64,000 bases of DNA, taken from NCBI GenBank assembly GCA_021773645.1, contig JAJFJU010000012.1, positions 1 through 64,000 of the forward strand, read 5' to 3'. Shown here one piece after another: positions 1 to 64,000 of this stretch. Position 1 is the stretch's first letter, and every line of letters begins with the position of its first letter. This stretch comes from Gammaproteobacteria bacterium (GTDB taxonomy: Bacteria > Pseudomonadota > Gammaproteobacteria > HK1). Below the pieces are notes generated by a model. The model worked only from the letters and a program-made list of their open reading frames with translations. It was not told the origin of the DNA and did not search any database. A program made the translations under genes and the position numbers.

Positions 1-111
1 CCCTCCAGGTCAGCGCACCACTGTCTGGAGGAGAAGTGGAACAACGCGCAACTAGGGCCTGCCTCCTGGATATATATCCAATAATTTGCTCATGTATGGA
101 GAAGTGAAACG

Positions 112-1656
112 ATGAGTGTAAATAAAGCAGATCTTACCGCAGGGCGTCCGAAGCTGATTCCTTATGGCGGCTATTACAGCTCCGTCATTCCGGATACCGA
201 GCCGCTGTTGACCGAGACGGGTCCCGGCACCGTGTTGGGCGATTACATGCGCCGCTTCTGGCATCCCGTGTGTCTGTCCGAAGAATTGACTGATACCCCC
301 CGTTACGTCGAGATCATGAGCGAAGAGCTAGTTGCCTTCCGTGATCAGAGCGGCAACGTTGGCGTGCTTCACGCTCATTGCTGCCATCGTGGCGCCTCGC
401 TGGAATACGGCTTGGTGAAAGAGCAGGGCATCATGTGCTGCTACCACGGTTGGGTTTTCGACGTAGACGGCAAGTGCATCGAGGTTCCCGCCGCCAAGGG
501 TGAAGAGGCCGAAGGTGAGAAATTTGCCGCGGGTGTCTGGCAGCCTGCCTACAAAGCCTTTGAGCGTAACGGCCTGGTGTTTGCCTATATGGGCCCACCG
601 GAAGAAGAGCCAGCTTTCCCTGAGTGGGAAGATGGTTTCACCGTTGCCGATGGCGACGAGCTAGTAGCCTTCAGTAACTATCAGGATTGTAACTGGTTGC
701 AGGTGCAGGATAACTCTGCTGATCAGTACCATCACATTCCTCTGCATACCACCGCCGTGGTACCTGGACACGAGCAGTCCACCACCTTTGGCGAGGCCGG
801 TGCGGCTCCTTATATGGTACGTCCTGACCTGCAGTTTTACCCGGTCAACGAAGGTCGTTCCATGGCATGGACTTCCTCACGACGCATTGATGACGGCAAG
901 ATCTTCATCCGTATCAATCAGCAGATGCTGCCTGATGTGAGCTTTCACTCCTATCTCTTCGAGACGGGTGAGGCGCGTAAAGTCTTTAGTCGTTTGCACA
1001 TGATTCGTTGGACTGTTCCAGTCAACGACACCGCGAGCAAGATGATTGGTTGGCGGGTGATTGGCCCGGGCATCGACCCGCGTGGTATCGGCGTAGCGCT
1101 CAAGCACCTCATCGGTTTTGAGACCATCGACTTCCTCGACGGCCAGGTTTCTCGTCGTCGTCCGGAGCTGCAGCGTTATTGGGATGCGAAGAAGGGCCCG
1201 GATGCCGAGAGAACTCCGTTCCCGGTTCCGCAGCCTGATCACCGTGCCCGTGAGTCCTACAAGGATGCACAGTGGGCGCCAGGCGATTACGAGGCGATCA
1301 TCTCGCAGCGTCCTATTGCTGTGCATTCCCTTGAGAACCCAATGAAGGCGGACGGTGGTGTTTACATGTTCCGCAAACTGTTACGTGATGCCATCAATGG
1401 AGATAATCCTAATGCGTCCGCAGCAGCCTTCAAGGAATGGTTCCAGAAGGATCCGAGCCCGAGTGTTTACTGTCAGGGCAACATCCTGATGATCCCGGGT
1501 GCGGACAATCTGCAAGACGAGGTGGCCCGTCGTCGTGATATCGCTGATAAGATCATTGAGCTGAATACTGAAAGCTTGGATAGCGGCCTTAAGGGCGCTG
1601 ATCGGGTGGCCTTCATCAATGAGAACTATGATGCGCTGGAGAAGAGCTACGATTAG
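112..1656 (+). CDS. Rieske non-heme iron oxygenase, alpha subunit (copy 1)
   Basis: A 514-residue terminal oxygenase of the phthalate-dioxygenase-like, aromatic-ring-hydroxylating type. Such enzymes use electrons from a separate reductase to oxygenate an aromatic or other organic substrate in the cytoplasm. The Rieske [2Fe-2S] ligands are visible as C90-x-H92 and C109-x2-H112. The mononuclear iron site follows as N194, D204, H207 and H212, the usual D-x2-H-x4-H arrangement. The start has GGAG about 11 bases upstream. It is followed by a strong terminator and then by a close paralogue. No reductase or ferredoxin gene lies nearby. The family is certain; the substrate is not, and demethylation or ring hydroxylation are both possible. 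Confidence 0.9.
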   Translation: MSVNKADLTAGRPKLIPYGGYYSSVIPDTEPLLTETGPGTVLGDYMRRFWHPVCLSEELTDTPRYVEIMSEELVAFRDQSGNVGVLHAHCCHRGASLEYGLVKEQGIMCCYHGWVFDVDGKCIEVPAAKGEEAEGEKFAAGVWQPAYKAFERNGLVFAYMGPPEEEPAFPEWEDGFTVADGDELVAFSNYQDCNWLQVQDNSADQYHHIPLHTTAVVPGHEQSTTFGEAGAAPYMVRPDLQFYPVNEGRSMAWTSSRRIDDGKIFIRINQQMLPDVSFHSYLFETGEARKVFSRLHMIRWTVPVNDTASKMIGWRVIGPGIDPRGIGVALKHLIGFETIDFLDGQVSRRRPELQRYWDAKKGPDAERTPFPVPQPDHRARESYKDAQWAPGDYEAIISQRPIAVHSLENPMKADGGVYMFRKLLRDAINGDNPNASAAAFKEWFQKDPSPSVYCQGNILMIPGADNLQDEVARRRDIADKIIELNTESLDSGLKGADRVAFINENYDALEKSYD

Positions 1657-2052
1657 TCTTCACTAGCTAAAAACTCAGTGTAGTTTTGGGGGCGCTTTAT
1701 GCGCCCCCTTTTTTTTGTGCGTCGAATATCTGCGCTTTATTTATCTCTCTTCCACTTAACGATTTAACTGATATTACCCCCCTTCCTTCGAGTATTGCCT
1801 CGCCCTTGTTCGCGAGTAACATTTTTATTAATACCAACAGTGCCTTAGCGTAGTAATCCGTGCCTACCCTAAAAACAGTCCAAACTCCAATAACCACATG
1901 TTTTATAAGTGTTTATTGTTTTCGATCCAAGTGGACAGCCACTCATGTAAATGGGAAGCTCTCGCAACTGGCCCCACGCCCTTTTAATTGGTATGGAGAC
2001 GGATGGGCCCCAATTCTGATATTTCAATCCGCTGAATCCTGGAGAGTGTTTA
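1657..2052. other. Intergenic region between the two Rieske genes
   Basis: This 396-base gap holds the terminator of copy 1 and, after it, about 336 bases of lower GC content with no credible gene. The sequence before copy 2 is not obviously like the 111 bases before copy 1. A GGAGAG ribosome site sits just before the second gene. No clear sigma-70 or sigma-54 promoter could be picked out by eye. Confidence 0.6.
1688..1716 (+). terminator. Rho-independent terminator after Rieske copy 1
   Basis: An 8-bp stem GGGGGCGC / GCGCCCCC with a TTTAT loop is followed by eight T residues. It lies 31 bases after the stop codon, so copy 1 is probably transcribed alone. Confidence 0.9.
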
Positions 2053-3579
2053 ATGAGTGTAAATAAGGCAGATTTAACCGCAGGGCGCCCTAAACTGATT
2101 CCCTATGGTGGCTATTACAGTTCGGTAATTCCCGAGCCTGACTCCCTACTGAGTGAGACTGGTCCTGGCACCCTTCTGGGTGACTATATGCGTCGCTTCT
2201 GGCACCCGGTCTGCATGTCGGAAGAGCTGACCGATACCCCCCGTTATTTGGAGATATTGGGCGAAGAGCTAGTTGCCTTCCGCGATCAGAGCGGCAATGT
2301 GGGCGTGCTCCATGCCCATTGCTGCCACCGTGGTGCCTCGTTGGAATACGGCCTGGTAAAGGAAAAGGGCATCATGTGCTGTTACCACGGCTGGACCTTT
2401 GATGTAGATGGCAAGTGCATCGAAGTACCTGCCGCCAAGGGTGAAGAAGCCGAGGGCGAGCGCTTAGCCGCCAGTGTCTGGCAACCCGCTTACAAGGCCT
2501 TTGAGCGCAATGGTTTGGTGTTTGCCTATATGGGTCCGCCGGAGGAAGAGCCCCCGTTCCCCGAATGGGAGGATGGTTTCACCCTGTCTGAGGGTGATGA
2601 GCTGGTGCCGTACAGCAACTATCAGGATTGTAACTGGATGCAGGTGCAGGATAACTCTGCTGACCAGTATCACCATATCCCACTGCACACCACCGCAGTG
2701 GTACCGGGGCACGAGCAGTCCACCACCTTTGGTGAGGCCGGTGCCGCATCTTATCTGATCCGCCCTGATCTACTGTTTTTCCCGGTGGATGAAGGTCGCT
2801 CTCTGGCCTGGACCTCGTCACGACGGATTGATGACGGTAAGATTTTTGTCCGCGTGAACCAGCAGGTATTGCCTAACATCAGCTGTCATTCTTACCTCTT
2901 TGAAACCGGTGAGGCGCGTAAGATCTTCAGCCGTATCCATATGCTGCGCTGGACCGTTCCAGTCAACGACACAGCTAGCAAAATGATCGGCTGGCGGATG
3001 GTGGGACCGACCATCGATCCACGGGGTATTGGTGAGGCGCTCAAGCATCTCATCGGCTTTGAGACCATCGACTTCCTCGATGGACAGGGTTCCCGTCGCC
3101 GTCCGGAGCTGGAGCGTTACTGGGAGAGCCGGAAAGAGAACACGACGTGGTTACAGCCGCAGGCAGATCACCGGGCACGTGAGTGTTATAAGGATGCTCA
3201 GTGGGCCCCCGGTGACTACGAGGCGATTGTTAGCCAACGTCCCATCTCCATACACGCGCTCGAAAACCCGATGAAGGCAGACGGTGGCGTATTCCTGTTT
3301 AGGAAACTGCTGCGTGATGCCATCAGAGGTGACAACCCACAGGCCAGTCCTGAGGCGTGGAAGGCAGTGCTGGAGAAAGACCCCACCCCCAATCTCTACT
3401 GCCAGGGCAACATCCTGATGGTTAAGGCAGGGGCAAACCTGCCGGAGGAGGTCGAGCGGCGTCGTGATCTCGCGCGCAAGGTGATTTCCACCACTACCGA
3501 GAGCAATAGCCTGAAAGGTGCCGAGCGGGTCCAGTTTATAGAGGACAAGTATGCGGAGCTGGAGAAGAGCTATAGCTGA
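2053..3579 (+). CDS. Rieske non-heme iron oxygenase, alpha subunit (copy 2)
   Basis: A 508-residue paralogue of the preceding gene. It is colinear over its whole length and clearly the product of tandem duplication. The first 26 residues are identical, and the Rieske ligands (C-x-H near 90, C-x2-H near 109) and the D-x2-H-x4-H iron site are conserved. Differences are scattered; the most obvious is a shorter linker around residues 357-367, with further changes at the C-terminus. It has its own ribosome site (GGAGAG) and its own terminator. As with copy 1, no electron-transfer partner is encoded beside it. The divergence suggests retention for different substrates or conditions, which is an inference. 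Confidence 0.9.
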   Translation: MSVNKADLTAGRPKLIPYGGYYSSVIPEPDSLLSETGPGTLLGDYMRRFWHPVCMSEELTDTPRYLEILGEELVAFRDQSGNVGVLHAHCCHRGASLEYGLVKEKGIMCCYHGWTFDVDGKCIEVPAAKGEEAEGERLAASVWQPAYKAFERNGLVFAYMGPPEEEPPFPEWEDGFTLSEGDELVPYSNYQDCNWMQVQDNSADQYHHIPLHTTAVVPGHEQSTTFGEAGAASYLIRPDLLFFPVDEGRSLAWTSSRRIDDGKIFVRVNQQVLPNISCHSYLFETGEARKIFSRIHMLRWTVPVNDTASKMIGWRMVGPTIDPRGIGEALKHLIGFETIDFLDGQGSRRRPELERYWESRKENTTWLQPQADHRARECYKDAQWAPGDYEAIVSQRPISIHALENPMKADGGVFLFRKLLRDAIRGDNPQASPEAWKAVLEKDPTPNLYCQGNILMVKAGANLPEEVERRRDLARKVISTTTESNSLKGAERVQFIEDKYAELEKSYS

Positions 3580-3606
3580 TTAGTGGCGTTAAGCGATGAG
3601 TGATCA

Positions 3607-3635
3607 GGGGGCACCTTAGGTGCCCCCTTTTTTTT
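3607..3635 (+). terminator. Rho-independent terminator after Rieske copy 2
   Basis: A perfect 9-bp stem GGGGGCACC / GGTGCCCCC with a TTA loop is followed by eight T residues. The stem sequence differs from that after copy 1, although the design is the same. Confidence 0.92.
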
Positions 3636-3747
3636 ACCCTTTGATTCCCAAATGGCGAGGGGCGGTTTTCTTAAAGTTTCTGTGCAGACTCCCGCTAACT
3701 ACTGGGTGAAGGTGTTTTTTTCCTTCCGTCTAGATTTCCAGTTCTAG

Positions 3748-3793
3748 CCAGGGATGGCCTTATGCCGCAAAGCATAGGATGTGTGGGAGCGGC
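3748..3793 (+). repeat. Dispersed palindromic repeat, locus A
   Basis: This copy has the family plan: a GGATGGCCTTATG-CGC-AAGC left part, a short variable hairpin core and a right part ending GGGAGCGGC. Closely similar copies lie at 45053-45100 and, in the opposite orientation, within 52431-52556. This copy sits just before the start codon of the PAS-GGDEF-like gene and is likely in its leader. Confidence 0.75.
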
Positions 3794-3815
3794 TTGATGA
3801 CAGGTGGTGAGCAGT

Positions 3816-4613
3816 ATGGATTTTGAGCAAAAGTTTCCAGTATTAACTGAAGGTGGTGCTGAGGCGCTGCTGCAGGGAATACCGCTCGGTGTTGCCGTCG
3901 AGAATGAGGCTGGTACCGTGTTGTGGGTTAATCAGGGATTAGAGGATCTGCTGGGTTGTGCGGGTGAATCTCTCTCCGGACAGCCTTTTGCGAACTGGCC
4001 CCTAAAGGGGCTACGTCCGGGCAGTGATGGCAGCGAACGCTTCCGTGTAACCGGTAACGGCGAGAGCCATAAGCTGGTGTGTCGGCAGACGGAGATTACG
4101 GATGTGGATGGGCAGGCCCTGACACTTCGTTGCTTCAGCCCTGAGACGACGGCAAAGATATCTTTCAACTCCGCCGCAGGGGTTGTGCCTAGTGGTGGTA
4201 TCGATGCCGATACCGGCACTCTGGATCGCCTCTCTCTTAGTCAGGCAATTCGCTCTGAGGTGTCCCGGAGCCGCCGTTATCTCAATCCCTTTTCGGTGCT
4301 ACTCATGGTGGTTCAGTCCGAACATGAGGAGGCAATGCGGGTCGCTGCACGGATACTTAAAGAACAGACCCGTTGGGCGGATATACTCGGGCGCTGGGAT
4401 GAGCAGGCGTTTCTACTCATCCTGCCCGAGACCGATGGCGATTCGGTTACTGCTTTAATTGCCAAGATTAGTGCTGGCGTTGAGGCGCTAGCGAGCACCG
4501 ACAACGGCGAGACACCGACCCTGGGATTGCAGTTTGGTATAGCAAGTTGGCAGCGTGGTGACGATGCCAACTTGCTTATGGAGCGGGCTCGGGGTGCGCT
4601 TACCTCAGACTAA
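3816..4613 (+). CDS. PAS domain protein with degenerate GGDEF domain
   Basis: A soluble protein of about 265 residues. The N-terminal half (roughly 10-120) looks like a PAS sensor domain. The C-terminal half is a GGDEF-type fold recognisable from the stretch ADILGRW...FLLILPETD. The catalytic signature GG(D/E)EF is replaced by DEQAF, so it should not make cyclic di-GMP; it may bind nucleotides or proteins instead. I chose the ATG at 3816 because AGGTGG lies eight bases before it. An in-frame GTG at 3804 is the alternative. It follows the Rieske pair on the same strand but behind a terminator, so a functional link is only suggested. Confidence 0.75.
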   Translation: MDFEQKFPVLTEGGAEALLQGIPLGVAVENEAGTVLWVNQGLEDLLGCAGESLSGQPFANWPLKGLRPGSDGSERFRVTGNGESHKLVCRQTEITDVDGQALTLRCFSPETTAKISFNSAAGVVPSGGIDADTGTLDRLSLSQAIRSEVSRSRRYLNPFSVLLMVVQSEHEEAMRVAARILKEQTRWADILGRWDEQAFLLILPETDGDSVTALIAKISAGVEALASTDNGETPTLGLQFGIASWQRGDDANLLMERARGALTSD

Positions 4614-4625
4614 TATCCTTCTTCG

Positions 4626-5057
4626 TTAGCTCTCAGAGTCCACGATTTCATAGTCATGGGTGATTTTGGCACTTTTTCCAAGCATCAACGTTGCCGAGCA
4701 ATATTTCTCTGCTGAGAGCTTAATAGCCCGTTCCACCTGTGCCACTTTTAGGCCGTGGCCAGTGAGGCGATAATGCAGACGAATCTCGGTAAATACTTTA
4801 GGTGCAGTTTCCGCACGATCGGCTTCGATTTCTACGCTGCAATCCTGTACCGGCTGACGTGCTTTTTTCAGCATGCTAAGCACGTCGAAGGCGGTACAAC
4901 CACCGGCCCCTAGCAGCAACATTTCCATGGGTCGAATGCCCAGATTTTTCCCGCCCATCTCTGGAGGGCCGTCCATGATCACGGCGTGGCCGCTGCCGGA
5001 TTGCCCCATAAAACAGACATCTTCAACCCACTTAACCCGAACTTTCACGTATCTCAT
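4626..5057 (-). CDS. OsmC family protein, YhfA type
   Basis: A 143-residue OsmC-like thiol protein. Members reduce organic hydroperoxides or handle reactive sulfur and electrophiles. The two expected cysteines are C54 (in GAGGCTAFD) and C120 (in EKYCSATLML). The N-terminal beta region and the alpha-helical core match the family length. It is divergent from crp, as yhfA is in E. coli, which supports the YhfA subgroup rather than classical OsmC or Ohr. It ends 12 bases from the PAS gene, convergently. The substrate is unknown. Confidence 0.85.
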   Translation of the reverse strand: MRYVKVRVKWVEDVCFMGQSGSGHAVIMDGPPEMGGKNLGIRPMEMLLLGAGGCTAFDVLSMLKKARQPVQDCSVEIEADRAETAPKVFTEIRLHYRLTGHGLKVAQVERAIKLSAEKYCSATLMLGKSAKITHDYEIVDSES

Positions 5058-5068
5058 CTCCTTGGGAT

Positions 5069-5101
5069 GGTGTGGGGTTCGAAATATCGAAGCCCATCAC
5101 C
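5069..5101. promoter_or_regulatory. Imperfect inverted repeat between osmC-like gene and crp
   Basis: The arms GGTG-TGGGGTTCGA and TCGAAGCCCATCACC flank an AATA centre, pairing over about 14 positions with a perfect TTCGA/TCGAA core. It lies 12 bases upstream of the osmC-like start and 72 bases before crp. It could be an operator for either gene or an RNA hairpin. It does not match the TGTGA-N6-TCACA Crp consensus. Confidence 0.4.
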
Positions 5102-5173
5102 TAAACTAGCGACGCTGTATGGCCCCTCGATAACGGGGTGCCAGGAAGCCGATCATACTAGGGAGTAGAAGCG

Positions 5174-5815
5174 ATGACGATTCTGCAACGGACCGATGTA
5201 CCTTCCCCTGCGGGACTCGAACATTTTCTTGAGCACTGTCATCGCCACAGCTATCCGGCCAAGAGCGTGATTATCAATGCCGGTGATATCTCTCATGAGC
5301 TTTATTATTTGGTCAAAGGCTCGGTATCTGTGCTGATGGAAGATGAGGATGGGCATGAGGTGGTGCTGGCTTATCTTAATGATGGTGATTTTTTTGGCGA
5401 AATAGGGATGTTTGACGAACAGCACGAGCGCAGTGCCTGGGTGCGAACCAGAACCCAGTGCGAGGTGGCGCAGATGAGTTATGACCGGCTGCGGAACATG
5501 GCCACCGAGTTTCCAGAAGTACTGTTTTCCATGCTGTCACAGTTGGCCCTAAGACTACGCAACACCAGCCGCAAGGTAGGCGATTTGGTATTCATGGACG
5601 TCTCAGGGCGCGTGGCGCGTACGCTGCTTGATCTATGCAAGCAGCCCGATGCCATGACCCATCCAGATGGTATGCAGATCCGCATTACCCGTCAGGAACT
5701 CGGGCGCATTGCTGGTTGTTCCCGCGAGATGGTGGGGCGAGTGCTTAAGGATATGGAGGAGCAGAACCTTATTACCGCCTCCGGTAAGACCATGGTGATT
5801 TTCGGGACGCGTTAG
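5174..5815 (+). CDS. crp: cAMP receptor protein (Crp/Vfr)
   Basis: A 213-residue global transcription regulator. The cyclic-nucleotide domain keeps the cAMP contacts G75, E76, R86 and S87, and the C-helix pair T131-S132. The winged helix-turn-helix keeps R184, E185 and R189 in [12 protein letters not shown], so it should recognise the standard TGTGA-N6-TCACA half-sites. Sequence agreement with E. coli Crp is high through the whole C-terminal half, including [14 protein letters not shown]. It is divergent from the OsmC-like gene, which is a conserved arrangement. The start is supported by a GGGAG site. A possible cAMP source is the class III cyclase at 60768. Confidence 0.95.
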
Positions 5816-5849
5816 GTGATGGTGTGAGTGGTTGTTCCTAACAGGGCAG

Positions 5850-5915
5850 GTAGGGCGGACCGTGTCCGCCGTTTGGTGACCGAGCCATTATTGTGCGGCG
5901 CACATGGTGCGCCCT
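5850..5915. repeat. REP-type repeat pair (BIME-like) at the 3' end of trpC
   Basis: One unit is GTAG followed by a perfect hairpin GGCGGAC-CGT-GTCCGCC (5850-5870). A second, inverted unit is GGCGCACATGGTGCGCC then CTAT (5897-5915). The GTAG head plus palindrome is the plan of REPs mobilised by RAYT (TnpA-REP) transposases. Related units occur at 23637-23739. The trpC stop codon lies inside the inverted unit. Confidence 0.8.
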
Positions 5916-6747
5916 ATATCCATCTGCTCCACGGCATAACCACATCCCTGTGGAAAAGCTCTTTGAGGCGGGCACCCGGGTCTTCGGCGCGCATGAAGGC
6001 CTCACCCACCAGAAAAGAATTTACTCCATGCTCGCGCATTAGAGCGATATCCTCGTGGCTATGGATGCCGCTCTCGGTGACTACTAGACGTGCGGAATCG
6101 ATGTCGGATAACAGCTCGATGGTGGTATTCAGGCTGGTTTCGAATGTGTGGAGATTGCGGTTGTTGATGCCGATGAGCTCGGTATTAAGTGGCAGTGCGC
6201 GCATTAATTCGGCGTGGTCATGAACCTCTACCAGTACGTCCATACCGAGTTCATCGGCTAGTGCCGCCAGTGTGGCAAGGGCGGAATCCTCCAGCGCGGA
6301 GACAATGAGCAGGATGCAATCGGCCCCCATGGCACGGGCCTCATAGACCTGGTAGGGGTCAATGATGAAATCCTTGCGTAGCACCGGCAAGGTACAGGCC
6401 GCCCGCGCCGCTATCAGATAGTCCTCACTTCCCTGAAAGAAATCCCGATCCGTGAGCACCGAAAGAGCGGTGGCACCTCCTTGTTCGTAGGAGCGGGCGA
6501 TATCTCCTGGGCGAAAATCCGGGCGCAGCAAGCCTTTGCTGGGAGAGGCCTTTTTGAGCTCACTGATAACCGCCGATTCTCCCGCCTCAATGCGTGTCCG
6601 CAAGGCACTGGTAAAGGGACGGGGCGAGTCTGCAGCAAGTGCTCGCCGCTGCATTTCTGGGAGATCGATGTTCTGCTGGCGGGTACTGATTTCCTCCTGC
6701 TTACGGCGGAGAATTTTGCGCAGGATATCCGGGGGAGAGATGGCCAT
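5914..6747 (-). CDS. trpC: Indole-3-glycerol-phosphate synthase
   Basis: A 277-residue TIM-barrel enzyme that closes the indole ring in tryptophan biosynthesis (CdRP to indole-3-glycerol phosphate). The family signature [12 protein letters not shown] is at 61-72, followed by [15 protein letters not shown] and [10 protein letters not shown]. It is a stand-alone enzyme; there is no fused TrpF. It is last in the rpe-gph-trpEGDC operon, eight bases after trpD. Its stop codon TAG is supplied by the edge of a REP repeat, so the extreme C-terminus (after VVMPWSRW) may have been altered by repeat insertion. Confidence 0.96.
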
Positions 6748-6755
6748 TGTGTTAC

Positions 6756-7772
6756 TTAGAAGCTCTGGCTGACGCGAACCAGGTCATCGAGGCTGGTTCG
6801 GGCTGCACCGCTTTCGATGCTCGTGCGAGCCATTTCCACGCCCTTGCTCAGATCGCTGCTAATGCCCGCGGCGTAGATGGCTGCACCGGCATTGAGCAAT
6901 ACGATATCGAGTGCTGGTCCGGCCTTGTTGTCGAGTACTTTGTGCATCAGCGTGAGGCTCTGATCGACATTTTCTACCCGCAGGCTGTCTAGGCTGGCAC
7001 GCTTCAGGCCAAAGCCCTCGGGCTTGAGGGTATAGCTACGCACGCGGCCATCACGCAATTCGGCCACCCGGGTGGGGGAGGCGATGCTAATTTCATCCAG
7101 GCCATCTTCCGCATGCACCACCAACACATTAGCGCTCCCCAGTTGATCCAGTACGTGCGCCAGTGGTTCGACCCAGCGTTCACTGAACACGCCCACCACT
7201 TGGTTTGGTGTGCTGGCTGGGTTGGTGAGAGGGCCCAGTAAATTGAAGATAGTGCGCACGCCCATTTCTCGCCGTGGGCCGATGGCGTGCTTCATCGCAC
7301 CGTGGTGGTTGGGGGCAAACATGAAGCCGATGCCTACCTGCTCAATGCATTGCGCTACCTCGTTCGGCTTGAGGTCAAGGCCTACCCCGGCCGCTTCCAG
7401 CACGTCTGCACTGCCACATTGGCTGGAGACCGAGCGGTTGCCATGTTTAGCTACTTTAGCTCCTGCTCCTGCGGCCACAAAGGCGCTGGTAGTGGAGATA
7501 TTAAAGGTACTGCTGGCATCACCACCGGTGCCACAGGTATCCACCAGATGGGTGACGCTGACCGGGATAGGGGTTGCCAGTTGGCGCATGACCCGTGCCG
7601 CAGCGCTAATTTCCTCTACGGTTTCGCCCTTCATCCTGAGGCCAATAAGAAAGCCTCCAATCTGCGCTGCAGTAGCCCCTCCGCTCATGATCTGCTCCAT
7701 GACCGTACTCATCTCTGCTTCCTTGAGATCACGCATGGCAATGACTTTTTCTATTGCTGCTTGAATCTCCAC
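6756..7772 (-). CDS. trpD: Anthranilate phosphoribosyltransferase
   Basis: A 338-residue enzyme that transfers phosphoribose from PRPP to anthranilate. The PRPP loop is CGTGGD at 80-85 and the second signature [18 protein letters not shown] is at 109-126. The length is normal for a monofunctional enzyme. It lies 12 bases downstream of trpG and eight bases upstream of trpC on the same strand, so it is co-transcribed. Confidence 0.97.
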
Positions 7773-7784
7773 TGAACTTATCTC

Positions 7785-8375
7785 CTATTTATTTTTGTGA
7801 TTATTGAGAAAGTTACCCAGCAGCGCGTGGCCGTGGGTGGTAAGGATGGATTCGGGATGAAATTGCACCCCGATAATATCCAGTTCGCGATGCCGTAGTC
7901 CCATAATTTCATCGTGATCGCCATGGTTATCAACGGTCCATGCATTCACCTCAAGGCAATCTGGCAGGCTGGTACGTTCCACCACCAGAGAGTGGTAGCG
8001 GGTCGCCTCAAAGGGTGAGGGCAGATCGCGAAACAGGCCATCATCGCGGTGATGGATGGGTGAGGTCTTGCCGTGCATGATGCGTTTGGCGTGGACAATG
8101 CGCCCACCAAAGGCCTGGCCGATGCATTGGTGTCCGAGGCAGACCCCCAGCAGCGGAAGGCGGCCGGCAAAGCGCTCCACTACCGCTAGAGAGATCCCCG
8201 CCTTATCCGGGGTGCAGGGGCCGGGGGATATAACGATACGCTCCGGTGCCATCGATTCAATGTCAGCCAGCTCCAGCTGATCGTTACGCCGCACCACCAC
8301 CTCAGCCCCCAGTTCAGCAAAATACTGCACCAGGTTGTAGGTGAAGGAGTCGTAGTTATCGATCATTAATAGCAT
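7785..8375 (-). CDS. trpG: Anthranilate synthase component II (glutamine amidotransferase)
   Basis: A 196-residue class I amidotransferase that delivers ammonia to TrpE. The catalytic triad is C79 in [12 protein letters not shown], with H173 and E175 in QFHPES. Its start shares one base with the trpE stop (TGATG), which indicates translational coupling. Family knowledge: the same subunit can also serve PabB in folate synthesis when no pabA is present; the window does not tell. Confidence 0.96.
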
Positions 8376-9850
8376 CAGCCCGACAATCCTCCCTGTGCGA
8401 GGGTAACGGCATGGAAAATAGCGCGTCCCTTATTCATGGTTTCTTCCCACTCGCGAGCGGGAACGGAATCCGCCACGATGCCGGCGCCGGCCTGGATATG
8501 TAGCTGGCCATCCTTGATGACTGCGGTGCGAATGGCGATGGCGGTGTCGAGATTACCGCTCCAGCCAAAATAGCCTACGGCTCCGCCATAAACGCCACGT
8601 TTTACCGGCTCTAATTCATCAATAATTTCCATTGCCCGTACTTTGGGGGCGCCACTCAGGGTGCCGGCGGGAAAGGTGGCGGTGAGGGCATCCATGGCGG
8701 ATTGGCCGGGAACTAGCTTGCCGGCCACGTTAGAGACGATATGCATGACGTGGGAGTAGCGCTCAATGAGCATGCGTTCGGTGAGTTTGACACTGCCGAT
8801 TTTTGCCACCCGGCCGACATCGTTGCGCCCCAGATCGATGAGCATCAGGTGTTCGGCCAATTCCTTGGGATCCGCCAGCAGCTCTTGCTCCAGGGCAATA
8901 TCTTCGGCCTCGGTAGCGCCCCGTGGTCGGGTACCGGCGATGGGGCGAACCGTCACCGTGCTGTTTTCCAGGTGCACCAGAATTTCTGGCGAGGAGCCAA
9001 CGATGTGGAAGTCCCCCAGATCCAGATAGAACAGATAGGGCGAGGGGTTGAGGCTGCGTAGCGCACGATAAAGGTTGAGCGGTGCTGCGTCGAAGGCCAC
9101 GGAAAGGCGCTGCGAGATCACTACCTGCATGGCATCGCCTTCGACGATGTATTCCTTAATGCGATCTACCGCAGCTTCAAAATCGTCACGCGAGAATCCA
9201 GAGACAAAGTCGGCCTCAGCGATAGCCGGGCCGGCGGGTGTGGGTGCCGGGCGTGCGACTGCCTCGCGTAATTGGGTGCTAAGGAAATCGAGGCGAGTGT
9301 TGGCCCGCTGCTTATCTTTTTCATCTTCCGGATCGGCATGAACGATGAGATAAAGCTTGCCGCTCAAATTATCGAAGACCACTACTTCCTCAGATACCAA
9401 TAGCAGGATGTCCGGAAGCTCCAGCGGATCGGCATTGGGGCAGGGGCCGAGCCGCGGTTCTATATAGCGCACCGTATCGTAGCCAAAATAACCCACCAGA
9501 CCGCCGGTAAAAGGCGGTAGATCGGGCAATTCCGCCACCTCATAACGCAGCCGGAAGGCCTCGACAAAGCCCAATGGATCGTCGCTCTCCAGGCTTTCTG
9601 TTATCTGGTCATCCAGGGTGATGGTGATGTGCCTGCCACGGACGCTGATGCGCTCCCGACAAGGTAGGCCAATGATCGAGTAGCGCCCCCATTTTTCTCC
9701 GCCGTGGACCGATTCCAGCAGATAGGAGTAGGGCAGCGCCGCCAGTTTGAGGTAGGTGCTAAGTGGGGTATCCAGATCGGCCAGTACCTGGCGCACCAAG
9801 GGGGTGCGCCGTCGACTTCGATGGGTGGGGCTAGATGCTGGAGTAATCAT
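8375..9850 (-). CDS. trpE: Anthranilate synthase component I
   Basis: A 491-residue enzyme converting chorismate to anthranilate, with ammonia from TrpG. The tryptophan feedback-site motif LLES is at 44-47. The chorismate-binding C-terminal half carries [15 protein letters not shown] and [19 protein letters not shown]. It starts 14 bases after gph. There is no room for a leader peptide or attenuator between gph and trpE, so any trp control must act at the operon promoter before rpe or by feedback inhibition. Confidence 0.97.
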
Positions 9851-9864
9851 TGCCGTGATCGCGT

Positions 9865-10569
9865 TCAGGCGGCAATGGCGAGCAGGCCACTAAGCTCGGT
9901 GAGGGAGTCGATCACCGCATCGGGTTCTGAGTCACGGATGTCATTACCGTGGTTATAGCCGTAGCTCAGGCAAACTACCGCCAGCCCCGCTGCCCGTGCA
10001 GCGAGGATGTCGTTGGCCGAGTCGCCGACCACCAGGGTTTCTGAGGCGGCTATGCCAAAGTGCTCTCGGGCATGCACAAAGGGCAGAGGATCGGGCTTGA
10101 TGCGCGGCAGGCTATCGCCACCGATGCTGAGCTCAAAGTAATGGGCAATATCGAGTTTGTTAAATAGCGGCTCAATAAAGCAGGCTGGTTTGTTGGTGAC
10201 GCAGGCCATGCGTGCACCGGAGTTTTTAAGCACCTCCAGACCCTCGCGAACGCCGGGATAGAGGCGGCTACGGTCACAGGCGTGGCGCCCGTAGAGATCC
10301 ATAAAGAGTGGTAGGGCACGTTTGAACAAGGCCTCGTCGGGCTCGCCATCCATGCGGCCTGTCAGCGCCCGGCCTACCAATCGCGCCGCACCGTTTCCGA
10401 CCCACAGGCGTACCTGCTCTTCACGGCAGGTGGGCAGTTCCAGCTCTTGCAACATGTGTTCGAGGCTATAGGCGAGATCCGGCACGCTGTCCACCAGGGT
10501 GCCGTCCAGATCAAACAGCACCAGTGCCGGGCGCTGTGGGATCTCGCATTGAGCCACGCTGGAAGTCAT
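9865..10569 (-). CDS. gph: Phosphoglycolate phosphatase
   Basis: A 234-residue HAD-superfamily phosphatase that removes 2-phosphoglycolate arising from DNA repair or oxygenation. Motif [11 protein letters not shown] has D20 as nucleophile and D22 as acid/base. VTNKP carries motif II and [15 protein letters not shown] motif IV. It sits five bases after rpe and 14 before trpE, the order seen in many gammaproteobacteria. The long N-terminus before the motif is normal for Gph homologues. Confidence 0.93.
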
Positions 10570-10574
10570 GGTTT

Positions 10575-11246
10575 TCAGCCGACAGCCGCCAGCTTGGCGC
10601 GCATTTCGTCAATGGTTGCCTTGTAGTCGGGGGTACCAAAGACGGCGGAGCCGGCGACGAAGGTATCGGCTCCGGCGGCGGCGATATCGGAGATATTGTC
10701 CATATTCACACCACCATCGATCTCAAGACGGATATCCCGGCCACTGGCATCAATAAGTGCCTTTGCCTGGCGCAGCTTATCCAGCGCCGCGGGGATGAAG
10801 CTCTGACCGCCAAAGCCAGGATTCACCGACATCAGCAGGATCATGTCCACCTTGTCCATGACATATTCGAGCACGTCGAGTGGGGTCGCTGGGTTGAATA
10901 CCAGGCCGGATTTGCAGCCACCATTACGAATCAATTGCAGTGAGCGATCCACATGCTCCGAGGCCTCCGGGTGGAAGGTAATATAGGTGGCGCCAGCATC
11001 GATAAAATCACCGATAATGCGATCCACCGGGCTGACCATCATATGCACGTCGATGGGGGCAGTGACCCCATGTTTGCGCAGGGCCTCGCAGATCAGCGGC
11101 CCAAAACTCAGATTGGGGACGTAGTGGTTGTCCATTACGTCAAAGTGAACAATGTCTGCGCCAGCGGCCAGCACGTTGTCCACTTCCTCGCCCAAGCGGG
11201 CAAAATCCGCCGAAAGAATAGAAGGTGCGATACAATAATCAGCCAT
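10575..11246 (-). CDS. rpe: Ribulose-phosphate 3-epimerase
   Basis: A 223-residue TIM-barrel metalloenzyme interconverting ribulose-5-phosphate and xylulose-5-phosphate in the pentose phosphate pathway. Recognisable blocks are [42 protein letters not shown] and EIDGGVN. It is the first gene of the rpe-gph-trpEGDC operon. Its start codon overlaps, on the opposite strand, the farthest possible start of the DUF3530 gene (CATG). Confidence 0.97.
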
Positions 11247-12141
11247 GCCTAAATCCCCACGTAAAAGTCCAGCACTTTACCGGAATTCAGAGCCGTTTTC
11301 AGCAGCGCTGGGGCGGATTCGACGGGTGTTTTCGGAGTATGCAGGGCGAACAAATTTTCTCTGCTTTGGGTTTTTCCTGCTGCTTGGTTTCAACAGTCTA
11401 GCAGCGTTGGCCATCCCACTTTCTGAGACCCTGGCTCAGCAGGTACGCAAAGGCGAAGTGGTTTGGCTAGATGTGGCGGGTACCAAGGTGCTGGCAATTC
11501 ATGGGGCCGCGGAAAAGGCGCCGCTCCTGGGGGCGGCTATATTACTGCACGACGAGGGTGCCCATGTGGATTGGCCGCAGCTGATTCGCCCCTTGCGTAG
11601 TAGTCTGCCTGCCTATGGCTGGCATACCCTGGCGCTGGAATTGCCGCCCTATGCGGCAACAGCGATTCCCGAGGATACGGCGACCAAAGCATCACCTGAC
11701 ACAGCCGCTTTTGCGCATATCGATGCGGGCCTCGCCTGGCTAAGGCAAAAAGGCGTGGAGAACACGGTACTTATGGGGCATGGCCGAGGCGCGGCATTGG
11801 CGGCTGAATACCTGCTGGCAAAGCCACAAACTGGGTTTGTCGGCCTGGTTTTATTAAGCCCGTTATTCAGCGATGAACCAACGGCACAAAGGCGCAAGCT
11901 GACCGAGATAAATATTCCGATTCTAGAAGTTTTTGCAGGTCGTGATTATGCCTTGGTACGGCGTTTTGCAGAGACTCCTCGGCTTCCCACGGAAGGCGAT
12001 ACAGAGGATTCCTATCGACAGCTTGAGATTGAGGGTGCCGAGCACGACTATCGCAGCCATGAAGCGGTGTTACTAAAACGTTTGCGGGGTTGGCTAAAGC
12101 ATTTTGCGGTGGGTCAGGTGTTAACAACTGCCAAGCCTTAA
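11245..12141 (+). CDS. DUF3530 family alpha/beta-hydrolase-like protein
   Basis: A protein of up to 298 residues. A hydrophobic segment near residues 38-56 ([19 protein letters not shown]) looks like a signal peptide, so it is probably exported. The rest resembles the DUF3530 family: [15 protein letters not shown], then [13 protein letters not shown]. The nucleophile elbow reads GHGRG, with Gly where hydrolases carry Ser, so classical esterase activity is unlikely. The outermost ATG overlaps the rpe start on the other strand. The GTG at 11326 would give a more normal signal peptide and may be the true start. Confidence 0.7.
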
Positions 12142-12200
12142 GCTAGTAGCCTGAATGAAGCGCTGGTATGTGATGGTGTTCTGTTCGGGACATATGCGCC

Positions 12201-12998
12201 CTAAGTCGTCCGTGCTTTACGCACGCGCTCATAGGAAGCACGGATTTCCTGGGTTTTTTCGGTAGCCATCTTCATCATTTCTTCAGGCAGCCCCTTGGCG
12301 ACGAGCTTATCCGGATGGTGACGGCTCATCAGGCGGCGGTAGGCGCGTTTAACCTCGGCATCGCTAGCTTCGGCTGACACATTCAGAATCTCGTAGGCAT
12401 CTTTTAGTGAGAGCTTTCCCGCGGCGGAAGGATCCGCTCCCTCTCCACCTAAGCGCTGGCCAGCGCGTGCCAATGCTTCCAGGCCCCGGAACTCAAAACG
12501 GGAGATCCGTAGTACCGTGCAGATATGCTCCAGAATATGCCGTTCAGCGGGATGCACCACGCCGTCGGCATAGGCGGCATGGAGCTGGATCTCCACAAAC
12601 ATCCGTACCAAATTCTTGCGTCCGTGGCACTCGCGACGAAATTGCTCCAACACAGCATCCAATGGAAACTCCGTGGCCTTGCCCTCGGAGAAAAGCCGTT
12701 CTGCCGCCTGCCGGAGTTCGCCACTCAGCTGCATTCGCCCCATCACTGAACGCGCAAGATCGAGCTCGTCGCGAGTGACCTGGCCATCGGCTTTGGCCAG
12801 ATGTCCCATGACTGAAAAGGTGGCAGTGAAGAAGGCTGCCTGGGTGCGTTCTTGATCGCTCGGAGAGCCGCGCCCCGACTCCAAACCACCTAGGCCAGCA
12901 TCAAAGTGATGGCCGACTGAGGCCCCAATCAACGCGCCCAAGGGCCCGCCCAGCATGAATCCAAAGGTCCCGCCTATCGCCTTTCCCCACCAGCCCAT
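12201..12998 (-). CDS. djlA: Co-chaperone DjlA
   Basis: A 265-residue membrane-anchored J-domain protein. The N-terminus GKAIGGTFGFMLGGPLGALIGASV is glycine-rich and hydrophobic, as in the DjlA dimerising transmembrane segment. A TerB-like domain occupies about 55-175. The C-terminal J domain has the HPD tripeptide at 228-230, needed to stimulate DnaK ATPase. Length and domain order match E. coli DjlA. It is divergent from the EF-hand lipoprotein gene and convergent with the DUF3530 gene. Confidence 0.92.
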   Translation of the reverse strand: MGWWGKAIGGTFGFMLGGPLGALIGASVGHHFDAGLGGLESGRGSPSDQERTQAAFFTATFSVMGHLAKADGQVTRDELDLARSVMGRMQLSGELRQAAERLFSEGKATEFPLDAVLEQFRRECHGRKNLVRMFVEIQLHAAYADGVVHPAERHILEHICTVLRISRFEFRGLEALARAGQRLGGEGADPSAAGKLSLKDAYEILNVSAEASDAEVKRAYRRLMSRHHPDKLVAKGLPEEMMKMATEKTQEIRASYERVRKARTT

Positions 12999-13108
12999 CG
13001 TTATACTCTCCGTTCTGTCTCAGGTTGGGGCTGATTATCCCCGCTTTCCACGGAACACCACAAACGCAGAAATGTCGAAGCCCTATAAGCTGTAGTTGGA
13101 GGCCCGCT

Positions 13109-13672
13109 ATGTGCAGATTGAGAATTGCTGTCTATTCAGCCTTGTTGTTGCTCCTGAGCGCCTGTACAGGCAGCAGGGAATTAGTCAGGCCCTGCTGCTA
13201 TCAGGGGGAGGTGGAGCTCAGCCATCTGGAAAGTATCGAATTTTCCATGGAGGGCGGGGGCGTTCGGGGTTTTCGGGATATTTTCCGTGACTTTAGGCCC
13301 GATGACCGTAGTGTGCTTAAAATCCTTCCCTTTGAGGAAGCCGCTTTCACTGATGTGATCTACGAGACAGCCGATCGCATCCTGCGGGCCTACGACGCCA
13401 ACGAAGATGGACACATCGAGGAGCCGGAATTGACCGTGCTTTATCTGGTGGAAATTGCCCGTGGGCTCGATTTTCCAGTAGAGGGTATAGCCCGTCCACA
13501 AGCGAGGGCGATTACGACTTCACCGGCCGAGGTGAGTGGTTTGCTCAACTTTATCAGTCATAACAAAAGTGGATTGAATAAGACTGCACGCCAACTTTTT
13601 CAGGAGCTTGAGTGGGTCGGCAAGGATGTGCGTGAGTCAGAGGGAGGCGAATCCAGAAAAGGTCGGCATTAG
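13109..13672 (+). CDS. Putative lipoprotein with one EF-hand loop
   Basis: A 187-residue protein that I do not recognise. The ATG at 13109 is chosen because GTTGGAGG lies seven bases before it and a lipoprotein signal follows directly: LLLLLSAC with C19 as the lipidation site. Residues 96-107 (DANEDGHIEEPE) form a canonical calcium-binding EF-hand loop with Asp at 1, Asn at 3, Asp at 5 and Glu at 12. The following segment is predicted helical. It may be a calcium-sensing envelope protein, which is an inference. A longer in-frame reading to 13025 has no signal and is not favoured. Confidence 0.75.
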   Translation: MCRLRIAVYSALLLLLSACTGSRELVRPCCYQGEVELSHLESIEFSMEGGGVRGFRDIFRDFRPDDRSVLKILPFEEAAFTDVIYETADRILRAYDANEDGHIEEPELTVLYLVEIARGLDFPVEGIARPQARAITTSPAEVSGLLNFISHNKSGLNKTARQLFQELEWVGKDVRESEGGESRKGRH

Positions 13673-14029
13673 GCCCGCTATTCATTTGGAAAGTCCTTGT
13701 CTTTTCGTCACTTATGCACATTGAACCGGTTCCACGTCGAAATTTTGACGGTTATCCGATGGGTGCGAAGCAAGAATCAATCTCATTCTCTAAGCACATG
13801 ATATGATTAGGAAAATTTCTAGTGGTGCTTTTCTGTATAGATCCCCATTAAACCAATGACCTCATGCCTTTAGGGCCGTTACCACCAAACTATGCACAAA
13901 GTTTTCCACAGCTTTTGTGCACAACATATTTTCCCTTACAAATAACAAGGGCTTAGCTGGTTTTGTTGGGAGTAGGCGTGAATAAATGCCCCTAACTGAC
14001 CCCTTTGCTCCAAATCAACGGAAGACGCC
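13673..14029. other. AT-rich intergenic region with DnaA-box-like sites
   Basis: This 357-base gap has no gene. It contains TTATGCACA (13712-13720) and TTTTCCACA (13902-13910), both fitting the DnaA-box form TTWTNCACA. An 8-bp inverted repeat TGCACAAA / TTTGTGCA (13893-13921) encloses the second box. No dnaA, dnaN or gidA gene is near, so it is not taken as the chromosomal origin. Confidence 0.45.
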
Positions 14030-16165
14030 ATGAAGCGCAAATCAATGGGCCGCAAGCTGAGCGGAAAAGCATCTAGTCATGCCAACGCCCAGCGTGTGGA
14101 TGAGTTGTATCAACAGGCAGTTCATGCCCATCAGGCGGGTAAGCTGGCGCGGGCAGAGCGGTTCTATCAGAAGGTGTTGAAGGCGAATCCAAAGCATCCG
14201 GAAAGCCTGCAGTATCTGGGGCTTATCGCACAGCAGGCGGGGCATCTGGAGCGGGCTACACGCTATCTGCGCCATGCGCTCGATGTTAGTCCGCAGGATC
14301 CGGTGGCACAGAATAATCTTGCTAATCTTTTGCGCGAGAACGGGAAGTTTAGTGAGGCCATTGAACGCTATCGCGTTGCTCTGAAACTGGCTCCAGATTA
14401 CGTCAATGCTTGCTTCAATCTCGCGATGTGCCTAAAGAAAACCAAGGATTTTGACGGCGCTATGAAGGCCCTGAAGCAGGTGACGGACTTGGCCCCTGGG
14501 GATAGCGGTGCCTGGATAGAGCTGGGGGCCTGCCAGTTGCGTCAGGCCGAGGAGCAGGCTGCCGAACACAGCTTTAGCCATGCGTTGGATATTCAGCCTA
14601 AGGCAGATACCTGGTTGCATATTGCCGAGGTGCTGGCAATAAACGGGTTCAAGGAGAAGGCGATCACGGCAGCCTCCCAAGCCTTTGGGATTGGCGCTGG
14701 GGACTGGGCGTTCTACTTCGCGCTGGGCAATCTACAGATGCAACTTGGGGATAGGGCCGGGGCGGTAGTGGCCTATGAAAAGGCGCTGTTGGTATGTCCT
14801 GAATCTGTTGCCGAACTGCAACAGCTCGCACACGTGCTCTCACAACTTAATCGCAGCCGGGCCTTGGTAGCCGTCTGGCGTCGTCTGGTTCTGCTTGAGC
14901 CTGAAAATGCAGATAGCCATGTAGCGCTTGGGCATGCCTTGGACCAGCATGGTCAGGTGGCAGAGGCGATTACTGCCTTTGAGCATGTGTTGGCCATTCA
15001 ACCTCGGCATGCACAGGCCTATTCTAGTTTGGGCATGGTGCTTTCCCAGACGGGGGAGCACGAAAGGGCGGCAATTAGCTTTCGCAAGGCATTAAAGCTG
15101 GATCCCTCATTGGCCGAGGCGGGACTGGGGCTGGCGTCATGCCGTCGCTTCAGTGCTGAGGATCGGGAAGATATCGGCTCCCTCGAGGCCCTGGCTGTTA
15201 ACACTCAGGTACCTAGGGAAGTGCAGTGCTCTGTGCAATTTGCACTGGGCAAGATCCATGATGACCTGGGAGCTTATGCTCAGGCCTTTGGGTATTATAA
15301 AGTGGCGAATCGCCAAATGGGGCAGATCCATAAATTTGACCCCGAGGCCCACAAAGATTGGGTTTCCCAGCACATCTATACCTTCGATGAGAATTTCTTT
15401 AGTCAGCGGGCGGACTGGGGGCAACCTAGCGCTTTACCAATACTGATTGTGGGTATGCCACGTTCGGGCACCAGTCTGATGGAGCAGATTATAGCCAGTC
15501 ACCCTCAGGTGCATGGTGGGGGGGAAATGGCTACCTTGGGTGAGGCGGTTAAGGAGGTTTCCGGGGAGGGGACTTTAGCGCTCGGTTTTCACCAGGGAGT
15601 GCTGTCACTGGATCAGGTGGCAACAGCTGATCTTGCCCGGCGATACCTCAAGGCCTTAACGAATGTTGCCGGAGGCAAATCCAGGCTCACGGACAAATTG
15701 CCCGGAAACTTTCTCAATCTTGGGTTGGCAGCGTTGCTGGTGCCCGGGATCAAGGTAATCCATTGTCGGCGTCATCCACTGGATGTTTGTCTCTCCATCT
15801 ATTTTCAGTCGCTTGGTTTTGGAAATGATTACGCCTGTGATCTGCGCCATATTGCAGCCTATTACCGGGAATATGTTCGCCTCATGACGCACTGGCGGCG
15901 GGTGCTGCCTGGCGAGTTCTTGGAGCTTGATTACGAGGTTTTGGTGGCCGATCTGGACGCTGGAAGTAAGCAACTCATTGCCCATTGTGGACTGCCTTGG
16001 GATGAGCGTTGCCTGCGTTTTTACGAAAATAAGCGGGTGGTGCAGACTCTCAGCCAATGGCAGGTGCGCCAGCCGGTCTATACGCGTTCCGTGGAGCGCT
16101 GGAAAAATTACGAAGGCTTTCTGGATGAACTTAAGCATGAGCTGGGTGAGTTATTAACGACGTGA
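14030..16165 (+). CDS. TPR repeat protein with C-terminal sulfotransferase domain
   Basis: A 711-residue protein. After a basic N-terminus, TPR repeats run from about residue 20 to 370. A sulfotransferase domain fills about 465-711. The PAPS-binding loop reads IVGMPRSGTSLMEQ near 472. A second conserved block, IHCRRHPLDVCLSIYF, matches the 3'-phosphate-binding region. It should transfer sulfate from PAPS to a carbohydrate, lipid or peptide acceptor. The TPRs may bind the acceptor. The start has GGAAG eight bases upstream. It precedes a second TPR protein with a methyltransferase domain after only 80 bases. Confidence 0.85.
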   Translation: MKRKSMGRKLSGKASSHANAQRVDELYQQAVHAHQAGKLARAERFYQKVLKANPKHPESLQYLGLIAQQAGHLERATRYLRHALDVSPQDPVAQNNLANLLRENGKFSEAIERYRVALKLAPDYVNACFNLAMCLKKTKDFDGAMKALKQVTDLAPGDSGAWIELGACQLRQAEEQAAEHSFSHALDIQPKADTWLHIAEVLAINGFKEKAITAASQAFGIGAGDWAFYFALGNLQMQLGDRAGAVVAYEKALLVCPESVAELQQLAHVLSQLNRSRALVAVWRRLVLLEPENADSHVALGHALDQHGQVAEAITAFEHVLAIQPRHAQAYSSLGMVLSQTGEHERAAISFRKALKLDPSLAEAGLGLASCRRFSAEDREDIGSLEALAVNTQVPREVQCSVQFALGKIHDDLGAYAQAFGYYKVANRQMGQIHKFDPEAHKDWVSQHIYTFDENFFSQRADWGQPSALPILIVGMPRSGTSLMEQIIASHPQVHGGGEMATLGEAVKEVSGEGTLALGFHQGVLSLDQVATADLARRYLKALTNVAGGKSRLTDKLPGNFLNLGLAALLVPGIKVIHCRRHPLDVCLSIYFQSLGFGNDYACDLRHIAAYYREYVRLMTHWRRVLPGEFLELDYEVLVADLDAGSKQLIAHCGLPWDERCLRFYENKRVVQTLSQWQVRQPVYTRSVERWKNYEGFLDELKHELGELLTT

Positions 16166-16245
16166 AAAAATGTAGTTAATTTTTTGTAGTTTCTGAAATC
16201 CTTACGATACGCTAATCAATTCCCACCTAACGGAAAAAATCTGCC

Positions 16246-18261
16246 TTGGCAAAGAAAATTACACGTCAACATCGGAAGCAGCGCACGCGCCTGAAAAATC
16301 ATCTCAGTGCAGATCTGAAGGCGGCCAAGGCCAATATTGATGCCCAGCAGTTTGGTGCGGCTATTCGCTTGGTAGAGGGCGTGCTTGAACAATCACCCAA
16401 GTGCTCGCCCGCTCATCAGCTAGCCGCTACCCTCGCTTTTTGTCACGGCAATTTCGAATTGGCCCGCTCTCATCTTGAAGTAGCCATTAAGAACGACAAA
16501 AAAAATACTGGTTACCTTTTTGACATTGCTTTGATGTATTCGCGTCTTGGAATGGCCGAGGAGGAAATCAGGGCCTATCGGAAAATAATCCGGCTGAAAC
16601 CCCGTTCCGCCATAGCCTACGCCAACTTGGGTTTCATCTACCGGAGGCGAGGTGATTTTGATGCCGCTTTGCTGGCTTTTGGCAGGGCAGTTGAAATTGA
16701 TCCTGAACACGTGGGAGCCCAGACCGGATGGATCCATCTACTCGGTCGAATACGAACTGAGGAGTTTGATTCAAAAATTGCAGATGCCCTAGTGAAGGCC
16801 TTCGAATCTCCCTACACCCACCACCCCAGCCTTGCGCCCGCCACCGCTTCCATGCTGAACCTGAAATATGGATTCGCCCAATACGATCCTGAAATAAATG
16901 GATTACCGCAGGCTAATGATCCTTTGCTTGCGGGCTATCTCAGTAAATGTGTGAACATTGAACTTGGACTGGAGTCCGGGCTCACCCGACTTCGGAAATT
17001 CCTGTTATTCGGTGACTGGGTCGATGAGCATAACAGCGAGACGAAATTGGCGGTCTTGCTGGCGAGACAGGGGTTCATCAATGAGTTTGTATTCCACGTC
17101 ACGCCGGTGGAGAAGGAACGGATCTACAACCTGCAGCAAGAACTGGAGGATATGCTTTCCGCAGACAACATAGTTATCGGCGAGATGGAGGATAGGCTGC
17201 TTCGCTTTGCGATGTACGAGTCATTTAATCGTTTGCAAGGAGCAAGCAGACTCGCTGAGCTTGACGATAAGCAGTTGGGCCCCAATTTGGTCGATCTGGT
17301 GACCTTAACGCTTCGAGACGCACTTGAGGAGGAAGCGATTTGGGACTCAATGCCTGCCTTAAAACGGATAACCGATAGCACCTCCCAGGCCGTACAACAG
17401 CTCTATGAGGAGAATCCCTGCCCACGCTGGTTGCATCTGCCTCGTCGCATGGAACGACTTCCAGCTGCCTGGCTACGTGAGATGTTCCCGGGTTTTTCTC
17501 CTCCATCCTTTCTGCGACCGGAATCCAATATTCTTATTGCGGGTTGCGGGACCGGACAGCAGGCTATTTCCGTAGCACTTGAATTTCCCCGGGCTGATAT
17601 CACTGCCATCGATATTTCTCGGGCTTCGCTCGCCTACGCAGCCAGAATGGCCAAAAAACTGGATATTGGGAATATTCGGTTTCTCCACGCGGACATTCTT
17701 GATGCGGGCCTGCTCGATCAATCCTTCGACATGATCCAGTCCGTTGGGGTACTGCATCATATGCGTACACCGTTGGATGGCTGGCGGGTGCTCACCGGGT
17801 TGTTGCGGGAAGGCGGCGTTTTCAAGGCGGGGCTCTATGCCGAACGTGGACGCCAGGGTGTGGTGAAGTGCCGTGAGATGATCGCTCGCGAAGGGATAGG
17901 CTCCAGTCATGAGGAAATTGTGGATTTTCGTTATCGTCTGATGAATGAATCCGTGGATCGAAAGTTATTTAGTTTCATGGAGCGAATCGATTTCTTCACC
18001 ACCAGCATGTGTCGCGACCTGCTGTTTCACGTGCAGGAGATTCGCTATACGCCCAAGCAACTCAAGGATGAACTGGATGCGGTCGGGCTAGAATTTATTG
18101 GTTTTGAGGGGCTGGAGGAGACCGGTATGGTGGATGTTTATCAAAAGGCTTTTCCCCATGAACCGGACATGAGTAACCTTGATAATTGGGAGCGGCTGGA
18201 GATGGATCAGGAGGATCCGCCGGAGGGTTATATGTTCTGGTGCCATAAGCCCGGGGAATAG
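16246..18261 (+). CDS. TPR repeat protein with C-terminal SAM-dependent methyltransferase domain
   Basis: A protein of about 671 residues, apparently starting at TTG (16246). The N-terminus is strongly basic (KKITRQHRKQRTR). TPR repeats cover about 25-165. A middle region of unclear fold follows, then YEENPCPRWLHLP near 385-397, a block typical of TPR-methyltransferase fusions. The class I methyltransferase domain begins at about 425 with ILIAGCGTGQQ (motif I) and DITAIDIS. It shares a basic, TPR-led plan with the sulfotransferase gene just upstream, so the two may modify the same acceptor (inference). Confidence 0.8.
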   Translation: MAKKITRQHRKQRTRLKNHLSADLKAAKANIDAQQFGAAIRLVEGVLEQSPKCSPAHQLAATLAFCHGNFELARSHLEVAIKNDKKNTGYLFDIALMYSRLGMAEEEIRAYRKIIRLKPRSAIAYANLGFIYRRRGDFDAALLAFGRAVEIDPEHVGAQTGWIHLLGRIRTEEFDSKIADALVKAFESPYTHHPSLAPATASMLNLKYGFAQYDPEINGLPQANDPLLAGYLSKCVNIELGLESGLTRLRKFLLFGDWVDEHNSETKLAVLLARQGFINEFVFHVTPVEKERIYNLQQELEDMLSADNIVIGEMEDRLLRFAMYESFNRLQGASRLAELDDKQLGPNLVDLVTLTLRDALEEEAIWDSMPALKRITDSTSQAVQQLYEENPCPRWLHLPRRMERLPAAWLREMFPGFSPPSFLRPESNILIAGCGTGQQAISVALEFPRADITAIDISRASLAYAARMAKKLDIGNIRFLHADILDAGLLDQSFDMIQSVGVLHHMRTPLDGWRVLTGLLREGGVFKAGLYAERGRQGVVKCREMIAREGIGSSHEEIVDFRYRLMNESVDRKLFSFMERIDFFTTSMCRDLLFHVQEIRYTPKQLKDELDAVGLEFIGFEGLEETGMVDVYQKAFPHEPDMSNLDNWERLEMDQEDPPEGYMFWCHKPGE

Positions 18262-18274
18262 TGGAGCCTGGATG

Positions 18275-18682
18275 CTACTTTTGCAGCCAGTTCGCTACAT
18301 TGAGTCCAGGTACACGGGAGAACTCACGCGTGTTGTTGGTGACGAGCACACAATTAAGTGTCAGAGCGTGGGCAGCGATGAGCATATCGTTAGGCCCTAT
18401 CACCGTGCCCTGTTGTTCCAGATAGCTTCGGAGTTCTCCATAGCGGCGGTCGGCTGGTTTCTCCAAAGCCAATACGCTGATGACGGAAAGAATGGCCTCC
18501 AGTTGGGTGCTCAGGCGTCTGGAGCCGCGTTTGCAGGCCCCAAAGCGTAACTCGCTTGCTACCACGATACTGGTGCAAATGCTGTTTTCGCCCTCCAGTA
18601 AAATTTTCCTGGTAATCGCGCCTTGAGGATGACGCACCAAATCCGAGAGAATATTGGTGTCCAATAGATAGCGGGGGTTCAA
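18275..18682 (-). CDS. VapC-like PIN-domain toxin
   Basis: A 135-residue PIN-domain ribonuclease. Metal-binding acidic residues are visible at D8 (LLDTN), E44 (ASELRFG) and D99 (GPNDMLIAAHA). The FitB/VapC group, which cleaves specific RNAs, is the best match. Translation starts at TTG directly after the antitoxin stop (TAATTG), a coupled arrangement that would keep toxin output low. It ends 13 bases from the TPR-methyltransferase gene, convergently. Confidence 0.9.
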   Translation of the reverse strand: MNPRYLLDTNILSDLVRHPQGAITRKILLEGENSICTSIVVASELRFGACKRGSRRLSTQLEAILSVISVLALEKPADRRYGELRSYLEQQGTVIGPNDMLIAAHALTLNCVLVTNNTREFSRVPGLNVANWLQK

Positions 18683-18922
18683 TTAAAGACTCACTTCATC
18701 CAGTGGGGGTAGATTGTCGTCCATATCTGGGAATGTTTTGTCAACGGGCGTTAGCGTGGCCAGCAAGGCCAATAACCCCCTTTTTTGAAGTGGCTCCACG
18801 ATAAGTCTGCCTCCTTCTTGATAAATGATGGCTTCATTTCCTTCCAGCTCAAATTCTCGAGGAATACGCAGTGCTTGGTTGCGACCATTGCGAAATAGAC
18901 GGATATGTCGTTCAGATTGCAT
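18683..18922 (-). CDS. VapB-like antitoxin (SpoVT/AbrB type)
   Basis: A 79-residue antitoxin. I chose the ATG at 18922 because the family fold starts there: RHIRLFRNGRNQALRIPREFE is the AbrB-type swapped-hairpin DNA-binding region. The acidic C-terminus (DMDDNLPPLDEVSL) should wrap the toxin. It is directly followed by the PIN toxin gene. By family precedent the pair represses its own promoter. A longer ORF to 18955 is possible but less likely. Confidence 0.85.
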   Translation of the reverse strand: MQSERHIRLFRNGRNQALRIPREFELEGNEAIIYQEGGRLIVEPLQKRGLLALLATLTPVDKTFPDMDDNLPPLDEVSL

Positions 18923-19100
18923 TGTTAGCGCGCTCCTTTTTCTAGCATATGACAAAGCATATGCCCCGGGTGAGGGTATGTCAACGCACTCCCCCTAAAA
19001 GGGTAGCGTCCCTGATGTATCCCAACGACGATGAGTGTGGATGTGATGCATACGGAAGGCGGGACATCAAGAACGCTGGTGAAATTTTGTCAGCAGGCAT

Positions 19101-19140
19101 AAAAAAAGCCGCTGCCCTTGTGGGGCAGCGGCTTTTTTAA
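19101..19140 (-). terminator. Bidirectional Rho-independent terminator after the porin gene
   Basis: A perfect 10-bp stem GCCGCTGCCC / GGGCAGCGGC is flanked by seven A on one side and six T on the other, so it can work in both directions. It lies just after the stop codon of the porin gene, which reads into it on the minus strand. Confidence 0.92.
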
Positions 19141-19158
19141 GAACAGTTCTAAGTTTGC

Positions 19159-20217
19159 TTAGAACTTGATCCGGGAACCGACCATGATGACGTCGATTTC
19201 ATCAACGCCGGCAGTGCCAGTACCACTGAGCTCCCAGTTACGATACAGGGCATACAGCTCAACCTTGGGCTTTTTCAGCTTATGCACCCAGGCCAGGCTG
19301 ATGACCTCGGAAGTGATACCAGCGACTGAAATGTCATCAGCTTCAGAGTAGCTGACGGACACTGCATTGTTGCCAAATTTGTGGCCAGCCTTGATGCCAT
19401 AAACTTCACCCTGGAGACCACCTACGCCGTCATTGTCTTCCTCAGCATAATGGAAGGTGAGGCTGGTGCCCTGGGAGAACAGGAAGGAGGCAGACACACC
19501 GACGGTGTCTTTGGTCGGCTCGCTGGTGTACGCAAGGCCTGCGGCGAACTTGCCACCGGCAAAGGAGGTCTTGGCATGCAGAGCGGCATCCCAGAAATCA
19601 TTACCACCGGAAACAGCGACGTTTGCGACGCCGCCAAGCTTGGGCGAATCATAGCGAATCAGATCACGACGGCTGAGGCCATCGTAGTTGTTGTAGTGAG
19701 CTTCGATGTCACTCACGGGAGTGGCACCAGCGCTGGTACGATAAGCGATGTCACCAGCTACGGCCTGACGGCTGCTGTAGTCGGCGAGGGAGGTGCCGGA
19801 GAGATCTTTTTCCACGGCGCCATCAGCGGCTACCTGGTACTGACCCAGCAGGACGCGACCGAAGCCACCCTTGAAGTAGACAGCGGCACGGCGCTCGAAG
19901 AATGCAACACCCGGGTCACTGGAGTCAGCAACGTCGCCAGTTGATTTCATTTTGACGTCATTGGACGGATTGGACTGCTGCTGGACTTCCCAGATGATAC
20001 CGGCGGTGATGCCGTTGCCCATGTCCTCGCTACCGGAAAAACGGAAGCGGGTGGAGGAGTTGTCGTTATCAACGATCTGGGTCTGGGAGAAGGTGCCGTC
20101 GTCGGCAAACATCAGAGCCTTATTGACCTGGCCGGAGACCTTTACCTTGACGGCATGGGCCGCCATAGGGGCGGTCAGGGCGGTGGCGATTGCAATCGCT
20201 AGTGCCTTTTTCTTCAT
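19159..20217 (-). CDS. Gram-negative general porin
   Basis: A 352-residue outer-membrane beta-barrel. A clean signal peptide is seen (MKKKALAIAIATALTAPMAA, then cleavage after HA), followed by KVKVSGQVNKALMFADDG, the usual first strand of OmpC/Porin_4-type proteins. The C-terminus ends GSRIKF with the terminal Phe used by BamA. Length and alternating strands fit a 16-stranded trimeric porin. It has its own terminator and a structured leader upstream, so it is probably a single-gene transcript. Ion or substrate preference cannot be told from sequence. Confidence 0.92.
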   Translation of the reverse strand: MKKKALAIAIATALTAPMAAHAVKVKVSGQVNKALMFADDGTFSQTQIVDNDNSSTRFRFSGSEDMGNGITAGIIWEVQQQSNPSNDVKMKSTGDVADSSDPGVAFFERRAAVYFKGGFGRVLLGQYQVAADGAVEKDLSGTSLADYSSRQAVAGDIAYRTSAGATPVSDIEAHYNNYDGLSRRDLIRYDSPKLGGVANVAVSGGNDFWDAALHAKTSFAGGKFAAGLAYTSEPTKDTVGVSASFLFSQGTSLTFHYAEEDNDGVGGLQGEVYGIKAGHKFGNNAVSVSYSEADDISVAGITSEVISLAWVHKLKKPKVELYALYRNWELSGTGTAGVDEIDVIMVGSRIKF

Positions 20218-20433
20218 TAGAAACTACCTCTGTAAATTTAGTTATTGTCATCCGCTTGTGAGCGGAGGTGCTTCGCGAAGCCTCTCCGAGGAGAAACTGA
20301 GGTGAGTATGGCAGAAGGAATGCGGGGTTTGCAACGTTTTGTGCAAAAAAAACCACATGACGTGCGGGATGTTGCGTTATTGCAACAATAAGGTGGTTTG
20401 GATTTATGGCGGGTGGCGGAGCATGCTCAGGTG
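20218..20433. other. Porin leader and upstream region
   Basis: With the flanking terminator and the end of ompW this forms a 343-base gap. It holds several short palindromes that would fold in the porin leader: CCGCT/AGCGG at 20250-20263 and GCTTCGCGAAGC at 20270-20281. Further up, TTGCGTTATTGCAA (20373-20386) is a symmetric candidate operator. No gene is seen. Confidence 0.45.
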
Positions 20434-20465
20434 AAAAAAAAGCGCCAATCGAATGATTGGCGCTT
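20434..20465 (-). terminator. Rho-independent terminator downstream of ompW-like gene
   Basis: Read on the minus strand, an 11-bp stem AAGCGCCAATC / GATTGGCGCTT with a four-base loop is followed by a run of eight T. It lies about 95 bases after the OmpW-family stop codon. Confidence 0.85.
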
Positions 20466-20560
20466 AATGTATCGAAAAAACAGTTAGTTACAAGGCGTTA
20501 TCTTTAGTCCTCCGTCCGAAGAAATGGGACGCTGAGGCATGGCCTTGTTAGACGAGCGGC

Positions 20561-21223
20561 TTAAAAACGTCGACCCACACCAACACCGAAGATCCAGGGA
20601 TTAATGTCTACTTTTACGCTGGAACCATTCGAGAACTTCAATTTTGTGTCCATATCCACGTACTTGACGTCGAGATTGACGAACCAGTCATCATCAACCG
20701 CGATATCCACGCCGACCTGGCCTGCAAGTCCCAAAGAAGAACTTCCCTTCAAGCTGGTACCAGCCAACGCCCCGGCGGATTTTTCGTTGAACATCAACGT
20801 GTAGTTGGCCCCTATGCCAGCATAGGGGCGAATCTTGCCGTTTGGCGAGAAGTGGTACTGAAGGGTGAGAACTGGGGGCAGGGTACGTGCTGATCCGACT
20901 TTGCCTACAGCAGCCAGTGTGCCTGCGCCTTTAACGTCATGCTTGGAAGAAGCAAGGATCAGCTCAACACCGATGTTGGGGGAGACCATGTAAGTGAAGT
21001 CAATTTCGGGAACCGTATCGGAATCGACACTCACGCTACTACCGGCTACGGCAGTGCCAGCCAAAGTAACAATGCCGCTGGACTCATCCGGACTGACATT
21101 GATGCCGCGCACGCGAACCAGAATATCGCCTGCATCGTAGGCCTGGACGGCAAAACTGCTGAACAACAAGCCCAGACCAGTCAGCACACATCCACGTATT
21201 ACCTTGGAACTAAACAAAAACAT
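20561..21223 (-). CDS. ompW: OmpW family outer-membrane protein
   Basis: A 220-residue, eight-stranded outer-membrane barrel. The signal peptide ends near FSSFAVQA, followed by YDAGDILVRVRGINV, typical of OmpW/AlkL-type proteins. The C-terminus GVGVGRRF ends in Phe. OmpW and AlkL channels pass small hydrophobic compounds laterally into the outer membrane, which would suit an organism carrying Rieske oxygenases; that link is inference. It is a single-gene unit with its own terminator. Confidence 0.88.
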   Translation of the reverse strand: MFLFSSKVIRGCVLTGLGLLFSSFAVQAYDAGDILVRVRGINVSPDESSGIVTLAGTAVAGSSVSVDSDTVPEIDFTYMVSPNIGVELILASSKHDVKGAGTLAAVGKVGSARTLPPVLTLQYHFSPNGKIRPYAGIGANYTLMFNEKSAGALAGTSLKGSSSLGLAGQVGVDIAVDDDWFVNLDVKYVDMDTKLKFSNGSSVKVDINPWIFGVGVGRRF

Positions 21224-21437
21224 GATCGTACTCCCTAAGATTTATTGAAATTCTCTAGCCGCACAGCCTTGAAGCCAATACCCCTAATATTTATATGCAC
21301 ACAAAGTGAGTGGGTATTAACGCAGCGCAATGTCTCACATGAATGTAAATGGGGAAAATTGTTTTATTGAATAGCCTCCATGGCTGCTAAATATGATATA
21401 TGGAGTACATTTAATAGGAGGTGGTTTTTTGATGTGT

Positions 21438-21580
21438 TTAATGAGTCTTAGCAAAGGAGGCATCTAGCGCCGCACCCAATGTATCTAATGAGCTCATTGA
21501 TATGTAATTTCTCGATAATAAAGGGTGATGCTAACAGTATATGGTTGCCACGTTAGCCATCGATGGAGCCGCCCATGGGG
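21438..21580 (-). pseudogene. Remnant of the 3' end of a class III aminotransferase gene
   Basis: Read on the minus strand, this stretch parallels the C-terminal coding region of the intact aminotransferase gene at 22261-23589. It gives HPMGGSIDG, then a stop where the intact gene has Gln, then RGNHILLASPFII, matching MGGTIDGQHGDHILLAPPFL in the intact protein. After a shift of reading frame it continues LDTLGAALDASFAKTH to a stop codon (21438-21440). Nucleotide agreement around the MGG-to-PF segment is high by eye. The rest of this copy is missing. It lies downstream of the MazF toxin gene. With the flanking terminator it lies inside the 399-base gap 21224-21622, which otherwise holds only the ompW upstream region. 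Confidence 0.75.
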
Positions 21581-21582
21581 TG

Positions 21583-21618
21583 AATAAAGGGGACGCCTCA
21601 GGTCGCGTCCCCTTTATT
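21583..21618 (-). terminator. Strong hairpin after the MazF-like toxin gene
   Basis: A perfect 14-bp stem AATAAAGGGGACGC / GCGTCCCCTTTATT encloses an eight-base loop. It starts five bases after the toxin stop codon. A/T-rich arm ends substitute for a long T-run. It sits exactly between the toxin gene and the aminotransferase remnant. Confidence 0.7.
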
Positions 21619-21622
21619 TAGG

Positions 21623-21955
21623 TTAGAGCTGAAGCCAGCGACTTAGCGCTTTGTCTAACTGAGCTTGCTTGTCTTTGCTCACGACGCCGATATGCGCCCC
21701 AATATTTGTTCGGCGGATGCTAAACATTTTGTCAATCATTAGCTGGGATGGTTTATTCAGGCCATTGCTATCGCTGGCCTCTAGATCTAGCCGGAAAAGC
21801 GGTGCTGGCATACATTGCGAGGTGATAGGGCAGACAGTGATGCTGTGGTGGGTCGGGTTGAAGAGGTCCGATTGAATGACCACCGCGGGACGTGCCTTGC
21901 TTGAATAATCCCCCTTGGCACGCACCAGCACGACATAACCTCGCCTTATTTCCAT
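21623..21955 (-). CDS. MazF/PemK-family toxin
   Basis: A 110-residue endoribonuclease-type toxin. The ATG at 21955 begins MEIRRGYVVLV, the normal MazF start. Family marks are KARPAVVIQSD (the basic, Arg-bearing strand of the active site) and ITVCPITSQ, then PSQLMIDKMFSIRR. MazF enzymes cut single-stranded RNA at short motifs. It follows the ribbon-helix-helix antitoxin with a four-base gap. The longer reading to 22078 overlaps the antitoxin and is not used. Confidence 0.9.
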   Translation of the reverse strand: MEIRRGYVVLVRAKGDYSSKARPAVVIQSDLFNPTHHSITVCPITSQCMPAPLFRLDLEASDSNGLNKPSQLMIDKMFSIRRTNIGAHIGVVSKDKQAQLDKALSRWLQL

Positions 21956-21959
21956 TGTT

Positions 21960-22190
21960 TCAGTGCCATCCTTGCTGGTCCGCGGCATCCTCAATGAAGG
22001 TTTCAAGGCCTTGATCGTCATCACGTTCCGCAACCAACAGCGATTGCCGACGTGCTTCGGCGATAAGATCATTTCCATTTAGAAAACGGCGTATTGCTTC
22101 CCGCACCAGTTCGCTTTTTGAGCGCCCAGTTTGCCTAGCTACCGTAGCGAGCTGGCGATCCAGTTCTGGTTCAAGTCGAATACCAAGCAT
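21960..22190 (-). CDS. Ribbon-helix-helix antitoxin
   Basis: A 76-residue antitoxin. Starting at ATG 22190 it reads LGIRLEPELDRQLATVA (the DNA-binding ribbon and first helix) and then GRSKSELVREAIRRFL (second helix), the CopG/RHH fold. The acidic tail (ERDDDQGLETFIEDAADQQ) is expected to neutralise the toxin encoded just after it. Self-repression of the pair is expected from family precedent. The module sits between an intact aminotransferase gene and a remnant of a second one. Confidence 0.87.
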   Translation of the reverse strand: MLGIRLEPELDRQLATVARQTGRSKSELVREAIRRFLNGNDLIAEARRQSLLVAERDDDQGLETFIEDAADQQGWH

Positions 22191-22260
22191 CTTTGGGCAC
22201 CTTTGTTTTACGCGTTTTACAAGTGTAGCAGAAAACGGCGTGCCTGCAGGTTGTCTCTGT

Positions 22261-23589
22261 TTATCGATATCCGATGCCGGTATCCAGTGCGGAGTCCAGT
22301 TTTTCAACGATCTCTTTGATTTGGGATTCGTCGATGAGAAAGGGTGGGGCTAACAGTATGTGATCACCATGTTGGCCATCGATAGTGCCGCCCATGGGAT
22401 AGAGCATCAGCCCGTGGGCCATAGCCTCTTTTTTTATTGCTCGATGGAGTTGAAGGATGGGGTCAAAGGGTGCTTTGGTTTCACGGTTGGCCACCAGTTC
22501 CAGGCCGAGAAACAGTCCACGGCCGCGAATATCGCCAACATGGGGGTGGTCGTGGAAGCTTTCATTCAAAGCGGCAGTGAGTTGCTGACCCCGAAGTTGT
22601 ACTTGCTCCAGTAATCCTTCTTTCTCGATGGTTTCCAGTACCGCCAGGGAGGCGGCGCAGGCAGTTGCGTGGCCCATGTAGGTATGGCCGTGCTGAAAGA
22701 AACCGCTGCCGTTGCGCACGGTGTTGTAGATTTCATTGTTAACCAGCAGTGCGCCGATGGGTTGGTAGCCGGCGCCGAGTCCCTTGGCGATGGTGATTAG
22801 GTCGGGAACGATGCCTTCCTGTTCGCAAGCGAACAGGCTGCCGGTGCGCCCCATGCCGCACATCACCTCATCCAGTATCAGCAAGATGCCGTGACGATCA
22901 CAGATCTCACGGATACGTTTGAAATAGCCAGGCACAGCGGGTACCGCGCCAGCAGTGGCACCCACGACGGGTTCGGCGATAAAGCCGATGACAGTTTCTG
23001 CGCCCAGGGCTTCAATTTTGGATTCCAGTTCGTTGGCCACACGCAGGCCATAGGCGATTTCACTTTCATCGGGGAGTTGGTCACGGTAGGCGTAGCAGGG
23101 TGCAATATGGTGGCTTTCTACTAATAGCGGTTGAAAGGCCTCACGCCGCCAGGCGTTGCCGCCGACTGCCAAGGCTCCCAGGGTGTTGCCGTGATAGCTC
23201 TGGTGGCGGGCAATGAAGTGGCGGCGTTGTGGCTCCCCGCGTTCGAGAAAATACTGCCGTGCCAGCTTAAGCGCTGCCTCTACCGCCTCGGAACCGCCGC
23301 TGACGAGATAACTGCGTTCAATGCCGGGTGGGGCAAGCGCGGCGAGCTTATCCCCTAACGCCTCCGCTACCTCAGTAGTGAAAAAGGAAGAATGTACATA
23401 GGCGAGTTGTTCCGCCTGTTGATGTATCGCTTCAAGCACCGCTGGATGGCCGTAACCGAGGCAGCAGACCGCGGCACCACCACAGGCATCCAGGTAGCGT
23501 TTTCCTGTCTGGTCAAAGACGTAGGGACCGTCACCGCCCGTGGCAATGGGAAGTTGGCTGTGGCAATGGCGGTGGAAGAGATGGTTCAC
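22261..23589 (-). CDS. Class III PLP-dependent aminotransferase
   Basis: A 442-residue aminotransferase. The Schiff-base lysine is K269 in DLITIAKGLGAGYQ, and the pyridine-binding aspartate is D240 in ILLILDEVMCG. GGSEAVEAALKLAR binds the cofactor phosphate. The group includes omega-amino-acid:pyruvate and 4-aminobutyrate aminotransferases; the exact substrate cannot be assigned. It lies 146 bases downstream of the TRAP-transporter stress-protein gene, with REP repeats between, and may share that transcript. A broken copy of its 3' end lies beyond the MazF module. Confidence 0.88.
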   Translation of the reverse strand: MNHLFHRHCHSQLPIATGGDGPYVFDQTGKRYLDACGGAAVCCLGYGHPAVLEAIHQQAEQLAYVHSSFFTTEVAEALGDKLAALAPPGIERSYLVSGGSEAVEAALKLARQYFLERGEPQRRHFIARHQSYHGNTLGALAVGGNAWRREAFQPLLVESHHIAPCYAYRDQLPDESEIAYGLRVANELESKIEALGAETVIGFIAEPVVGATAGAVPAVPGYFKRIREICDRHGILLILDEVMCGMGRTGSLFACEQEGIVPDLITIAKGLGAGYQPIGALLVNNEIYNTVRNGSGFFQHGHTYMGHATACAASLAVLETIEKEGLLEQVQLRGQQLTAALNESFHDHPHVGDIRGRGLFLGLELVANRETKAPFDPILQLHRAIKKEAMAHGLMLYPMGGTIDGQHGDHILLAPPFLIDESQIKEIVEKLDSALDTGIGYR

Positions 23590-23636
23590 TATAAAAAGGA
23601 CAGTGGCCGTTGCTGGGTCCTTGGAAACGATGGAAA

Positions 23637-23739
23637 GGCGGCCATGGGCCGCCCTACACGGCTTGGTACGTAGGGTGGGCCGTGCCCACCGGAATTTTTG
23701 CCACCATCATCGGTACAAGGCGCATATGGTGCGCCCTAG
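23637..23739. repeat. Cluster of three REP-type repeats
   Basis: Three GTAG-type units occur. 23637-23657 is inverted (GGCGGCCATGGGCCGCC then CTAC). 23670-23690 is direct (GTAG then GGTGGGC-CGT-GCCCACC). 23719-23739 is inverted (GGCGCATATGGTGCGCC then CTAG). The last supplies the stop codon of the universal stress protein gene. The units match those at the end of trpC. No RAYT transposase gene is in the window. Confidence 0.85.
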
Positions 23740-24191
23740 GTGCCTTTCTCGCGCTCGGGGCAATGCCTTAGCACCAGTACCGAGCAGTGGGCATGGCGAA
23801 CTACCTTGGAGGTAGTGGTTCCCAACAGCCACTTTTCCATAGAGGGATGATCCTGCCCAGGGATGATGATGAGGTCCACGTCGTGTTTGCGGGACTCGGC
23901 AAGGATTTCCTCGTAAGCCGTACCCTGACGTAGCACTGGGACTACCGGCAGTCCTTCGGGAATGTGCTCTTGTATATAGCTGTCGAGTTGTGCCTTGGCT
24001 GCTGCACGGGCCTTTTTTTCTGCATCTTTGGGGAAATAAGTTGCCACCAGCGGCATGTTAAAACCTGGTAGCACATAGATAAGGTAAAGGGTGGCGCCCC
24101 ATTTGCGTACTTCTTCTACCACCTCGTCCAGGGCGTCACGGCAGAGGCCACCTTCAGGTACGTCGATAGGATAGAGAACTTTTTTGAACAT
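23736..24191 (-). CDS. Universal stress protein associated with a TRAP transporter
   Basis: A 151-residue UspA-fold protein. The N-terminus KKVLYPIDVPEGG and the end KVVRHAHCSVLVLRH are typical. The nucleotide loop G-x2-G-x9-G is altered: GQDHPSMEKWLLGTTTS lacks the second Gly, so ATP binding may be weak. It is encoded 23 bases after the TRAP permease, like TeaD beside TeaABC in Halomonas, where the stress protein restrains the transporter. Its stop codon comes from a REP element, and the last residues (EREKGT) abut that repeat. Confidence 0.88.
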   Translation of the reverse strand: MFKKVLYPIDVPEGGLCRDALDEVVEEVRKWGATLYLIYVLPGFNMPLVATYFPKDAEKKARAAAKAQLDSYIQEHIPEGLPVVPVLRQGTAYEEILAESRKHDVDLIIIPGQDHPSMEKWLLGTTTSKVVRHAHCSVLVLRHCPEREKGT

Positions 24192-24214
24192 GGTGTATTC
24201 CTTGTTTGTAGCGG

Positions 24215-26803
24215 CTAGGCGGCTGCAGTGGCCTGTTTGCGACGTCTACCCAGTTGCATGGCTCCAACGCCGGCAAGGAGTAGCAAGGTGGGGATGAACA
24301 TGAGTTGCTTGGGTAGGCGCTCTATATTTTTCTCGACGCTCTGGATTTCCCAATCAAAGTCGAGTCCGGCCTTTTCTGCGGCGCTACCAAACACTAGGTT
24401 ATCTACAAATGTCCCACCATTTTCCGTACGTATTTCTAGCCCCGCCTGGGCAAGTCGTTCCTTGCCGTTGGTGCCCGGTTGTAGGCTGAGGAGGACGGTT
24501 TTCCGCACCTTGTCACCGTCCAGGGTCTCACCTTCAGCCACCATGCGCAGAGCCACCCCGGTCGGCAGTTGACCTGCCACGGCCTCGATCTGGGTTGCCG
24601 ACACCGATTCCATGGGGGGATATATCTTGTCCCACCAGAAGCCGGGGCGAAACAGGGTGAAGGTGATGAGTAGCAAGGCAATGGTTTCCCACCAGCGGTT
24701 ACGCACCAGCCAGTAGCCCTGAGTGGCCGCGGCAAAGATGAGCATGGCGATCACCGCGCTGGTAATGGTGATCAACAGCTCAAACCAGTTGGCAATCCCC
24801 ATGAGCAATAACTGGGTATTGAAGATGAACATAAAGGGCAGGATGGCGGTACGAATATCGTAGGTAAATCCCTGAATACCGGTACGAATAGGATCACTCT
24901 GGGCAATGGCCGCGGCGGCAAAAGCGGCCAGACCTACAGGCGGTGTATCGTCGGCGAGGATGCCGAAGTAGAAAACAAACAGATGTACTGCAAGGAGAGG
25001 AACGATGAGCCCGCTTTGGGCTCCGAGTGTGACGATCACCGGGGCCATCAGGGTAGATACCACGATGTAATTGGCGGTGGTGGGCAGGCCCATGCCGAGT
25101 ATCAGGCTGATGATGGCGGTGAAGCCGAGCATCAGCATGATATTGCCGCCGGAGATGAATTCGACAAATTCGGTCATCACCAGGCCGATACCGGTGAGGG
25201 TGACGGTGCCCACGACGATGCCGGCAGCGGCGGTGGCTACACCGATACCAATCATATTGCGCGCACCGGCAACCAGGCCGTCAAACAAGTCTTGTCCACC
25301 CTGTCGGGCCGCCGTAGATACCTCGCCTTGAGCCCGGAAGTAGGCGAGTACAGGACGGTGGGTAAGCAGGATAAAGATCATGAAGATGGTGGCCCAGAAG
25401 GCAGAGAGACCGGGGGAAAAGCGTTCCACGGTCAGGCACCACACCAGGATTACCACCGGTAGCAGGAAATAGAGTCCAGATTTTATGGTGGGCCCAACTT
25501 CCGGCAATTCCAGCACCGCTGAGTTGGGGTCATCCATCTCCAGTTCCGGAAAGCAGGCGGCGTACCACAGCAGTCCCACGTAGGAGACCAAAACGCTGAT
25601 TCCAACGATCCAGATGGCGGCATCGCCAAAGGCCTCCTTGGCCCAGCCGATGCCGTAGTAGACCAGGGCGGTGACGATAGCGATGCCGATGAAGGTGGTG
25701 CTATAGGCAAACAGGCTTTGGGCCAGGGTGCGTTCGTAGCGTCGGGGCAGGCCCTGCATATTGGCCTTCAGGGCCTCCAGATGAACGATGTAGACCAGTG
25801 CAATATAGGAAATGAGGGCCGGCAGGATGGCCGCCTTGATGACCTCCACATAAGAAACGCCCACGTATTCCACCATCAGGAAGGCTGCGGCACCCATGAT
25901 GGGCGGGGTGAGCTGGCCGTTGGTGGAGGCGGCGACCTCTACCGCGCCGGCCTTGGTGCCGGGAAAACCCACCCGTTTCATCAGCGGGATGGTGAAGGTG
26001 CCGGTGGTGACTACATTGGCGATGGAGGAGCCGGAGATGAGGCCGCTCAGACCCGAGGAGACCACCGCCGCCTTGGCGGGGCCGCCGCGCATGTGGCCGA
26101 GCAGGGAAAAGGCAACGTTGATGAAATCCTTGCCCGCCCCCGCCTTGTCCAGTAACGAACCAAAGAGCACGAACAGGAAGACGAAGCTGGTGGAGACGCC
26201 AAGGGCAACGCCGAAGACGCCCTCGGTGCCGAGCCACTGATGGGACATGGTTTTGGAGAGGCTGGCACCTTTGTGGGCGATCACCTCGGGCATGTAGGGG
26301 CCGAAAAAGGTATAAATCAAAAATACCGCGCAAACCACCATCAAAGGTGGACCCAGTGCCCGTCGAGTCGCTTCCAGCAGCAATATCATGCCGCACACGC
26401 CAACGACCAGGTCGGCGGTGATGGGCGCACCCGGGCGATCTGCAAGAGCGTCATAGAAGGTATACAGATAGGCCGCGGCAAAGGCGCCCACAAGGGCAAA
26501 GATCCAGTCCTGTATCGGGATATGGTCGCGCGGAGAACTCTTCAACGCCGGGTAGGCGGTAAAGGCGAGAAAGATTGCGAAGGCCAGGTGGATGGCCCGC
26601 GCTTCGGTATCGTTGAGAATGCCGAAATGAAACAAAAAAGGCAGGGGTGAGGCGTACCAGAGCTGGAATAGTGACCAGATCAGGGGTACGCCAATGAGGA
26701 CCTTTCCGGCAAGTCCCACCGGGCTGCGCGCACCGGTATCAGACTGGGCAATCATTTCCTTCAGCTCTTCACGGGATGCCTGTGTGCTGTCGTTATTATT
26801 CAT
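24215..26803 (-). CDS. Fused TRAP transporter permease (DctQM) with C-terminal DUF3394 region
   Basis: An 862-residue inner-membrane protein combining the small (4TM) and large (12TM) TRAP subunits. This fusion is characteristic of TAXI-type systems. Large-subunit blocks include KAAVVSSGLSGLISGSSIAN, then TTGTFTIPLMKRVGFPG, and GMGLPTTANYIVVSTLM. The last 130 residues form a soluble region before a final hydrophobic segment, with a PDZ-like stretch FVDNLVFGSAAEKAGLDFDW, as in DUF3394. It uses a sodium or proton gradient to import a solute delivered by the periplasmic proteins encoded just upstream. Confidence 0.92.
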   Translation of the reverse strand: MNNNDSTQASREELKEMIAQSDTGARSPVGLAGKVLIGVPLIWSLFQLWYASPLPFLFHFGILNDTEARAIHLAFAIFLAFTAYPALKSSPRDHIPIQDWIFALVGAFAAAYLYTFYDALADRPGAPITADLVVGVCGMILLLEATRRALGPPLMVVCAVFLIYTFFGPYMPEVIAHKGASLSKTMSHQWLGTEGVFGVALGVSTSFVFLFVLFGSLLDKAGAGKDFINVAFSLLGHMRGGPAKAAVVSSGLSGLISGSSIANVVTTGTFTIPLMKRVGFPGTKAGAVEVAASTNGQLTPPIMGAAAFLMVEYVGVSYVEVIKAAILPALISYIALVYIVHLEALKANMQGLPRRYERTLAQSLFAYSTTFIGIAIVTALVYYGIGWAKEAFGDAAIWIVGISVLVSYVGLLWYAACFPELEMDDPNSAVLELPEVGPTIKSGLYFLLPVVILVWCLTVERFSPGLSAFWATIFMIFILLTHRPVLAYFRAQGEVSTAARQGGQDLFDGLVAGARNMIGIGVATAAAGIVVGTVTLTGIGLVMTEFVEFISGGNIMLMLGFTAIISLILGMGLPTTANYIVVSTLMAPVIVTLGAQSGLIVPLLAVHLFVFYFGILADDTPPVGLAAFAAAAIAQSDPIRTGIQGFTYDIRTAILPFMFIFNTQLLLMGIANWFELLITITSAVIAMLIFAAATQGYWLVRNRWWETIALLLITFTLFRPGFWWDKIYPPMESVSATQIEAVAGQLPTGVALRMVAEGETLDGDKVRKTVLLSLQPGTNGKERLAQAGLEIRTENGGTFVDNLVFGSAAEKAGLDFDWEIQSVEKNIERLPKQLMFIPTLLLLAGVGAMQLGRRRKQATAAA

Positions 26804-26834
26804 CGGCGCTTAACTCCATGGTATGCGGGCAAGG

Positions 26835-27803
26835 CTAGCGAATGTGGTGCTGCTGGAAATAGTGTTGAGCCCCTTCGTGTAAGGGTGCGCTCAGCGTATC
26901 TTTTTCCATGGTGCTGGCATCCAGTTGTCTGAAGGCGGGATGCATTTTGCGCAGGCGCCGCAGATTAGAAAAAGTTGCAGCGACCAAGGCTTCTGCAGTA
27001 CCTGTGTTTATCTCAGACGAGGTGATTAGGGTTGCGCGTGTTCCAAAGCTATGGACGGCTCGGGAGGCTGGGCCGTAGGTGCCTTGTGGAATCTCTGTGG
27101 CCGTGAGCCATGGGTGGGCTTCAAGTAGGCCGTTGATAGCGGAACCGCTGACGTTGACCAGATGCGCATCGCAAAGCCGGAGTGTTTTCATTACCCCTCG
27201 ATCGGGGTGAGCGCGCACGTAAGTGGCGACCTGTATCTTTTTGTGGCACAGGGAGAGAGATTGCTGTCCGGCGGGCAGCTCTTCAGCCAGTGAGAAATTC
27301 TTTTTGTTCCAGCCGCGGGCGGTCATCAGCATATTCATAGTGGCGCGTTCCAGCGAACCAGAATTGCCAATATTTACCCGGCCATTACGGAGATCGTCGA
27401 GTTCTGTTATGCCGGTATCCCGCGTTGCCACCAAGGTGAGGCTGGTGGGATGAGCGGAAAATAGCGCACGAAGATTATCGAAATTGCCATCGGTATAGCG
27501 AAATGGGCCGCTTTGGTGCTGGGCATGAAACTGCCACTCGGATGAAACGATGGCGAACTCCAGTGCACCATCCCGAACTGCGCTGAGGTTGAATAAGGGG
27601 CCGGTGGTGGGTATTGCACGACACTTCAGGCCACTTTTTTGAAGGTTGACCAGTCGGCAGATGGCGCGGCCGAGGGCGTGGTTGGTACCGGCCGCATGGC
27701 CCGTACCGATAAGGATCTCTTCGGCTGCCGGAACAGCAATCGGGACGAAAAGTGCCAGTGTCAGAACCATGGCACGAAATAGGGGGATACGCATCCAAGT
27801 CAC
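26835..27803 (-). CDS. TAXI-family TRAP solute-binding protein, divergent copy
   Basis: A 322-residue periplasmic protein with a signal peptide ending near VPAAEE. It is paralogous to the next upstream gene over its whole length (shared blocks LRALFSAH, RVNIGNSGS and LSAPLHEGAQHYFQQ). The family ligand motif TGG-x2-G-x-YY-P is changed here to GTGHAAGTNHALG, so the aromatic pair is lost. It lies 31 bases before the permease gene. It may bind a different ligand or none, acting as a regulator; both are inferences. Confidence 0.88.
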   Translation of the reverse strand: MTWMRIPLFRAMVLTLALFVPIAVPAAEEILIGTGHAAGTNHALGRAICRLVNLQKSGLKCRAIPTTGPLFNLSAVRDGALEFAIVSSEWQFHAQHQSGPFRYTDGNFDNLRALFSAHPTSLTLVATRDTGITELDDLRNGRVNIGNSGSLERATMNMLMTARGWNKKNFSLAEELPAGQQSLSLCHKKIQVATYVRAHPDRGVMKTLRLCDAHLVNVSGSAINGLLEAHPWLTATEIPQGTYGPASRAVHSFGTRATLITSSEINTGTAEALVAATFSNLRRLRKMHPAFRQLDASTMEKDTLSAPLHEGAQHYFQQHHIR

Positions 27804-27894
27804 TCCTTGTATCGCTATTGCGGAAGGAGGAAATCAGTGGTCCGGGAGACAGCCGTAGCGGCGTTTCTCCCGGACCAGCTGAATGCAGGTTTAC

Positions 27895-28863
27895 TTACAT
27901 CAAACCTGCTTCACGGTAGTACTTGGCGGCACCGTCGTGCAGCGGTGCGGATAGGCCATCCTTAATCATCTGCTTTTTATTCAGATTAGCGAAAGCCGGA
28001 TGGAGTTTGCGGAAGCTGTCAAAGTTCTCGAAGACCCCCTTGACGATGTGATAGACCGTATTGCTCGAGGTCTTGGTGGAGCTAACGAAGGTTGCGCCCA
28101 CACCGAAGGTCTTGGTGTCGTTGGGAGAACCTCGATACATGCCACCCGGAATGACTGCCGAGCGGTAGTAGTCGTTGTCTGCCACCAGTTTGTCGATGGC
28201 GGCGCCACTGACTTCAACCATGACGCTATCGCAGGAGGTGGTGGCCTCCTTGATGGAGCCACTGGGGTGACCGACGGTAAAGACCATGGCATCGATCTTG
28301 TTGTCGCACAGGGCCTTGGATTGTTCCGCAGATTTCAGTTCAGAGGCCAAGGCGAAGGTAGATTTGCTCCAGCCCAGTGCCTTCATGACCACTTCCATGG
28401 TGCCACGCTGACCGGAACCTGGGTTGCCGATGTTGACCCGTTTTCCCTTGAGATCCATGAAGTTTTTGATCCCCGAGTCAGCACGCGCGACCACGGTGAA
28501 GGGTTCTGCATGAACCGAGAAGACGGCACGCAGACCCTTGAATGCGCCCTTGTCCTTAAACTTGCTGGTGCCGTGATAGGCGTGATACTGCCAGTCGGAT
28601 TGGGCGACGCCCATGTCGAGCTCACCGGCGCGGATGGTGTTGAGGTTATATACGGAGCCGCCGGTGCTTTCTACGGTACAGCGCACACCATGTGCCTTGC
28701 GGCCCTTGTTGACCAGTCGGCAGATGGAGCCGCCGGTGGGGTAGTAGACGCCGGTAACGCCACCGGTGCCGATAGTGACAAAAGTCTGTCCTGCTAGCGC
28801 TGCTGGTATACCCACCAGCATGCCTAACAGTACGGTTGCGAGCGTTTTCATTGCAGTTTTCAT
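27895..28863 (-). CDS. TAXI-family TRAP solute-binding protein
   Basis: A 322-residue periplasmic binding protein. The signal peptide ends near PAALAG. The canonical ligand motif is intact: TGGVTGVYYPTGGSIC. Other TAXI marks are ESTGGSVYNLN and KRVNIGNPGSGQRGTME. TAXI proteins studied so far have been linked to glutamate or 2-oxoglutarate-like ligands, but family specificity is broad. I chose the ATG at 28863, which has AAGGAG eight bases upstream, over the GTG at 28872. It is first in the TRAP operon and divergent from the glutamate dehydrogenase gene. Confidence 0.92.
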   Translation of the reverse strand: MKTAMKTLATVLLGMLVGIPAALAGQTFVTIGTGGVTGVYYPTGGSICRLVNKGRKAHGVRCTVESTGGSVYNLNTIRAGELDMGVAQSDWQYHAYHGTSKFKDKGAFKGLRAVFSVHAEPFTVVARADSGIKNFMDLKGKRVNIGNPGSGQRGTMEVVMKALGWSKSTFALASELKSAEQSKALCDNKIDAMVFTVGHPSGSIKEATTSCDSVMVEVSGAAIDKLVADNDYYRSAVIPGGMYRGSPNDTKTFGVGATFVSSTKTSSNTVYHIVKGVFENFDSFRKLHPAFANLNKKQMIKDGLSAPLHDGAAKYYREAGLM

Positions 28864-29277
28864 CGTACCCACTCCTTCCTTGAGGACTCGAACGGCAATA
28901 ACATCACCAATTTAAAGGCCGATGCATCCCGCTTAGACATCTGAACTGGCGACGTTATCACCGCCCGAGTCCTTTGCGATTTAATTTTTATTTAGATAGA
29001 AATACAACCTTTAACATCATCAGGGAATCATGAACAGAAACGTATGGAACCAGAACGAGATACGGCTAAAAAATCGGCCATTCCTCCCCAGGACCTCCTC
29101 CGCGAAGTACTCAGATCTCACCCCGCTTCCCCCATTCATAGAGCATCGGACCATGATTTACAAATCTGGTTCCTCACTTGAAGGGCCGGATCAATAAGAT
29201 GCATTTCGTCTGGGTGTTGTCGCGGGTGGCTGCTACACTCGTTCGCGACAACAAGCCAAACTTCTGAGGAGACGACG
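28864..29277. other. Divergent promoter region between TRAP operon and glutamate dehydrogenase
   Basis: This 414-base gap holds no gene. The half near the transporter is AT-rich around 28980-29020, with TTTAATTTTTATTTAG. The half near the dehydrogenase carries a long inverted repeat and a likely -10 box, listed separately. Promoters for both directions must lie here. Confidence 0.6.
29215..29253 (+). promoter_or_regulatory. Inverted repeat around a -10 box before NAD-glutamate dehydrogenase
   Basis: A perfect 10-bp inverted repeat TGTTGTCGCG-N19-CGCGACAACA is centred 44 bases before the start codon. A TACACT -10-like hexamer (29234-29239) lies inside the spacer. The layout suggests an operator that would cover the promoter, or a leader hairpin if transcription begins earlier. 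Confidence 0.5.
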
Positions 29278-32200
29278 ATGTCGACGGCAATGGATGAGCT
29301 GACCCTTGAGCTGGTAGAAAAGGTGGTCGCCATTGCGCGGCGCAAGGTGCCCAAGGAGGAGGTTGGCAACGTCGAGTGCTTTATTCGCCAGTATTATCAC
29401 GGCGTGGCGGGAGAGGATCTGGCCGAGCGTGACCCGCAGAATCTCTATGGCACCGCGCTGGCGCACTGGAGCTTTGCGCGTAAGAGAGCCCCTAGTGAAT
29501 CCCGCTTTCAGGTCTACAACCCACGGCAAGAGCAGCACGGTTGGACTTCCACCCATACCATTATCGAGACGGTCTGTGAAAACATGCCGTTTATCGTCGA
29601 TTCCGTGCGCATGGGGCTTAATCGCCTCGGCCTGACCAATCATTTGGTGATCCATCCGGTGATGTCTTTTCGCCGGGATAAGTCGGGATTGTTATTAGAG
29701 GTGATGGCTGATGGTACGGAAGAAAAAGGTGTTGCCACCGAGGCCCTGATGCATGTGGAGGTGGACCGTCAAACCGAGTCCAAGGTGCTTAAGGCCATCG
29801 AGAGCGAGATCAAGCGTGTACTCGCTGATGTGCGGGCTGCGGTGGAGGATTGGTCCAAGGTCCGGGCCCATTTGCGTGATGCCCTGACGGAACTGACGGA
29901 TCATCCGCCACCCATCGATGCCAAGGAACTGACGGAGGCACGGGCCTTTCTGGAATGGATGGAGGATAACCACTTTACTTTCCTCGGTTATCGGGAATAC
30001 GAGTTGCTGGAGGAGAAGGGGGAGGATGTATTGCGCTGGGGTCCGGGGCCTGGGCTTGGGGTGATGCGTGGAGGCGGTGTGGGTTCTGTTTCCAAGTCTT
30101 TTGCGGCCTTACCTCCTGAAGTACGCAAGCTGGCCCGCAAATCCGAGTTATTGATTATCACCAAGGCCAACCACGAGTCCACGGTGCATCGCCCCGGTTT
30201 CATGGATTATGTGGGGGTCAAGCGGCTGGATAAGAAGGGTCGGGTGATTGGCGAACGCCGTTTCGTCGGGCTCTATACCTCCAGCGCCTATCAAAGTCGT
30301 CCAGCGGATATTCCTCTGCTGCGTCACAAGGTAACTCAGGCGGTGGAAGGCGCGGGCTTTCCCAGGAACAGTCATACTGGCAAGGCGCTGATGCACATCC
30401 TGGATACCTTTCCTCGGGATGAGCTGTTCCATATCCCGGGCAAGGAGCTGTTGCAGACGGCGCTGGGAATTCTGCATTTGCAGGAGCGTCAGCGCATCCG
30501 CCTATTTGTCCATAAGGATGTCTATGGGCGTTTCTTCTCGTGCATCATTTTCGTGCCACGGGATCGCTTCAATACCGCTATCCGCAAGCGCATCCAGGCG
30601 ATTCTGGAACAGTCATTGCAGGGCAAGAGCTACGATTTCTCGGTGCAGCTCTCGGCCTCGGTACTGGCGCGATTGTATTTCATGATTCGCGTGCCCCAAG
30701 GCAGCATGCGCGAGTATGACGTCAAGCGTATTGAGGCGCGCCTGATAGAAGTAACACGGGTGTGGAAGGATGATTTTCATGCTGCAGTGCTCGAGCACTG
30801 TGGTGAAGAGCGGGGTACCCGCCTGTATCGCTGTTATGGCGATGCATTCCGGGCCGATTATCAGGAGAGCTATAGCCCTCAAGTCGCTGTGTCCGATGTG
30901 GAGAAGATGGAGGCACTGGGGACGCATCGCGGACTATGCTGCATGAGCCTCTATCGTCCCTTGGAAACCCTCGATGGAATGTTGCGTTTTAAGCTCTTCC
31001 AGGCGGGCCAGCCGATTCCATTGTCCGATGCCCTGCCGATGCTTGAGCACATGGGTTTGAGGGTCATGGAGGAGCACCCCAGCACCGTTAGGCCGCTGGA
31101 GGGAGAAGCCATCTGGGTTCATGACTTTGTGATGGAATATTGTGGTCATAATGAGCTGAATTTGGAGCAGGTGCGGGAACCGTTTCAGGAAGGTTTCGAG
31201 CGTATCTGGCACGGGGAAGTGGAAAGCGATGGGCTTAATCGCCTCATTCTCGGGGGTGGGTTGAGTTGGCGAGAGGTCGTTTTGTTGCGGGCCTACTGCA
31301 AGTATTTGCGCCAGATTGGCGTCACTTTTAGTCAGAGTTATATAGAGCAGGCGCTGTCGGCCAACGGGGCGATCACCGCGTTGCTGGTGCGGCTGTTTCA
31401 CGCGCGCTTTGACCCGGACGCCCGCGAGGGTGCTGCCGAGGCCTCAGCTCAGACTGGGATGGAGATCGAGGAGGCACTGGATCGGGTATCCAATCTTGAT
31501 GAAGATCGTATTTTGCGTTGCTTCCTGGGACTCATCCGCGCCACCTTGCGGACCGACTACTATCAGCTGACGGAGGCCGGTGAACCGCGGCCTTCGCTTT
31601 CCTTCAAATATAACCCGGCGCTGGTTCCACAGTTGCCCGAGCCGAAACCACAATACGAGATCTTCGTCTACTCGCCCCGGGTGGAAGGGGTACATCTGCG
31701 CGGCGGCAAGATTGCCCGTGGTGGTATCCGCTGGTCAGATCGGCGCGAGGATTTTCGCACCGAGGTGCTGGGCCTGGTGAAGGCGCAGATGGTGAAGAAT
31801 GCAGTCATCGTTCCGGTGGGTGCCAAGGGTGGGTTCGTGCCCAAGATGATGCCTGTGGGGGCCGATCGCGAGACGGTACTGGAAGAGGGTATTGCCTGTT
31901 ACCAGATCTTCATGCGCGGCTTGTTGGCGATCACCGATAACATCGTGGATGGGGAGGTGGTACCGCCGGCACGCACCATTCGCTATGACGAGGATGATCC
32001 TTATTTTGTGGTGGCGGCGGATAAAGGGACGGCGAGTTTTTCCGATATTGCCAACAGTATTTCCCTGGAGCAGGGCTTCTGGCTGGGAGATGCTTTCGCC
32101 TCGGGTGGCTCGGTGGGATACGACCACAAGGGCATGGGGATCACCGCTCGCGGGGCCTGGGAGTCGGTTAAACGCCACTTCCGGGAAATGGGGGTGGATA

Positions 32201-34161
32201 CCCAGAGCACTGACTTCAGTGTGGTGGGTATCGGCGATATGGCTGGGGATGTCTTCGGCAACGGCATGTTGCGCTCGCCGCACATCAAGTTGGTAGCCGC
32301 CTTTAACCACCTGAGTGTTTTCCTTGACCCGGATCCGGACCCGCAACGCGCTTTTGCCGAGCGCGAACGCCTGTTTAATCTGCCTCGTTCCGGTTGGGAT
32401 GATTACAAGGCCTCGCTGATTTCGCGTGGTGGCGGCATTTTCCCCCGCTCCGCCAAGTCCATCAAGCTTTCCCCCGAGGTGCGGCAGGTGTTGGACATAG
32501 AGGAGACGAGCCTCACTCCCAACGCTTTAGTCCGGGAGATCCTAAAAGCCCCGGTGGATTTGTTATGGAATGGCGGTATTGGCACCTACGTTAAGGCCAG
32601 CAGTGAGAACGATGCCGAGGTGGGTGATCGCGCCAACGATAGTGTTCGGGTGGACGGCAAGGATTTGCGTGCCCAGGTAGTGGGTGAGGGCGGCAATCTG
32701 GGGTTTACTCAGCGTGGGCGCATTGAGTTTGCCCTGGCTGGTGGACGGATTATCACCGATTCCATCGATAACTCTGCCGGAGTAGATTGCTCGGATCATG
32801 AGGTCAATATCAAGATTCTGCTGAACGCCATTGTGGCCAAGGGGGAGTTGACTGAAAAGCAGCGCAACCGATTGTTAGCGGAGATGACTGATGAGGTCGG
32901 AATTTTGGTGCTGCGGCATAATTATTTGCAGAATCAGGCGTTGGGGATTGCCACCGAGCAGGCGCTGCCCATGGCGGATGTGCATTTGCGCTTGATGCAA
33001 TGGCTGGAGCGCGAGGGTGGTTTGCGGCGTGATCTCGAATTTCTGCCCGGGCGCGAGGAGTTGGCGGACCGGGCGGTTAAGGGTGCGGGTTTGAGTCCAC
33101 CGGAGTTGTCGGTGATCTTTGCCTACTACAAGAATATTCTGTCCGCTGCGCTGTTGCAGTCAAATCTGCCGGAGGACCCCTTCTTCTTTCGCGAGCTTGA
33201 ATATTATTTCCCCGAACCGCTGCGGGAGCGCTATCGCAAAGAGATGCCCGCACATCGTCTGTGGCGCGAGATTATTTGCACTGTGGTGGCCAACGGCATG
33301 GTCAATCGTGCCGGTATGACCTTTGCGTTTCGCCTAGGTGAGGAGACCGGGGCCGCACCGCCCGATATTGCCCGGGCCTTCATGGCAGCGCGTGAGATTT
33401 TCGGTATGCGGGACTTCTGGAGTGCGGTGGATGGACTGGATAACAAGGTTCCTGCCGAGGTGCAGAAGCGATTGCTGCTGGAGGGGCGGAAATTGGTAGA
33501 GCGCGGCGCACGTTGGCTGCTTAGAAACCGTCCTACGCCCCTGGATGTCGCTGCCAGCATCGCTTGTTTCTCGCCAGGAGCCCAAGTGTTGGAAGAGCAG
33601 CTGGAGACGCTGGTTCCAGGTCTGCTAGAGGGCGAGCCGTGGGAATCCCTGGGACACCACGATATTCTCAAAGGGCTGCTTGCACGCGTGGCGGGTTTTG
33701 ACCATTTGTTCAGTGCGCTGGGGATCGTTGAGGTTGCCAATGGGGGGGATCGCAGTGTGGAAGAGGTGGCCAAACTGCACTTTCAGTTAGGCGCCAAGCT
33801 GCAGCTCGACTGGCTGCGCGAGGGCATCGTTGCCTTGCCTCGGGATAATCGTTGGCAGGCCTTGGCGCGGGCTGCCCTGCACGATGAGCACTACGCGCAA
33901 CACAGTGCCCTGACCGCCAGTGTCTTGGCGATGCCCGGAAAGACCCTTGCACCGAAGGTCCGTATTGAACGTTGGTTGGATGCTAATGGTCATACCGCGG
34001 GTCGTTATCAGCAGGTGGTGGTGGATTTGATGCAGGGGTCCGAGCCGGATTTCTCTATGTTGTCCGTGGCCATGGGTGAGTTGAGAAACTTGCGCCACTG
34101 TAGTGGTGGGACGCAGGTGATGGCAGCCACAACGCGGCGGCGGAAGAAGGCCGCGAATTAG
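29278..34161 (+). CDS. gdhB: NAD-specific glutamate dehydrogenase, large (GDH-180) type
   Basis: A 1627-residue enzyme of the large bacterial NAD-GDH class, which deaminates glutamate to 2-oxoglutarate and is mainly catabolic. The long N-terminal part (about 1-700) holds ACT-like regulatory regions. The catalytic block carries VPVGAKGGFVPKMM near 850, with the substrate-binding lysines. The NAD-binding region has VVGIGDMAGDVFGNG near 982. Length is normal for the family. The start has GAGGAG nine bases upstream. It is divergent from a TRAP-TAXI transporter, which suggests joint use of imported glutamate or a related compound. Confidence 0.95.
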   Translation: MSTAMDELTLELVEKVVAIARRKVPKEEVGNVECFIRQYYHGVAGEDLAERDPQNLYGTALAHWSFARKRAPSESRFQVYNPRQEQHGWTSTHTIIETVCENMPFIVDSVRMGLNRLGLTNHLVIHPVMSFRRDKSGLLLEVMADGTEEKGVATEALMHVEVDRQTESKVLKAIESEIKRVLADVRAAVEDWSKVRAHLRDALTELTDHPPPIDAKELTEARAFLEWMEDNHFTFLGYREYELLEEKGEDVLRWGPGPGLGVMRGGGVGSVSKSFAALPPEVRKLARKSELLIITKANHESTVHRPGFMDYVGVKRLDKKGRVIGERRFVGLYTSSAYQSRPADIPLLRHKVTQAVEGAGFPRNSHTGKALMHILDTFPRDELFHIPGKELLQTALGILHLQERQRIRLFVHKDVYGRFFSCIIFVPRDRFNTAIRKRIQAILEQSLQGKSYDFSVQLSASVLARLYFMIRVPQGSMREYDVKRIEARLIEVTRVWKDDFHAAVLEHCGEERGTRLYRCYGDAFRADYQESYSPQVAVSDVEKMEALGTHRGLCCMSLYRPLETLDGMLRFKLFQAGQPIPLSDALPMLEHMGLRVMEEHPSTVRPLEGEAIWVHDFVMEYCGHNELNLEQVREPFQEGFERIWHGEVESDGLNRLILGGGLSWREVVLLRAYCKYLRQIGVTFSQSYIEQALSANGAITALLVRLFHARFDPDAREGAAEASAQTGMEIEEALDRVSNLDEDRILRCFLGLIRATLRTDYYQLTEAGEPRPSLSFKYNPALVPQLPEPKPQYEIFVYSPRVEGVHLRGGKIARGGIRWSDRREDFRTEVLGLVKAQMVKNAVIVPVGAKGGFVPKMMPVGADRETVLEEGIACYQIFMRGLLAITDNIVDGEVVPPARTIRYDEDDPYFVVAADKGTASFSDIANSISLEQGFWLGDAFASGGSVGYDHKGMGITARGAWESVKRHFREMGVDTQSTDFSVVGIGDMAGDVFGNGMLRSPHIKLVAAFNHLSVFLDPDPDPQRAFAERERLFNLPRSGWDDYKASLISRGGGIFPRSAKSIKLSPEVRQVLDIEETSLTPNALVREILKAPVDLLWNGGIGTYVKASSENDAEVGDRANDSVRVDGKDLRAQVVGEGGNLGFTQRGRIEFALAGGRIITDSIDNSAGVDCSDHEVNIKILLNAIVAKGELTEKQRNRLLAEMTDEVGILVLRHNYLQNQALGIATEQALPMADVHLRLMQWLEREGGLRRDLEFLPGREELADRAVKGAGLSPPELSVIFAYYKNILSAALLQSNLPEDPFFFRELEYYFPEPLRERYRKEMPAHRLWREIICTVVANGMVNRAGMTFAFRLGEETGAAPPDIARAFMAAREIFGMRDFWSAVDGLDNKVPAEVQKRLLLEGRKLVERGARWLLRNRPTPLDVAASIACFSPGAQVLEEQLETLVPGLLEGEPWESLGHHDILKGLLARVAGFDHLFSALGIVEVANGGDRSVEEVAKLHFQLGAKLQLDWLREGIVALPRDNRWQALARAALHDEHYAQHSALTASVLAMPGKTLAPKVRIERWLDANGHTAGRYQQVVVDLMQGSEPDFSMLSVAMGELRNLRHCSGGTQVMAATTRRRKKAAN

Positions 34162-34174
34162 TCGGGAGGATTGG

Positions 34175-34702
34175 CTACTTGACCGGTGCCAGCATGGCAT
34201 CGAGATTCAGGGCGTCGCAAAAGTCCATGAACTCGCCGCGTAGGGTAGCAATGGGATTGTCGGCTGGGATGCCAACGGTCATATGCAGAGAGAACATCGT
34301 CGTGCCGGTGTGGGGTGCCGGATAGATGCTGGTGTAGAGATCCTCGACGTTGATATTGCGCCCAGAGAAAAATTCCGCTATCTCGTGGACGATACCCGGA
34401 TGATCCATGGCCACGACCTCCACACCATAGGGCACGATTTGCCCAGTGCCGGTGCGGGCCTCAGTACGCCGGCTCTGGATGGTGAGTTCCAACTCCTCCC
34501 CAAGGCGTGGCAGTGATTGCTCAATCTTGGCGATGGCATTCCAGTTGCCGCTCAATAGCGAGATCATGGCAAATTCGCCGCCCAGCACCGTCATACGGCT
34601 GTCTTGAATACCGCAGCCACAATCCATCACGGCGGCAGAAAAGGCGTTGATGATGCCTGGATGATCCCGGCCAAGCACGGAAACAACGAGAAAGGTTTCC
34701 AT
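34175..34702 (-). CDS. gcvR: Glycine cleavage system transcriptional repressor-like protein
   Basis: A 175-residue protein with two ACT domains, METFLVVSVLGRDHPGIINA at the start and VEVVAMDHPGIVHEIAEFF at about 90-108. GcvR binds glycine through ACT domains and restrains GcvA at the gcv operon; it does not bind DNA itself. The ATG at 34702 is favoured because homologues start at the first ACT strand. The position divergent from dapA is the same as in E. coli, which supports the assignment. No gcv genes are in the window. Confidence 0.85.
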   Translation of the reverse strand: METFLVVSVLGRDHPGIINAFSAAVMDCGCGIQDSRMTVLGGEFAMISLLSGNWNAIAKIEQSLPRLGEELELTIQSRRTEARTGTGQIVPYGVEVVAMDHPGIVHEIAEFFSGRNINVEDLYTSIYPAPHTGTTMFSLHMTVGIPADNPIATLRGEFMDFCDALNLDAMLAPVK

Positions 34703-34877
34703 CTTTAAAGTGTTACCCGTTTTAGTGATTGAAGGGTGGCTTTTTACCCGCAAGCGAGACCGTTCAGGTTAGCACGCAGATAGGCCAATTTGCCAAGCGC
34801 CGAGCGCGCAAGTAGCATTCCCGCCTTGTTGGCGGACACGGGCTGTGCGCTATGTTTCCAGATTTTCGGGGGTTGTC

Positions 34878-35753
34878 ATGTTTAAAGGCAGTATGGTTGC
34901 GTTGGTAACGCCTATGGAGGCGGATGGCACGGTGGATCACGGTGCCCTGGAGCGCTTGGTGGAGTTTCATATTGAGGCGGGAACCGATGCAATTATTGCG
35001 GTCGGGACCACGGGCGAATCTGCCACCCTAGATGAGAGTGAACACTGTGCGGTGGTCGAGCGCATCATTAAGCGGGTAAAAGGTCGCATTCCGGTGATTG
35101 CCGGCACTGGCGCCAATTCCACGCGTGAGGCGTTGGCCCTGACCCGGCGGGCTGCAGAGCTGGGCGCGGATGGTTGTCTGTTGGTAACGCCCTACTACAA
35201 CAAGCCGACTCAGGAAGGTCTGTACCAGCATTACAAGACCATTGCCGAGGCGGTACAGATTCCCCAGATTCTCTATAACGTACCCGGGCGCACGGCTTGT
35301 GATTTGCTGCCAGAGACGGTGGAACGCCTCTCCAGTGTGGACAATATCGTGGCTATCAAGGAGGCCTCCGCAGAGGTGGTTGAGCGGGTGGCCGACATTG
35401 TGGCGCGTTGCGGTAAGGATTTTTCTGTGTTCAGTGGTGATGATGGCATGGCCTTGGATGCGATGCTGGCCGGTGCGCAAGGGGTGATTTCCGTGACCGC
35501 TAATATTGCGCCCGATTTAATGCACGAAATGTGTGCGCTGGCACTGGCAGGTGATGAGGCAGGTGCCCGCAAGGTGGACAAGCTATTAGCCGGTCTGCAC
35601 AGCGGGCTGTTTCTCGAATCCAATCCGATCCCTGCAAAGTGGTTATTGAGTGATATGGATATGATTCCATCGGGAATTCGGTTGCCCCTGACCCCCTTGG
35701 CCGCCGAATATCACGAGGCGTTACGGGGGGCATTGGCTCAGGCACGCGCATGA
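34878..35753 (+). CDS. dapA: 4-hydroxy-tetrahydrodipicolinate synthase
   Basis: A 291-residue TIM-barrel enzyme that condenses pyruvate with aspartate semialdehyde, the first lysine/diaminopimelate step. The active-site residues fall at the E. coli positions: T44, T45, Y133, R138 and Schiff-base K161 (in NIVAIKEAS). The ATG at 34878 gives the standard MFKGSMVALVTPM start, with GGGGG upstream. The stop overlaps the bamC start by four bases (ATGA), so the genes are coupled, as in E. coli. Confidence 0.97.
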   Translation: MFKGSMVALVTPMEADGTVDHGALERLVEFHIEAGTDAIIAVGTTGESATLDESEHCAVVERIIKRVKGRIPVIAGTGANSTREALALTRRAAELGADGCLLVTPYYNKPTQEGLYQHYKTIAEAVQIPQILYNVPGRTACDLLPETVERLSSVDNIVAIKEASAEVVERVADIVARCGKDFSVFSGDDGMALDAMLAGAQGVISVTANIAPDLMHEMCALALAGDEAGARKVDKLLAGLHSGLFLESNPIPAKWLLSDMDMIPSGIRLPLTPLAAEYHEALRGALAQARA

Positions 35754-36898
35754 GCTTGGCTGGAATGAAGAACTCTCGACTTGTCTTGGTGTCCTTAGCG
35801 GTCTTTGTTACGGGTTGTGGTAGCAGCTTGCAGCAAACCATTGATGAGCACCTGCCGAGCGCGGACACCCAGTATCAAAGTAGTCGTAGTCTGCCCCCGC
35901 TCGAGATCCCGCCGGATCTCAGCAGTGCCACCATCAAGGATGGCGCAGTGGTACCACAGGTAGACGCCTCGGGTTCTATGAGATATTCCGATTACGCCGG
36001 GACGGGAAAAGCTAAAAAGGAGGGTGAGCGCCGTGGCACGGTACTACCGTCCCTGCAGAAGGTGCGGGTTGAGCGCAACGGCGATAAGCGCTGGCTGGTG
36101 ATCCAGGCGACTGCCGAGCAAGTATGGCCTCGCGCGCATGATTTTTGGCTTGAAAATGGCTTTCTGATTAAGAGCGCTGAACCTGGCATCGGCATTCTTG
36201 AGACCGATTGGGCAGAAAAACGGGAAAGTCATCCGACCGGTCTTGTTCAGGGATTACTGAGCAAGATCTCCAAGCAGATCTATTCCTTTGCAGTGCGAGA
36301 TAAATTTCGCGTACGGCTGGAGCGTGGCAGTCTTGCGGATTCCACTGAGTTATTCATCTCCCACCAGCGCGTGGAGGAGGTGGCGGTTAAGGATGACATC
36401 ATATGGCAAACCTCACCCGCCGATCCTGAGTTAGAGGCGGAGATGCTTAACCGCATGTTGCTGTACTTCGGGGTGACCGAGGAGAAGGTGGTGGAGATCA
36501 TGGCTGCCACTGCCAGCCGCGCGCCGCGTGCCCATCTGGTTAAGGATGAGCAAGGCAGCACCACGCTTTCTTTACGAGAAGGTTTTTCCCGTGCTTGGCG
36601 GCGTACCGGCCTGGCGCTCGATCGGGTGGGCTTTACGGTGCAGGATCGCGACCGCTCACGCGGGCTCTATTTCGTTCGCTATGTAGATCCATTGGCAACG
36701 GAGAAAAAGAAAAAGGGATTTTTTGGCAAGATGAAGTTCTGGGGCAAGGATAAGAAACCCAAGAAAATCGAATACTTCATTAGCCTGGTGGGCGAGCAAG
36801 CCGCTACCCAAGTGGTGGTTCTAGACAAGGCGGGCGCACGGGATACTGGCGAGACCGCGGGCAGAATTCTTTCCCTGCTGCACGAACAACTGAAGTAG
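35750..36898 (+). CDS. bamC: Outer membrane assembly lipoprotein BamC
   Basis: A 382-residue lipoprotein of the Bam complex, which inserts beta-barrels into the outer membrane. The signal ends at the lipobox VTGC, so the lipidated cysteine is near residue 23. The unstructured N-terminal part (SLPPLEIPPDLSS) that contacts BamD is present. Two helix-grip domains fit about 95-225 and 270-382. It overlaps dapA by ATGA. A lysine-rich insert (TEKKKKGFFGKMKFWGKDKK) breaks the second domain and is unusual. Confidence 0.9.
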   Translation: MSLAGMKNSRLVLVSLAVFVTGCGSSLQQTIDEHLPSADTQYQSSRSLPPLEIPPDLSSATIKDGAVVPQVDASGSMRYSDYAGTGKAKKEGERRGTVLPSLQKVRVERNGDKRWLVIQATAEQVWPRAHDFWLENGFLIKSAEPGIGILETDWAEKRESHPTGLVQGLLSKISKQIYSFAVRDKFRVRLERGSLADSTELFISHQRVEEVAVKDDIIWQTSPADPELEAEMLNRMLLYFGVTEEKVVEIMAATASRAPRAHLVKDEQGSTTLSLREGFSRAWRRTGLALDRVGFTVQDRDRSRGLYFVRYVDPLATEKKKKGFFGKMKFWGKDKKPKKIEYFISLVGEQAATQVVVLDKAGARDTGETAGRILSLLHEQLK

Positions 36899-36915
36899 AG
36901 TTGTCCACTGTTTAT

Positions 36916-36937
36916 CCCCTCCCGATTCCGGGAGGGG
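36916..36937. terminator. GC-rich hairpin between convergent bamC and der
   Basis: A perfect 9-bp stem CCCCTCCCG / CGGGAGGGG with a four-base loop lies between the two stop codons. It has no T-run on either strand, so it is at best a weak or Rho-assisted terminator. A short palindrome GGGGGATCCCCC partly overlaps it. Confidence 0.4.
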
Positions 36938-36945
36938 GATCCCCC

Positions 36946-38346
36946 TTAGCGTTTTCCTTTAACGTGGCGCATCAGGCGCTTGCGTTTTTGCTGTTGGCGC
37001 GGGGTGAGGACGTTTTTTCTACCCTCGTAGGGGTTTTTCCCAGTTTTAAACTCGACTTGCAGCGGCGTTCCCCTGAGCTTCAGGGCCTTGCTGAAGGCGT
37101 GGGACAGATAGCGTTTATAGCTGTTTTTCAGTTTGTCAGTCTGACTGCCATGCACCACGATGATGGGTGGATTGCGTCCCCCCTGGTGGGCGTAGCGGAG
37201 TTTAGCACGGCGTCCGTGGGATAGTGGCGGAGGATGGGCTTCGACCGCCTTGCTGAGAATGCGATTTAGCTCTGGTGTGGAAAAGCCCTTTGAGGCGCAG
37301 TACCAGGCCTCACTGACCGAGCGAAATAGCTGGCCAACTCCGGAACCCTGCAACGCTGAAATAAAGTGAATGTTAGCAAAATCAATAAAGCGTAGTTTGC
37401 GCTCCAGGCCGTCGCGCACCCGTTCCCGTTCATCGACATCGAGGCCATCCCATTTATTCACCGCGATCACCAATGCACGGCCAGATTGCAGGGTGATACC
37501 AAGCAAATGGGCGTCCTGATCAGTGATGCCCTCGCGGGCGTCGATTAGCAAGATCACTACATTAGAGGCGGTGACTGCCTGCAGGGTCCGTACCACACTG
37601 AATTTTTCCGCGGTGCCTTCCACCCGTGCACGTCGTCGCACGCCAGCGGTATCGATAAGCACGTAGGCATCGCCACGATGCTTGAAGGGGATGTAGATGC
37701 TGTCCCGGGTGGTGCCTGGCATGTCGTGCGCCAATACACGTTCTTCGCCGAGAAGGCGGTTGATGAGGGTGGATTTCCCTACGTTGGGACGTCCTGCTAC
37801 CGCCACCCGTATGCCGTCTGGCAGGGCGTCGTTGTCGGGCAGTGCGTCTGAGTCGGATGGCAGGCGGGTGACAATATTTTCCCGCAAGGGTTCAAAGCCA
37901 CGTCCGTGGGTCGCGGCGATGGCCAGCGGTAGCCCGAGCCCGAGATCATGGAATTCCAGTACTGCCCCGGCGGGGTCCCGCCCCTCGGTTTTGTTGACTA
38001 CCACGACGACCGGGCGGTCACTGCGGCGCAGCCGGTCAGCGATTTCCCGATCGGCTGGCATCAGGCCGTCACGGCCATCTACTAGGAACAGGACTAGCGT
38101 TGCCTCCTCGATGGCGGCTACGGACTGTTGGCTGACCAGCTCATCAATGAGGGCAGTTTCCTCGGCGAGTCCGCCGGTATCCACCAATAGGCAACTGTGT
38201 TCACCGATACGGGCATAGCCATACTGGCGGTCACGGGTCATGCCCGGCACCTCGGCAACCAGCGCATTCTTGCTGCCAGTGAGGCGATTAAACAGGGTGG
38301 ATTTGCCGACATTGGGTCGGCCGACTATGGCGATTACGGATTGCAT
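36946..38346 (-). CDS. der: Ribosome assembly GTPase Der (EngA)
   Basis: A 466-residue protein with two GTPase domains in tandem, needed for 50S subunit maturation. Walker-A motifs GRPNVGKST occur at 9-17 and again near 183. [13 protein letters not shown] and [13 protein letters not shown] are the matching switch regions. The KH-like C-terminal domain ends in a basic tail ([17 protein letters not shown]). It is the last gene of the long minus-strand run and follows bamB by 14 bases. Confidence 0.97.
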
Positions 38347-38360
38347 GGGAGAGCCGTTAT

Positions 38361-39521
38361 TTACTTCTTTGCGCGTAGTGCGGTGAGGGTGCCGCTGCGG
38401 TCATAGACCAATAGCAGTTGTTGATAGCGGATGGGGGGGGCGTCGATGGGGCTGCGGCCAACCCGGGTACGGGCGACAAACTGACCATCAGTTTCGCGCA
38501 TCCAGTGCAGATAGCCTTCAAAGTCGCCGCTGACTACCCGATTTCCAAACTGGATCGGTGCGGTAAGCATGCGATGTTGTAGACGTTGCTGGCGCCACAG
38601 GGATGCGCTGTTAAAGCGATCCAGTGCCCAGATATGGCTGCTCTCATCGGTGACATACAGCGCCTTCGAACCGGCGCCAAGGCCGGCATGGGAAGACATG
38701 TCGCGCTGCCACTGAATTCTGCCGCTATCGATGTCAATGGCAGCTATGCGCCCCTGGAAGGTGACCGCATAAACGGTATCGTTTACGACGATTGGGTCGG
38801 AATCAATATCCACCATGCGCTCAAGCTCCGAGCGGCCATGAGGGACGGCAATACGAGCCTCCCATATGGGTTGACCGTCTTTCAAGGACAGTGCTACTAG
38901 ACGACCGCTGTCAAAGCCGCAGATAGCCATACCGCGTGCCAGTGCGGGGGCGCTGGTACCGCGCAGGCTAAGCAGTGGCACGGTACGGTCATAGACCCAA
39001 ACCTGCTTGCCATCCTTAACGGCCAGACCAAAGACCTTGCCATCAATGGTGCGTGTCACCACGATGCCTTCGGACGCGCGGGGGGCGGCCAGGACCTCGC
39101 TGGAAACCCTTACGCGCCAGCGTTGCTGGCCACTTTTTGCATCCAGGGCGATGACCTCACCCTCACGGGTGCCCACTAGAACGAGGCCTTCTCCGGTGCC
39201 TGGACCGCCAGTAATCATGGCCTTGGTCTCGGTCTCCCACAGGTTTTCCCCATTGTCAGGATTCAGGGCATAAACACGGCCTTTTTTGCCCACAGCATGG
39301 ATGCGTCCGTCGTCAACGACAGGGGCTAGTCGCAGGCTGATTCTTTTCTTTGCCGCGGCACCGAGATCCCGTTGCCACAGGGTCTGAATTTCACTCTTTG
39401 ATTGAAATTTTGGCAGCTCTGCCGGTGGCGTTAGCTCCTTTTCACGGCCAAACATTTCACTGACCTTGGCACAGCCGGTGAGCAGCAGGAGGAGGCAGAG
39501 GTATAGGTTGAGTTTTTTCAC
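38361..39521 (-). CDS. bamB: Outer membrane assembly lipoprotein BamB
   Basis: A 386-residue lipoprotein forming an eight-bladed beta-propeller that helps BamA. The lipobox LLLTGC gives the lipidated cysteine at about residue 17. PQQ-like blades recur ([47 protein letters not shown]). It overlaps the yfgM-like gene by four bases (ATGA) and precedes der, the standard gammaproteobacterial order. Confidence 0.95.
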
Positions 39522-40165
39522 AAATGTGCTGCGGGAGCCGGTCCCAGCTCATCAAGTTTCATTTCCAGGCGCTGCCGTGCAGCCCCCGAGGCAGCCACAT
39601 GGGCTAGGGCGCGGGTGTAGGCGCCACGTGCACCCATCGCATCCTTTTGGGCTAGCAGAATATCGCCACGCAGCTCCTCGAAAGCAACCAAAAAGGCCCC
39701 GTCCTCGGGTGGCTCCAGCAGTTTCTGTGCCGCTGCTGCTTCGCCGCGATCAAATTTGAGGCGGGCCAGGCGTAGCCGTGCGGTTTTTTGTAGCCCGCTG
39801 CCCGGAGCATTGTCAGCGACCCATTGCAGGTGGCTGGCCGCGGCCTCGTAGCGCCCTTCCTGATAGTCGTTTTTGGCTAGCAACAGACGTGTCAACGACA
39901 CGTAACCGGTATCGGAATAATCGGCCAGCAGGGCCGTGCCGTGTTCATTGACGGCGGTTGCATCCTTGCGCTCCATGGCTTGCAACAGCTGTTCATAACG
40001 TATCGAGGCGGCCTCGGCGCGGGTGTCAATTCGGTCTTGCCACAGTCCCCATCCGCCGACACCACCGAGACCTAGAATGAGGCCGAAAATAATCCCACGG
40101 CCATTCTCCTGCCACCATTTTTTCAGGGCTTCAACCTGTTGTTCTTCGCTTTCGTAGAGTTCCAC
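39518..40165 (-). CDS. yfgM: YfgM-like ancillary SecYEG translocon subunit
   Basis: A 215-residue inner-membrane protein. A short cytoplasmic start (YESEEQQVEALKKWWQENG) is followed by one membrane segment (IIFGLILGLGGVGGWGLW) and a periplasmic TPR domain. In E. coli YfgM links the translocon to periplasmic chaperones. The start overlaps the hisS stop by one base (TAATG) and the end overlaps bamB, so the three are coupled. Confidence 0.92.
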   Translation of the reverse strand: MELYESEEQQVEALKKWWQENGRGIIFGLILGLGGVGGWGLWQDRIDTRAEAASIRYEQLLQAMERKDATAVNEHGTALLADYSDTGYVSLTRLLLAKNDYQEGRYEAAASHLQWVADNAPGSGLQKTARLRLARLKFDRGEAAAAQKLLEPPEDGAFLVAFEELRGDILLAQKDAMGARGAYTRALAHVAASGAARQRLEMKLDELGPAPAAHL

Positions 40166-41451
40166 TATTTATTCTCGCATTGGGTTTGAATCATGGTTTT
40201 CAACTCGGCCGCCAGGTCGTGCTGGGATACGTTGCGTTGCGCTTCACCGCTGCGTAACGGCTTGATAGCGATCTGCTGATGGGTCATTTCATCGTCACCG
40301 AGTACCAGCGCCAGATGGGCGGTGCTGCGGTCAGCTCGTTTCATCTTGGCCTTGAAGCTGCCGGTCCCGGCATCGACGATCAAATGTAGCTTGGGCAAGG
40401 CATCACGTAGTGCTTCGGCCAGTGGGTGGGCCGCATGAGTCGCGCTATCACCGACGGCAATAAGATAGGCGTCGGGGGCACGGCGACTGATGGAGTTGCC
40501 CGATTCCTGCAGCAGCGCAATGACCCGTTCACAGCCGAGGGAAAAGCCTACGCCAGGAGAGGGCTTGCCACCGATCTGGGCCACCAGACCGTCATAACGG
40601 CCACCGCCACAGACGGTGCCCTGTGCCCCGAGGCGGTCGGTGATCCATTCGAACACGGTGTGATTGTAATAATCCAGCCCACGTACCAAGCGGGGATTAA
40701 TAGTAAAATCTATGCCAGCTGTGGTAAGGATTTGTTCAACGCTTTGGAAATGCGTGAGTGAGTCCACATCGAGATAATCCATCAGGCGTGGCGCCTTATC
40801 CACTAAGGTCTGCATGGCTGGATTTTTGCTATCGAGGATGCGCAAAGGATTGCTTTGCATACGCCGGCGACTGTCTTCGTCCAGCTCATCAAAATGTTGC
40901 TGCAAGTAGGCCACGAGATCTTTGCGGTGTGCCGCGCGTGCAGTGGTTGAGCCCAGGCTGTTAATTTCCAGGCGTAAACCCTCAATACCCAGGCGCTTCC
41001 ATAGGCGTGCGGTGAGCAGGATAAGCTCCGCATCGGTTTCCGGGCCAGCCAACCCAAAGGCCTCGGCACCGATCTGGTAAAACTGCCGGTAGCGGCCTTT
41101 CTGTGGGCGTTCGTGACGAAACATCGGGCCGGCATACCAGAGGCGGCGAATGGCGTTGAAAAGGAGGCCATGCTCAACGCCGGCACGTACACAACTGGCG
41201 GTATATTCCGGGCGCAGACTGAGGCTGTCGCCATTACGATCCGCAAAGCTGTACATCTCTTTTTCTACGATATCGGTGACTTCACCGATGGAGCGTGAGA
41301 ATAGCTCAGTTTTTTCCAGAATCGGGGTGCGGATTTCTTCGTAGCCATAGCTCTCAAGCACGGCACGGGTAGTGGCTTCCAGGTGCTGCCAGAGTGGTAT
41401 GTCTTGCGGCAGGATATCGTTCATGCCGCGAATGGCTTGTATCGCTTTCAT
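40165..41451 (-). CDS. hisS: Histidyl-tRNA synthetase
   Basis: A 428-residue class II synthetase. The ATG at 41451 is chosen because the conserved start [17 protein letters not shown] begins there; an open frame continues 51 codons upstream without family similarity. Family blocks include [36 protein letters not shown] and [14 protein letters not shown]. The C-terminal anticodon-binding domain is complete. In many relatives ispG lies directly upstream; here rodZ does. Confidence 0.96.
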
Positions 41452-41533
41452 GCTGGTACAGAAATTCCAAAAAGGGTGGAGGTGGTTTGAAAACCTTGCC
41501 GCTGTCGCTGTAGTAGCGACTAGGGCGAGCACT

Positions 41534-42511
41534 TTAGTCTGATATGGTCTCGTTATTAGAGGCTTCCGGCTCCCCCTCAATTGCGGGAGGCTCCTCGGCG
41601 CCACCTAGCTGAAAGCGGGCAACGCCTTGGTGCACAAAGGGTTGGAAGTCAAAATCCTGCCCATTGTACTTGATAGCGACCCCTTGGGCGTAACCGAGTA
41701 GCACGTCTACCGGGGCGATGCCCGTTAAATCCAGGGTTGTGCCTTCGCGGGCGAGATCGAGAAAAATTCGGTTGCCATCGCCATCGTAAACTTCAACCCA
41801 CGAGTCGTGTGCAAAGGTGAGCGATAGCGAGACCTGTTGTGGCGATGGGGGGCTGGCTTCGACGACTGGCGGTGGAGGGGGAGGCACAATCGCTATACCT
41901 GCTACTGGAACGGGGCTTTCCAGTATGGCTGCTTCACTGGGGGTCGGGGGTTCAGTCTCCAACGATGGTGGTGGGAAGTTGACTGTCGCCATTGGCGGGA
42001 TGGGCGCGAGCACTTGCGGTGCCGCGCTATCAATTTGGGTGCTAGGTGGATTGCCTGTGGGGGCGGGCGTCTGTGCTCCATAGCCAAAAAAGCTCATGCC
42101 ATACTCGCTGTGCCACCATAGAGCGAGCAGTAACAGCAGTCCACCGAAGATAGCGTAGGTGGCCATGCGTACCGGCGTATCAGTACTCTTTGCCTGGTGT
42201 GGTTCGGCGATATCCGCAACCAACTCGGGCGAGTGCAAGCGATGCTGTTCCAGGGCTTTTAGCAAGGGCGCATCGGGCAGTCCCAGCAGCTTAGCGTAGG
42301 CGCGCAAATAACCGCGTACAAAGGTGGGTGCCGGAAAATCCTCGAACTGCTCATCTTCCAGTTGCTGGATGATGGCCTCACCAAAGTGCAGCTGGCTTGC
42401 TACCTCGCTAACACTGAGCTTGGCGGCAATCCGACTCTCGCGCAGCTTGGCTCCCAGGCTAGAACTAGATTCTGCTGCTGGTGCTAACTCCGGAGCCTCA
42501 GCAGTACTCAT
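41534..42511 (-). CDS. rodZ: Cell-shape protein RodZ
   Basis: A 325-residue bitopic protein. A cytoplasmic helix-turn-helix domain that binds MreB spans about 17-90 ([20 protein letters not shown]). One membrane helix follows near 117-134 ([18 protein letters not shown]). The periplasmic linker is proline-rich, and the C-terminal domain is the DUF4115 type. Its start overlaps the pilW stop by four bases (ATGA). Confidence 0.93.
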
Positions 42512-43326
42512 TTTTTCTCCGAGTCGAGCAGCAAGCGGGTTTCTTGCGAGTCGCGGAAATTTCCCTTGAGCAGCATGCTATAGCTGGCAAGGGCGTTTTT
42601 ATCCCCCAATTCACGCTCTACCTGAATACCGATCCAGAGGGATCGTGGGCTGTGTTTGGCCTGTTCGAGATAGCGCTGCAGGTAAGCGCGCGCGGAGAGA
42701 TAGCGGGTCTTTTTAAGGCTGATGCTGGCCATGGCAATAAGTGCGACGGATAGGCGTGGATTGGTCTTTAGCGCGGTGCGCAGATAGGTTTCCGCCTGAT
42801 CGACCTTACCAGCTCCAAGCAGACAGAGGCCCGCATTGGTTTGGGCAAACTCCGGATTCTCATAAAGAGGGTTGGCGGCAGCACGCTGGAAGTAGCCCTC
42901 AGCTTCAGCCCATTTCTTTTGACGACAGAGAAAACCGCCGTAGTTATTCATCGCAGCGGAATCTCGTGGATCCGATGAAATGGCGCGTTGAAAATGGTAT
43001 TCAGCCTTTTCCGGTCGCTTCATGCGTTCAGACAACAGCGCCAGGGCATTGTGTGCGGGGGAGTAGTTAGGATCGGCCTGTAGGGCGCGTTGCAGGCGTC
43101 TCCAGGCCAGCTCTTTTTTCCCCTCTCGGAGATAGCCCATTCCCAACTGGGTGTGAATTTCCGCTAGTCGGTTGACCGGTCGCTCAACAGTAGGGATGTC
43201 ATCCTGCACTCCGATAGTCTGGCAGGCGCTCAGCAAGATAAAAGTGAGGCTTGCCAATAGCCCGCTAAGCTGGCTTGAGAGGCTATGAATTGCTGGCTGC
43301 AAAGAAGAGGAATGGCTGGTCAGCAT
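42508..43326 (-). CDS. pilW: Type IV pilus biogenesis lipoprotein PilW/PilF
   Basis: A 272-residue TPR lipoprotein, the pilotin for secretin assembly. The lipobox LLSAC places the lipidated cysteine near residue 35, after an unusually long leader. Six TPR-like repeats follow, including GYLREGKKELAWRRLQRALQ and ALKTNPRLSVALIAMASI. The place between rlmN and rodZ is standard. No other pilus genes are in the window. Confidence 0.92.
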   Translation of the reverse strand: MLTSHSSSLQPAIHSLSSQLSGLLASLTFILLSACQTIGVQDDIPTVERPVNRLAEIHTQLGMGYLREGKKELAWRRLQRALQADPNYSPAHNALALLSERMKRPEKAEYHFQRAISSDPRDSAAMNNYGGFLCRQKKWAEAEGYFQRAAANPLYENPEFAQTNAGLCLLGAGKVDQAETYLRTALKTNPRLSVALIAMASISLKKTRYLSARAYLQRYLEQAKHSPRSLWIGIQVERELGDKNALASYSMLLKGNFRDSQETRLLLDSEKK

Positions 43327-43347
43327 GATTTCAGTATCCCTGTTTTT

Positions 43348-44475
43348 CTATGCCCCGATGGGGGCATGACTCCGGGGGTTGGGTGATGCTTGTTTGGCTG
43401 CGCGAAGGCGGGCTATGCGCTGGCTACGCGGCAAGATATCTCCCTCCAGGCGGCCACAGGCGGCGGCAATGTCTTGACCGCGTGGGCGTCGGGTGATGGT
43501 GGTCAGGCCAGCTGCCGATAGAATTTCACGAAAGCGATCAATATTAGCCTGGCTGGAGCGTTGGAATTCCGCTCCCGGGAATGGATTAAAGGGAATGAGA
43601 TTTACCTTAGAGGGAATCCCCTCTAACAGGCGGGCCAGCGCCTTGGCTTGCTTGGCCGAGTCATTGACCCCATCCAGCATGACGTATTCAAAGGTAATCT
43701 TGGCGCGCCGATCATCGGCCACATAATCCCGACAGGCGGTGAGCAGTTCCTTAATCGGGTAGCTGCGGTTAATGGGTACCAGTTGGTCTCGCAGTGCATC
43801 ATCCGGGGCATGGAGCGAGACTGCGAGGCTCACCGGACAGTGTTCGGCCAGTTGTTTGATGCCCGGGACGACGCCGGCGGTGCTGACGGTGACGCGTCGT
43901 TTCGCCAGCCCCCAAGCACAGTCGTCGATCATTAGGTCCAGTGCGGGGGCAATCGCTTCAAAGTTAAGCAATGGTTCGCCCATACCCATGAGCACCACAT
44001 TGGTGATGCGTGGTGCGTCTGCCGTTTCTGCCAATAATTGGCGAGCGAGCCACAGTTGGCCAATAATTTCTGCGCTGCTGAGATTGCGGCCAAAGCCTTG
44101 TTTGGCGGTGGCGCAAAAGGCGCAATTAAGCGCGCAACCGGCCTGGGAAGATATGCACAGAGTGCCGCGGCTATTTTCCGGAATGAACACCATTTCTATG
44201 GAGTTCTGGGGGTCCACCCGTAGCAGCCACTTGCGGGTGCCATCGGTACTTAGTTGCTCACCAACCACCTCGGGCAGGCTGATCTCGGCAATGGTTTCCA
44301 GTTTGCCGCGCAGTGCCACGCTCAGGTTGGTCATGGCGGCGAAGTCCTTCACCCCCTGTTGATGAATCCATTTAAGAATCTGCTCCGCACGAAAGCGCTG
44401 CTCCCCCTGTTCGAGAAAGTAGCGCTCCAGCCCGGCACGGGACAGACCGAGTAAATTTATTTTGGGCTTGGACAA
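43348..44475 (-). CDS. rlmN: Dual-specificity RNA methyltransferase RlmN
   Basis: A radical-SAM enzyme of about 375 residues that methylates A2503 of 23S rRNA and A37 of some tRNAs. The cluster motif is C114-x3-C118-x2-C121 (CALNCAFC). The C-terminal catalytic cysteine is in DIAAACGRL. The open frame runs far into ndk, but the family start KINLLGLSRAGLERYF indicates TTG at 44475, seven bases after the ndk stop. No ATG is available there, so the start is a moderate-confidence call. Confidence 0.92.
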   Translation of the reverse strand: MSKPKINLLGLSRAGLERYFLEQGEQRFRAEQILKWIHQQGVKDFAAMTNLSVALRGKLETIAEISLPEVVGEQLSTDGTRKWLLRVDPQNSIEMVFIPENSRGTLCISSQAGCALNCAFCATAKQGFGRNLSSAEIIGQLWLARQLLAETADAPRITNVVLMGMGEPLLNFEAIAPALDLMIDDCAWGLAKRRVTVSTAGVVPGIKQLAEHCPVSLAVSLHAPDDALRDQLVPINRSYPIKELLTACRDYVADDRRAKITFEYVMLDGVNDSAKQAKALARLLEGIPSKVNLIPFNPFPGAEFQRSSQANIDRFREILSAAGLTTITRRPRGQDIAAACGRLEGDILPRSQRIARLRAAKQASPNPRSHAPIGA

Positions 44476-44482
44476 GGCAGTT

Positions 44483-44914
44483 TTAACGGGTGCGCGTGCA
44501 CAGCTCGTCTTCGCTAAAGAAGAAGGCGATTTCGACCTTGGCGGTTTCAGGGGCGTCGGAGCCGTGGGCCGCATTTTCTTCCACGCTGGTAGCGAAGTCG
44601 GCACGAATGGTCCCGGCATCGGCATCGGCGGGATTGGTAGCGCCCATGAGTTCGCGGTTACGGGCAATGGCATTTTCACCTTCCAGCACCTGCACCATGA
44701 CCGGACCAGAGGTCATAAAGGCCACCAAATCCTGGTAGAAAGGACGCTCTTTGTGAACTTCATAGAAGCCCTCTGCCTGTTCGCGACTCATGTGCAACAT
44801 TTTTGATGCGATGATCCGGAGGCCGCCTTTCTCAAAACGGGCGTAAATTTCACCGATAACATTTTTTGCTACGGCATCAGGCTTGACGATAGAAAAGGTG
44901 CGTTCGAGCGCCAT
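44483..44914 (-). CDS. ndk: Nucleoside diphosphate kinase
   Basis: A 143-residue hexamer or tetramer-forming kinase that balances NTP pools. The phosphorylated histidine is H117 in NAAHGSD, and the nucleotide-site sequence [15 protein letters not shown] is present. Start [15 protein letters not shown] is standard. It lies directly before rlmN. A 221-base gap with a dispersed repeat separates it from iscA. Confidence 0.97.
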
Positions 44915-45052
44915 TCGTATTTCTCCTAGGGTGTTACATGATTTCCGGGGGCGAGTACCAGTTGTTTGCCACCTCCCTCGGAGATTAGTGGCAAACGGAT
45001 CGGCTGATTATACGTGTGCGAGCCCAGCTAAGAAACGGGCGAAGAAATTTGG

Positions 45053-45100
45053 CCATGGATGGCCTTATGTCGCGAAGCACAAGGATGTGCGAGAGCGACG
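45053..45100 (+). repeat. Dispersed palindromic repeat, locus B
   Basis: The element reads GGATGGCCTTATGTCGCG, then a hairpin core GCACA-AGGA-TGTGC, then GAGAGCGACG. It matches 3748-3793 in order and spacing, and the inverted copy near lptF. It lies in the ndk-iscA gap. Confidence 0.75.
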
Positions 45101-45135
45101 TTTGGCTAAAACGTGGAAGCTGGAAGGAGGGTGGT

Positions 45136-45459
45136 TTAAACGGTAAAGCTTTCACCACAGCCGCATTCCGCTGCGGCTTTAGGGTTCTCGAAACTGAAGC
45201 GCTCGCCTAAACCCTGGCGGGTAAAGTCCATGCGGGTACCGTCCAGAAAGGGCAGGCTTTCGGCATCGATGACGATCTTTACCCCCTGGGTTTCACAGAC
45301 ATGGTCGGTTTTTTCAATGGAAGCAGTGAGCTGTACCACATAGGCCCAGCCGGAACAGCCCGTGGTTTTAACCGCCAAACGCAGTCCTATGGCCTTATCG
45401 CTCTCCGACAGGTACTTCTTTACTCGCTCGGCGGCGCGACGACTGAGTTCAATGCTCAT
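45136..45459 (-). CDS. iscA: Iron-sulfur cluster assembly A-type protein IscA
   Basis: A 107-residue A-type carrier. The three cluster/iron ligands are C35, C99 and C101, at the same positions as E. coli IscA. It lies eight bases after iscR. The rest of the usual cluster (iscS, iscU, hscB, hscA, fdx) is not here. ErpA is an alternative name, but length and position favour IscA. Confidence 0.9.
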   Translation of the reverse strand: MSIELSRRAAERVKKYLSESDKAIGLRLAVKTTGCSGWAYVVQLTASIEKTDHVCETQGVKIVIDAESLPFLDGTRMDFTRQGLGERFSFENPKAAAECGCGESFTV

Positions 45460-45467
45460 GGGGTGAT

Positions 45468-45941
45468 TCAGGCAGCAGAGCTCGCCTGGTCGCTGATGCC
45501 GTTGATAATTTTATCCTGGCGAGCAGCCACCTCTTTGACCCGTGCGGTTTCTACCAGTTGCGCCAGGTCGATGCCGCCGAGAAAGTCGTAGATGCGCTTG
45601 CTGAGATCATCCCAGAGGTCGTGGGTGAGGCATCTTTCCTTGCCTTGGCAATTTTCCTTGCCGCGGCAGCGGGTGGCATCTACGGATTCATCTACCGCAC
45701 AAATCACATCGGCCACGGCAATTTCCGGGGCCTCGCGTGCCAGCAAATAACCACCACCAGGGCCGCGGACACTTTGTACCAGCGCGTGTTTGCGCAGTTG
45801 GGAAAAGAGTTGTTCAAGGTAGGACAGGGAGATGCATTGCCGGTTGGCAATATCCGACAGAGTCACTGGGCCGCCCGACTGATGCAGGGTCAGGTCCAGC
45901 ATGGCGGTAACCGCATAGCGGCCTTTGGTGGTTAAGCGCAT
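45468..45941 (-). CDS. iscR: Iron-sulfur cluster regulator IscR
   Basis: A 157-residue Rrf2-family regulator. A winged helix with [17 protein letters not shown] at the start binds DNA. The [2Fe-2S] ligands C92, C98, C104 and H107 match E. coli IscR. By precedent it represses its own promoter when the cluster is present. A candidate site lies just upstream. Only iscA follows it, so other targets must lie elsewhere. Confidence 0.95.
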
Positions 45942-45978
45942 GACGACATCCAGAGCGATTTGAGCTGACAGGCTCTCA

Positions 45979-46002
45979 AATCACAGTGATTTAGTCAAGT
46001 AT
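45979..46002 (-). promoter_or_regulatory. Candidate IscR binding site and promoter before iscR
   Basis: On the minus strand ATACTTGACTAAAT matches the left half of the type 1 IscR site (ATA-S-YY-GACT-R-www) and also contains TTGACT, a good -35 box. It runs into a symmetric AAATCACAGTGATTT. The right half of the IscR consensus is poor. It sits 37 bases before the iscR start. Confidence 0.45.
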
Positions 46003-46033
46003 TGAGCAGGTCTGGCCCTGGTGAGCTCAGGCG

Positions 46034-46792
46034 TTATGTGGGCCCATCTTCTGCATCGATATCGCAGCCTTCGAGATCGGGTAACTCCACCTTTTCCACA
46101 TCGCCACCAAGCCGTTCCAGGGTTTTGCACATGAGCTCCATGCGGGTATCCATGGCGTGAATGTGATCCAACATGCGGTGTATGGCAGCGGCTACGGGGT
46201 CAGGTAGTTCCTTGGAGAGTCCGTAGGAATCAAAGCCCATCTTGCTGGCGATGGCCTGGCGTTGCTGATCTGCTTTACTACGTTTTTCTACTATCCTGCC
46301 GGGGATGCCGACTACCGTTGCACCGGCGGGAACCTCTTTGACCACCACGGCATTGGAGCCGACCCGCCCACCGTCACCGATCAGGATGGGTCCCAGAATC
46401 TTGGCGCCCGCTCCCACCACCACATTGTTGCCCAAGGTGGGATGACGTTTACCCTTGTCCCAAGAGGTGCCGCCCAGGGTGACGCCTTGGTAGAGGGTGC
46501 AGTCATCGCCCACTTCAGTGGTTTCACCGATGACTACCCCAAGTCCGTGATCGATGAAGAAACGCCTCCCAATGCGTGCCCCCGGATGAATCTCAATGCC
46601 GGTGATCCAGCGTGCGAACAGGGAGAATACCCGAGCCAGCCATTTCAACCCCCAGCCCCAGAGCTGGTGATTAATGCGGTGCATGATAATGGCGTGCACA
46701 CCGGGATAGGTGGTGATCACCTCGAACAGATTGCGGGCCGCCGGGTCACGCTCGAATACGCAGGCGAGATCTTCTTGTAGGTGTCTGAACAT
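46034..46792 (-). CDS. cysE: Serine O-acetyltransferase
   Basis: A 252-residue left-handed beta-helix enzyme making O-acetylserine for cysteine synthesis. Hexapeptide repeats include [20 protein letters not shown], then [15 protein letters not shown] and [18 protein letters not shown]. It is shorter than the 273-residue E. coli form at the N-terminus. The C-terminal tail is long and acidic ([17 protein letters not shown]). It lies 12 bases after valS and before iscR, the standard place for supplying cysteine sulfur to Isc. Confidence 0.94.
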
Positions 46793-46804
46793 TCTAAGTC
46801 TGCT

Positions 46805-49657
46805 TTAAATTTGGGCCAGTCGTGCCAACTGTTGTCGCAGCTGTTCGATGGTTGCCGTGAGTTTTTCTACCCGTCCTCGTTCTTGCTCTATCACGGCAGC
46901 CGGTGCCCGTTCCACAAAGTTGGCGTTGCCCAACTTGCCCTCGCTACGTTTGAGGTCAGCTTGATGTTTTTCTATATCCCGGGCCAAGCGTTGGCTCTCT
47001 GCCGCTTTGTCGATGAGATCCGTCAGCGGAATGAGAATTTTCAATTCTTCCAGCAGCACCGTGGCGGATTCCGGGGCCTCGTCGCCGTCAGCCAGCCAAT
47101 TGATGCTTTCAAGGCGCGCCAGACTGAGGAGGCTTTCGCCATGGGCTTCAACTCGCTTTCGATCGAGGGCGGATCCCTGAGTCAACAACACCGGCACGCG
47201 GCGGGCGGGGGAAATATCCATCTCTCCACGCACCTGACGGATGCCGAGGATAAAGCCCTTGAGCCATTCGGTTTCCAGCTCGGCATTGGCATCAATCAGC
47301 GCGTCATTGGCGTGAGGATAAGGTTGACCCATGATGCTGGGGGAATGTTCTGATCGGGCCGTGGGCGCTTCGTTTGGCAGACCTTGGCGATCTGCCAGTG
47401 GTACCACCCGCTGCCAGATCTCCTCGGTGATGAAGGGAATGAGCGGATGGGCGATGCGCAGCAGGGATTCCAGCACCTGAATAAGGGTGTGTCGCACCAC
47501 TCGTGCACTGCTTTCATCCCCTGATAACAGCCGCGGTTTGCACAGCTCCAGATACCAGTCGCAGTATTCGTTCCAGGTAAATTCGTAGATGGCCTGGGCG
47601 GCCTGATCAAAGCGGTAATTGTCGATGGACTCGCGGACTTGGATGATGAGACGTTGCTGCAACGAAAGGATCCAGCGATCGGCTATGCCGAGCTCAACCC
47701 CAGGTTCAAGCGAGAGCGATCCTTTACCCTCGGTGTTCATGAGTACGAAGCGGGCGGCATTCCAGAGCTTGTTGCAGAAGTTTCGGTAGCCTTCAATGCG
47801 GCCGAGATCAAAACGGATGTCACGGCCAGTGGTGGCCAGCGAGCAGAAGGTAAAGCGCAGGGCATCGGTACCGAAGGCGGAGATGCCATCGGGAAAGTGT
47901 TTGCGGGTGGATTTCTCAATGCTTGGCGCCAGTTCTGGCTGCATCAGACCGGTGGTGCGCTTTTGTACCAGACTTTCCAGGTCGATGCCGTCGATGAGAT
48001 CCAGGGGATCGAGCACGTTGCCCTTGGACTTGGACATCTTGTTGCCATCGGCATCGCGTACCAGGCCGTGGATATAGACCTCGTGGAAGGGCACCTGACC
48101 ATCCATGAACTTCATGCCCATCATGATCATGCGGGCGACCCAGAAAAAGATTATGTCGAAGCCGGTGACCAGCACGTTGCCTGGGTAGAATTGTTCGAGT
48201 CGTTCAGTTTTTTGTGGCCACCCGAGGGTGGAAAAGGGCCACAATGCCGAGCTGAACCAGGTATCCAGCACGTCCTCATCCTGTCGCAAGGGATAGTCGG
48301 CGGATAGCTTGTGCTGATCACGGACTGCCTGCTCGTCACGGCCCACGTAGATATTGCCCTCAGCGTCATACCAGGCGGGAATTCGATGACCCCACCAGAT
48401 CTGGCGGCTGATGCACCAGTCCTGGATATTGTGCATCCAGTCGAAGTAGGTGTTTTTCCAGTTGTCGGGTACGAAGCGGATGCGTCCGTCTTCCACTGCC
48501 TTGATGGCAGGCTTCGCCAAAGGGCCGACCTTCACGTACCACTGGTCGGTAAGGAAGGGCTCGATGACTACGCCGGAGCGGTCGCCTCGAGGTACCGGCA
48601 AGCGGTGGTCCACGACTTTTTCCAGCAGCCCCAGGGCCTTCAGATCGGCAACGATCTGCTTACGGGCGGCAAAACGATCCATGCTGGTGTAGGCCGCGGG
48701 GATGAGCTGGCCTTCGTCCTCTTCATTGTCGCGGATGGCTGCGTCCACGGAGAGGATGTTGATCAGCCCACCATGGGGCTGGGAGGCGATGGAGCTCTCG
48801 TCCCGGTGGAGTTGCCACACGGCATAATCGTTGAAATCGTGGGCCGGGGTAATCTTGACACAACCGGTGCCAAACTCCGGGTCCGCGTGCTCGTCGGCGA
48901 TGACGGGGATACGCCGGCCGGTGAGTGGCAGTTCCACCAGCTCTCCAATCAGATGCCGATAGCGTTCATCTTCCGGGTTCACCGCTACCGCGCAGTCTCC
49001 GAGCATGGTTTCTGGGCGGGTGGTGGACACTGTGAGCTGCCCCTGACCGTTGCTCAGGGGATAGTGGATGTGCCACATGTGGCCGCTTTCTTCCTCAGAG
49101 ACCACTTCCAGATCCGAGACCGCGGTGTGGAGCTTGGGATCCCAGTTCACCAGCCGCTTGCCGCGGTAAATGAGGCCCTCTTCGTATAGACGCACGAAGA
49201 CTTCCCTGACCGCATCGGACATGCCTTCGTCCATGGTGAAGCGCTCGTTGGCCCAGTCCAGGGACGAACCCAGGCGGCGTAACTGGCGGGTGATATTGCC
49301 GCCGGATTCCTCGCGCCATGCCCAGATACGGTCGATAAAGGCATCCCGTCCTAGATCATGCCGTGTCTTGCCCTCTGTATTGAGCTGACGCTCCACCACC
49401 ATCTGGGTGGCAATGCCGGCGTGGTCGGCACCTGGCTGCCACAAGGTTGGCCGCCCATTCATGCGTTGGTAGCGGATTAGGGCATCCATGATGGTGTTAT
49501 TAAAGCCATGCCCCATATGCAGGCTGCCGGTCACATTGGGGGGTGGGATCATAATGCAGTAGGGGGTGCCCTCGCCGCTGGGTTCAAACCGGCCTTGCTG
49601 CTCCCAGCTTTGGTACCACTTGGTTTCGATCTTTTCGGGGGTGTAGGTCTTATCCAT
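46805..49657 (-). CDS. valS: Valyl-tRNA synthetase
   Basis: A 950-residue class I synthetase. The ATG at 49657 gives [11 protein letters not shown], the family start; the open frame extends upstream without similarity. The HIGH-type motif is [13 protein letters not shown] (38-50) and KMSKS lies near 540 ([15 protein letters not shown]). The C-terminal coiled coil (about 880-950) is present. The start overlaps the end of the preceding small gene by eight bases. Confidence 0.96.
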
Positions 49658-50174
49658 TACGCGGGGTCTTCGTTGTGTCTGTGGGCAAGGTGCCGCTCTC
49701 GCTCGTCCCCGAGCTTTGCGGCATAAGCCCATCTCTGGGCAAAATTTCGTCGAGTATTTCTGGTAATACGATATCGAGGTGCTGTTCCAGGCGGGTAAGG
49801 ATTTCCTTGCTGATGTCTTGCAGCGCCGATTCAAAGCCACACTGAACGATCACCTCAATCTCGCTGGCCAGCCGCTGACGTACTTGTTTGCGGATCTCGG
49901 CAATCTCTGGGCTACCACGGCGTTCATTCCATGAGCCATCACTGGCCTCTAGGTTCGGATCGCCGGGCATGACGATATCCTGGAGCAGGGGCAGCTCGCC
50001 TTCGTTATTCGCCGTATTGTCGTCGGCTGCCAGGGTAAAATTTTCCGCCTCGTTTGGTGACGAAACCGATGATCCGTCCAGCATGCCTTCTAGGGCATCA
50101 ATTGCCTGGTGCAGCGATTCGTCACCGTTTTCGGTGCTTTCGTCGTCAGCCGCTAATGTGGGTTCTTTGTTCAT
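49650..50174 (-). CDS. Acidic hypothetical protein between holC and valS
   Basis: A 174-residue protein that I do not recognise. The first 85 residues are very acidic and low-complexity, with two similar stretches ([16 protein letters not shown] and [16 protein letters not shown]). The region 90-150 is predicted helical ([19 protein letters not shown]). The end is Ser/Thr-rich. No signal peptide or membrane segment is seen. It lies six bases after holC and overlaps valS by eight bases, so it is translated with them. The second half could mediate multimerisation. Confidence 0.7.
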
Positions 50175-50180
50175 GGTTGT

Positions 50181-50600
50181 TCAGAGTTTGTGAATAATCG
50201 GGGTGATTTCTCGGGTCTGATAGTCACGGTAACGGCTTCTGCCAGCTTGCAGGCTGTCGTCGTCTCCAGCCACGGGCTCTAGTATTCGCTTGAAGTGGCT
50301 GAAAAAATCGGGGATGCCGTCACCACAGTTGACCAGTACTTCGGCCGCTTGGCTGGGTGCCGCGCCCTGCCCAACACATACTGAGACTGTGTTGTCCTGC
50401 TCTACGGCCAGCGCATGGGGAACGAAACTGCCCTGACTAAAGGTCCAGAGCAGCTTGTCTATCTGCGCTGCAGCGGCCTCCGAGGAGGTATGTATAAAAA
50501 CGGTGTTGCCCTCTTTCCATGCCTTTTCCGCCAGCCGGCAGGCCAGCCGCACGGCATCGTCTTGCTTGCTCTCAAGTATGTAGAAATCGACTTGGGTCAT
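50181..50600 (-). CDS. holC: DNA polymerase III chi subunit
   Basis: A 139-residue chi subunit, which links the clamp loader to single-stranded-DNA-binding protein. The ATG at 50600 starts MTQVDFYILESKQDDAVRLA, the usual chi beginning; the open frame continues upstream into the end of pepA. The Rossmann-like core and VLVNCGDGIPDFFSHFKRILE match the family. It follows pepA by 73 bases, and the pepA-holC-valS order is conserved. Confidence 0.9.
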   Translation of the reverse strand: MTQVDFYILESKQDDAVRLACRLAEKAWKEGNTVFIHTSSEAAAAQIDKLLWTFSQGSFVPHALAVEQDNTVSVCVGQGAAPSQAAEVLVNCGDGIPDFFSHFKRILEPVAGDDDSLQAGRSRYRDYQTREITPIIHKL

Positions 50601-50673
50601 TTTGTGTATGGATGCACTTATGCCACGACGGCAGGGATGCCGAAGAGTGGCCCTTGCGTTGGCCGGGGAGCCG

Positions 50674-52185
50674 TCATTGGTCCAAAGAACCATCTTTGGC
50701 TACTTGGCAATGCGCCAGCAAGAAGCGGGTTAACAGAGGTACAGGGCGTCCGGTGGCCCCCTTCTCGGCACCGGATTTCCATGCGGTGCCGGCGATATCC
50801 AGATGTGCCCAGTGTTGATCAGTGGTAAAGCGAGAGAGAAAGGCGGCTGCGGTAATAGCGCCACCATGACGGCCACCAATATTCGCCATATCAGCAAAAT
50901 TGCTCTTTAGCTGGTCCTGATATTCATCCCACAGGGGCATTTCCCAAGCCCGGTCCAGACTGTAATTTCCAGCCTTTAACAGCGCGGTGGCCAGTGGGGG
51001 ATGATTACTGAACAAGCCCGAGGGATGGGCGCCCAGAGCGACCACACAGGCTCCCGTGAGGGTGGCCACGTCGATGACTAACTCGGGTTTGAAGCGCGCG
51101 GCATAGCTCAAGCTATCACACAAGATCAGGCGGCCCTCGGCATCGGTATTGAGGATTTCTACGGTCTGGCCAGACAGGGTGGTGACCACATCGCCGGGCT
51201 TGCTGGCATTGCCATCGGGCAGGTTTTCCGTAGCTGGAATCAGCGCCACCAGATTAAGCGGCAGTTGCATTTCGATTGCCGCGGCCATGGTGCCTAGCAC
51301 GGTGGCGGCACCGCACATATCAAACTTCATTTCATCCATGGCGGCACCCGGTTTGAGGGAGATGCCGCCGGAGTCAAAGGTGACTCCTTTGCCTACCAGT
51401 GCCACGGGTTTTTGGCGAGCTTTCGCACCTTTATATTGAATAATGATGAGTTGCGGAGGGGTCCGGCTGCCTTGGGCCACCGAGAGCAGCGCGCCCATGC
51501 CCAGTTTCTTCATAGCCGCTTCATTCAGTGCTCGAACGGTTACGGATTTATTGCCACGGGCAATTTTCCGCGCTTCCTTGAGCAGGTAGTTCGGGGTGCA
51601 GATATTGGCCGGTAGGTTGGCGAGATCGCGAGCGAGTTCCACGCCATGGGCGGTGGCCACCGCCTGTGCGAGACTCTTCTTGGCGGCGGACAACTCTTTG
51701 CGCGCTACCAGCAAGCAGGCTCGGCGGAGGCTAGGCTGCTTGGGTGCTTTGCTTTTAAGGCGATCAAATCGATACAGGGTCTGCTGCGCGACGGTGACGA
51801 TCTGGTTTATCTTCCAGGCCGTATCGCGTCCCGTTACATCCAGTTCACTAAGCTGCAACATGGCCTCGCGGGCACCACTGCCAGCCAGTGCCTTAAAGGT
51901 GCATTGCAGCAATTTCCCAAAGGCTCGGTCATTAAGCGCGCCCTCTGGACCTGCGCCTACCAATAACAGGCGCTGGCAGGGGATGCCGGGGACAGCGTGC
52001 AACATGAGGCTTTGGCCCAGTTGGCCTGGCAGGTCACCATTTTTGATGATCTTGCGAAGATAGCCGTCTGTTGCCTGGTCGATGGTCGCGGTAGCGGCGG
52101 GCAGTTTGCCGTTTTCATGTACGCCGAGCACTAAACAAGAGGTCCGTGGTGCGGCAGAGGGGCAGCTTTTGACGCTAAATTCCAT
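50674..52185 (-). CDS. pepA: Leucyl aminopeptidase (cytosol aminopeptidase)
   Basis: A 503-residue M17 metallopeptidase that removes N-terminal residues; in E. coli it also binds DNA at cer and carAB. Zinc and catalytic blocks are GKGVTFDSGGISLKPG near 265 and the signature NTDAEGRL near 345. Length is normal. It is the first gene of the long minus-strand run and divergent from lptF. Confidence 0.96.
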   Translation of the reverse strand: MEFSVKSCPSAAPRTSCLVLGVHENGKLPAATATIDQATDGYLRKIIKNGDLPGQLGQSLMLHAVPGIPCQRLLLVGAGPEGALNDRAFGKLLQCTFKALAGSGAREAMLQLSELDVTGRDTAWKINQIVTVAQQTLYRFDRLKSKAPKQPSLRRACLLVARKELSAAKKSLAQAVATAHGVELARDLANLPANICTPNYLLKEARKIARGNKSVTVRALNEAAMKKLGMGALLSVAQGSRTPPQLIIIQYKGAKARQKPVALVGKGVTFDSGGISLKPGAAMDEMKFDMCGAATVLGTMAAAIEMQLPLNLVALIPATENLPDGNASKPGDVVTTLSGQTVEILNTDAEGRLILCDSLSYAARFKPELVIDVATLTGACVVALGAHPSGLFSNHPPLATALLKAGNYSLDRAWEMPLWDEYQDQLKSNFADMANIGGRHGGAITAAAFLSRFTTDQHWAHLDIAGTAWKSGAEKGATGRPVPLLTRFLLAHCQVAKDGSLDQ

Positions 52186-52569
52186 CTCTAATCCTGGTGT
52201 TGTGTGGGTATTTGTGGCGGCGATGGTGGTGACCGACGAAATAGATTATTCGGGGTGTCGTAACGCCATGCTGTTACAATCTGGGCTTGTAAAAAAAGGC
52301 CCTATTGCTGCCGCGCCAGAGTGTATTCCCTTGTACAAGGGCTGCCAAGCGGGTACCAGCAGCTCAATCAATCAAGGAGCCGCCAAGCGGGCACTACTCT
52401 TGCGACATACAGAACTTCTTGCGACATACGGCATTCGTCGCTCTTGCACATCCTCGGCAATTGTTCCTGCATTGCCCTACTACCGCGCATCCATGTGCTT
52501 TACGACATGGCCGCTCCCGGGCTCCCTGCCCTTCGCGGCATAAATCCATCCCTGGATAAAAGTACATCC
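52186..52569. other. Divergent pepA-lptF intergenic region, rich in repeats
   Basis: A 384-base gap. An open frame runs through it into lptF but shows no protein-like sequence. It contains a 14-bp palindrome CCCTTGTACAAGGG (52328-52341), a GCCAAGCGGG pair (52344 and 52382), a tandem CTTGCGACATAC (52399 and 52418, period 19) and the dispersed repeat listed separately. Promoters for both genes must lie here. Confidence 0.6.
52431..52556 (-). repeat. Dispersed palindromic repeat, compound locus C
   Basis: Inverted relative to loci A and B. Read on the minus strand, 52514-52556 gives CCAGGGATGGATTTATG-CCGCGAAG, then a GGGCAGGGAGCCC core, then GGGAGCGGCCATGTCG. A second, partial unit follows at 52431-52512, with a GCACATGGATGCGC core and ending near CGTCGC on the plus strand. 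It finishes 13 bases before the lptF start codon. Confidence 0.7.
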
Positions 52570-53694
52570 ATGTACAAAATTATTAGCCGTTATCTATTTC
52601 GTGAAGTGGCCTACACCCTGGCAGCGGTGGGCAGTGTGCTGATTCTCATTTTTGTCAGTCATCGCTTGGTGCGCATACTGGCCGAAGCAGCGGTGGGGCG
52701 GATTTCCAGTGATCTGGTGTTGCAACTGCTAGGACTCAAGCTGGTGAGTAGCTTAGGCTTTCTGCTGCCGCTGATTTTTTTCCTGGCAGTTATTCTGGCC
52801 CTTGGGCGTTTGCACCGGGATTCGGAGATTACCGCCATCCGTGCTAGTGGTCTCGGCATGATGCGGCTAGTACGCGTCGTGGGTGTGCTGGGTGTGCTTT
52901 TCGCCGTGCCTGTTGCCGTATTGACGCTTTATTTTTCACCACAAGCCCGTACGACGGTGCAGGAGATCTACCTGCAGGCAAAAGATTCCCCCAGTCTGGG
53001 AGGCATCCAGGCGGGTCGCTTTACCGAGTTTGCCGATGGCGAACAGGTGCTCTATGTGGAGCGGGTGCTGCCGGCCGAGGCCAGGATGGAAGGGGTTTTT
53101 GCCCAGGCCCAGGGCTCTAACGGCAGTGCGCGTATGGATGTGCTTTATGCACAGCGTGCGGCCCAGCAGGTGATGGAAAATGGTGACCGCTTTATGGTTA
53201 TGGAGGAGGGTTATCGCTATGGCGGTGAGCCTGGTGGGGCGGACTACGTCATCACCCATTTCCGCACCCATGGCCTGCGCATTGAAGAGGAAGCCGTCGG
53301 TACTTTGCATCGCAAACTCTCGGCCTGGGGCAGTGATGAATTGGTGGGGAGTGAAAACTCCGCTCATATTGCCGAGCTGCAGTGGCGTATTTCACTACCG
53401 CTTTCGGTCATCATTCTCTCGGTGCTGGCGGTGCCGTTGTCGCAAAGCGCACCCCGGCAAGGGAAATATGCACGCTTCTTTACAGCAGTGGTGGTGTATT
53501 TTTGTTACACCAACTTGCTCGGGGTGGCGCGTAGCCTGGTAGAGCGGGGAGAGCTGGGTACCATCATTGGGCTGGGCTGGGTCCATCTGGGCTTTGCTCT
53601 GGTGAGCTTTGGTCTGCTGTTTTATCACCGCTCAGGGCAGTGGCACTGGGCTGCAATACGGCGGCGCTGGCGACGGGCCAGAGATAGCGCATGA
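52570..53694 (+). CDS. lptF: Lipopolysaccharide export permease LptF
   Basis: A 374-residue inner-membrane protein with six membrane helices and a periplasmic domain between the third and fourth. With LptG and the LptB ATPase it extracts lipopolysaccharide for transport. The ATG at 52570 starts MYKIISRYLFREVAYTLAAV, the usual form. AIRASGLGMMRLVRV contains the coupling-helix region. It overlaps lptG by four bases (ATGA). Confidence 0.94.
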   Translation: MYKIISRYLFREVAYTLAAVGSVLILIFVSHRLVRILAEAAVGRISSDLVLQLLGLKLVSSLGFLLPLIFFLAVILALGRLHRDSEITAIRASGLGMMRLVRVVGVLGVLFAVPVAVLTLYFSPQARTTVQEIYLQAKDSPSLGGIQAGRFTEFADGEQVLYVERVLPAEARMEGVFAQAQGSNGSARMDVLYAQRAAQQVMENGDRFMVMEEGYRYGGEPGGADYVITHFRTHGLRIEEEAVGTLHRKLSAWGSDELVGSENSAHIAELQWRISLPLSVIILSVLAVPLSQSAPRQGKYARFFTAVVVYFCYTNLLGVARSLVERGELGTIIGLGWVHLGFALVSFGLLFYHRSGQWHWAAIRRRWRRARDSA

Positions 53695-54755
53695 AGATCC
53701 TCGACCGCTACATAGGCAAGCAGGTACTTAGCAGCAGTTTGCTGGTGCTAATGGTGCTGGTCGGCTTATTTACCTTTATCGACCTGGTGGATGATCTCGG
53801 TACCGTGGGGCGGGGCACTTACAGCTTGGGCCAAGCCTTGGAATACCAGTTGCTACGTCTGCCTCGACGCAGCTTCGATCTGTTTCCGCTGGCGGCCATG
53901 GTGGGCAGCGTTGTGGGTTTGGGTGGCTTAGCGGCTAGCGGGGAATTAACCGTTATACGCACCTCCGGTGTTTCACTGAGGCGTTTGTTGCTGGCGGTGC
54001 TCAAGGCTGCTGCTTTGATCATGCTGCTGGTATTGGCCATCGGTGAGTTATTGGCACCGGTGAGTGAGCGTATTGCTCAGCAGCAGCGTTCACTGGCGAT
54101 CACCGGGCAGATGGCTTTGCGTACCGCCAACGGTTTTTGGATCCGCGATGGTCGCAGCTTTATCCATGTGCGAAAGCTGCTTTCCGGGGATGAGGTGGCT
54201 GATCTCTATATCTACGAGTTTGATAAGGACAACCGCCTGCGGGTGGTCACTAAGGCAGATCATGCGCGTTTCCAGGACGATAAGTGGTTGTTAGAGGATA
54301 TTTTGCAAAGTCGCATCGGTGATGACCGGGTGGCGGGGAACAAGATTGCCAGCGCCGCTTGGAATTCACTCTTCGTGCCTGAGCTGGTGGAAGTGGTCTC
54401 GGTAAAACCCGAGAGCCTTTCTGCCTTAGGACTCTACCGTTACCTCGATTATTTGCGCGATAACGGACTTAGTACCGAGCGTTACGAAGTCGCCTTCTGG
54501 GGCAAGCTGGTCTATCCACTGGCCACCGGGGTGATGATCTTTCTCGGGGTGGCAATGGTGTTGGGTCAGCTTGGGGCGGCCACCATGGGTACCCGTATGT
54601 TGGTAGGCGCTTTGGTAGGGATTGGCTTTCACACCGCACATCAAACTTCCGTGCAAATGGGCGTGGTTTACGGTCTTAGCCCCTTTTTCAGTACCTTGAC
54701 GCCTACGCTGTTGTTTCTCGGGGTGGGCCTGTGGATGCTGCGTAGTACGCGCTAG
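53691..54755 (+). CDS. lptG: Lipopolysaccharide export permease LptG
   Basis: A 354-residue partner of LptF with the same YjgP/YjgQ fold: three helices, a periplasmic domain at about 130-260, and three more helices. It begins MKILDRYIGKQVLSSSLLVL, and VIRTSGVSLRRLLLAVLKA is its coupling region. Translation is coupled to lptF. Its TAG stop lies in CTAG, which is also the stop of the convergent RDD gene. Confidence 0.94.
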   Translation: MKILDRYIGKQVLSSSLLVLMVLVGLFTFIDLVDDLGTVGRGTYSLGQALEYQLLRLPRRSFDLFPLAAMVGSVVGLGGLAASGELTVIRTSGVSLRRLLLAVLKAAALIMLLVLAIGELLAPVSERIAQQQRSLAITGQMALRTANGFWIRDGRSFIHVRKLLSGDEVADLYIYEFDKDNRLRVVTKADHARFQDDKWLLEDILQSRIGDDRVAGNKIASAAWNSLFVPELVEVVSVKPESLSALGLYRYLDYLRDNGLSTERYEVAFWGKLVYPLATGVMIFLGVAMVLGQLGAATMGTRMLVGALVGIGFHTAHQTSVQMGVVYGLSPFFSTLTPTLLFLGVGLWMLRSTR

Positions 54756-55204
54756 CGCTGCTTCTTCTTGGCGTCCGGTTTTGCCATCAGCATCAGGGTC
54801 GTGCCGGAGCACCGATCGTGGGCGGTGCGCTGCTCACTGTCGATAAATGCCCATAGAAAACCCAGCCCGCCCGCGAACAAACCGACAGTGGCACATAGAA
54901 ATCGGTAACCCGCTTGCCGCCAGTCGGGCAGGGCGTCATTTTGGCCCTGAATCCGTACGCGCCAACAGCGCATCCCCGGGGTTTGGCCGGCGCGTGTCCA
55001 GAACCAGCCAAAATAGATATAGGCGATGGTCATGAGGTAGAGGCTGTAGCCCGGATGGCCGGTGCGGATGGCGTGGCCGCCGGTTATAAAAAGCAGCGGC
55101 ACGGTGGCGCAAAAGAGGATGGCGATCAATAGCATAGCGTCGTAAAGAATCATTGCTAGATAGCGCAATGGCCCCGGTTGCTGTGGGTTTCCCCCATCGG
55201 TCAT
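54752..55204 (-). CDS. RDD family membrane protein
   Basis: A 150-residue inner-membrane protein with three predicted helices. The conserved Arg and Asp of the RDD domain are at R14 and D22 (LRYLAMILYD), and a third Asp lies in AFIDSEQRTAHDRCSG. RDD proteins are of mixed or unknown function; some are ion transporters. It lies eight bases after dcd and overlaps lptG tail-to-tail by four bases. Confidence 0.85.
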   Translation of the reverse strand: MTDGGNPQQPGPLRYLAMILYDAMLLIAILFCATVPLLFITGGHAIRTGHPGYSLYLMTIAYIYFGWFWTRAGQTPGMRCWRVRIQGQNDALPDWRQAGYRFLCATVGLFAGGLGFLWAFIDSEQRTAHDRCSGTTLMLMAKPDAKKKQR

Positions 55205-55212
55205 GGCCGGCT

Positions 55213-55779
55213 TCAGGCCTTGGGCAGGGTCACGCCCCGTTGTCCCTGATATTTGCCGCCACGATCCTTGTAGGAGGTTTCACAGGCCTCGTCGGATTCA
55301 AAAAACAGCACCTGCGCAACCCCTTCATTGGCGTAGATCTTGGCCGGTAGCGGGGAGGTGTTGGAGAATTCCAGGGTGACGTGTCCTTCCCATTCCGGCT
55401 CTAGCGGGGTGACGTTGACGATGATGCCGCAACGCGCGTAGGTGGATTTCCCCAAGCACAGGGTGAGGATATTGCGCGGGATGCGGAAGTATTCCACCGT
55501 GCGTGCTAGTGCAAAGGAGTTGGGCGGGATGATGCACACATCGGACTTGATATCGACGAAGCTGTTGGCATCAAAATTTTTCGGGTCTACGACTGCCGAG
55601 TTGATGTTGGTGAAGATCTTGAACTCATCGGCACAACGCACATCGTAGCCGTAGCTGGAGGTGCCGTAGGAGATCACCCGGGCATTATCCTGTTCGCGAA
55701 CCTGGCCGGGCTCAAAGGGCTCGATGAGGCCGTGTTTGCTTGCTGTTTCGCGGATCCAGCGATCTGATTTAATGGTCAT
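55213..55779 (-). CDS. dcd: dCTP deaminase
   Basis: A 188-residue trimeric enzyme that makes dUTP from dCTP for thymidylate synthesis. The start [17 protein letters not shown] and the active-site region [19 protein letters not shown], with the catalytic glutamate, match the family, as does the Gly-rich tail KYQGQRG. It lies 31 bases after mrp on the same strand. Confidence 0.96.
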
Positions 55780-55810
55780 TGATGGTCTCTAAGCTAGCAT
55801 GAGCTTTTTG

Positions 55811-56902
55811 CTAGTCGTTGCTGATAACGATTTTGGGGAAAGAGTGCGCATAACTGCGTTGGCGTTGCGAAAGTTTGGCCGCTGTCCGGCGGGCTATGGC
55901 GCGAAACTCAGCGGCCACAGTGGAGTCGGGTTCAGCAATTACGCTGGGGTTGCCGTTATCGGCATACTCCCGAATACGAATATCCAGCGGTAGCTCGCCC
56001 AGTAGTTCTACGCCATTGTCCGCTGCCATTTGGGCGCCACCACCATGGCCGAAGATAGATTCTTCGTGGCCACATTCGCTACAGACGTGGGTGCTCATAT
56101 TTTCCACCAACCCCAGTACCGGTACCTGTACCTTCTCAAACATACGCAGCCCCTTGAGGGCGTCGATGAGGGCGATATCCTGGGGCGTGGTAACAACTAC
56201 TGCCCCGCTCACCGGTACCTTCTGGGACAGCGTCAGCTGAATATCCCCGGTGCCTGGCGGCAGATCGATGACGAGATAATCGAGATCTCGCCAGCGTGTG
56301 TCCCTTAAAAGTTGTTGCAGCGCCTGAGTCACCATGGGACCGCGCCATACCATGGGGGTATCGTCATCGATGAGGTATCCAATGGACATGGATTGAATCC
56401 CATGGCCTATCACCGGCTCCATACTTTTTCCATCGGTACTTTCCGGCTTCGCGTCGGTACCGAGCATGCGTGGCTGGCTGGGACCATAGATATCCGCGTC
56501 CAGTAGCCCGACGCGGGCACCCTCAGCCGCTAGTGCGAGGGCCAGGTTGACCGCCACGGTGGATTTTCCCACCCCACCCTTGGCCGAGGCCACGGCGATG
56601 GTGTTGCGTACACCGGCAATGGGTTCAACGCCGTGTTGGGTGGTGTGGGCGGTGACCGTCCAGTCCATCTCTATCTTGATGCTGTCGACGCCCGGGACTG
56701 CCAACAGCAGTTTGCGCAGTTGCTTTGCCAGCTCGACGCCGTAGCGGTCCGCCGGAAATCCCAGCTCCAGCTCCAGCTCTACTTCACTGCCGGATACGCT
56801 GAGGTTCTTGACTGCCCCAGCAGAAACCAGATCGGTCTGAAGAGTGGGTTCGGTCCAGCCTTGCAGCGCGGATTCGACTTCAGCTTTGGATAGAGAGGAC
56901 AT
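55811..56902 (-). CDS. apbC: Iron-sulfur cluster carrier ATPase Mrp/ApbC
   Basis: A 363-residue P-loop ATPase that delivers Fe-S clusters. An MIP18-type domain covers about 5-85. The deviant Walker A motif is KGGVGKS at 108-114. The CxxC cluster-binding pair lies in HVCSECGHEE, about 100 residues from the end. The ATG at 56902 gives the usual MSSLSKAEVESAL start; an upstream extension is not supported. It is divergent from metG, a conserved pair. Confidence 0.95.
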   Translation of the reverse strand: MSSLSKAEVESALQGWTEPTLQTDLVSAGAVKNLSVSGSEVELELELGFPADRYGVELAKQLRKLLLAVPGVDSIKIEMDWTVTAHTTQHGVEPIAGVRNTIAVASAKGGVGKSTVAVNLALALAAEGARVGLLDADIYGPSQPRMLGTDAKPESTDGKSMEPVIGHGIQSMSIGYLIDDDTPMVWRGPMVTQALQQLLRDTRWRDLDYLVIDLPPGTGDIQLTLSQKVPVSGAVVVTTPQDIALIDALKGLRMFEKVQVPVLGLVENMSTHVCSECGHEESIFGHGGGAQMAADNGVELLGELPLDIRIREYADNGNPSVIAEPDSTVAAEFRAIARRTAAKLSQRQRSYAHSFPKIVISND

Positions 56903-57045
56903 GAGGTGCTCCGGCAGCAAACAGGGAGCGAAATTGTACACAAAAAAGCGTGTTAGCTGGATTGTGTTGTGAGCGCGCCAAGGTGGCTTTTAGGCGCACA
57001 AACACGGAAAATTGCTGTCTTTAATTTAATGTGGAAGCAACCTTC

Positions 57046-59094
57046 ATGTCGGCTACACCGAGAACCATTCTAGTCACCAGTGCATTGCCCTATGCCAACG
57101 GACCGATCCACATTGGCCATTTGGTGGAATATCTACAGACGGATATCTGGGTGCGTTTTCAAAAGCTCCGTGGTCATAATTGTTGTTTTGTCTGCGCCGA
57201 TGATGCCCACGGTACGCCGATTATGCTGCGGGCCGATGCTGAGGGTATTTCCCCCGAGACCTTGCTGGATCGCGTGTGGCAGGAACATCGGGCGGATTTC
57301 GATGATTTTCATATTGAATTCGATAACTATCACACCACCCATTCCGAGGAGAACCGCGAATACGCGAATCTCATCTATGAGCGTCTGCGCGACGGCGGCC
57401 ATATTGCGCGGCGTACTATTTCCCAGGCCTACGATCCCGAGCGTGAGATGTTTTTGCCGGATCGCTTTATCCGCGGGAATTGCCCGCGTTGCGGGGCTGC
57501 GGATCAGTACGGGGATAGCTGCGAGGCTTGTGGCGCTACCTACGATCCGACGGACCTAAAGAATCCCCGCTCGGTACTCTCGGGCGCAACCCCGGTTGAG
57601 CGGGAGTCGGAACATTATTTCGTCAAGCTCGCTGATTTTGGCACCGAGCTGGAGGCGTGGCTGGCGGGCAAGGACGGGGTGTCACCGGTGCAGCCAGAGA
57701 TTGCCAACAAGCTACAGGACTGGCTTTCCACCGGTCTGCGGGACTGGGATATTTCCCGTGATGCGCCGTATTTCGGTTTTGAGATCCCCGACGCCCCGGG
57801 GAAGTATTTTTACGTCTGGCTGGATGCGCCCATTGGTTATATCGCGAGCTTCAAACAGCTTTGTGAGCGCGATGAAAACTTTGGTTTTGATGCCTATTGG
57901 GGGCCGGACAGCAAGGCGGAGCTGTACCACTTCATCGGCAAGGACATCGCTTATTTTCACACCCTGTTCTGGCCGGCGCAGTTAATGGGAGCCGGTTTCC
58001 GTGCCCCTAGCGCCGTCTTTTGCCACGGATTTCTTACCGTGGACGGGCAGAAGATGTCCAAGTCCCGCGGCACTTTTATTCGCGCGCGAACCTATCTGGA
58101 ACACCTGAACCCGGAGTACCTGCGCTATTACTTTGCCTGCAAGCTGGGCAACGGCATCGACGATCTCGACCTCAATCTTGACGACTTTAGTCAGCGGGTG
58201 AATTCAGACTTGGTAGGCAAACTGGTCAACATCGCCTCGCGCTGTGCCGGATTTATCAACAAGCGTTTTGACGGCATGTTGAGCGCCGAGTTGGCGGAGC
58301 CCGAACTCTATAATCATTTTATTTCTCGTGGAGAACCCATTGCCGCGTTGTTTGAGGGGCGGGAATTTGGCAAGGCGGTACGCGAGATTATGGCGCTGGC
58401 GGATCGCGCCAATCAGTACATCGACGAGAAAAAACCCTGGGTGCTGGCCAAGGCCGAAGATCAGGAGGCAGAGGTTCAGGCGGTGTGCAGCATGGGGCTG
58501 AATCTGTTTCGCATTATGCTGCTTTATCTCAAGCCGGTACTGCCCGCTATGGCGGCGCGTGCAGAGGATTTTCTTCAGGTGCCGGCTATGGACTGGTCTC
58601 ATCTGGAGGCTCCATTGCTGAATCATCGGGTTGCCCCATTCAAGGCATTGTTGGTGCGGGTGGAGGATGCTCAGGTGGAGGCTATGGTCGCGGCTTCCCG
58701 AGAAGAAATGCCAGCAGAGCTCGCAGCGGTTACGGCTACTGGCCCGTTGGTGGATGAGCCTTTGGCGGAGGAAATCAGTTTTGCCGACTTTGCCAAAATC
58801 GACCTGCGGGTCGCGCGTATCGCTGCGGCGGAGGGGGTGGAGGGGGCGGATAAATTGCTTCGGCTTAGCCTAGATCTCGGTGGTGAGGAGCGTACCGTGC
58901 TGGCTGGCATTAAGAGTGCCTATGAGCCCGCTGATCTCGTTGGCCGGCACACGGTGATGGTGGCCAATCTGGCACCACGCAAGATGCGCTTCGGTACCTC
59001 CGAGGGCATGGTGCTGGCGGCGGGGCCGGGTGGCGATGAGTTGTGGTTGCTGGCTCCGGATGCGGGTGCTGTGCCAGGCATGCGGATCAAATAG
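57046..59094 (+). CDS. metG: Methionyl-tRNA synthetase
   Basis: A 682-residue class I synthetase. HIGH is at 22-25 ([10 protein letters not shown]). The zinc knuckle has four cysteines at about 146-162 (CPRCG and CEACG). KMSKS lies near 335. The last 110 residues form the EMAPII-like tRNA-binding domain ([16 protein letters not shown]). I chose the ATG at 57046, with GGAAG upstream, over GTG at 57031. A ferredoxin gene and nth follow. Confidence 0.96.
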
Positions 59095-59117
59095 CGCACG
59101 AGCTTTGCGCCTATAGC

Positions 59118-59588
59118 ATGAAAAATCTCATTCTTAATGCGACCGAGCTGGAGGCATTGTTGCCTGACGGGGCGACGCTCCCGATGTTGGCGCAGGTGGA
59201 CGAGGACTGGTGTATTGGCTGTATCCGCTGCATTAAGGCCTGTCCGGTGGACGCAATTCTTGGTTCGCCACGACAGATGCACGTGGTGTTGCAGGGGGAA
59301 TGTATTGGCTGTGAGCACTGTGTCTCCGCCTGCCCGGTGGACTGTATTGCGATGCTGCCCCGAGCCGATAACCCAGTTCCAGAGGCTGATATGGCACGCC
59401 GGCGTTATCAGGCGCGGAACCAGCGATTGCAGCGCGAGCAGGAAGCGCGACGGTTACGGCGTGGCAAGGTGGAAAGCGGAGCCAACTCGGTAGCGGCGCG
59501 CCAAACTGCGGTGGCGGCGGCACTTGCCCGAGTGCGTGGTCGGCGGCTAGAGCAGCGCAGATCATCCACTGGAGGCACTGGGCTTTGA
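59118..59588 (+). CDS. RnfB-like two-cluster ferredoxin, short form
   Basis: A 156-residue protein with two classical [4Fe-4S] motifs: C32-x2-C35-x2-C38-x3-C42 and C62-x2-C65-x2-C68-x3-C72. It resembles the C-terminal half of RnfB/RsxB ([16 protein letters not shown]), but the hydrophobic anchor and the N-terminal cluster domain of RnfB are absent. A basic, Arg-rich tail follows the clusters. The ATG at 59118 is used because upstream residues look non-coding. Its stop overlaps the nth start (TTGA). It may carry electrons or clusters to a partner such as Nth; that is inference. Confidence 0.85.
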
Positions 59589-60217
59589 AGCCGGCAGCAC
59601 GAGTCGAATTCTTTTCCCGTTTGCGGGCGGAGGATCCGGAGCCTAAATCGGAACTGATCTATAAAACCCCCTTTGAATTGCTGGTGGCTGTCATTCTGTC
59701 GGCCCAGGCCACCGATATCAGTGTCAACAAGGCCACCAAAGGGCTTTACCGTGAGGCCAGTACACCGACAGCGCTGTTGGCGCTTGGCGAGGACGGCCTG
59801 AAGGCGCACATCCGCACCATCGGTCTGTTTAACACCAAGGCGCGCAATATCCTCGCTACCTGTGCCATGTTGCTAGAGCTTCACGGTGGCGAGGTACCGC
59901 CCAACCGCAAGGCCCTGGAAGCCCTGCCGGGAGTGGGGAGAAAGACTGCCAATGTGGTGCTCAATGTTGCCTTTGGAGAGCCCACCATGGCGGTGGATAC
60001 ACATATCTTCAGGGTTTCAAACCGTACCGGCTTGGCTCCGGGAAAAAATGTTCGGCAGGTGGAGGACAAGTTACTGAAGGTGATTCCCAAAGAGTTTCGT
60101 TTGCACGCACACCACTGGCTGATCCTCCATGGGCGTTATGTCTGCGTTGCCCGCAAGCCGCGATGCGGCGCCTGTCTGGTGGAAGATCTCTGCCGTTTTA
60201 AAGACAAGCCGGAGTAG
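59585..60217 (+). CDS. nth: Endonuclease III
   Basis: A 210-residue DNA glycosylase/AP lyase that removes oxidised pyrimidines. The helix-hairpin-helix [12 protein letters not shown] holds K120, and D138 lies in VDTHIFRV. The [4Fe-4S] ligands are C187, C194, C197 and C203, all at E. coli positions. It starts at TTG, overlapping the ferredoxin stop. In E. coli nth follows the rsx operon, so the neighbouring RnfB-like gene may be a relic of that order. Confidence 0.96.
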
Positions 60218-60222
60218 CGTCG

Positions 60223-60660
60223 ATGTTATTTCAAAATGATCGTACCAGCATGCGCCGCTTCTTCTCCGAAGTCTGGGACAAGCATCAGCATGAGACACCG
60301 CTGGAGCCCCTAGAGGCGCTGGTGGCTGGAGTGCTGAAAGAGCATCCGGAGTATCACGCAGATCTGTTCGGTGAGGCCGCTTTGGAGCGAGATTTTCATG
60401 GTTCTGCGGGGGAGTCGAATCCCTTCCTCCACCTCGGCATGCACATCGCCATCCGCGAACAGCTACAGGCCGACCGCCCCCCAGGAATACGCACCGCATA
60501 CCAAAGCCTGCTGCCGAAACATGCCGATGCCCATGACCTTGAGCACGCCATGATGGAGTGCCTTGGGGCTTGCCTCTCCCGCGCCCAAACGCGCAGTGAA
60601 GCACCGGATGAAGCGCGCTATCTCGCTTGTGTACGGCGCCTAAGTGATGTCCCAAGCTGA
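60223..60660 (+). CDS. DUF1841 family protein
   Basis: A 145-residue protein matching DUF1841. MRRFFSEVWDKHQHETPLEPLE and NPFLHLGMHIAIREQL are its conserved blocks. It is soluble with no signal peptide. Function is unknown. It lies five bases after nth and is often found near DNA-repair or ferredoxin genes in relatives. It could be a small helical adaptor. Confidence 0.82.
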   Translation: MLFQNDRTSMRRFFSEVWDKHQHETPLEPLEALVAGVLKEHPEYHADLFGEAALERDFHGSAGESNPFLHLGMHIAIREQLQADRPPGIRTAYQSLLPKHADAHDLEHAMMECLGACLSRAQTRSEAPDEARYLACVRRLSDVPS

Positions 60661-60767
60661 AGGTACGCTCCACTGTACAGGGTGGTGTATATTTACTCCC
60701 GTTGCCCGCAGGCAGGCCTAAATAAATTGCCCGCTGGCCCCATCAAAATTTCCAGGAGGAAGCAGCG

Positions 60768-63008
60768 GTGATACTGGAGTTATTTAAGCACCACGCGGTG
60801 CGTATGGGGCTCAGCCTCCTTATCCTGATATTTTTTCTTGGTCATGTTTCGGGCTATCAGGAGTGGGGTTTTATTAACACCCTGGAGCACAAGGCCTACG
60901 ATGAACGGCTGCGCTTCACCATGCCCGACAAGCCCCATCCTGGTGGCATTGTCATCCTTGATATTGATGAGAAGAGCCTGGCTGCAGAGGGTCGCTGGCC
61001 GTGGGGCCGGGACAAGTTGGCACTGCTCATGGACCTGCTGTTTGATCGCTATGGGGTCAATATTGTGGGCTTTGACGTGGTCTTTGCAGAGCCGGATGAG
61101 AGCTCTGGTTTTAAGGTACTGGAAGGGCTATCCGAGGGGGTTTTCAAGGACGACGAGCGTTTTCGCGAGCATCTCGAAGAGCTGCGTCCACAAATGGATC
61201 GGGATGCCCTGTTTGCCCGCAGTATGGAAGACCGCAGGGTTATCCTTGGATATTATTTCAGTGATGCAGGTGAGGCACAGGAATCCCTTGCTAGCGGCAG
61301 TTTGCCGCAGGCTACCTTTGCTGCGGGGGCTTTCGCCGGTCGCAAGGTTAAATTTATAGGTGGTCGGGGTTATGGGGCGAACCTGAAGGCGCTTCAGTCC
61401 AAGGCGCTTGGAGCTGGCCATTTCAATCCTTTTGTAGATGAGGACGGCATCGTCCGTCGGGTTCCCATGATCTATGAATTTGAGGGCGCCTATTATGAGT
61501 CACTGGCCCTCAAGGTGGCGCGGACCTACCTGGGTGTGGAGCGGGTGGAGCCTGGATTTGCTACCGAAGGTCGGGTAAGCAAGGGGTATTCGGGGCTGGA
61601 GTGGTTGCAGGTTGGCGATCGAGTGGTGCCGGTAGATGAGCAGGTACGAACACTGGTGCCTTACCGCGGTCGTCAGGGCAGCTTTCCCTATATCTCTGCG
61701 ACGGATGTACTTAACGGCGAGGCCAACGCATCCCAGTTAAAAAATGCCATTGTATTGGTAGGCACCTCGGCTCCCGGTCTGCTTGATCTGCGGGCCTCAC
61801 CAGTGCAACGAATTTTCCCTGGGGTGGAGATCCACGCCAATCTGATCGCAGGCATTCTCGAGAACAATCTGCGAGAGAACCCGGCCTATACCCTGGGAGC
61901 CGAGGTGGTCATTCTGGTGCTCTCGGGTCTACTGATGATCGTTGCCTTGCCCCTAATGGGGCCTTTACGAGCGGCCTTGGCGACGCTGTTATTGCTGATT
62001 GTGGTGGCGAAGGCCAATCTATTGATTTGGGAGCATGGCAATCTGGTCGTGCCTATCGCCTCGACCCTGTTAATGGTGTTGCTTCTATTCCTGTTCAACA
62101 TGTCCTACGGATACTTTGTCGAATCCCGGGGCAAGCGGCAATTAGCAGGCCTGTTTGGCCAGTACATACCGCCGGAGCTGGTGGATGAGATGAGTGGTGA
62201 TCCCGATGCCTTTTCGCTGGAAGGTGAAAGCCGAGAAATGAGCGTACTGTTTACCGATGTGCGGGGTTTCACCACCATTTCTGAAGGGCTAGACCCACAG
62301 GAGCTTACGCAGCTTATGAGTGAGTTCCTGACGCCGATGACGCGGGTTATTCACAACCATCGGGGAACCATCGATAAATACATGGGGGATGCGGTGATGT
62401 GTTTCTGGGGTGCGCCTTTGCAAGATCCGGATCATGCATTGCATGCGCTGGAAGCGGGCCTGGACATGCTGGAAACGCTGAAATCCATGGATGCGGAATT
62501 CAAGTCCCGGGGTTGGCCAGAGATTCGTATCGGCGTGGGGGTCAATACGGGTTCCATGAGCGTGGGCAACATGGGCTCGGAATTCCGTATGGCCTATACC
62601 GTACTGGGCGACGCCGTAAACCTCGGCTCGCGCCTAGAGGGGCTGACCAAGCAGTATGGGGTGGACATGATTGTCAACGAGACCACCCGTGCAGTTGTGC
62701 CAGGCTATGCATTCCGGGAGCTGGACAAGGTTCGGGTGAAGGGCAAAGACAAGCCGGTGACTATCTATGAGCCGCTGGGGCCGAAGGAGGAGGTTTCCAA
62801 AGAGCTCCGTGATGAACTAAAGCTCTACCGGCAGGCCTTGAAACTCTACCGTCAGCAAAGCTGGGATATGGCGGAGATTCAGTTCCTTAATTTGCAGCAG
62901 ACCACCGAACGGGGCCTGTATCATCTCTATGCCGAACGCATCTCGCACTTCCGAGAGCAGTCGCCCGGAAGTGATTGGGATGGCGTTTTTACCCACCAGA
63001 CCAAGTGA
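60768..63008 (+). CDS. CHASE2-domain class III adenylate/guanylate cyclase
   Basis: A 746-residue membrane cyclase. An N-terminal membrane helix is followed by a periplasmic CHASE2 sensor (about 35-370) and then three membrane helices (about 372-445). A class III catalytic domain spans about 485-665. Metal-binding aspartates lie in LFTDVRGFTTISEG and KYMGDAVMCFWGAP; YTVLGDAVNLGSRLEGL completes the site. The C-terminal 80 residues are helical. The start is GTG with AGGAGGA upstream. It is the only cyclase seen here and is a possible cAMP source for Crp. Confidence 0.92.
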   Translation: MILELFKHHAVRMGLSLLILIFFLGHVSGYQEWGFINTLEHKAYDERLRFTMPDKPHPGGIVILDIDEKSLAAEGRWPWGRDKLALLMDLLFDRYGVNIVGFDVVFAEPDESSGFKVLEGLSEGVFKDDERFREHLEELRPQMDRDALFARSMEDRRVILGYYFSDAGEAQESLASGSLPQATFAAGAFAGRKVKFIGGRGYGANLKALQSKALGAGHFNPFVDEDGIVRRVPMIYEFEGAYYESLALKVARTYLGVERVEPGFATEGRVSKGYSGLEWLQVGDRVVPVDEQVRTLVPYRGRQGSFPYISATDVLNGEANASQLKNAIVLVGTSAPGLLDLRASPVQRIFPGVEIHANLIAGILENNLRENPAYTLGAEVVILVLSGLLMIVALPLMGPLRAALATLLLLIVVAKANLLIWEHGNLVVPIASTLLMVLLLFLFNMSYGYFVESRGKRQLAGLFGQYIPPELVDEMSGDPDAFSLEGESREMSVLFTDVRGFTTISEGLDPQELTQLMSEFLTPMTRVIHNHRGTIDKYMGDAVMCFWGAPLQDPDHALHALEAGLDMLETLKSMDAEFKSRGWPEIRIGVGVNTGSMSVGNMGSEFRMAYTVLGDAVNLGSRLEGLTKQYGVDMIVNETTRAVVPGYAFRELDKVRVKGKDKPVTIYEPLGPKEEVSKELRDELKLYRQALKLYRQQSWDMAEIQFLNLQQTTERGLYHLYAERISHFREQSPGSDWDGVFTHQTK

Positions 63009-63053
63009 GTAGCTAAGCTACCGCTGGAGCCTTGAACGAGGCTCAGAAATCAT

Positions 63054-63773
63054 TCAGTGGTTAACAGAAAATTCCATTTTAATGCCCGCCAATTCCACCA
63101 CGTCGTGGTCTTTTAAGGCATGTGCTTGGCCACCGATGGGGTCTCCATTTACCACAGGGTGGGTGCCTTCAACGTGAGTGATGAAGTAGCCCTGTGGGCG
63201 GCGAGTGATGACAGCTACCTGGATGCCGGGCCGTCCCAGGGTGATCAGCGCCTTCTTTAGTTCCAATTCTTTGCCAGCCGCCGGGCCGTTTAAAACCCGA
63301 ATCTTGCCCAGTGGCAATTCTGCTGGTGTGGATTGAGCGGGCGCATCGGCTGTCGGCGCTTGGGCGGCCATCTCGCCGGTTGTTGTTCCAGGTGCTTCTG
63401 CTGCCTTTTCTGCAGCCGCTGCATGGCCCACCATCCCTGGGCGGATGATCATGGTTTTTTCAAAATCATCCTCGGAAGAGGCTTCATCGTTGACGTATTT
63501 GAGCTCGTGCTTGCCGACACTAATGACATCGCTGTTCTTCAAGGCATGCTTTTTGATGAGCTTGCCATTAACGTAGGTGCCGTTGGTGCTATCCAGGTCC
63601 TCCAGGAAGGAGTCATTGAGGATGGTAATAATCGCGGAATGCTGGCCGCTGACCGCAAGATTATCCACCTGAATATCATTGTCGGGGCGCCGACCGATGG
63701 TTATGCGTTCCTTCTCGAGAGCAAACTCTCCGAGGACCGAGGCATTGAGGCTAAGTATGAGCTTTGCAGGCAT
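63054..63773 (-). CDS. FHA domain protein
   Basis: A 239-residue protein. A good FHA phosphothreonine-binding domain covers about 20-90: IGRRPDND, SGQHSAI and DSTNGTYVNG. A linker rich in Ala, Pro and Thr follows (EKAAEAPGTTTGEMAAQAP). A second, weaker FHA-like region is at 160-235 and lacks the usual Ser-x2-His. FEKTMIIRP near 105 looks like a phosphorylatable motif that FHA domains can bind. It is convergent with the cyclase gene, 45 bases apart. Confidence 0.88.
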   Translation of the reverse strand: MPAKLILSLNASVLGEFALEKERITIGRRPDNDIQVDNLAVSGQHSAIITILNDSFLEDLDSTNGTYVNGKLIKKHALKNSDVISVGKHELKYVNDEASSEDDFEKTMIIRPGMVGHAAAAEKAAEAPGTTTGEMAAQAPTADAPAQSTPAELPLGKIRVLNGPAAGKELELKKALITLGRPGIQVAVITRRPQGYFITHVEGTHPVVNGDPIGGQAHALKDHDVVELAGIKMEFSVNH

Positions 63774-64000
63774 TGGATATCCTACCCGAACCGGGATGGG
63801 TTAACAGGTTGCCGAAAATTCCGTCTTTCGGCAGTGTTTAAGTTCAATATACCGTTTCCAGGGCACTTGAAGTGTCCTGGAAATCGGGCGTGGCGTATTT
63901 CCCCCACCCGTTGATAAATAGTATGTAATGGCCTTTGATGCATGTTTAGAACCAGTCAAATAATCTTGTGTACCAACCGGTTGTTACCGGAAATGGTTTC
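63774..64000. other. Upstream region of the FHA gene, to the window edge
   Basis: A 227-base AT-leaning stretch without a credible gene. It includes an inverted-repeat-like CCAGGGCACTTGAAGTGTCCTGG near 63858-63880 that could be an operator or terminator. The neighbouring gene lies outside the window. Confidence 0.4.

Follow-up and report, generated by a model that had tools for sequence, protein, structure and literature searches.

The window, that is, the whole stretch of 64,000 nucleotides analysed here, opens with two tandem genes for Rieske oxygenases, A and B, and a strong candidate for their electron donor is encoded on another contig of the same genome. We propose, at slightly less than even chances, that A and B are two-component terminal oxygenases that share this distant reductase on contig C28 and oxidise an imported organophosphonate. 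Direct observation covers the genes, the co-occurrence of the reductase and its adjacency to the oxygenase in relatives, a recurring gene set, purifying selection and a promoter box; gene context points to the substrate and reaction of what would be an unreported phosphonate route served by the pair. The features of the tandem are as follows.

112..1656, + strand: Rieske oxygenase A, intact, 514 aa (Pfam Rieske, E 1.1e-19)
1688..1716, + strand: intrinsic terminator of A (a hairpin of 8 G-C pairs at 1688-1708, followed by T8 to 1716)
1929..1936, + strand: putative promoter-type box AAGTGGAC, upstream of B
2053..3579, + strand: Rieske oxygenase B, intact, 508 aa (Pfam Rieske, E 2e-20)
3606..3635, + strand: intrinsic terminator of B (a hairpin of 10 pairs at 3606-3628, followed by a T run to 3635)

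The two genes lie on one strand, 396 bases apart, and both products, which are 80% identical with 6 gap columns, score above the Pfam Rieske cut-off; the window yielded no third Rieske protein. In an alignment of 14 sequences, the Rieske residues C90, H92, C109 and H112 (A numbering; C-x-H...C-x2-H) as well as D204, H207 and H212 are invariant and D392 is nearly so, in line with the original prediction that these paralogues keep all ligands. With ligand roles assigned from the family pattern, these residues match a 2-His-1-carboxylate iron site and a bridging Asp, and A and B are classified by sequence as Rieske non-heme iron oxygenases of the terminal oxygenase component. The AlphaFold model of A was moderate (pLDDT 68.6), with residues 205-238, 322-353 and 368-413, iron ligands among them, below 50. 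Both by sequence and by fold, the nearest solved structures were phthalate/isophthalate dioxygenases of Comamonas testosteroni KF1 (7v25, 7v28, 7fjl, 9ina) and a Cupriavidus metallidurans oxygenase (7fhr), at 22-24% identity to A and compared through this moderate predicted model.

The contig starts at window base 1, leaving just 111 bases upstream of A, and two contigs of the congener G001 start inside oxygenase copies, as might be expected of the recent assembly artefact that had been named as a refuting case. However, A and B diverge by 23% at the nucleotide level, the tandem sits on a 651-kb contig, and a second congener, G002, carries the same A-B tandem with flanks on both sides, so we give an artefact practically no credence. 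That one copy, B or A, is redundant or decaying and has persisted through chance or dosage is a view that we also do not favour and regard as very unlikely. The two are similar in sequence and hold the same position across the genus, but dN/dS was 0.06-0.11 across the ten pairs of full-length genes compared and 0.04-0.06 for two pairs of fragments, indicating purifying selection on both A and B, and the ligands are kept in both. The A orthologues (94% identical in G001, 93% in G002) form a 100/100 clade in the oxygenase tree, from which three fragments of 30 rows (L033b, B1f, C1f) were left out. The retained tandem paralogues go back to an old duplication that predates the genus split, and A and B may divide a substrate range.

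Each gene has a terminator of its own with an unlike stem, as had been read from the letters. The hairpin 3' of A is identical in G001 and G002; a G+C hairpin and T run also follow B in both congeners, with differing stem sequences. Positions 1-6000 hold 6 terminator-like sites, no excess over a shuffle mean of 5.2. The leaders, described as unlike each other, do differ in overall sequence but have one short box in common: AA[GT]TGGAC occurs upstream of B, of A in G001 and G002, and in the reductase promoter. The case for fully separate regulation of the two genes is weakened because this conserved box is common to A (G001/G002), B and the reductase promoter, which suggests putative joint regulation of all three.

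Among 129 mechanically found ORFs of the window genome (G000), three carry the box at most 300 bases upstream: B, the reductase and a lone PhnD-like gene. The matches at B and the reductase are circular, because A, B and the reductase were the source of the box, and one locus of this test had been chosen for its PhnD-type gene. The lone PhnD-like gene was rejected as a box-carrying member since the box is not conserved in G001, and the 400 bases preceding the PhnD-C-E cluster do not contain it. By eye, the shared TTGGAC box was also considered as a sigma-54 element, a reading that was dropped because the -12 GC is not kept.

No reductase was found in the window, and the donor predicted to lie elsewhere has a strong candidate. 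A genome-wide search for FNR-type reductases with PF00175 (E <= 0.01) gave matches on contigs C28 and C13 only, and the C28 protein had no match in the window by tblastn at 1e-5. It is an FNR/[2Fe-2S] reductase of the PDR/VanB kind (G000:C28:284443-285459); the C13 match, a PyrK-like protein that carries the PyrK-type iron-sulfur domain, was rejected as donor. A reductase just left of the window, a further refuting case, was found in neither congener. On that side both have an ABC ATPase gene, identified by Pfam, and, as judged by eye, two pilin-like genes and one cyclase-like gene.

In a set of 13 genomes of our own choosing, the reductase (E <= 1e-20) was present in exactly the six whose oxygenase belongs to this clade. 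In two of these, G123 and G612, its gene follows that of the oxygenase directly on the 3' side, an arrangement also seen in L035 and in Caballeronia M1242. A reductase tree of 14 rows, with the Caballeronia SBC2 and OFTM194 reductases left out, placed the C28 kind, the adjacent reductases, MdpK (see below) and the G016 reductase in one group, at a support of 88/92 that is below the starred level. Outside it fell a further five PDR-like reductases, all from G123, two of them on very long branches. Co-occurrence and adjacency in relatives make the C28 reductase a strong candidate for the cognate partner of A and B. Within the window genus, two or three copies of the oxygenase lie separate from a single reductase. 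The window genome also encodes a 106-aa Rieske ferredoxin at C4:367244, adjoined by SufU/SufS-like genes (by eye), and a 4Fe-4S ferredoxin-like ORF lies at 59043-59588 of the window (by eye).

The nearest row outside the oxygenase clade is MdpJ. MPE_RS22205 and MPE_RS22200, on plasmid RPME01 of Methylibium petroleiphilum PM1, are presumably MdpJ and MdpK, and work on MdpJ has reportedly linked it to tertiary and secondary alcohols. The oxygenase is 41-43% identical and the reductase 47%, and the reductase again lies directly 3' of the oxygenase at this locus (L058), which was judged by annotation. At 41-43% identity, A and B are not close members of MdpJ (tertiary alcohol hydroxylase/desaturase): MdpJ is a sister row (100/98, long branch) to the A/B clade, which reaches 100/100 without it, and a loop of that clade (about A 352-382) is missing in MdpJ as well as in the remaining outgroup rows shown. 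Moreover, mdpJ and mdpK are adjacent plasmid genes, whereas the copies in the window genus are split from one reductase.

This sister position is consistent with a reading that we consider less likely, though by no means far-fetched, in which the same two-component architecture acts on a tertiary alcohol, a sugar acid or some other ordinary organic compound, and phosphonate genes are present by chance or for other steps. A Caballeronia-type branch (G123, G612 and two Caballeronia plasmids) fits it, with class II aldolase, GntR-type, MFS and amidohydrolase neighbours. The four loci of this branch gave generic matches only (ABC ATPase 27-28%, LysR 27-34%, transketolase 36%), so that the association with the phosphonate set fails across the clade as a whole; in G612, PhnJ and Phn-HD lie on contigs other than that of the oxygenase. 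The Caballeronia SBC2 and Variovorax records carry no annotation there, and the SBC1 context was outside the comparison. The OFTM194 oxygenases adjoin a class II aldolase and a sugar-acid-kinase-type gene. Set against an ordinary substrate are the LysR adjoining the reductase in the window genus, which is nearest the phn type, and the recurrence of phosphonate-family genes at five of the six loci examined from three other lineages (L035, L045, L046 with L097, L077, L116).

L035 contains a run of oxygenase, reductase, TmpB/PhnZ-like HD protein and NUDIX, surrounded by two phn-type LysR, PhnA-like and phn_DUF6 genes. In G016, the genes directly upstream of the oxygenase on contig C216 encode PhnC and PhnE, both over cut-off, and a PhnD that scores below its own; C7 carries the reductase, accompanied by homologues of PhnA, EamA, the 2-hydroxyacid dehydrogenase and both LysR genes; and on C237 a TmpB/PhnZ-like HD protein lies some 30 kb from the oxygenase. 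Contig C363 of OFTM194 holds PhnC (45%, tblastn), PhnD (below cut-off), PhnE (over cut-off), a second PhnE, a phn-type LysR, the reductase, NUDIX and the end of a phosphonatase-like HAD. Many family scores fall under curated cut-offs (in bits: phn_lysR 298.5/341.1, Phn-HD 165.6/214.6, PhnA 179.7/407.6, PhnD 189.5/261.1, phosphonatase 118.6/220, phn_DUF6 137.3/288.2), and with this proviso the oxygenase clade appears genomically associated with phosphonate-utilisation genes in relatives. The presence of a PhnD-type gene alone says little, because one occurs in 6 of 6 genomes searched and in 7 of 14 controls. Many of the genomes are metagenome assemblies (contamination 8% in G016), and wider sampling, which stayed in the window's own class, yielded 3 of 368, all already known.

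The window itself gave no match to the phosphonate set; among 19 queries the oxygenase alone matched there. The gene set of G000 is spread over at least three loci: the oxygenase tandem; a reductase-HAD-NUDIX group beside the phn-type LysR; and PhnDCEE with a phosphonatase-like HAD (96% identical to that of G002), on contigs other than the window's and near a PiT-like transporter, a LysR gene and phn_DUF6. The LysR beside the reductase came nearest phn_lysR, at the 298.5 bits given above, with the next family at 173.7 bits, and its congener counterparts scored 294.1 and 288.3 bits. PhnJ was not found in G000, G001 or G002 at 0.001, nor was Phn-HD at 1e-10.

In the proposed route, the C28 FNR/[2Fe-2S] reductase would take electrons from NADH and deliver them to A or B, at the Rieske cluster and the mononuclear iron. 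The substrate of A and B would be an organophosphonate that the cell has imported, and an N-alkylated 2-aminoethylphosphonate is one possibility. If oxidised at the position adjoining nitrogen, it could be demethylated, or its C-N bond could be cleaved to give a phosphonoaldehyde. In the likely order of steps, phosphate would next be freed by a phosphonatase-like HAD hydrolase, and the genes may be under LysR control. The HD proteins of L035 and G016 C237 recall the oxidative phosphonate pathways TmpA/TmpB and PhnY/PhnZ; in contrast, the known hydroxylating partners TmpA and PhnY are of the 2-oxoglutarate type and not Rieske proteins, and the window genus shows none of the HD proteins at 1e-10. 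Somewhat more tentatively than for A and B themselves, we suggest that the Rieske clade starts oxidative phosphonate catabolism: in loci with a downstream-acting HD oxygenase it would stand in for the TmpA/PhnY hydroxylases, and otherwise it would feed a phosphonatase-like HAD, with a dispersed regulon in one genus and several paralogues served by one reductase.

GbcAB, CntAB and VanAB are two-component Rieske demethylases and C-N cleaving oxygenases, and they likewise combine an oxygenase with an FNR/[2Fe-2S] reductase. L035 and L046 both have UROD and B12-binding corrinoid proteins close to the oxygenase, and L046 adds a RACo-type activator; FrmA, FrmB and a TRAP transporter are encoded no more than about 10 kb from the C28 reductase. 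These neighbours would suit an N-demethylase of glycine-betaine-type compounds, comparable with GbcAB and placed beside corrinoid demethylases. Such an enzyme nevertheless seems improbable: the GbcA model gave 26.7 and 28.0 bits and GbcB 94.3, far under the NCBIfam cut-offs of 670 and 500, and PhnCDEE, Phn-HD and PhnA-like neighbours would be left unexplained. Whereas aromatic, terpenoid or betaine-like substrates had been suggested, gene context favours a phosphonate, which could possibly be a methylated, betaine-like one.

According to part of PMC10574752, aerobic phosphonate routes start with a transaminase and hydrolase, TmpA/PhnY-type oxidation or C-P lyase. In the open literature, papers devoted to phosphonate catabolism did not contain the word Rieske among the matches listed. 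Rieske and phosphonate occur together in a few other papers, namely in PMC10119275, where the Rieske passage concerns a guanidine cluster, and in PMC12478193, PMC9999580 and PMC5987411, among others; a Rieske role in phosphonate utilisation was not found in the open papers searched. A Rieske entry step, if true, would be a new enzyme class in the reduced-phosphorus cycle, would provide a gene set to seek in metagenomes, and could be studied in vitro with three proteins. The split system also bears on how oxygenase copies may share one distant reductase. An ArsI/CadI protein lies near that reductase and AioAB adjoins copy C of G002, neighbours that prompted the thought of an arsenic role.

A genome search of the window genome (2.49 Mb, 99.92% complete) found only two copies of the oxygenase, A and B. 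Both lie on contig C4 (651,628 bases), at whose first base the window begins:

112-1656, oxygenase A, intact, in tandem with B
2053-3579, oxygenase B, intact, in tandem with A

The two share 80% identity as proteins and 77% as genes. Their sole Pfam match is the Rieske domain, and every NCBIfam match fell far under its cut-off (top scores 51-53 bits against 600). Each gene has at its 3' end one G+C hairpin followed by a T run; the hairpin of A is identical in the congeners G001 (OFTM98) and G002 (OFTM50), and B there has hairpins of other sequence. Coordinates, domain and hairpins bear out the original prediction of two intact tandem oxygenases, each with its own terminator. AlphaFold modelled A from 14 sequences with pLDDT 68.6 and pTM 0.72, and the top Foldseek matches to the model were phthalate/isophthalate dioxygenases and a Cupriavidus oxygenase (22-24% identity). 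Elsewhere in the window we noted, by eye, a tandem of two large TPR-repeat-like proteins (14030-18261), a VapC-like PIN protein (18275-18682), a MazF-like protein paired with a ribbon-helix-helix protein (21623-22307), and a UspA-like gene alongside a TAXI-type TRAP transporter made up of a fused permease and two binding proteins (23736-28872).

A Pfam NAD_binding_1 search of the genome returned two sites. The match on contig C13 carries a PyrK-type iron-sulfur domain and was rejected; that on C28, 339 aa long, is a reductase that combines NAD-binding and Fer2 domains. At a threshold of 1e-20, the C28 reductase was found in six of 13 chosen genomes: the window genome, G001 (95% identity), G002 (92%), G016 (50%), G612 (48%) and G123 (44%), the last with five more matches. 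Among the 13, exactly these six hold an oxygenase of the A/B clade; six of the other seven hold only oxygenases at 35-44% identity, and one holds none at 1e-30. The expectation of a donor encoded elsewhere is supported, with the C28 reductase as a strong candidate. The congeners do not show the arrangement that would have spoken against it, a reductase just left of A: the genes on that side encode an ABC ATPase, two pilin-like proteins and a cyclase-like protein. The best hits in G612 and G123 are the genes immediately 3' of the oxygenase, a position shared by the reductases of the SI073 locus L035, Caballeronia M1242 and, outside the clade, Methylibium petroleiphilum PM1. The oxygenase-adjacent reductases grouped with the C28 kind in a 14-row tree (88/92, under the starred level), and the five other G123 reductases fell outside that group. 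Our safest statement, very probably correct, is that this is a two-component Rieske oxygenase in which two parallel oxygenases share one distant reductase. The sole ferredoxin-like gene spotted in the window is a 4Fe-4S (RnfB-like) ORF at 59043-59588, identified by eye.

The clade is rare: at E <= 1e-90 it appeared in 4 of 369 genomes of a class sample, 3 of 368 in an overlapping repeat and 3 of 398 in a phylum sample. Among 72,556 plasmid records, 23 matched at 1e-30, three of them, all Caballeronia, at 58-60% identity. G001 has A (94%) plus two 3' fragments, both at contig ends; G002 has A (93%), an adjoining B (76% to window A) and a third copy, C, elsewhere (79%). Further members occur in OFTM194, SI073, G016 (two copies), G123 and G612. 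In a 27-row tree with 14 clade rows, in which the tool flagged long branches, clade support was 100/100 and the sister row was the PM1 oxygenase MdpJ (100/98). A from the window genome, G001 and G002 groups together at 100/100, and the order of window B and G002 B and C is unsure; the A/B duplication is therefore, on tree topology, older than the genus split. Ten full-length pairs, orthologues as well as paralogues, gave dN/dS of 0.06-0.11, and two pairs with fragments gave 0.04-0.06; dS between A and B was 1.56. At the copy-C site of G001 the fragment is B-like: 93% identical to G002 B against 82% to G002 C, and 95% identical to its counterpart at the B site (L043 and L044, both 6-677). This suggests conversion between the loci or replacement of one by the other. 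OFTM194 has its own tandem pair (L033 2405-4952), 88% identical over the part available. These copies resemble one another more closely than either resembles a copy in the congeners, so the tandem may have arisen on more than one occasion, or conversion may have kept both alike.

A conserved block with AA[GT]TGGAC lies upstream of A in G001 and G002 (-144 from the start codon), of B in the window and G002 (-124 and -120) and of the reductase in three genomes (-221 to -218); the promoter of A in the window genome was tested over 111 bases only. The motif occurs six times, counting both strands, in 154 kb of that genome. Of 129 ORFs found mechanically, three have it in the 300 bases upstream: B, the reductase and a lone PhnD-like gene. 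Because A, B and the reductase served to define the box, the PhnD-like match alone is independent, and its locus had been fetched because of its PhnD-type gene. There the box is not kept in G001, and the 400 bases preceding the PhnD-C-E cluster are without it. The box is suggestive, no more, of common control of A, B and the reductase.

Phosphonate (phn) family genes occur at five of six fetched oxygenase/reductase loci of three other lineages. L035 reads two phn-type LysR genes (296.1 and 284.4 bits), UROD/B12 methyltransferase, oxygenase, reductase, HD protein (Phn-HD 165.6 of 214.6 bits; TmpB 161.1 of 300), NUDIX, hydrolase, phn_DUF6 (168.1 of 288) with another LysR, CobW-like gene and PhnA-like hydrolase. 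G016 carries PhnC, PhnD, PhnE, PhnE and then an oxygenase on C216 (PhnC and the PhnE tested above cut-off, PhnD below); a second oxygenase on C237, where UROD/B12 and RACo-type genes also lie, together with an EamA protein that matches the phn_DUF6 protein of the window genome at 55% identity and, about 30 kb off, a Phn-HD protein; and, on C7, the reductase with both LysR homologues, PhnA (76%), EamA and a 2-hydroxyacid dehydrogenase. Contig C363 of OFTM194 holds the end of a phosphonatase-like HAD gene (64%), PhnC, PhnD, PhnE, PhnE, a phn-type LysR, reductase and NUDIX. The sixth locus, L033 on a 4.95-kb contig, has genes of the class II aldolase and sugar-acid-kinase types, which are OtnC/OtnK-like. 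Four Caballeronia-type loci searched for the phosphonate set gave generic matches alone.

In the window genome, the LysR gene beside the C28 reductase scored best against phn_lysR (298.5 bits, cut-off 341.1; next family 173.7), and beyond it come genes for a HAD type II hydrolase and for a NUDIX protein, each scoring above cut-off. PhnD-C-E lies at the end of C12. The start of C7 holds a second PhnE, an MFS gene, a 2-hydroxyacid dehydrogenase, a transketolase-like gene, a phosphonatase-like HAD (118.6 of 220 bits), PhoU-like and PiT-like genes (by eye, weak family scores), a LysR and phn_DUF6 (137.3 of 288). No phn genes were found at the window genus's oxygenase loci (window by tblastn; G002 copy C by eye). 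C28 also encodes an ArsI/CadI-type VOC protein, an ArsR-type regulator, FrmA and FrmB (L073 8470-11390, all above a cut-off), 7-10 kb from the reductase.

On balance we lean towards a role of the set in phosphonate utilisation in the window genus. As a guess, the enzyme would oxidise an N-alkylated aminophosphonate next to nitrogen. Such a reaction would fit with the corrinoid proteins seen in L035 and G016, with FrmA/FrmB near the reductase, and with a HAD that acts on a phosphonoaldehyde. In L035, hydroxylation followed by a TmpB-like enzyme would yield glycine betaine, whose demethylation is known for MtgC-type corrinoid proteins (PMC10574752 and PMC12478193, in excerpt). Among the matches listed in open-licence literature, no title or abstract opening named a Rieske enzyme in phosphonate breakdown; the literature drawn on in excerpt also comprised PMC7176365, PMC4517660, PMC10119275 and PMC9426474.

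Upstream of the third oxygenase copy of G002 lie a GFA-domain gene and an Aio group (L034 691-9536, contig C13), comprising AioA (983 bits, above cut-off) and, by eye, AioB-like, aquaporin-like and TetR-like genes. Arsenite-oxidase-like subunits also occur in the window genome at C4:181047 (L055 3-3152; large subunit, a partial ORF, 243.7 of 359 bits; small subunit above cut-off), adjoined by a di-haem cytochrome c peroxidase-like gene noted by eye, a cluster that recalls the iodate reductase genes idrABP1P2 (PMC8692401, in excerpt).
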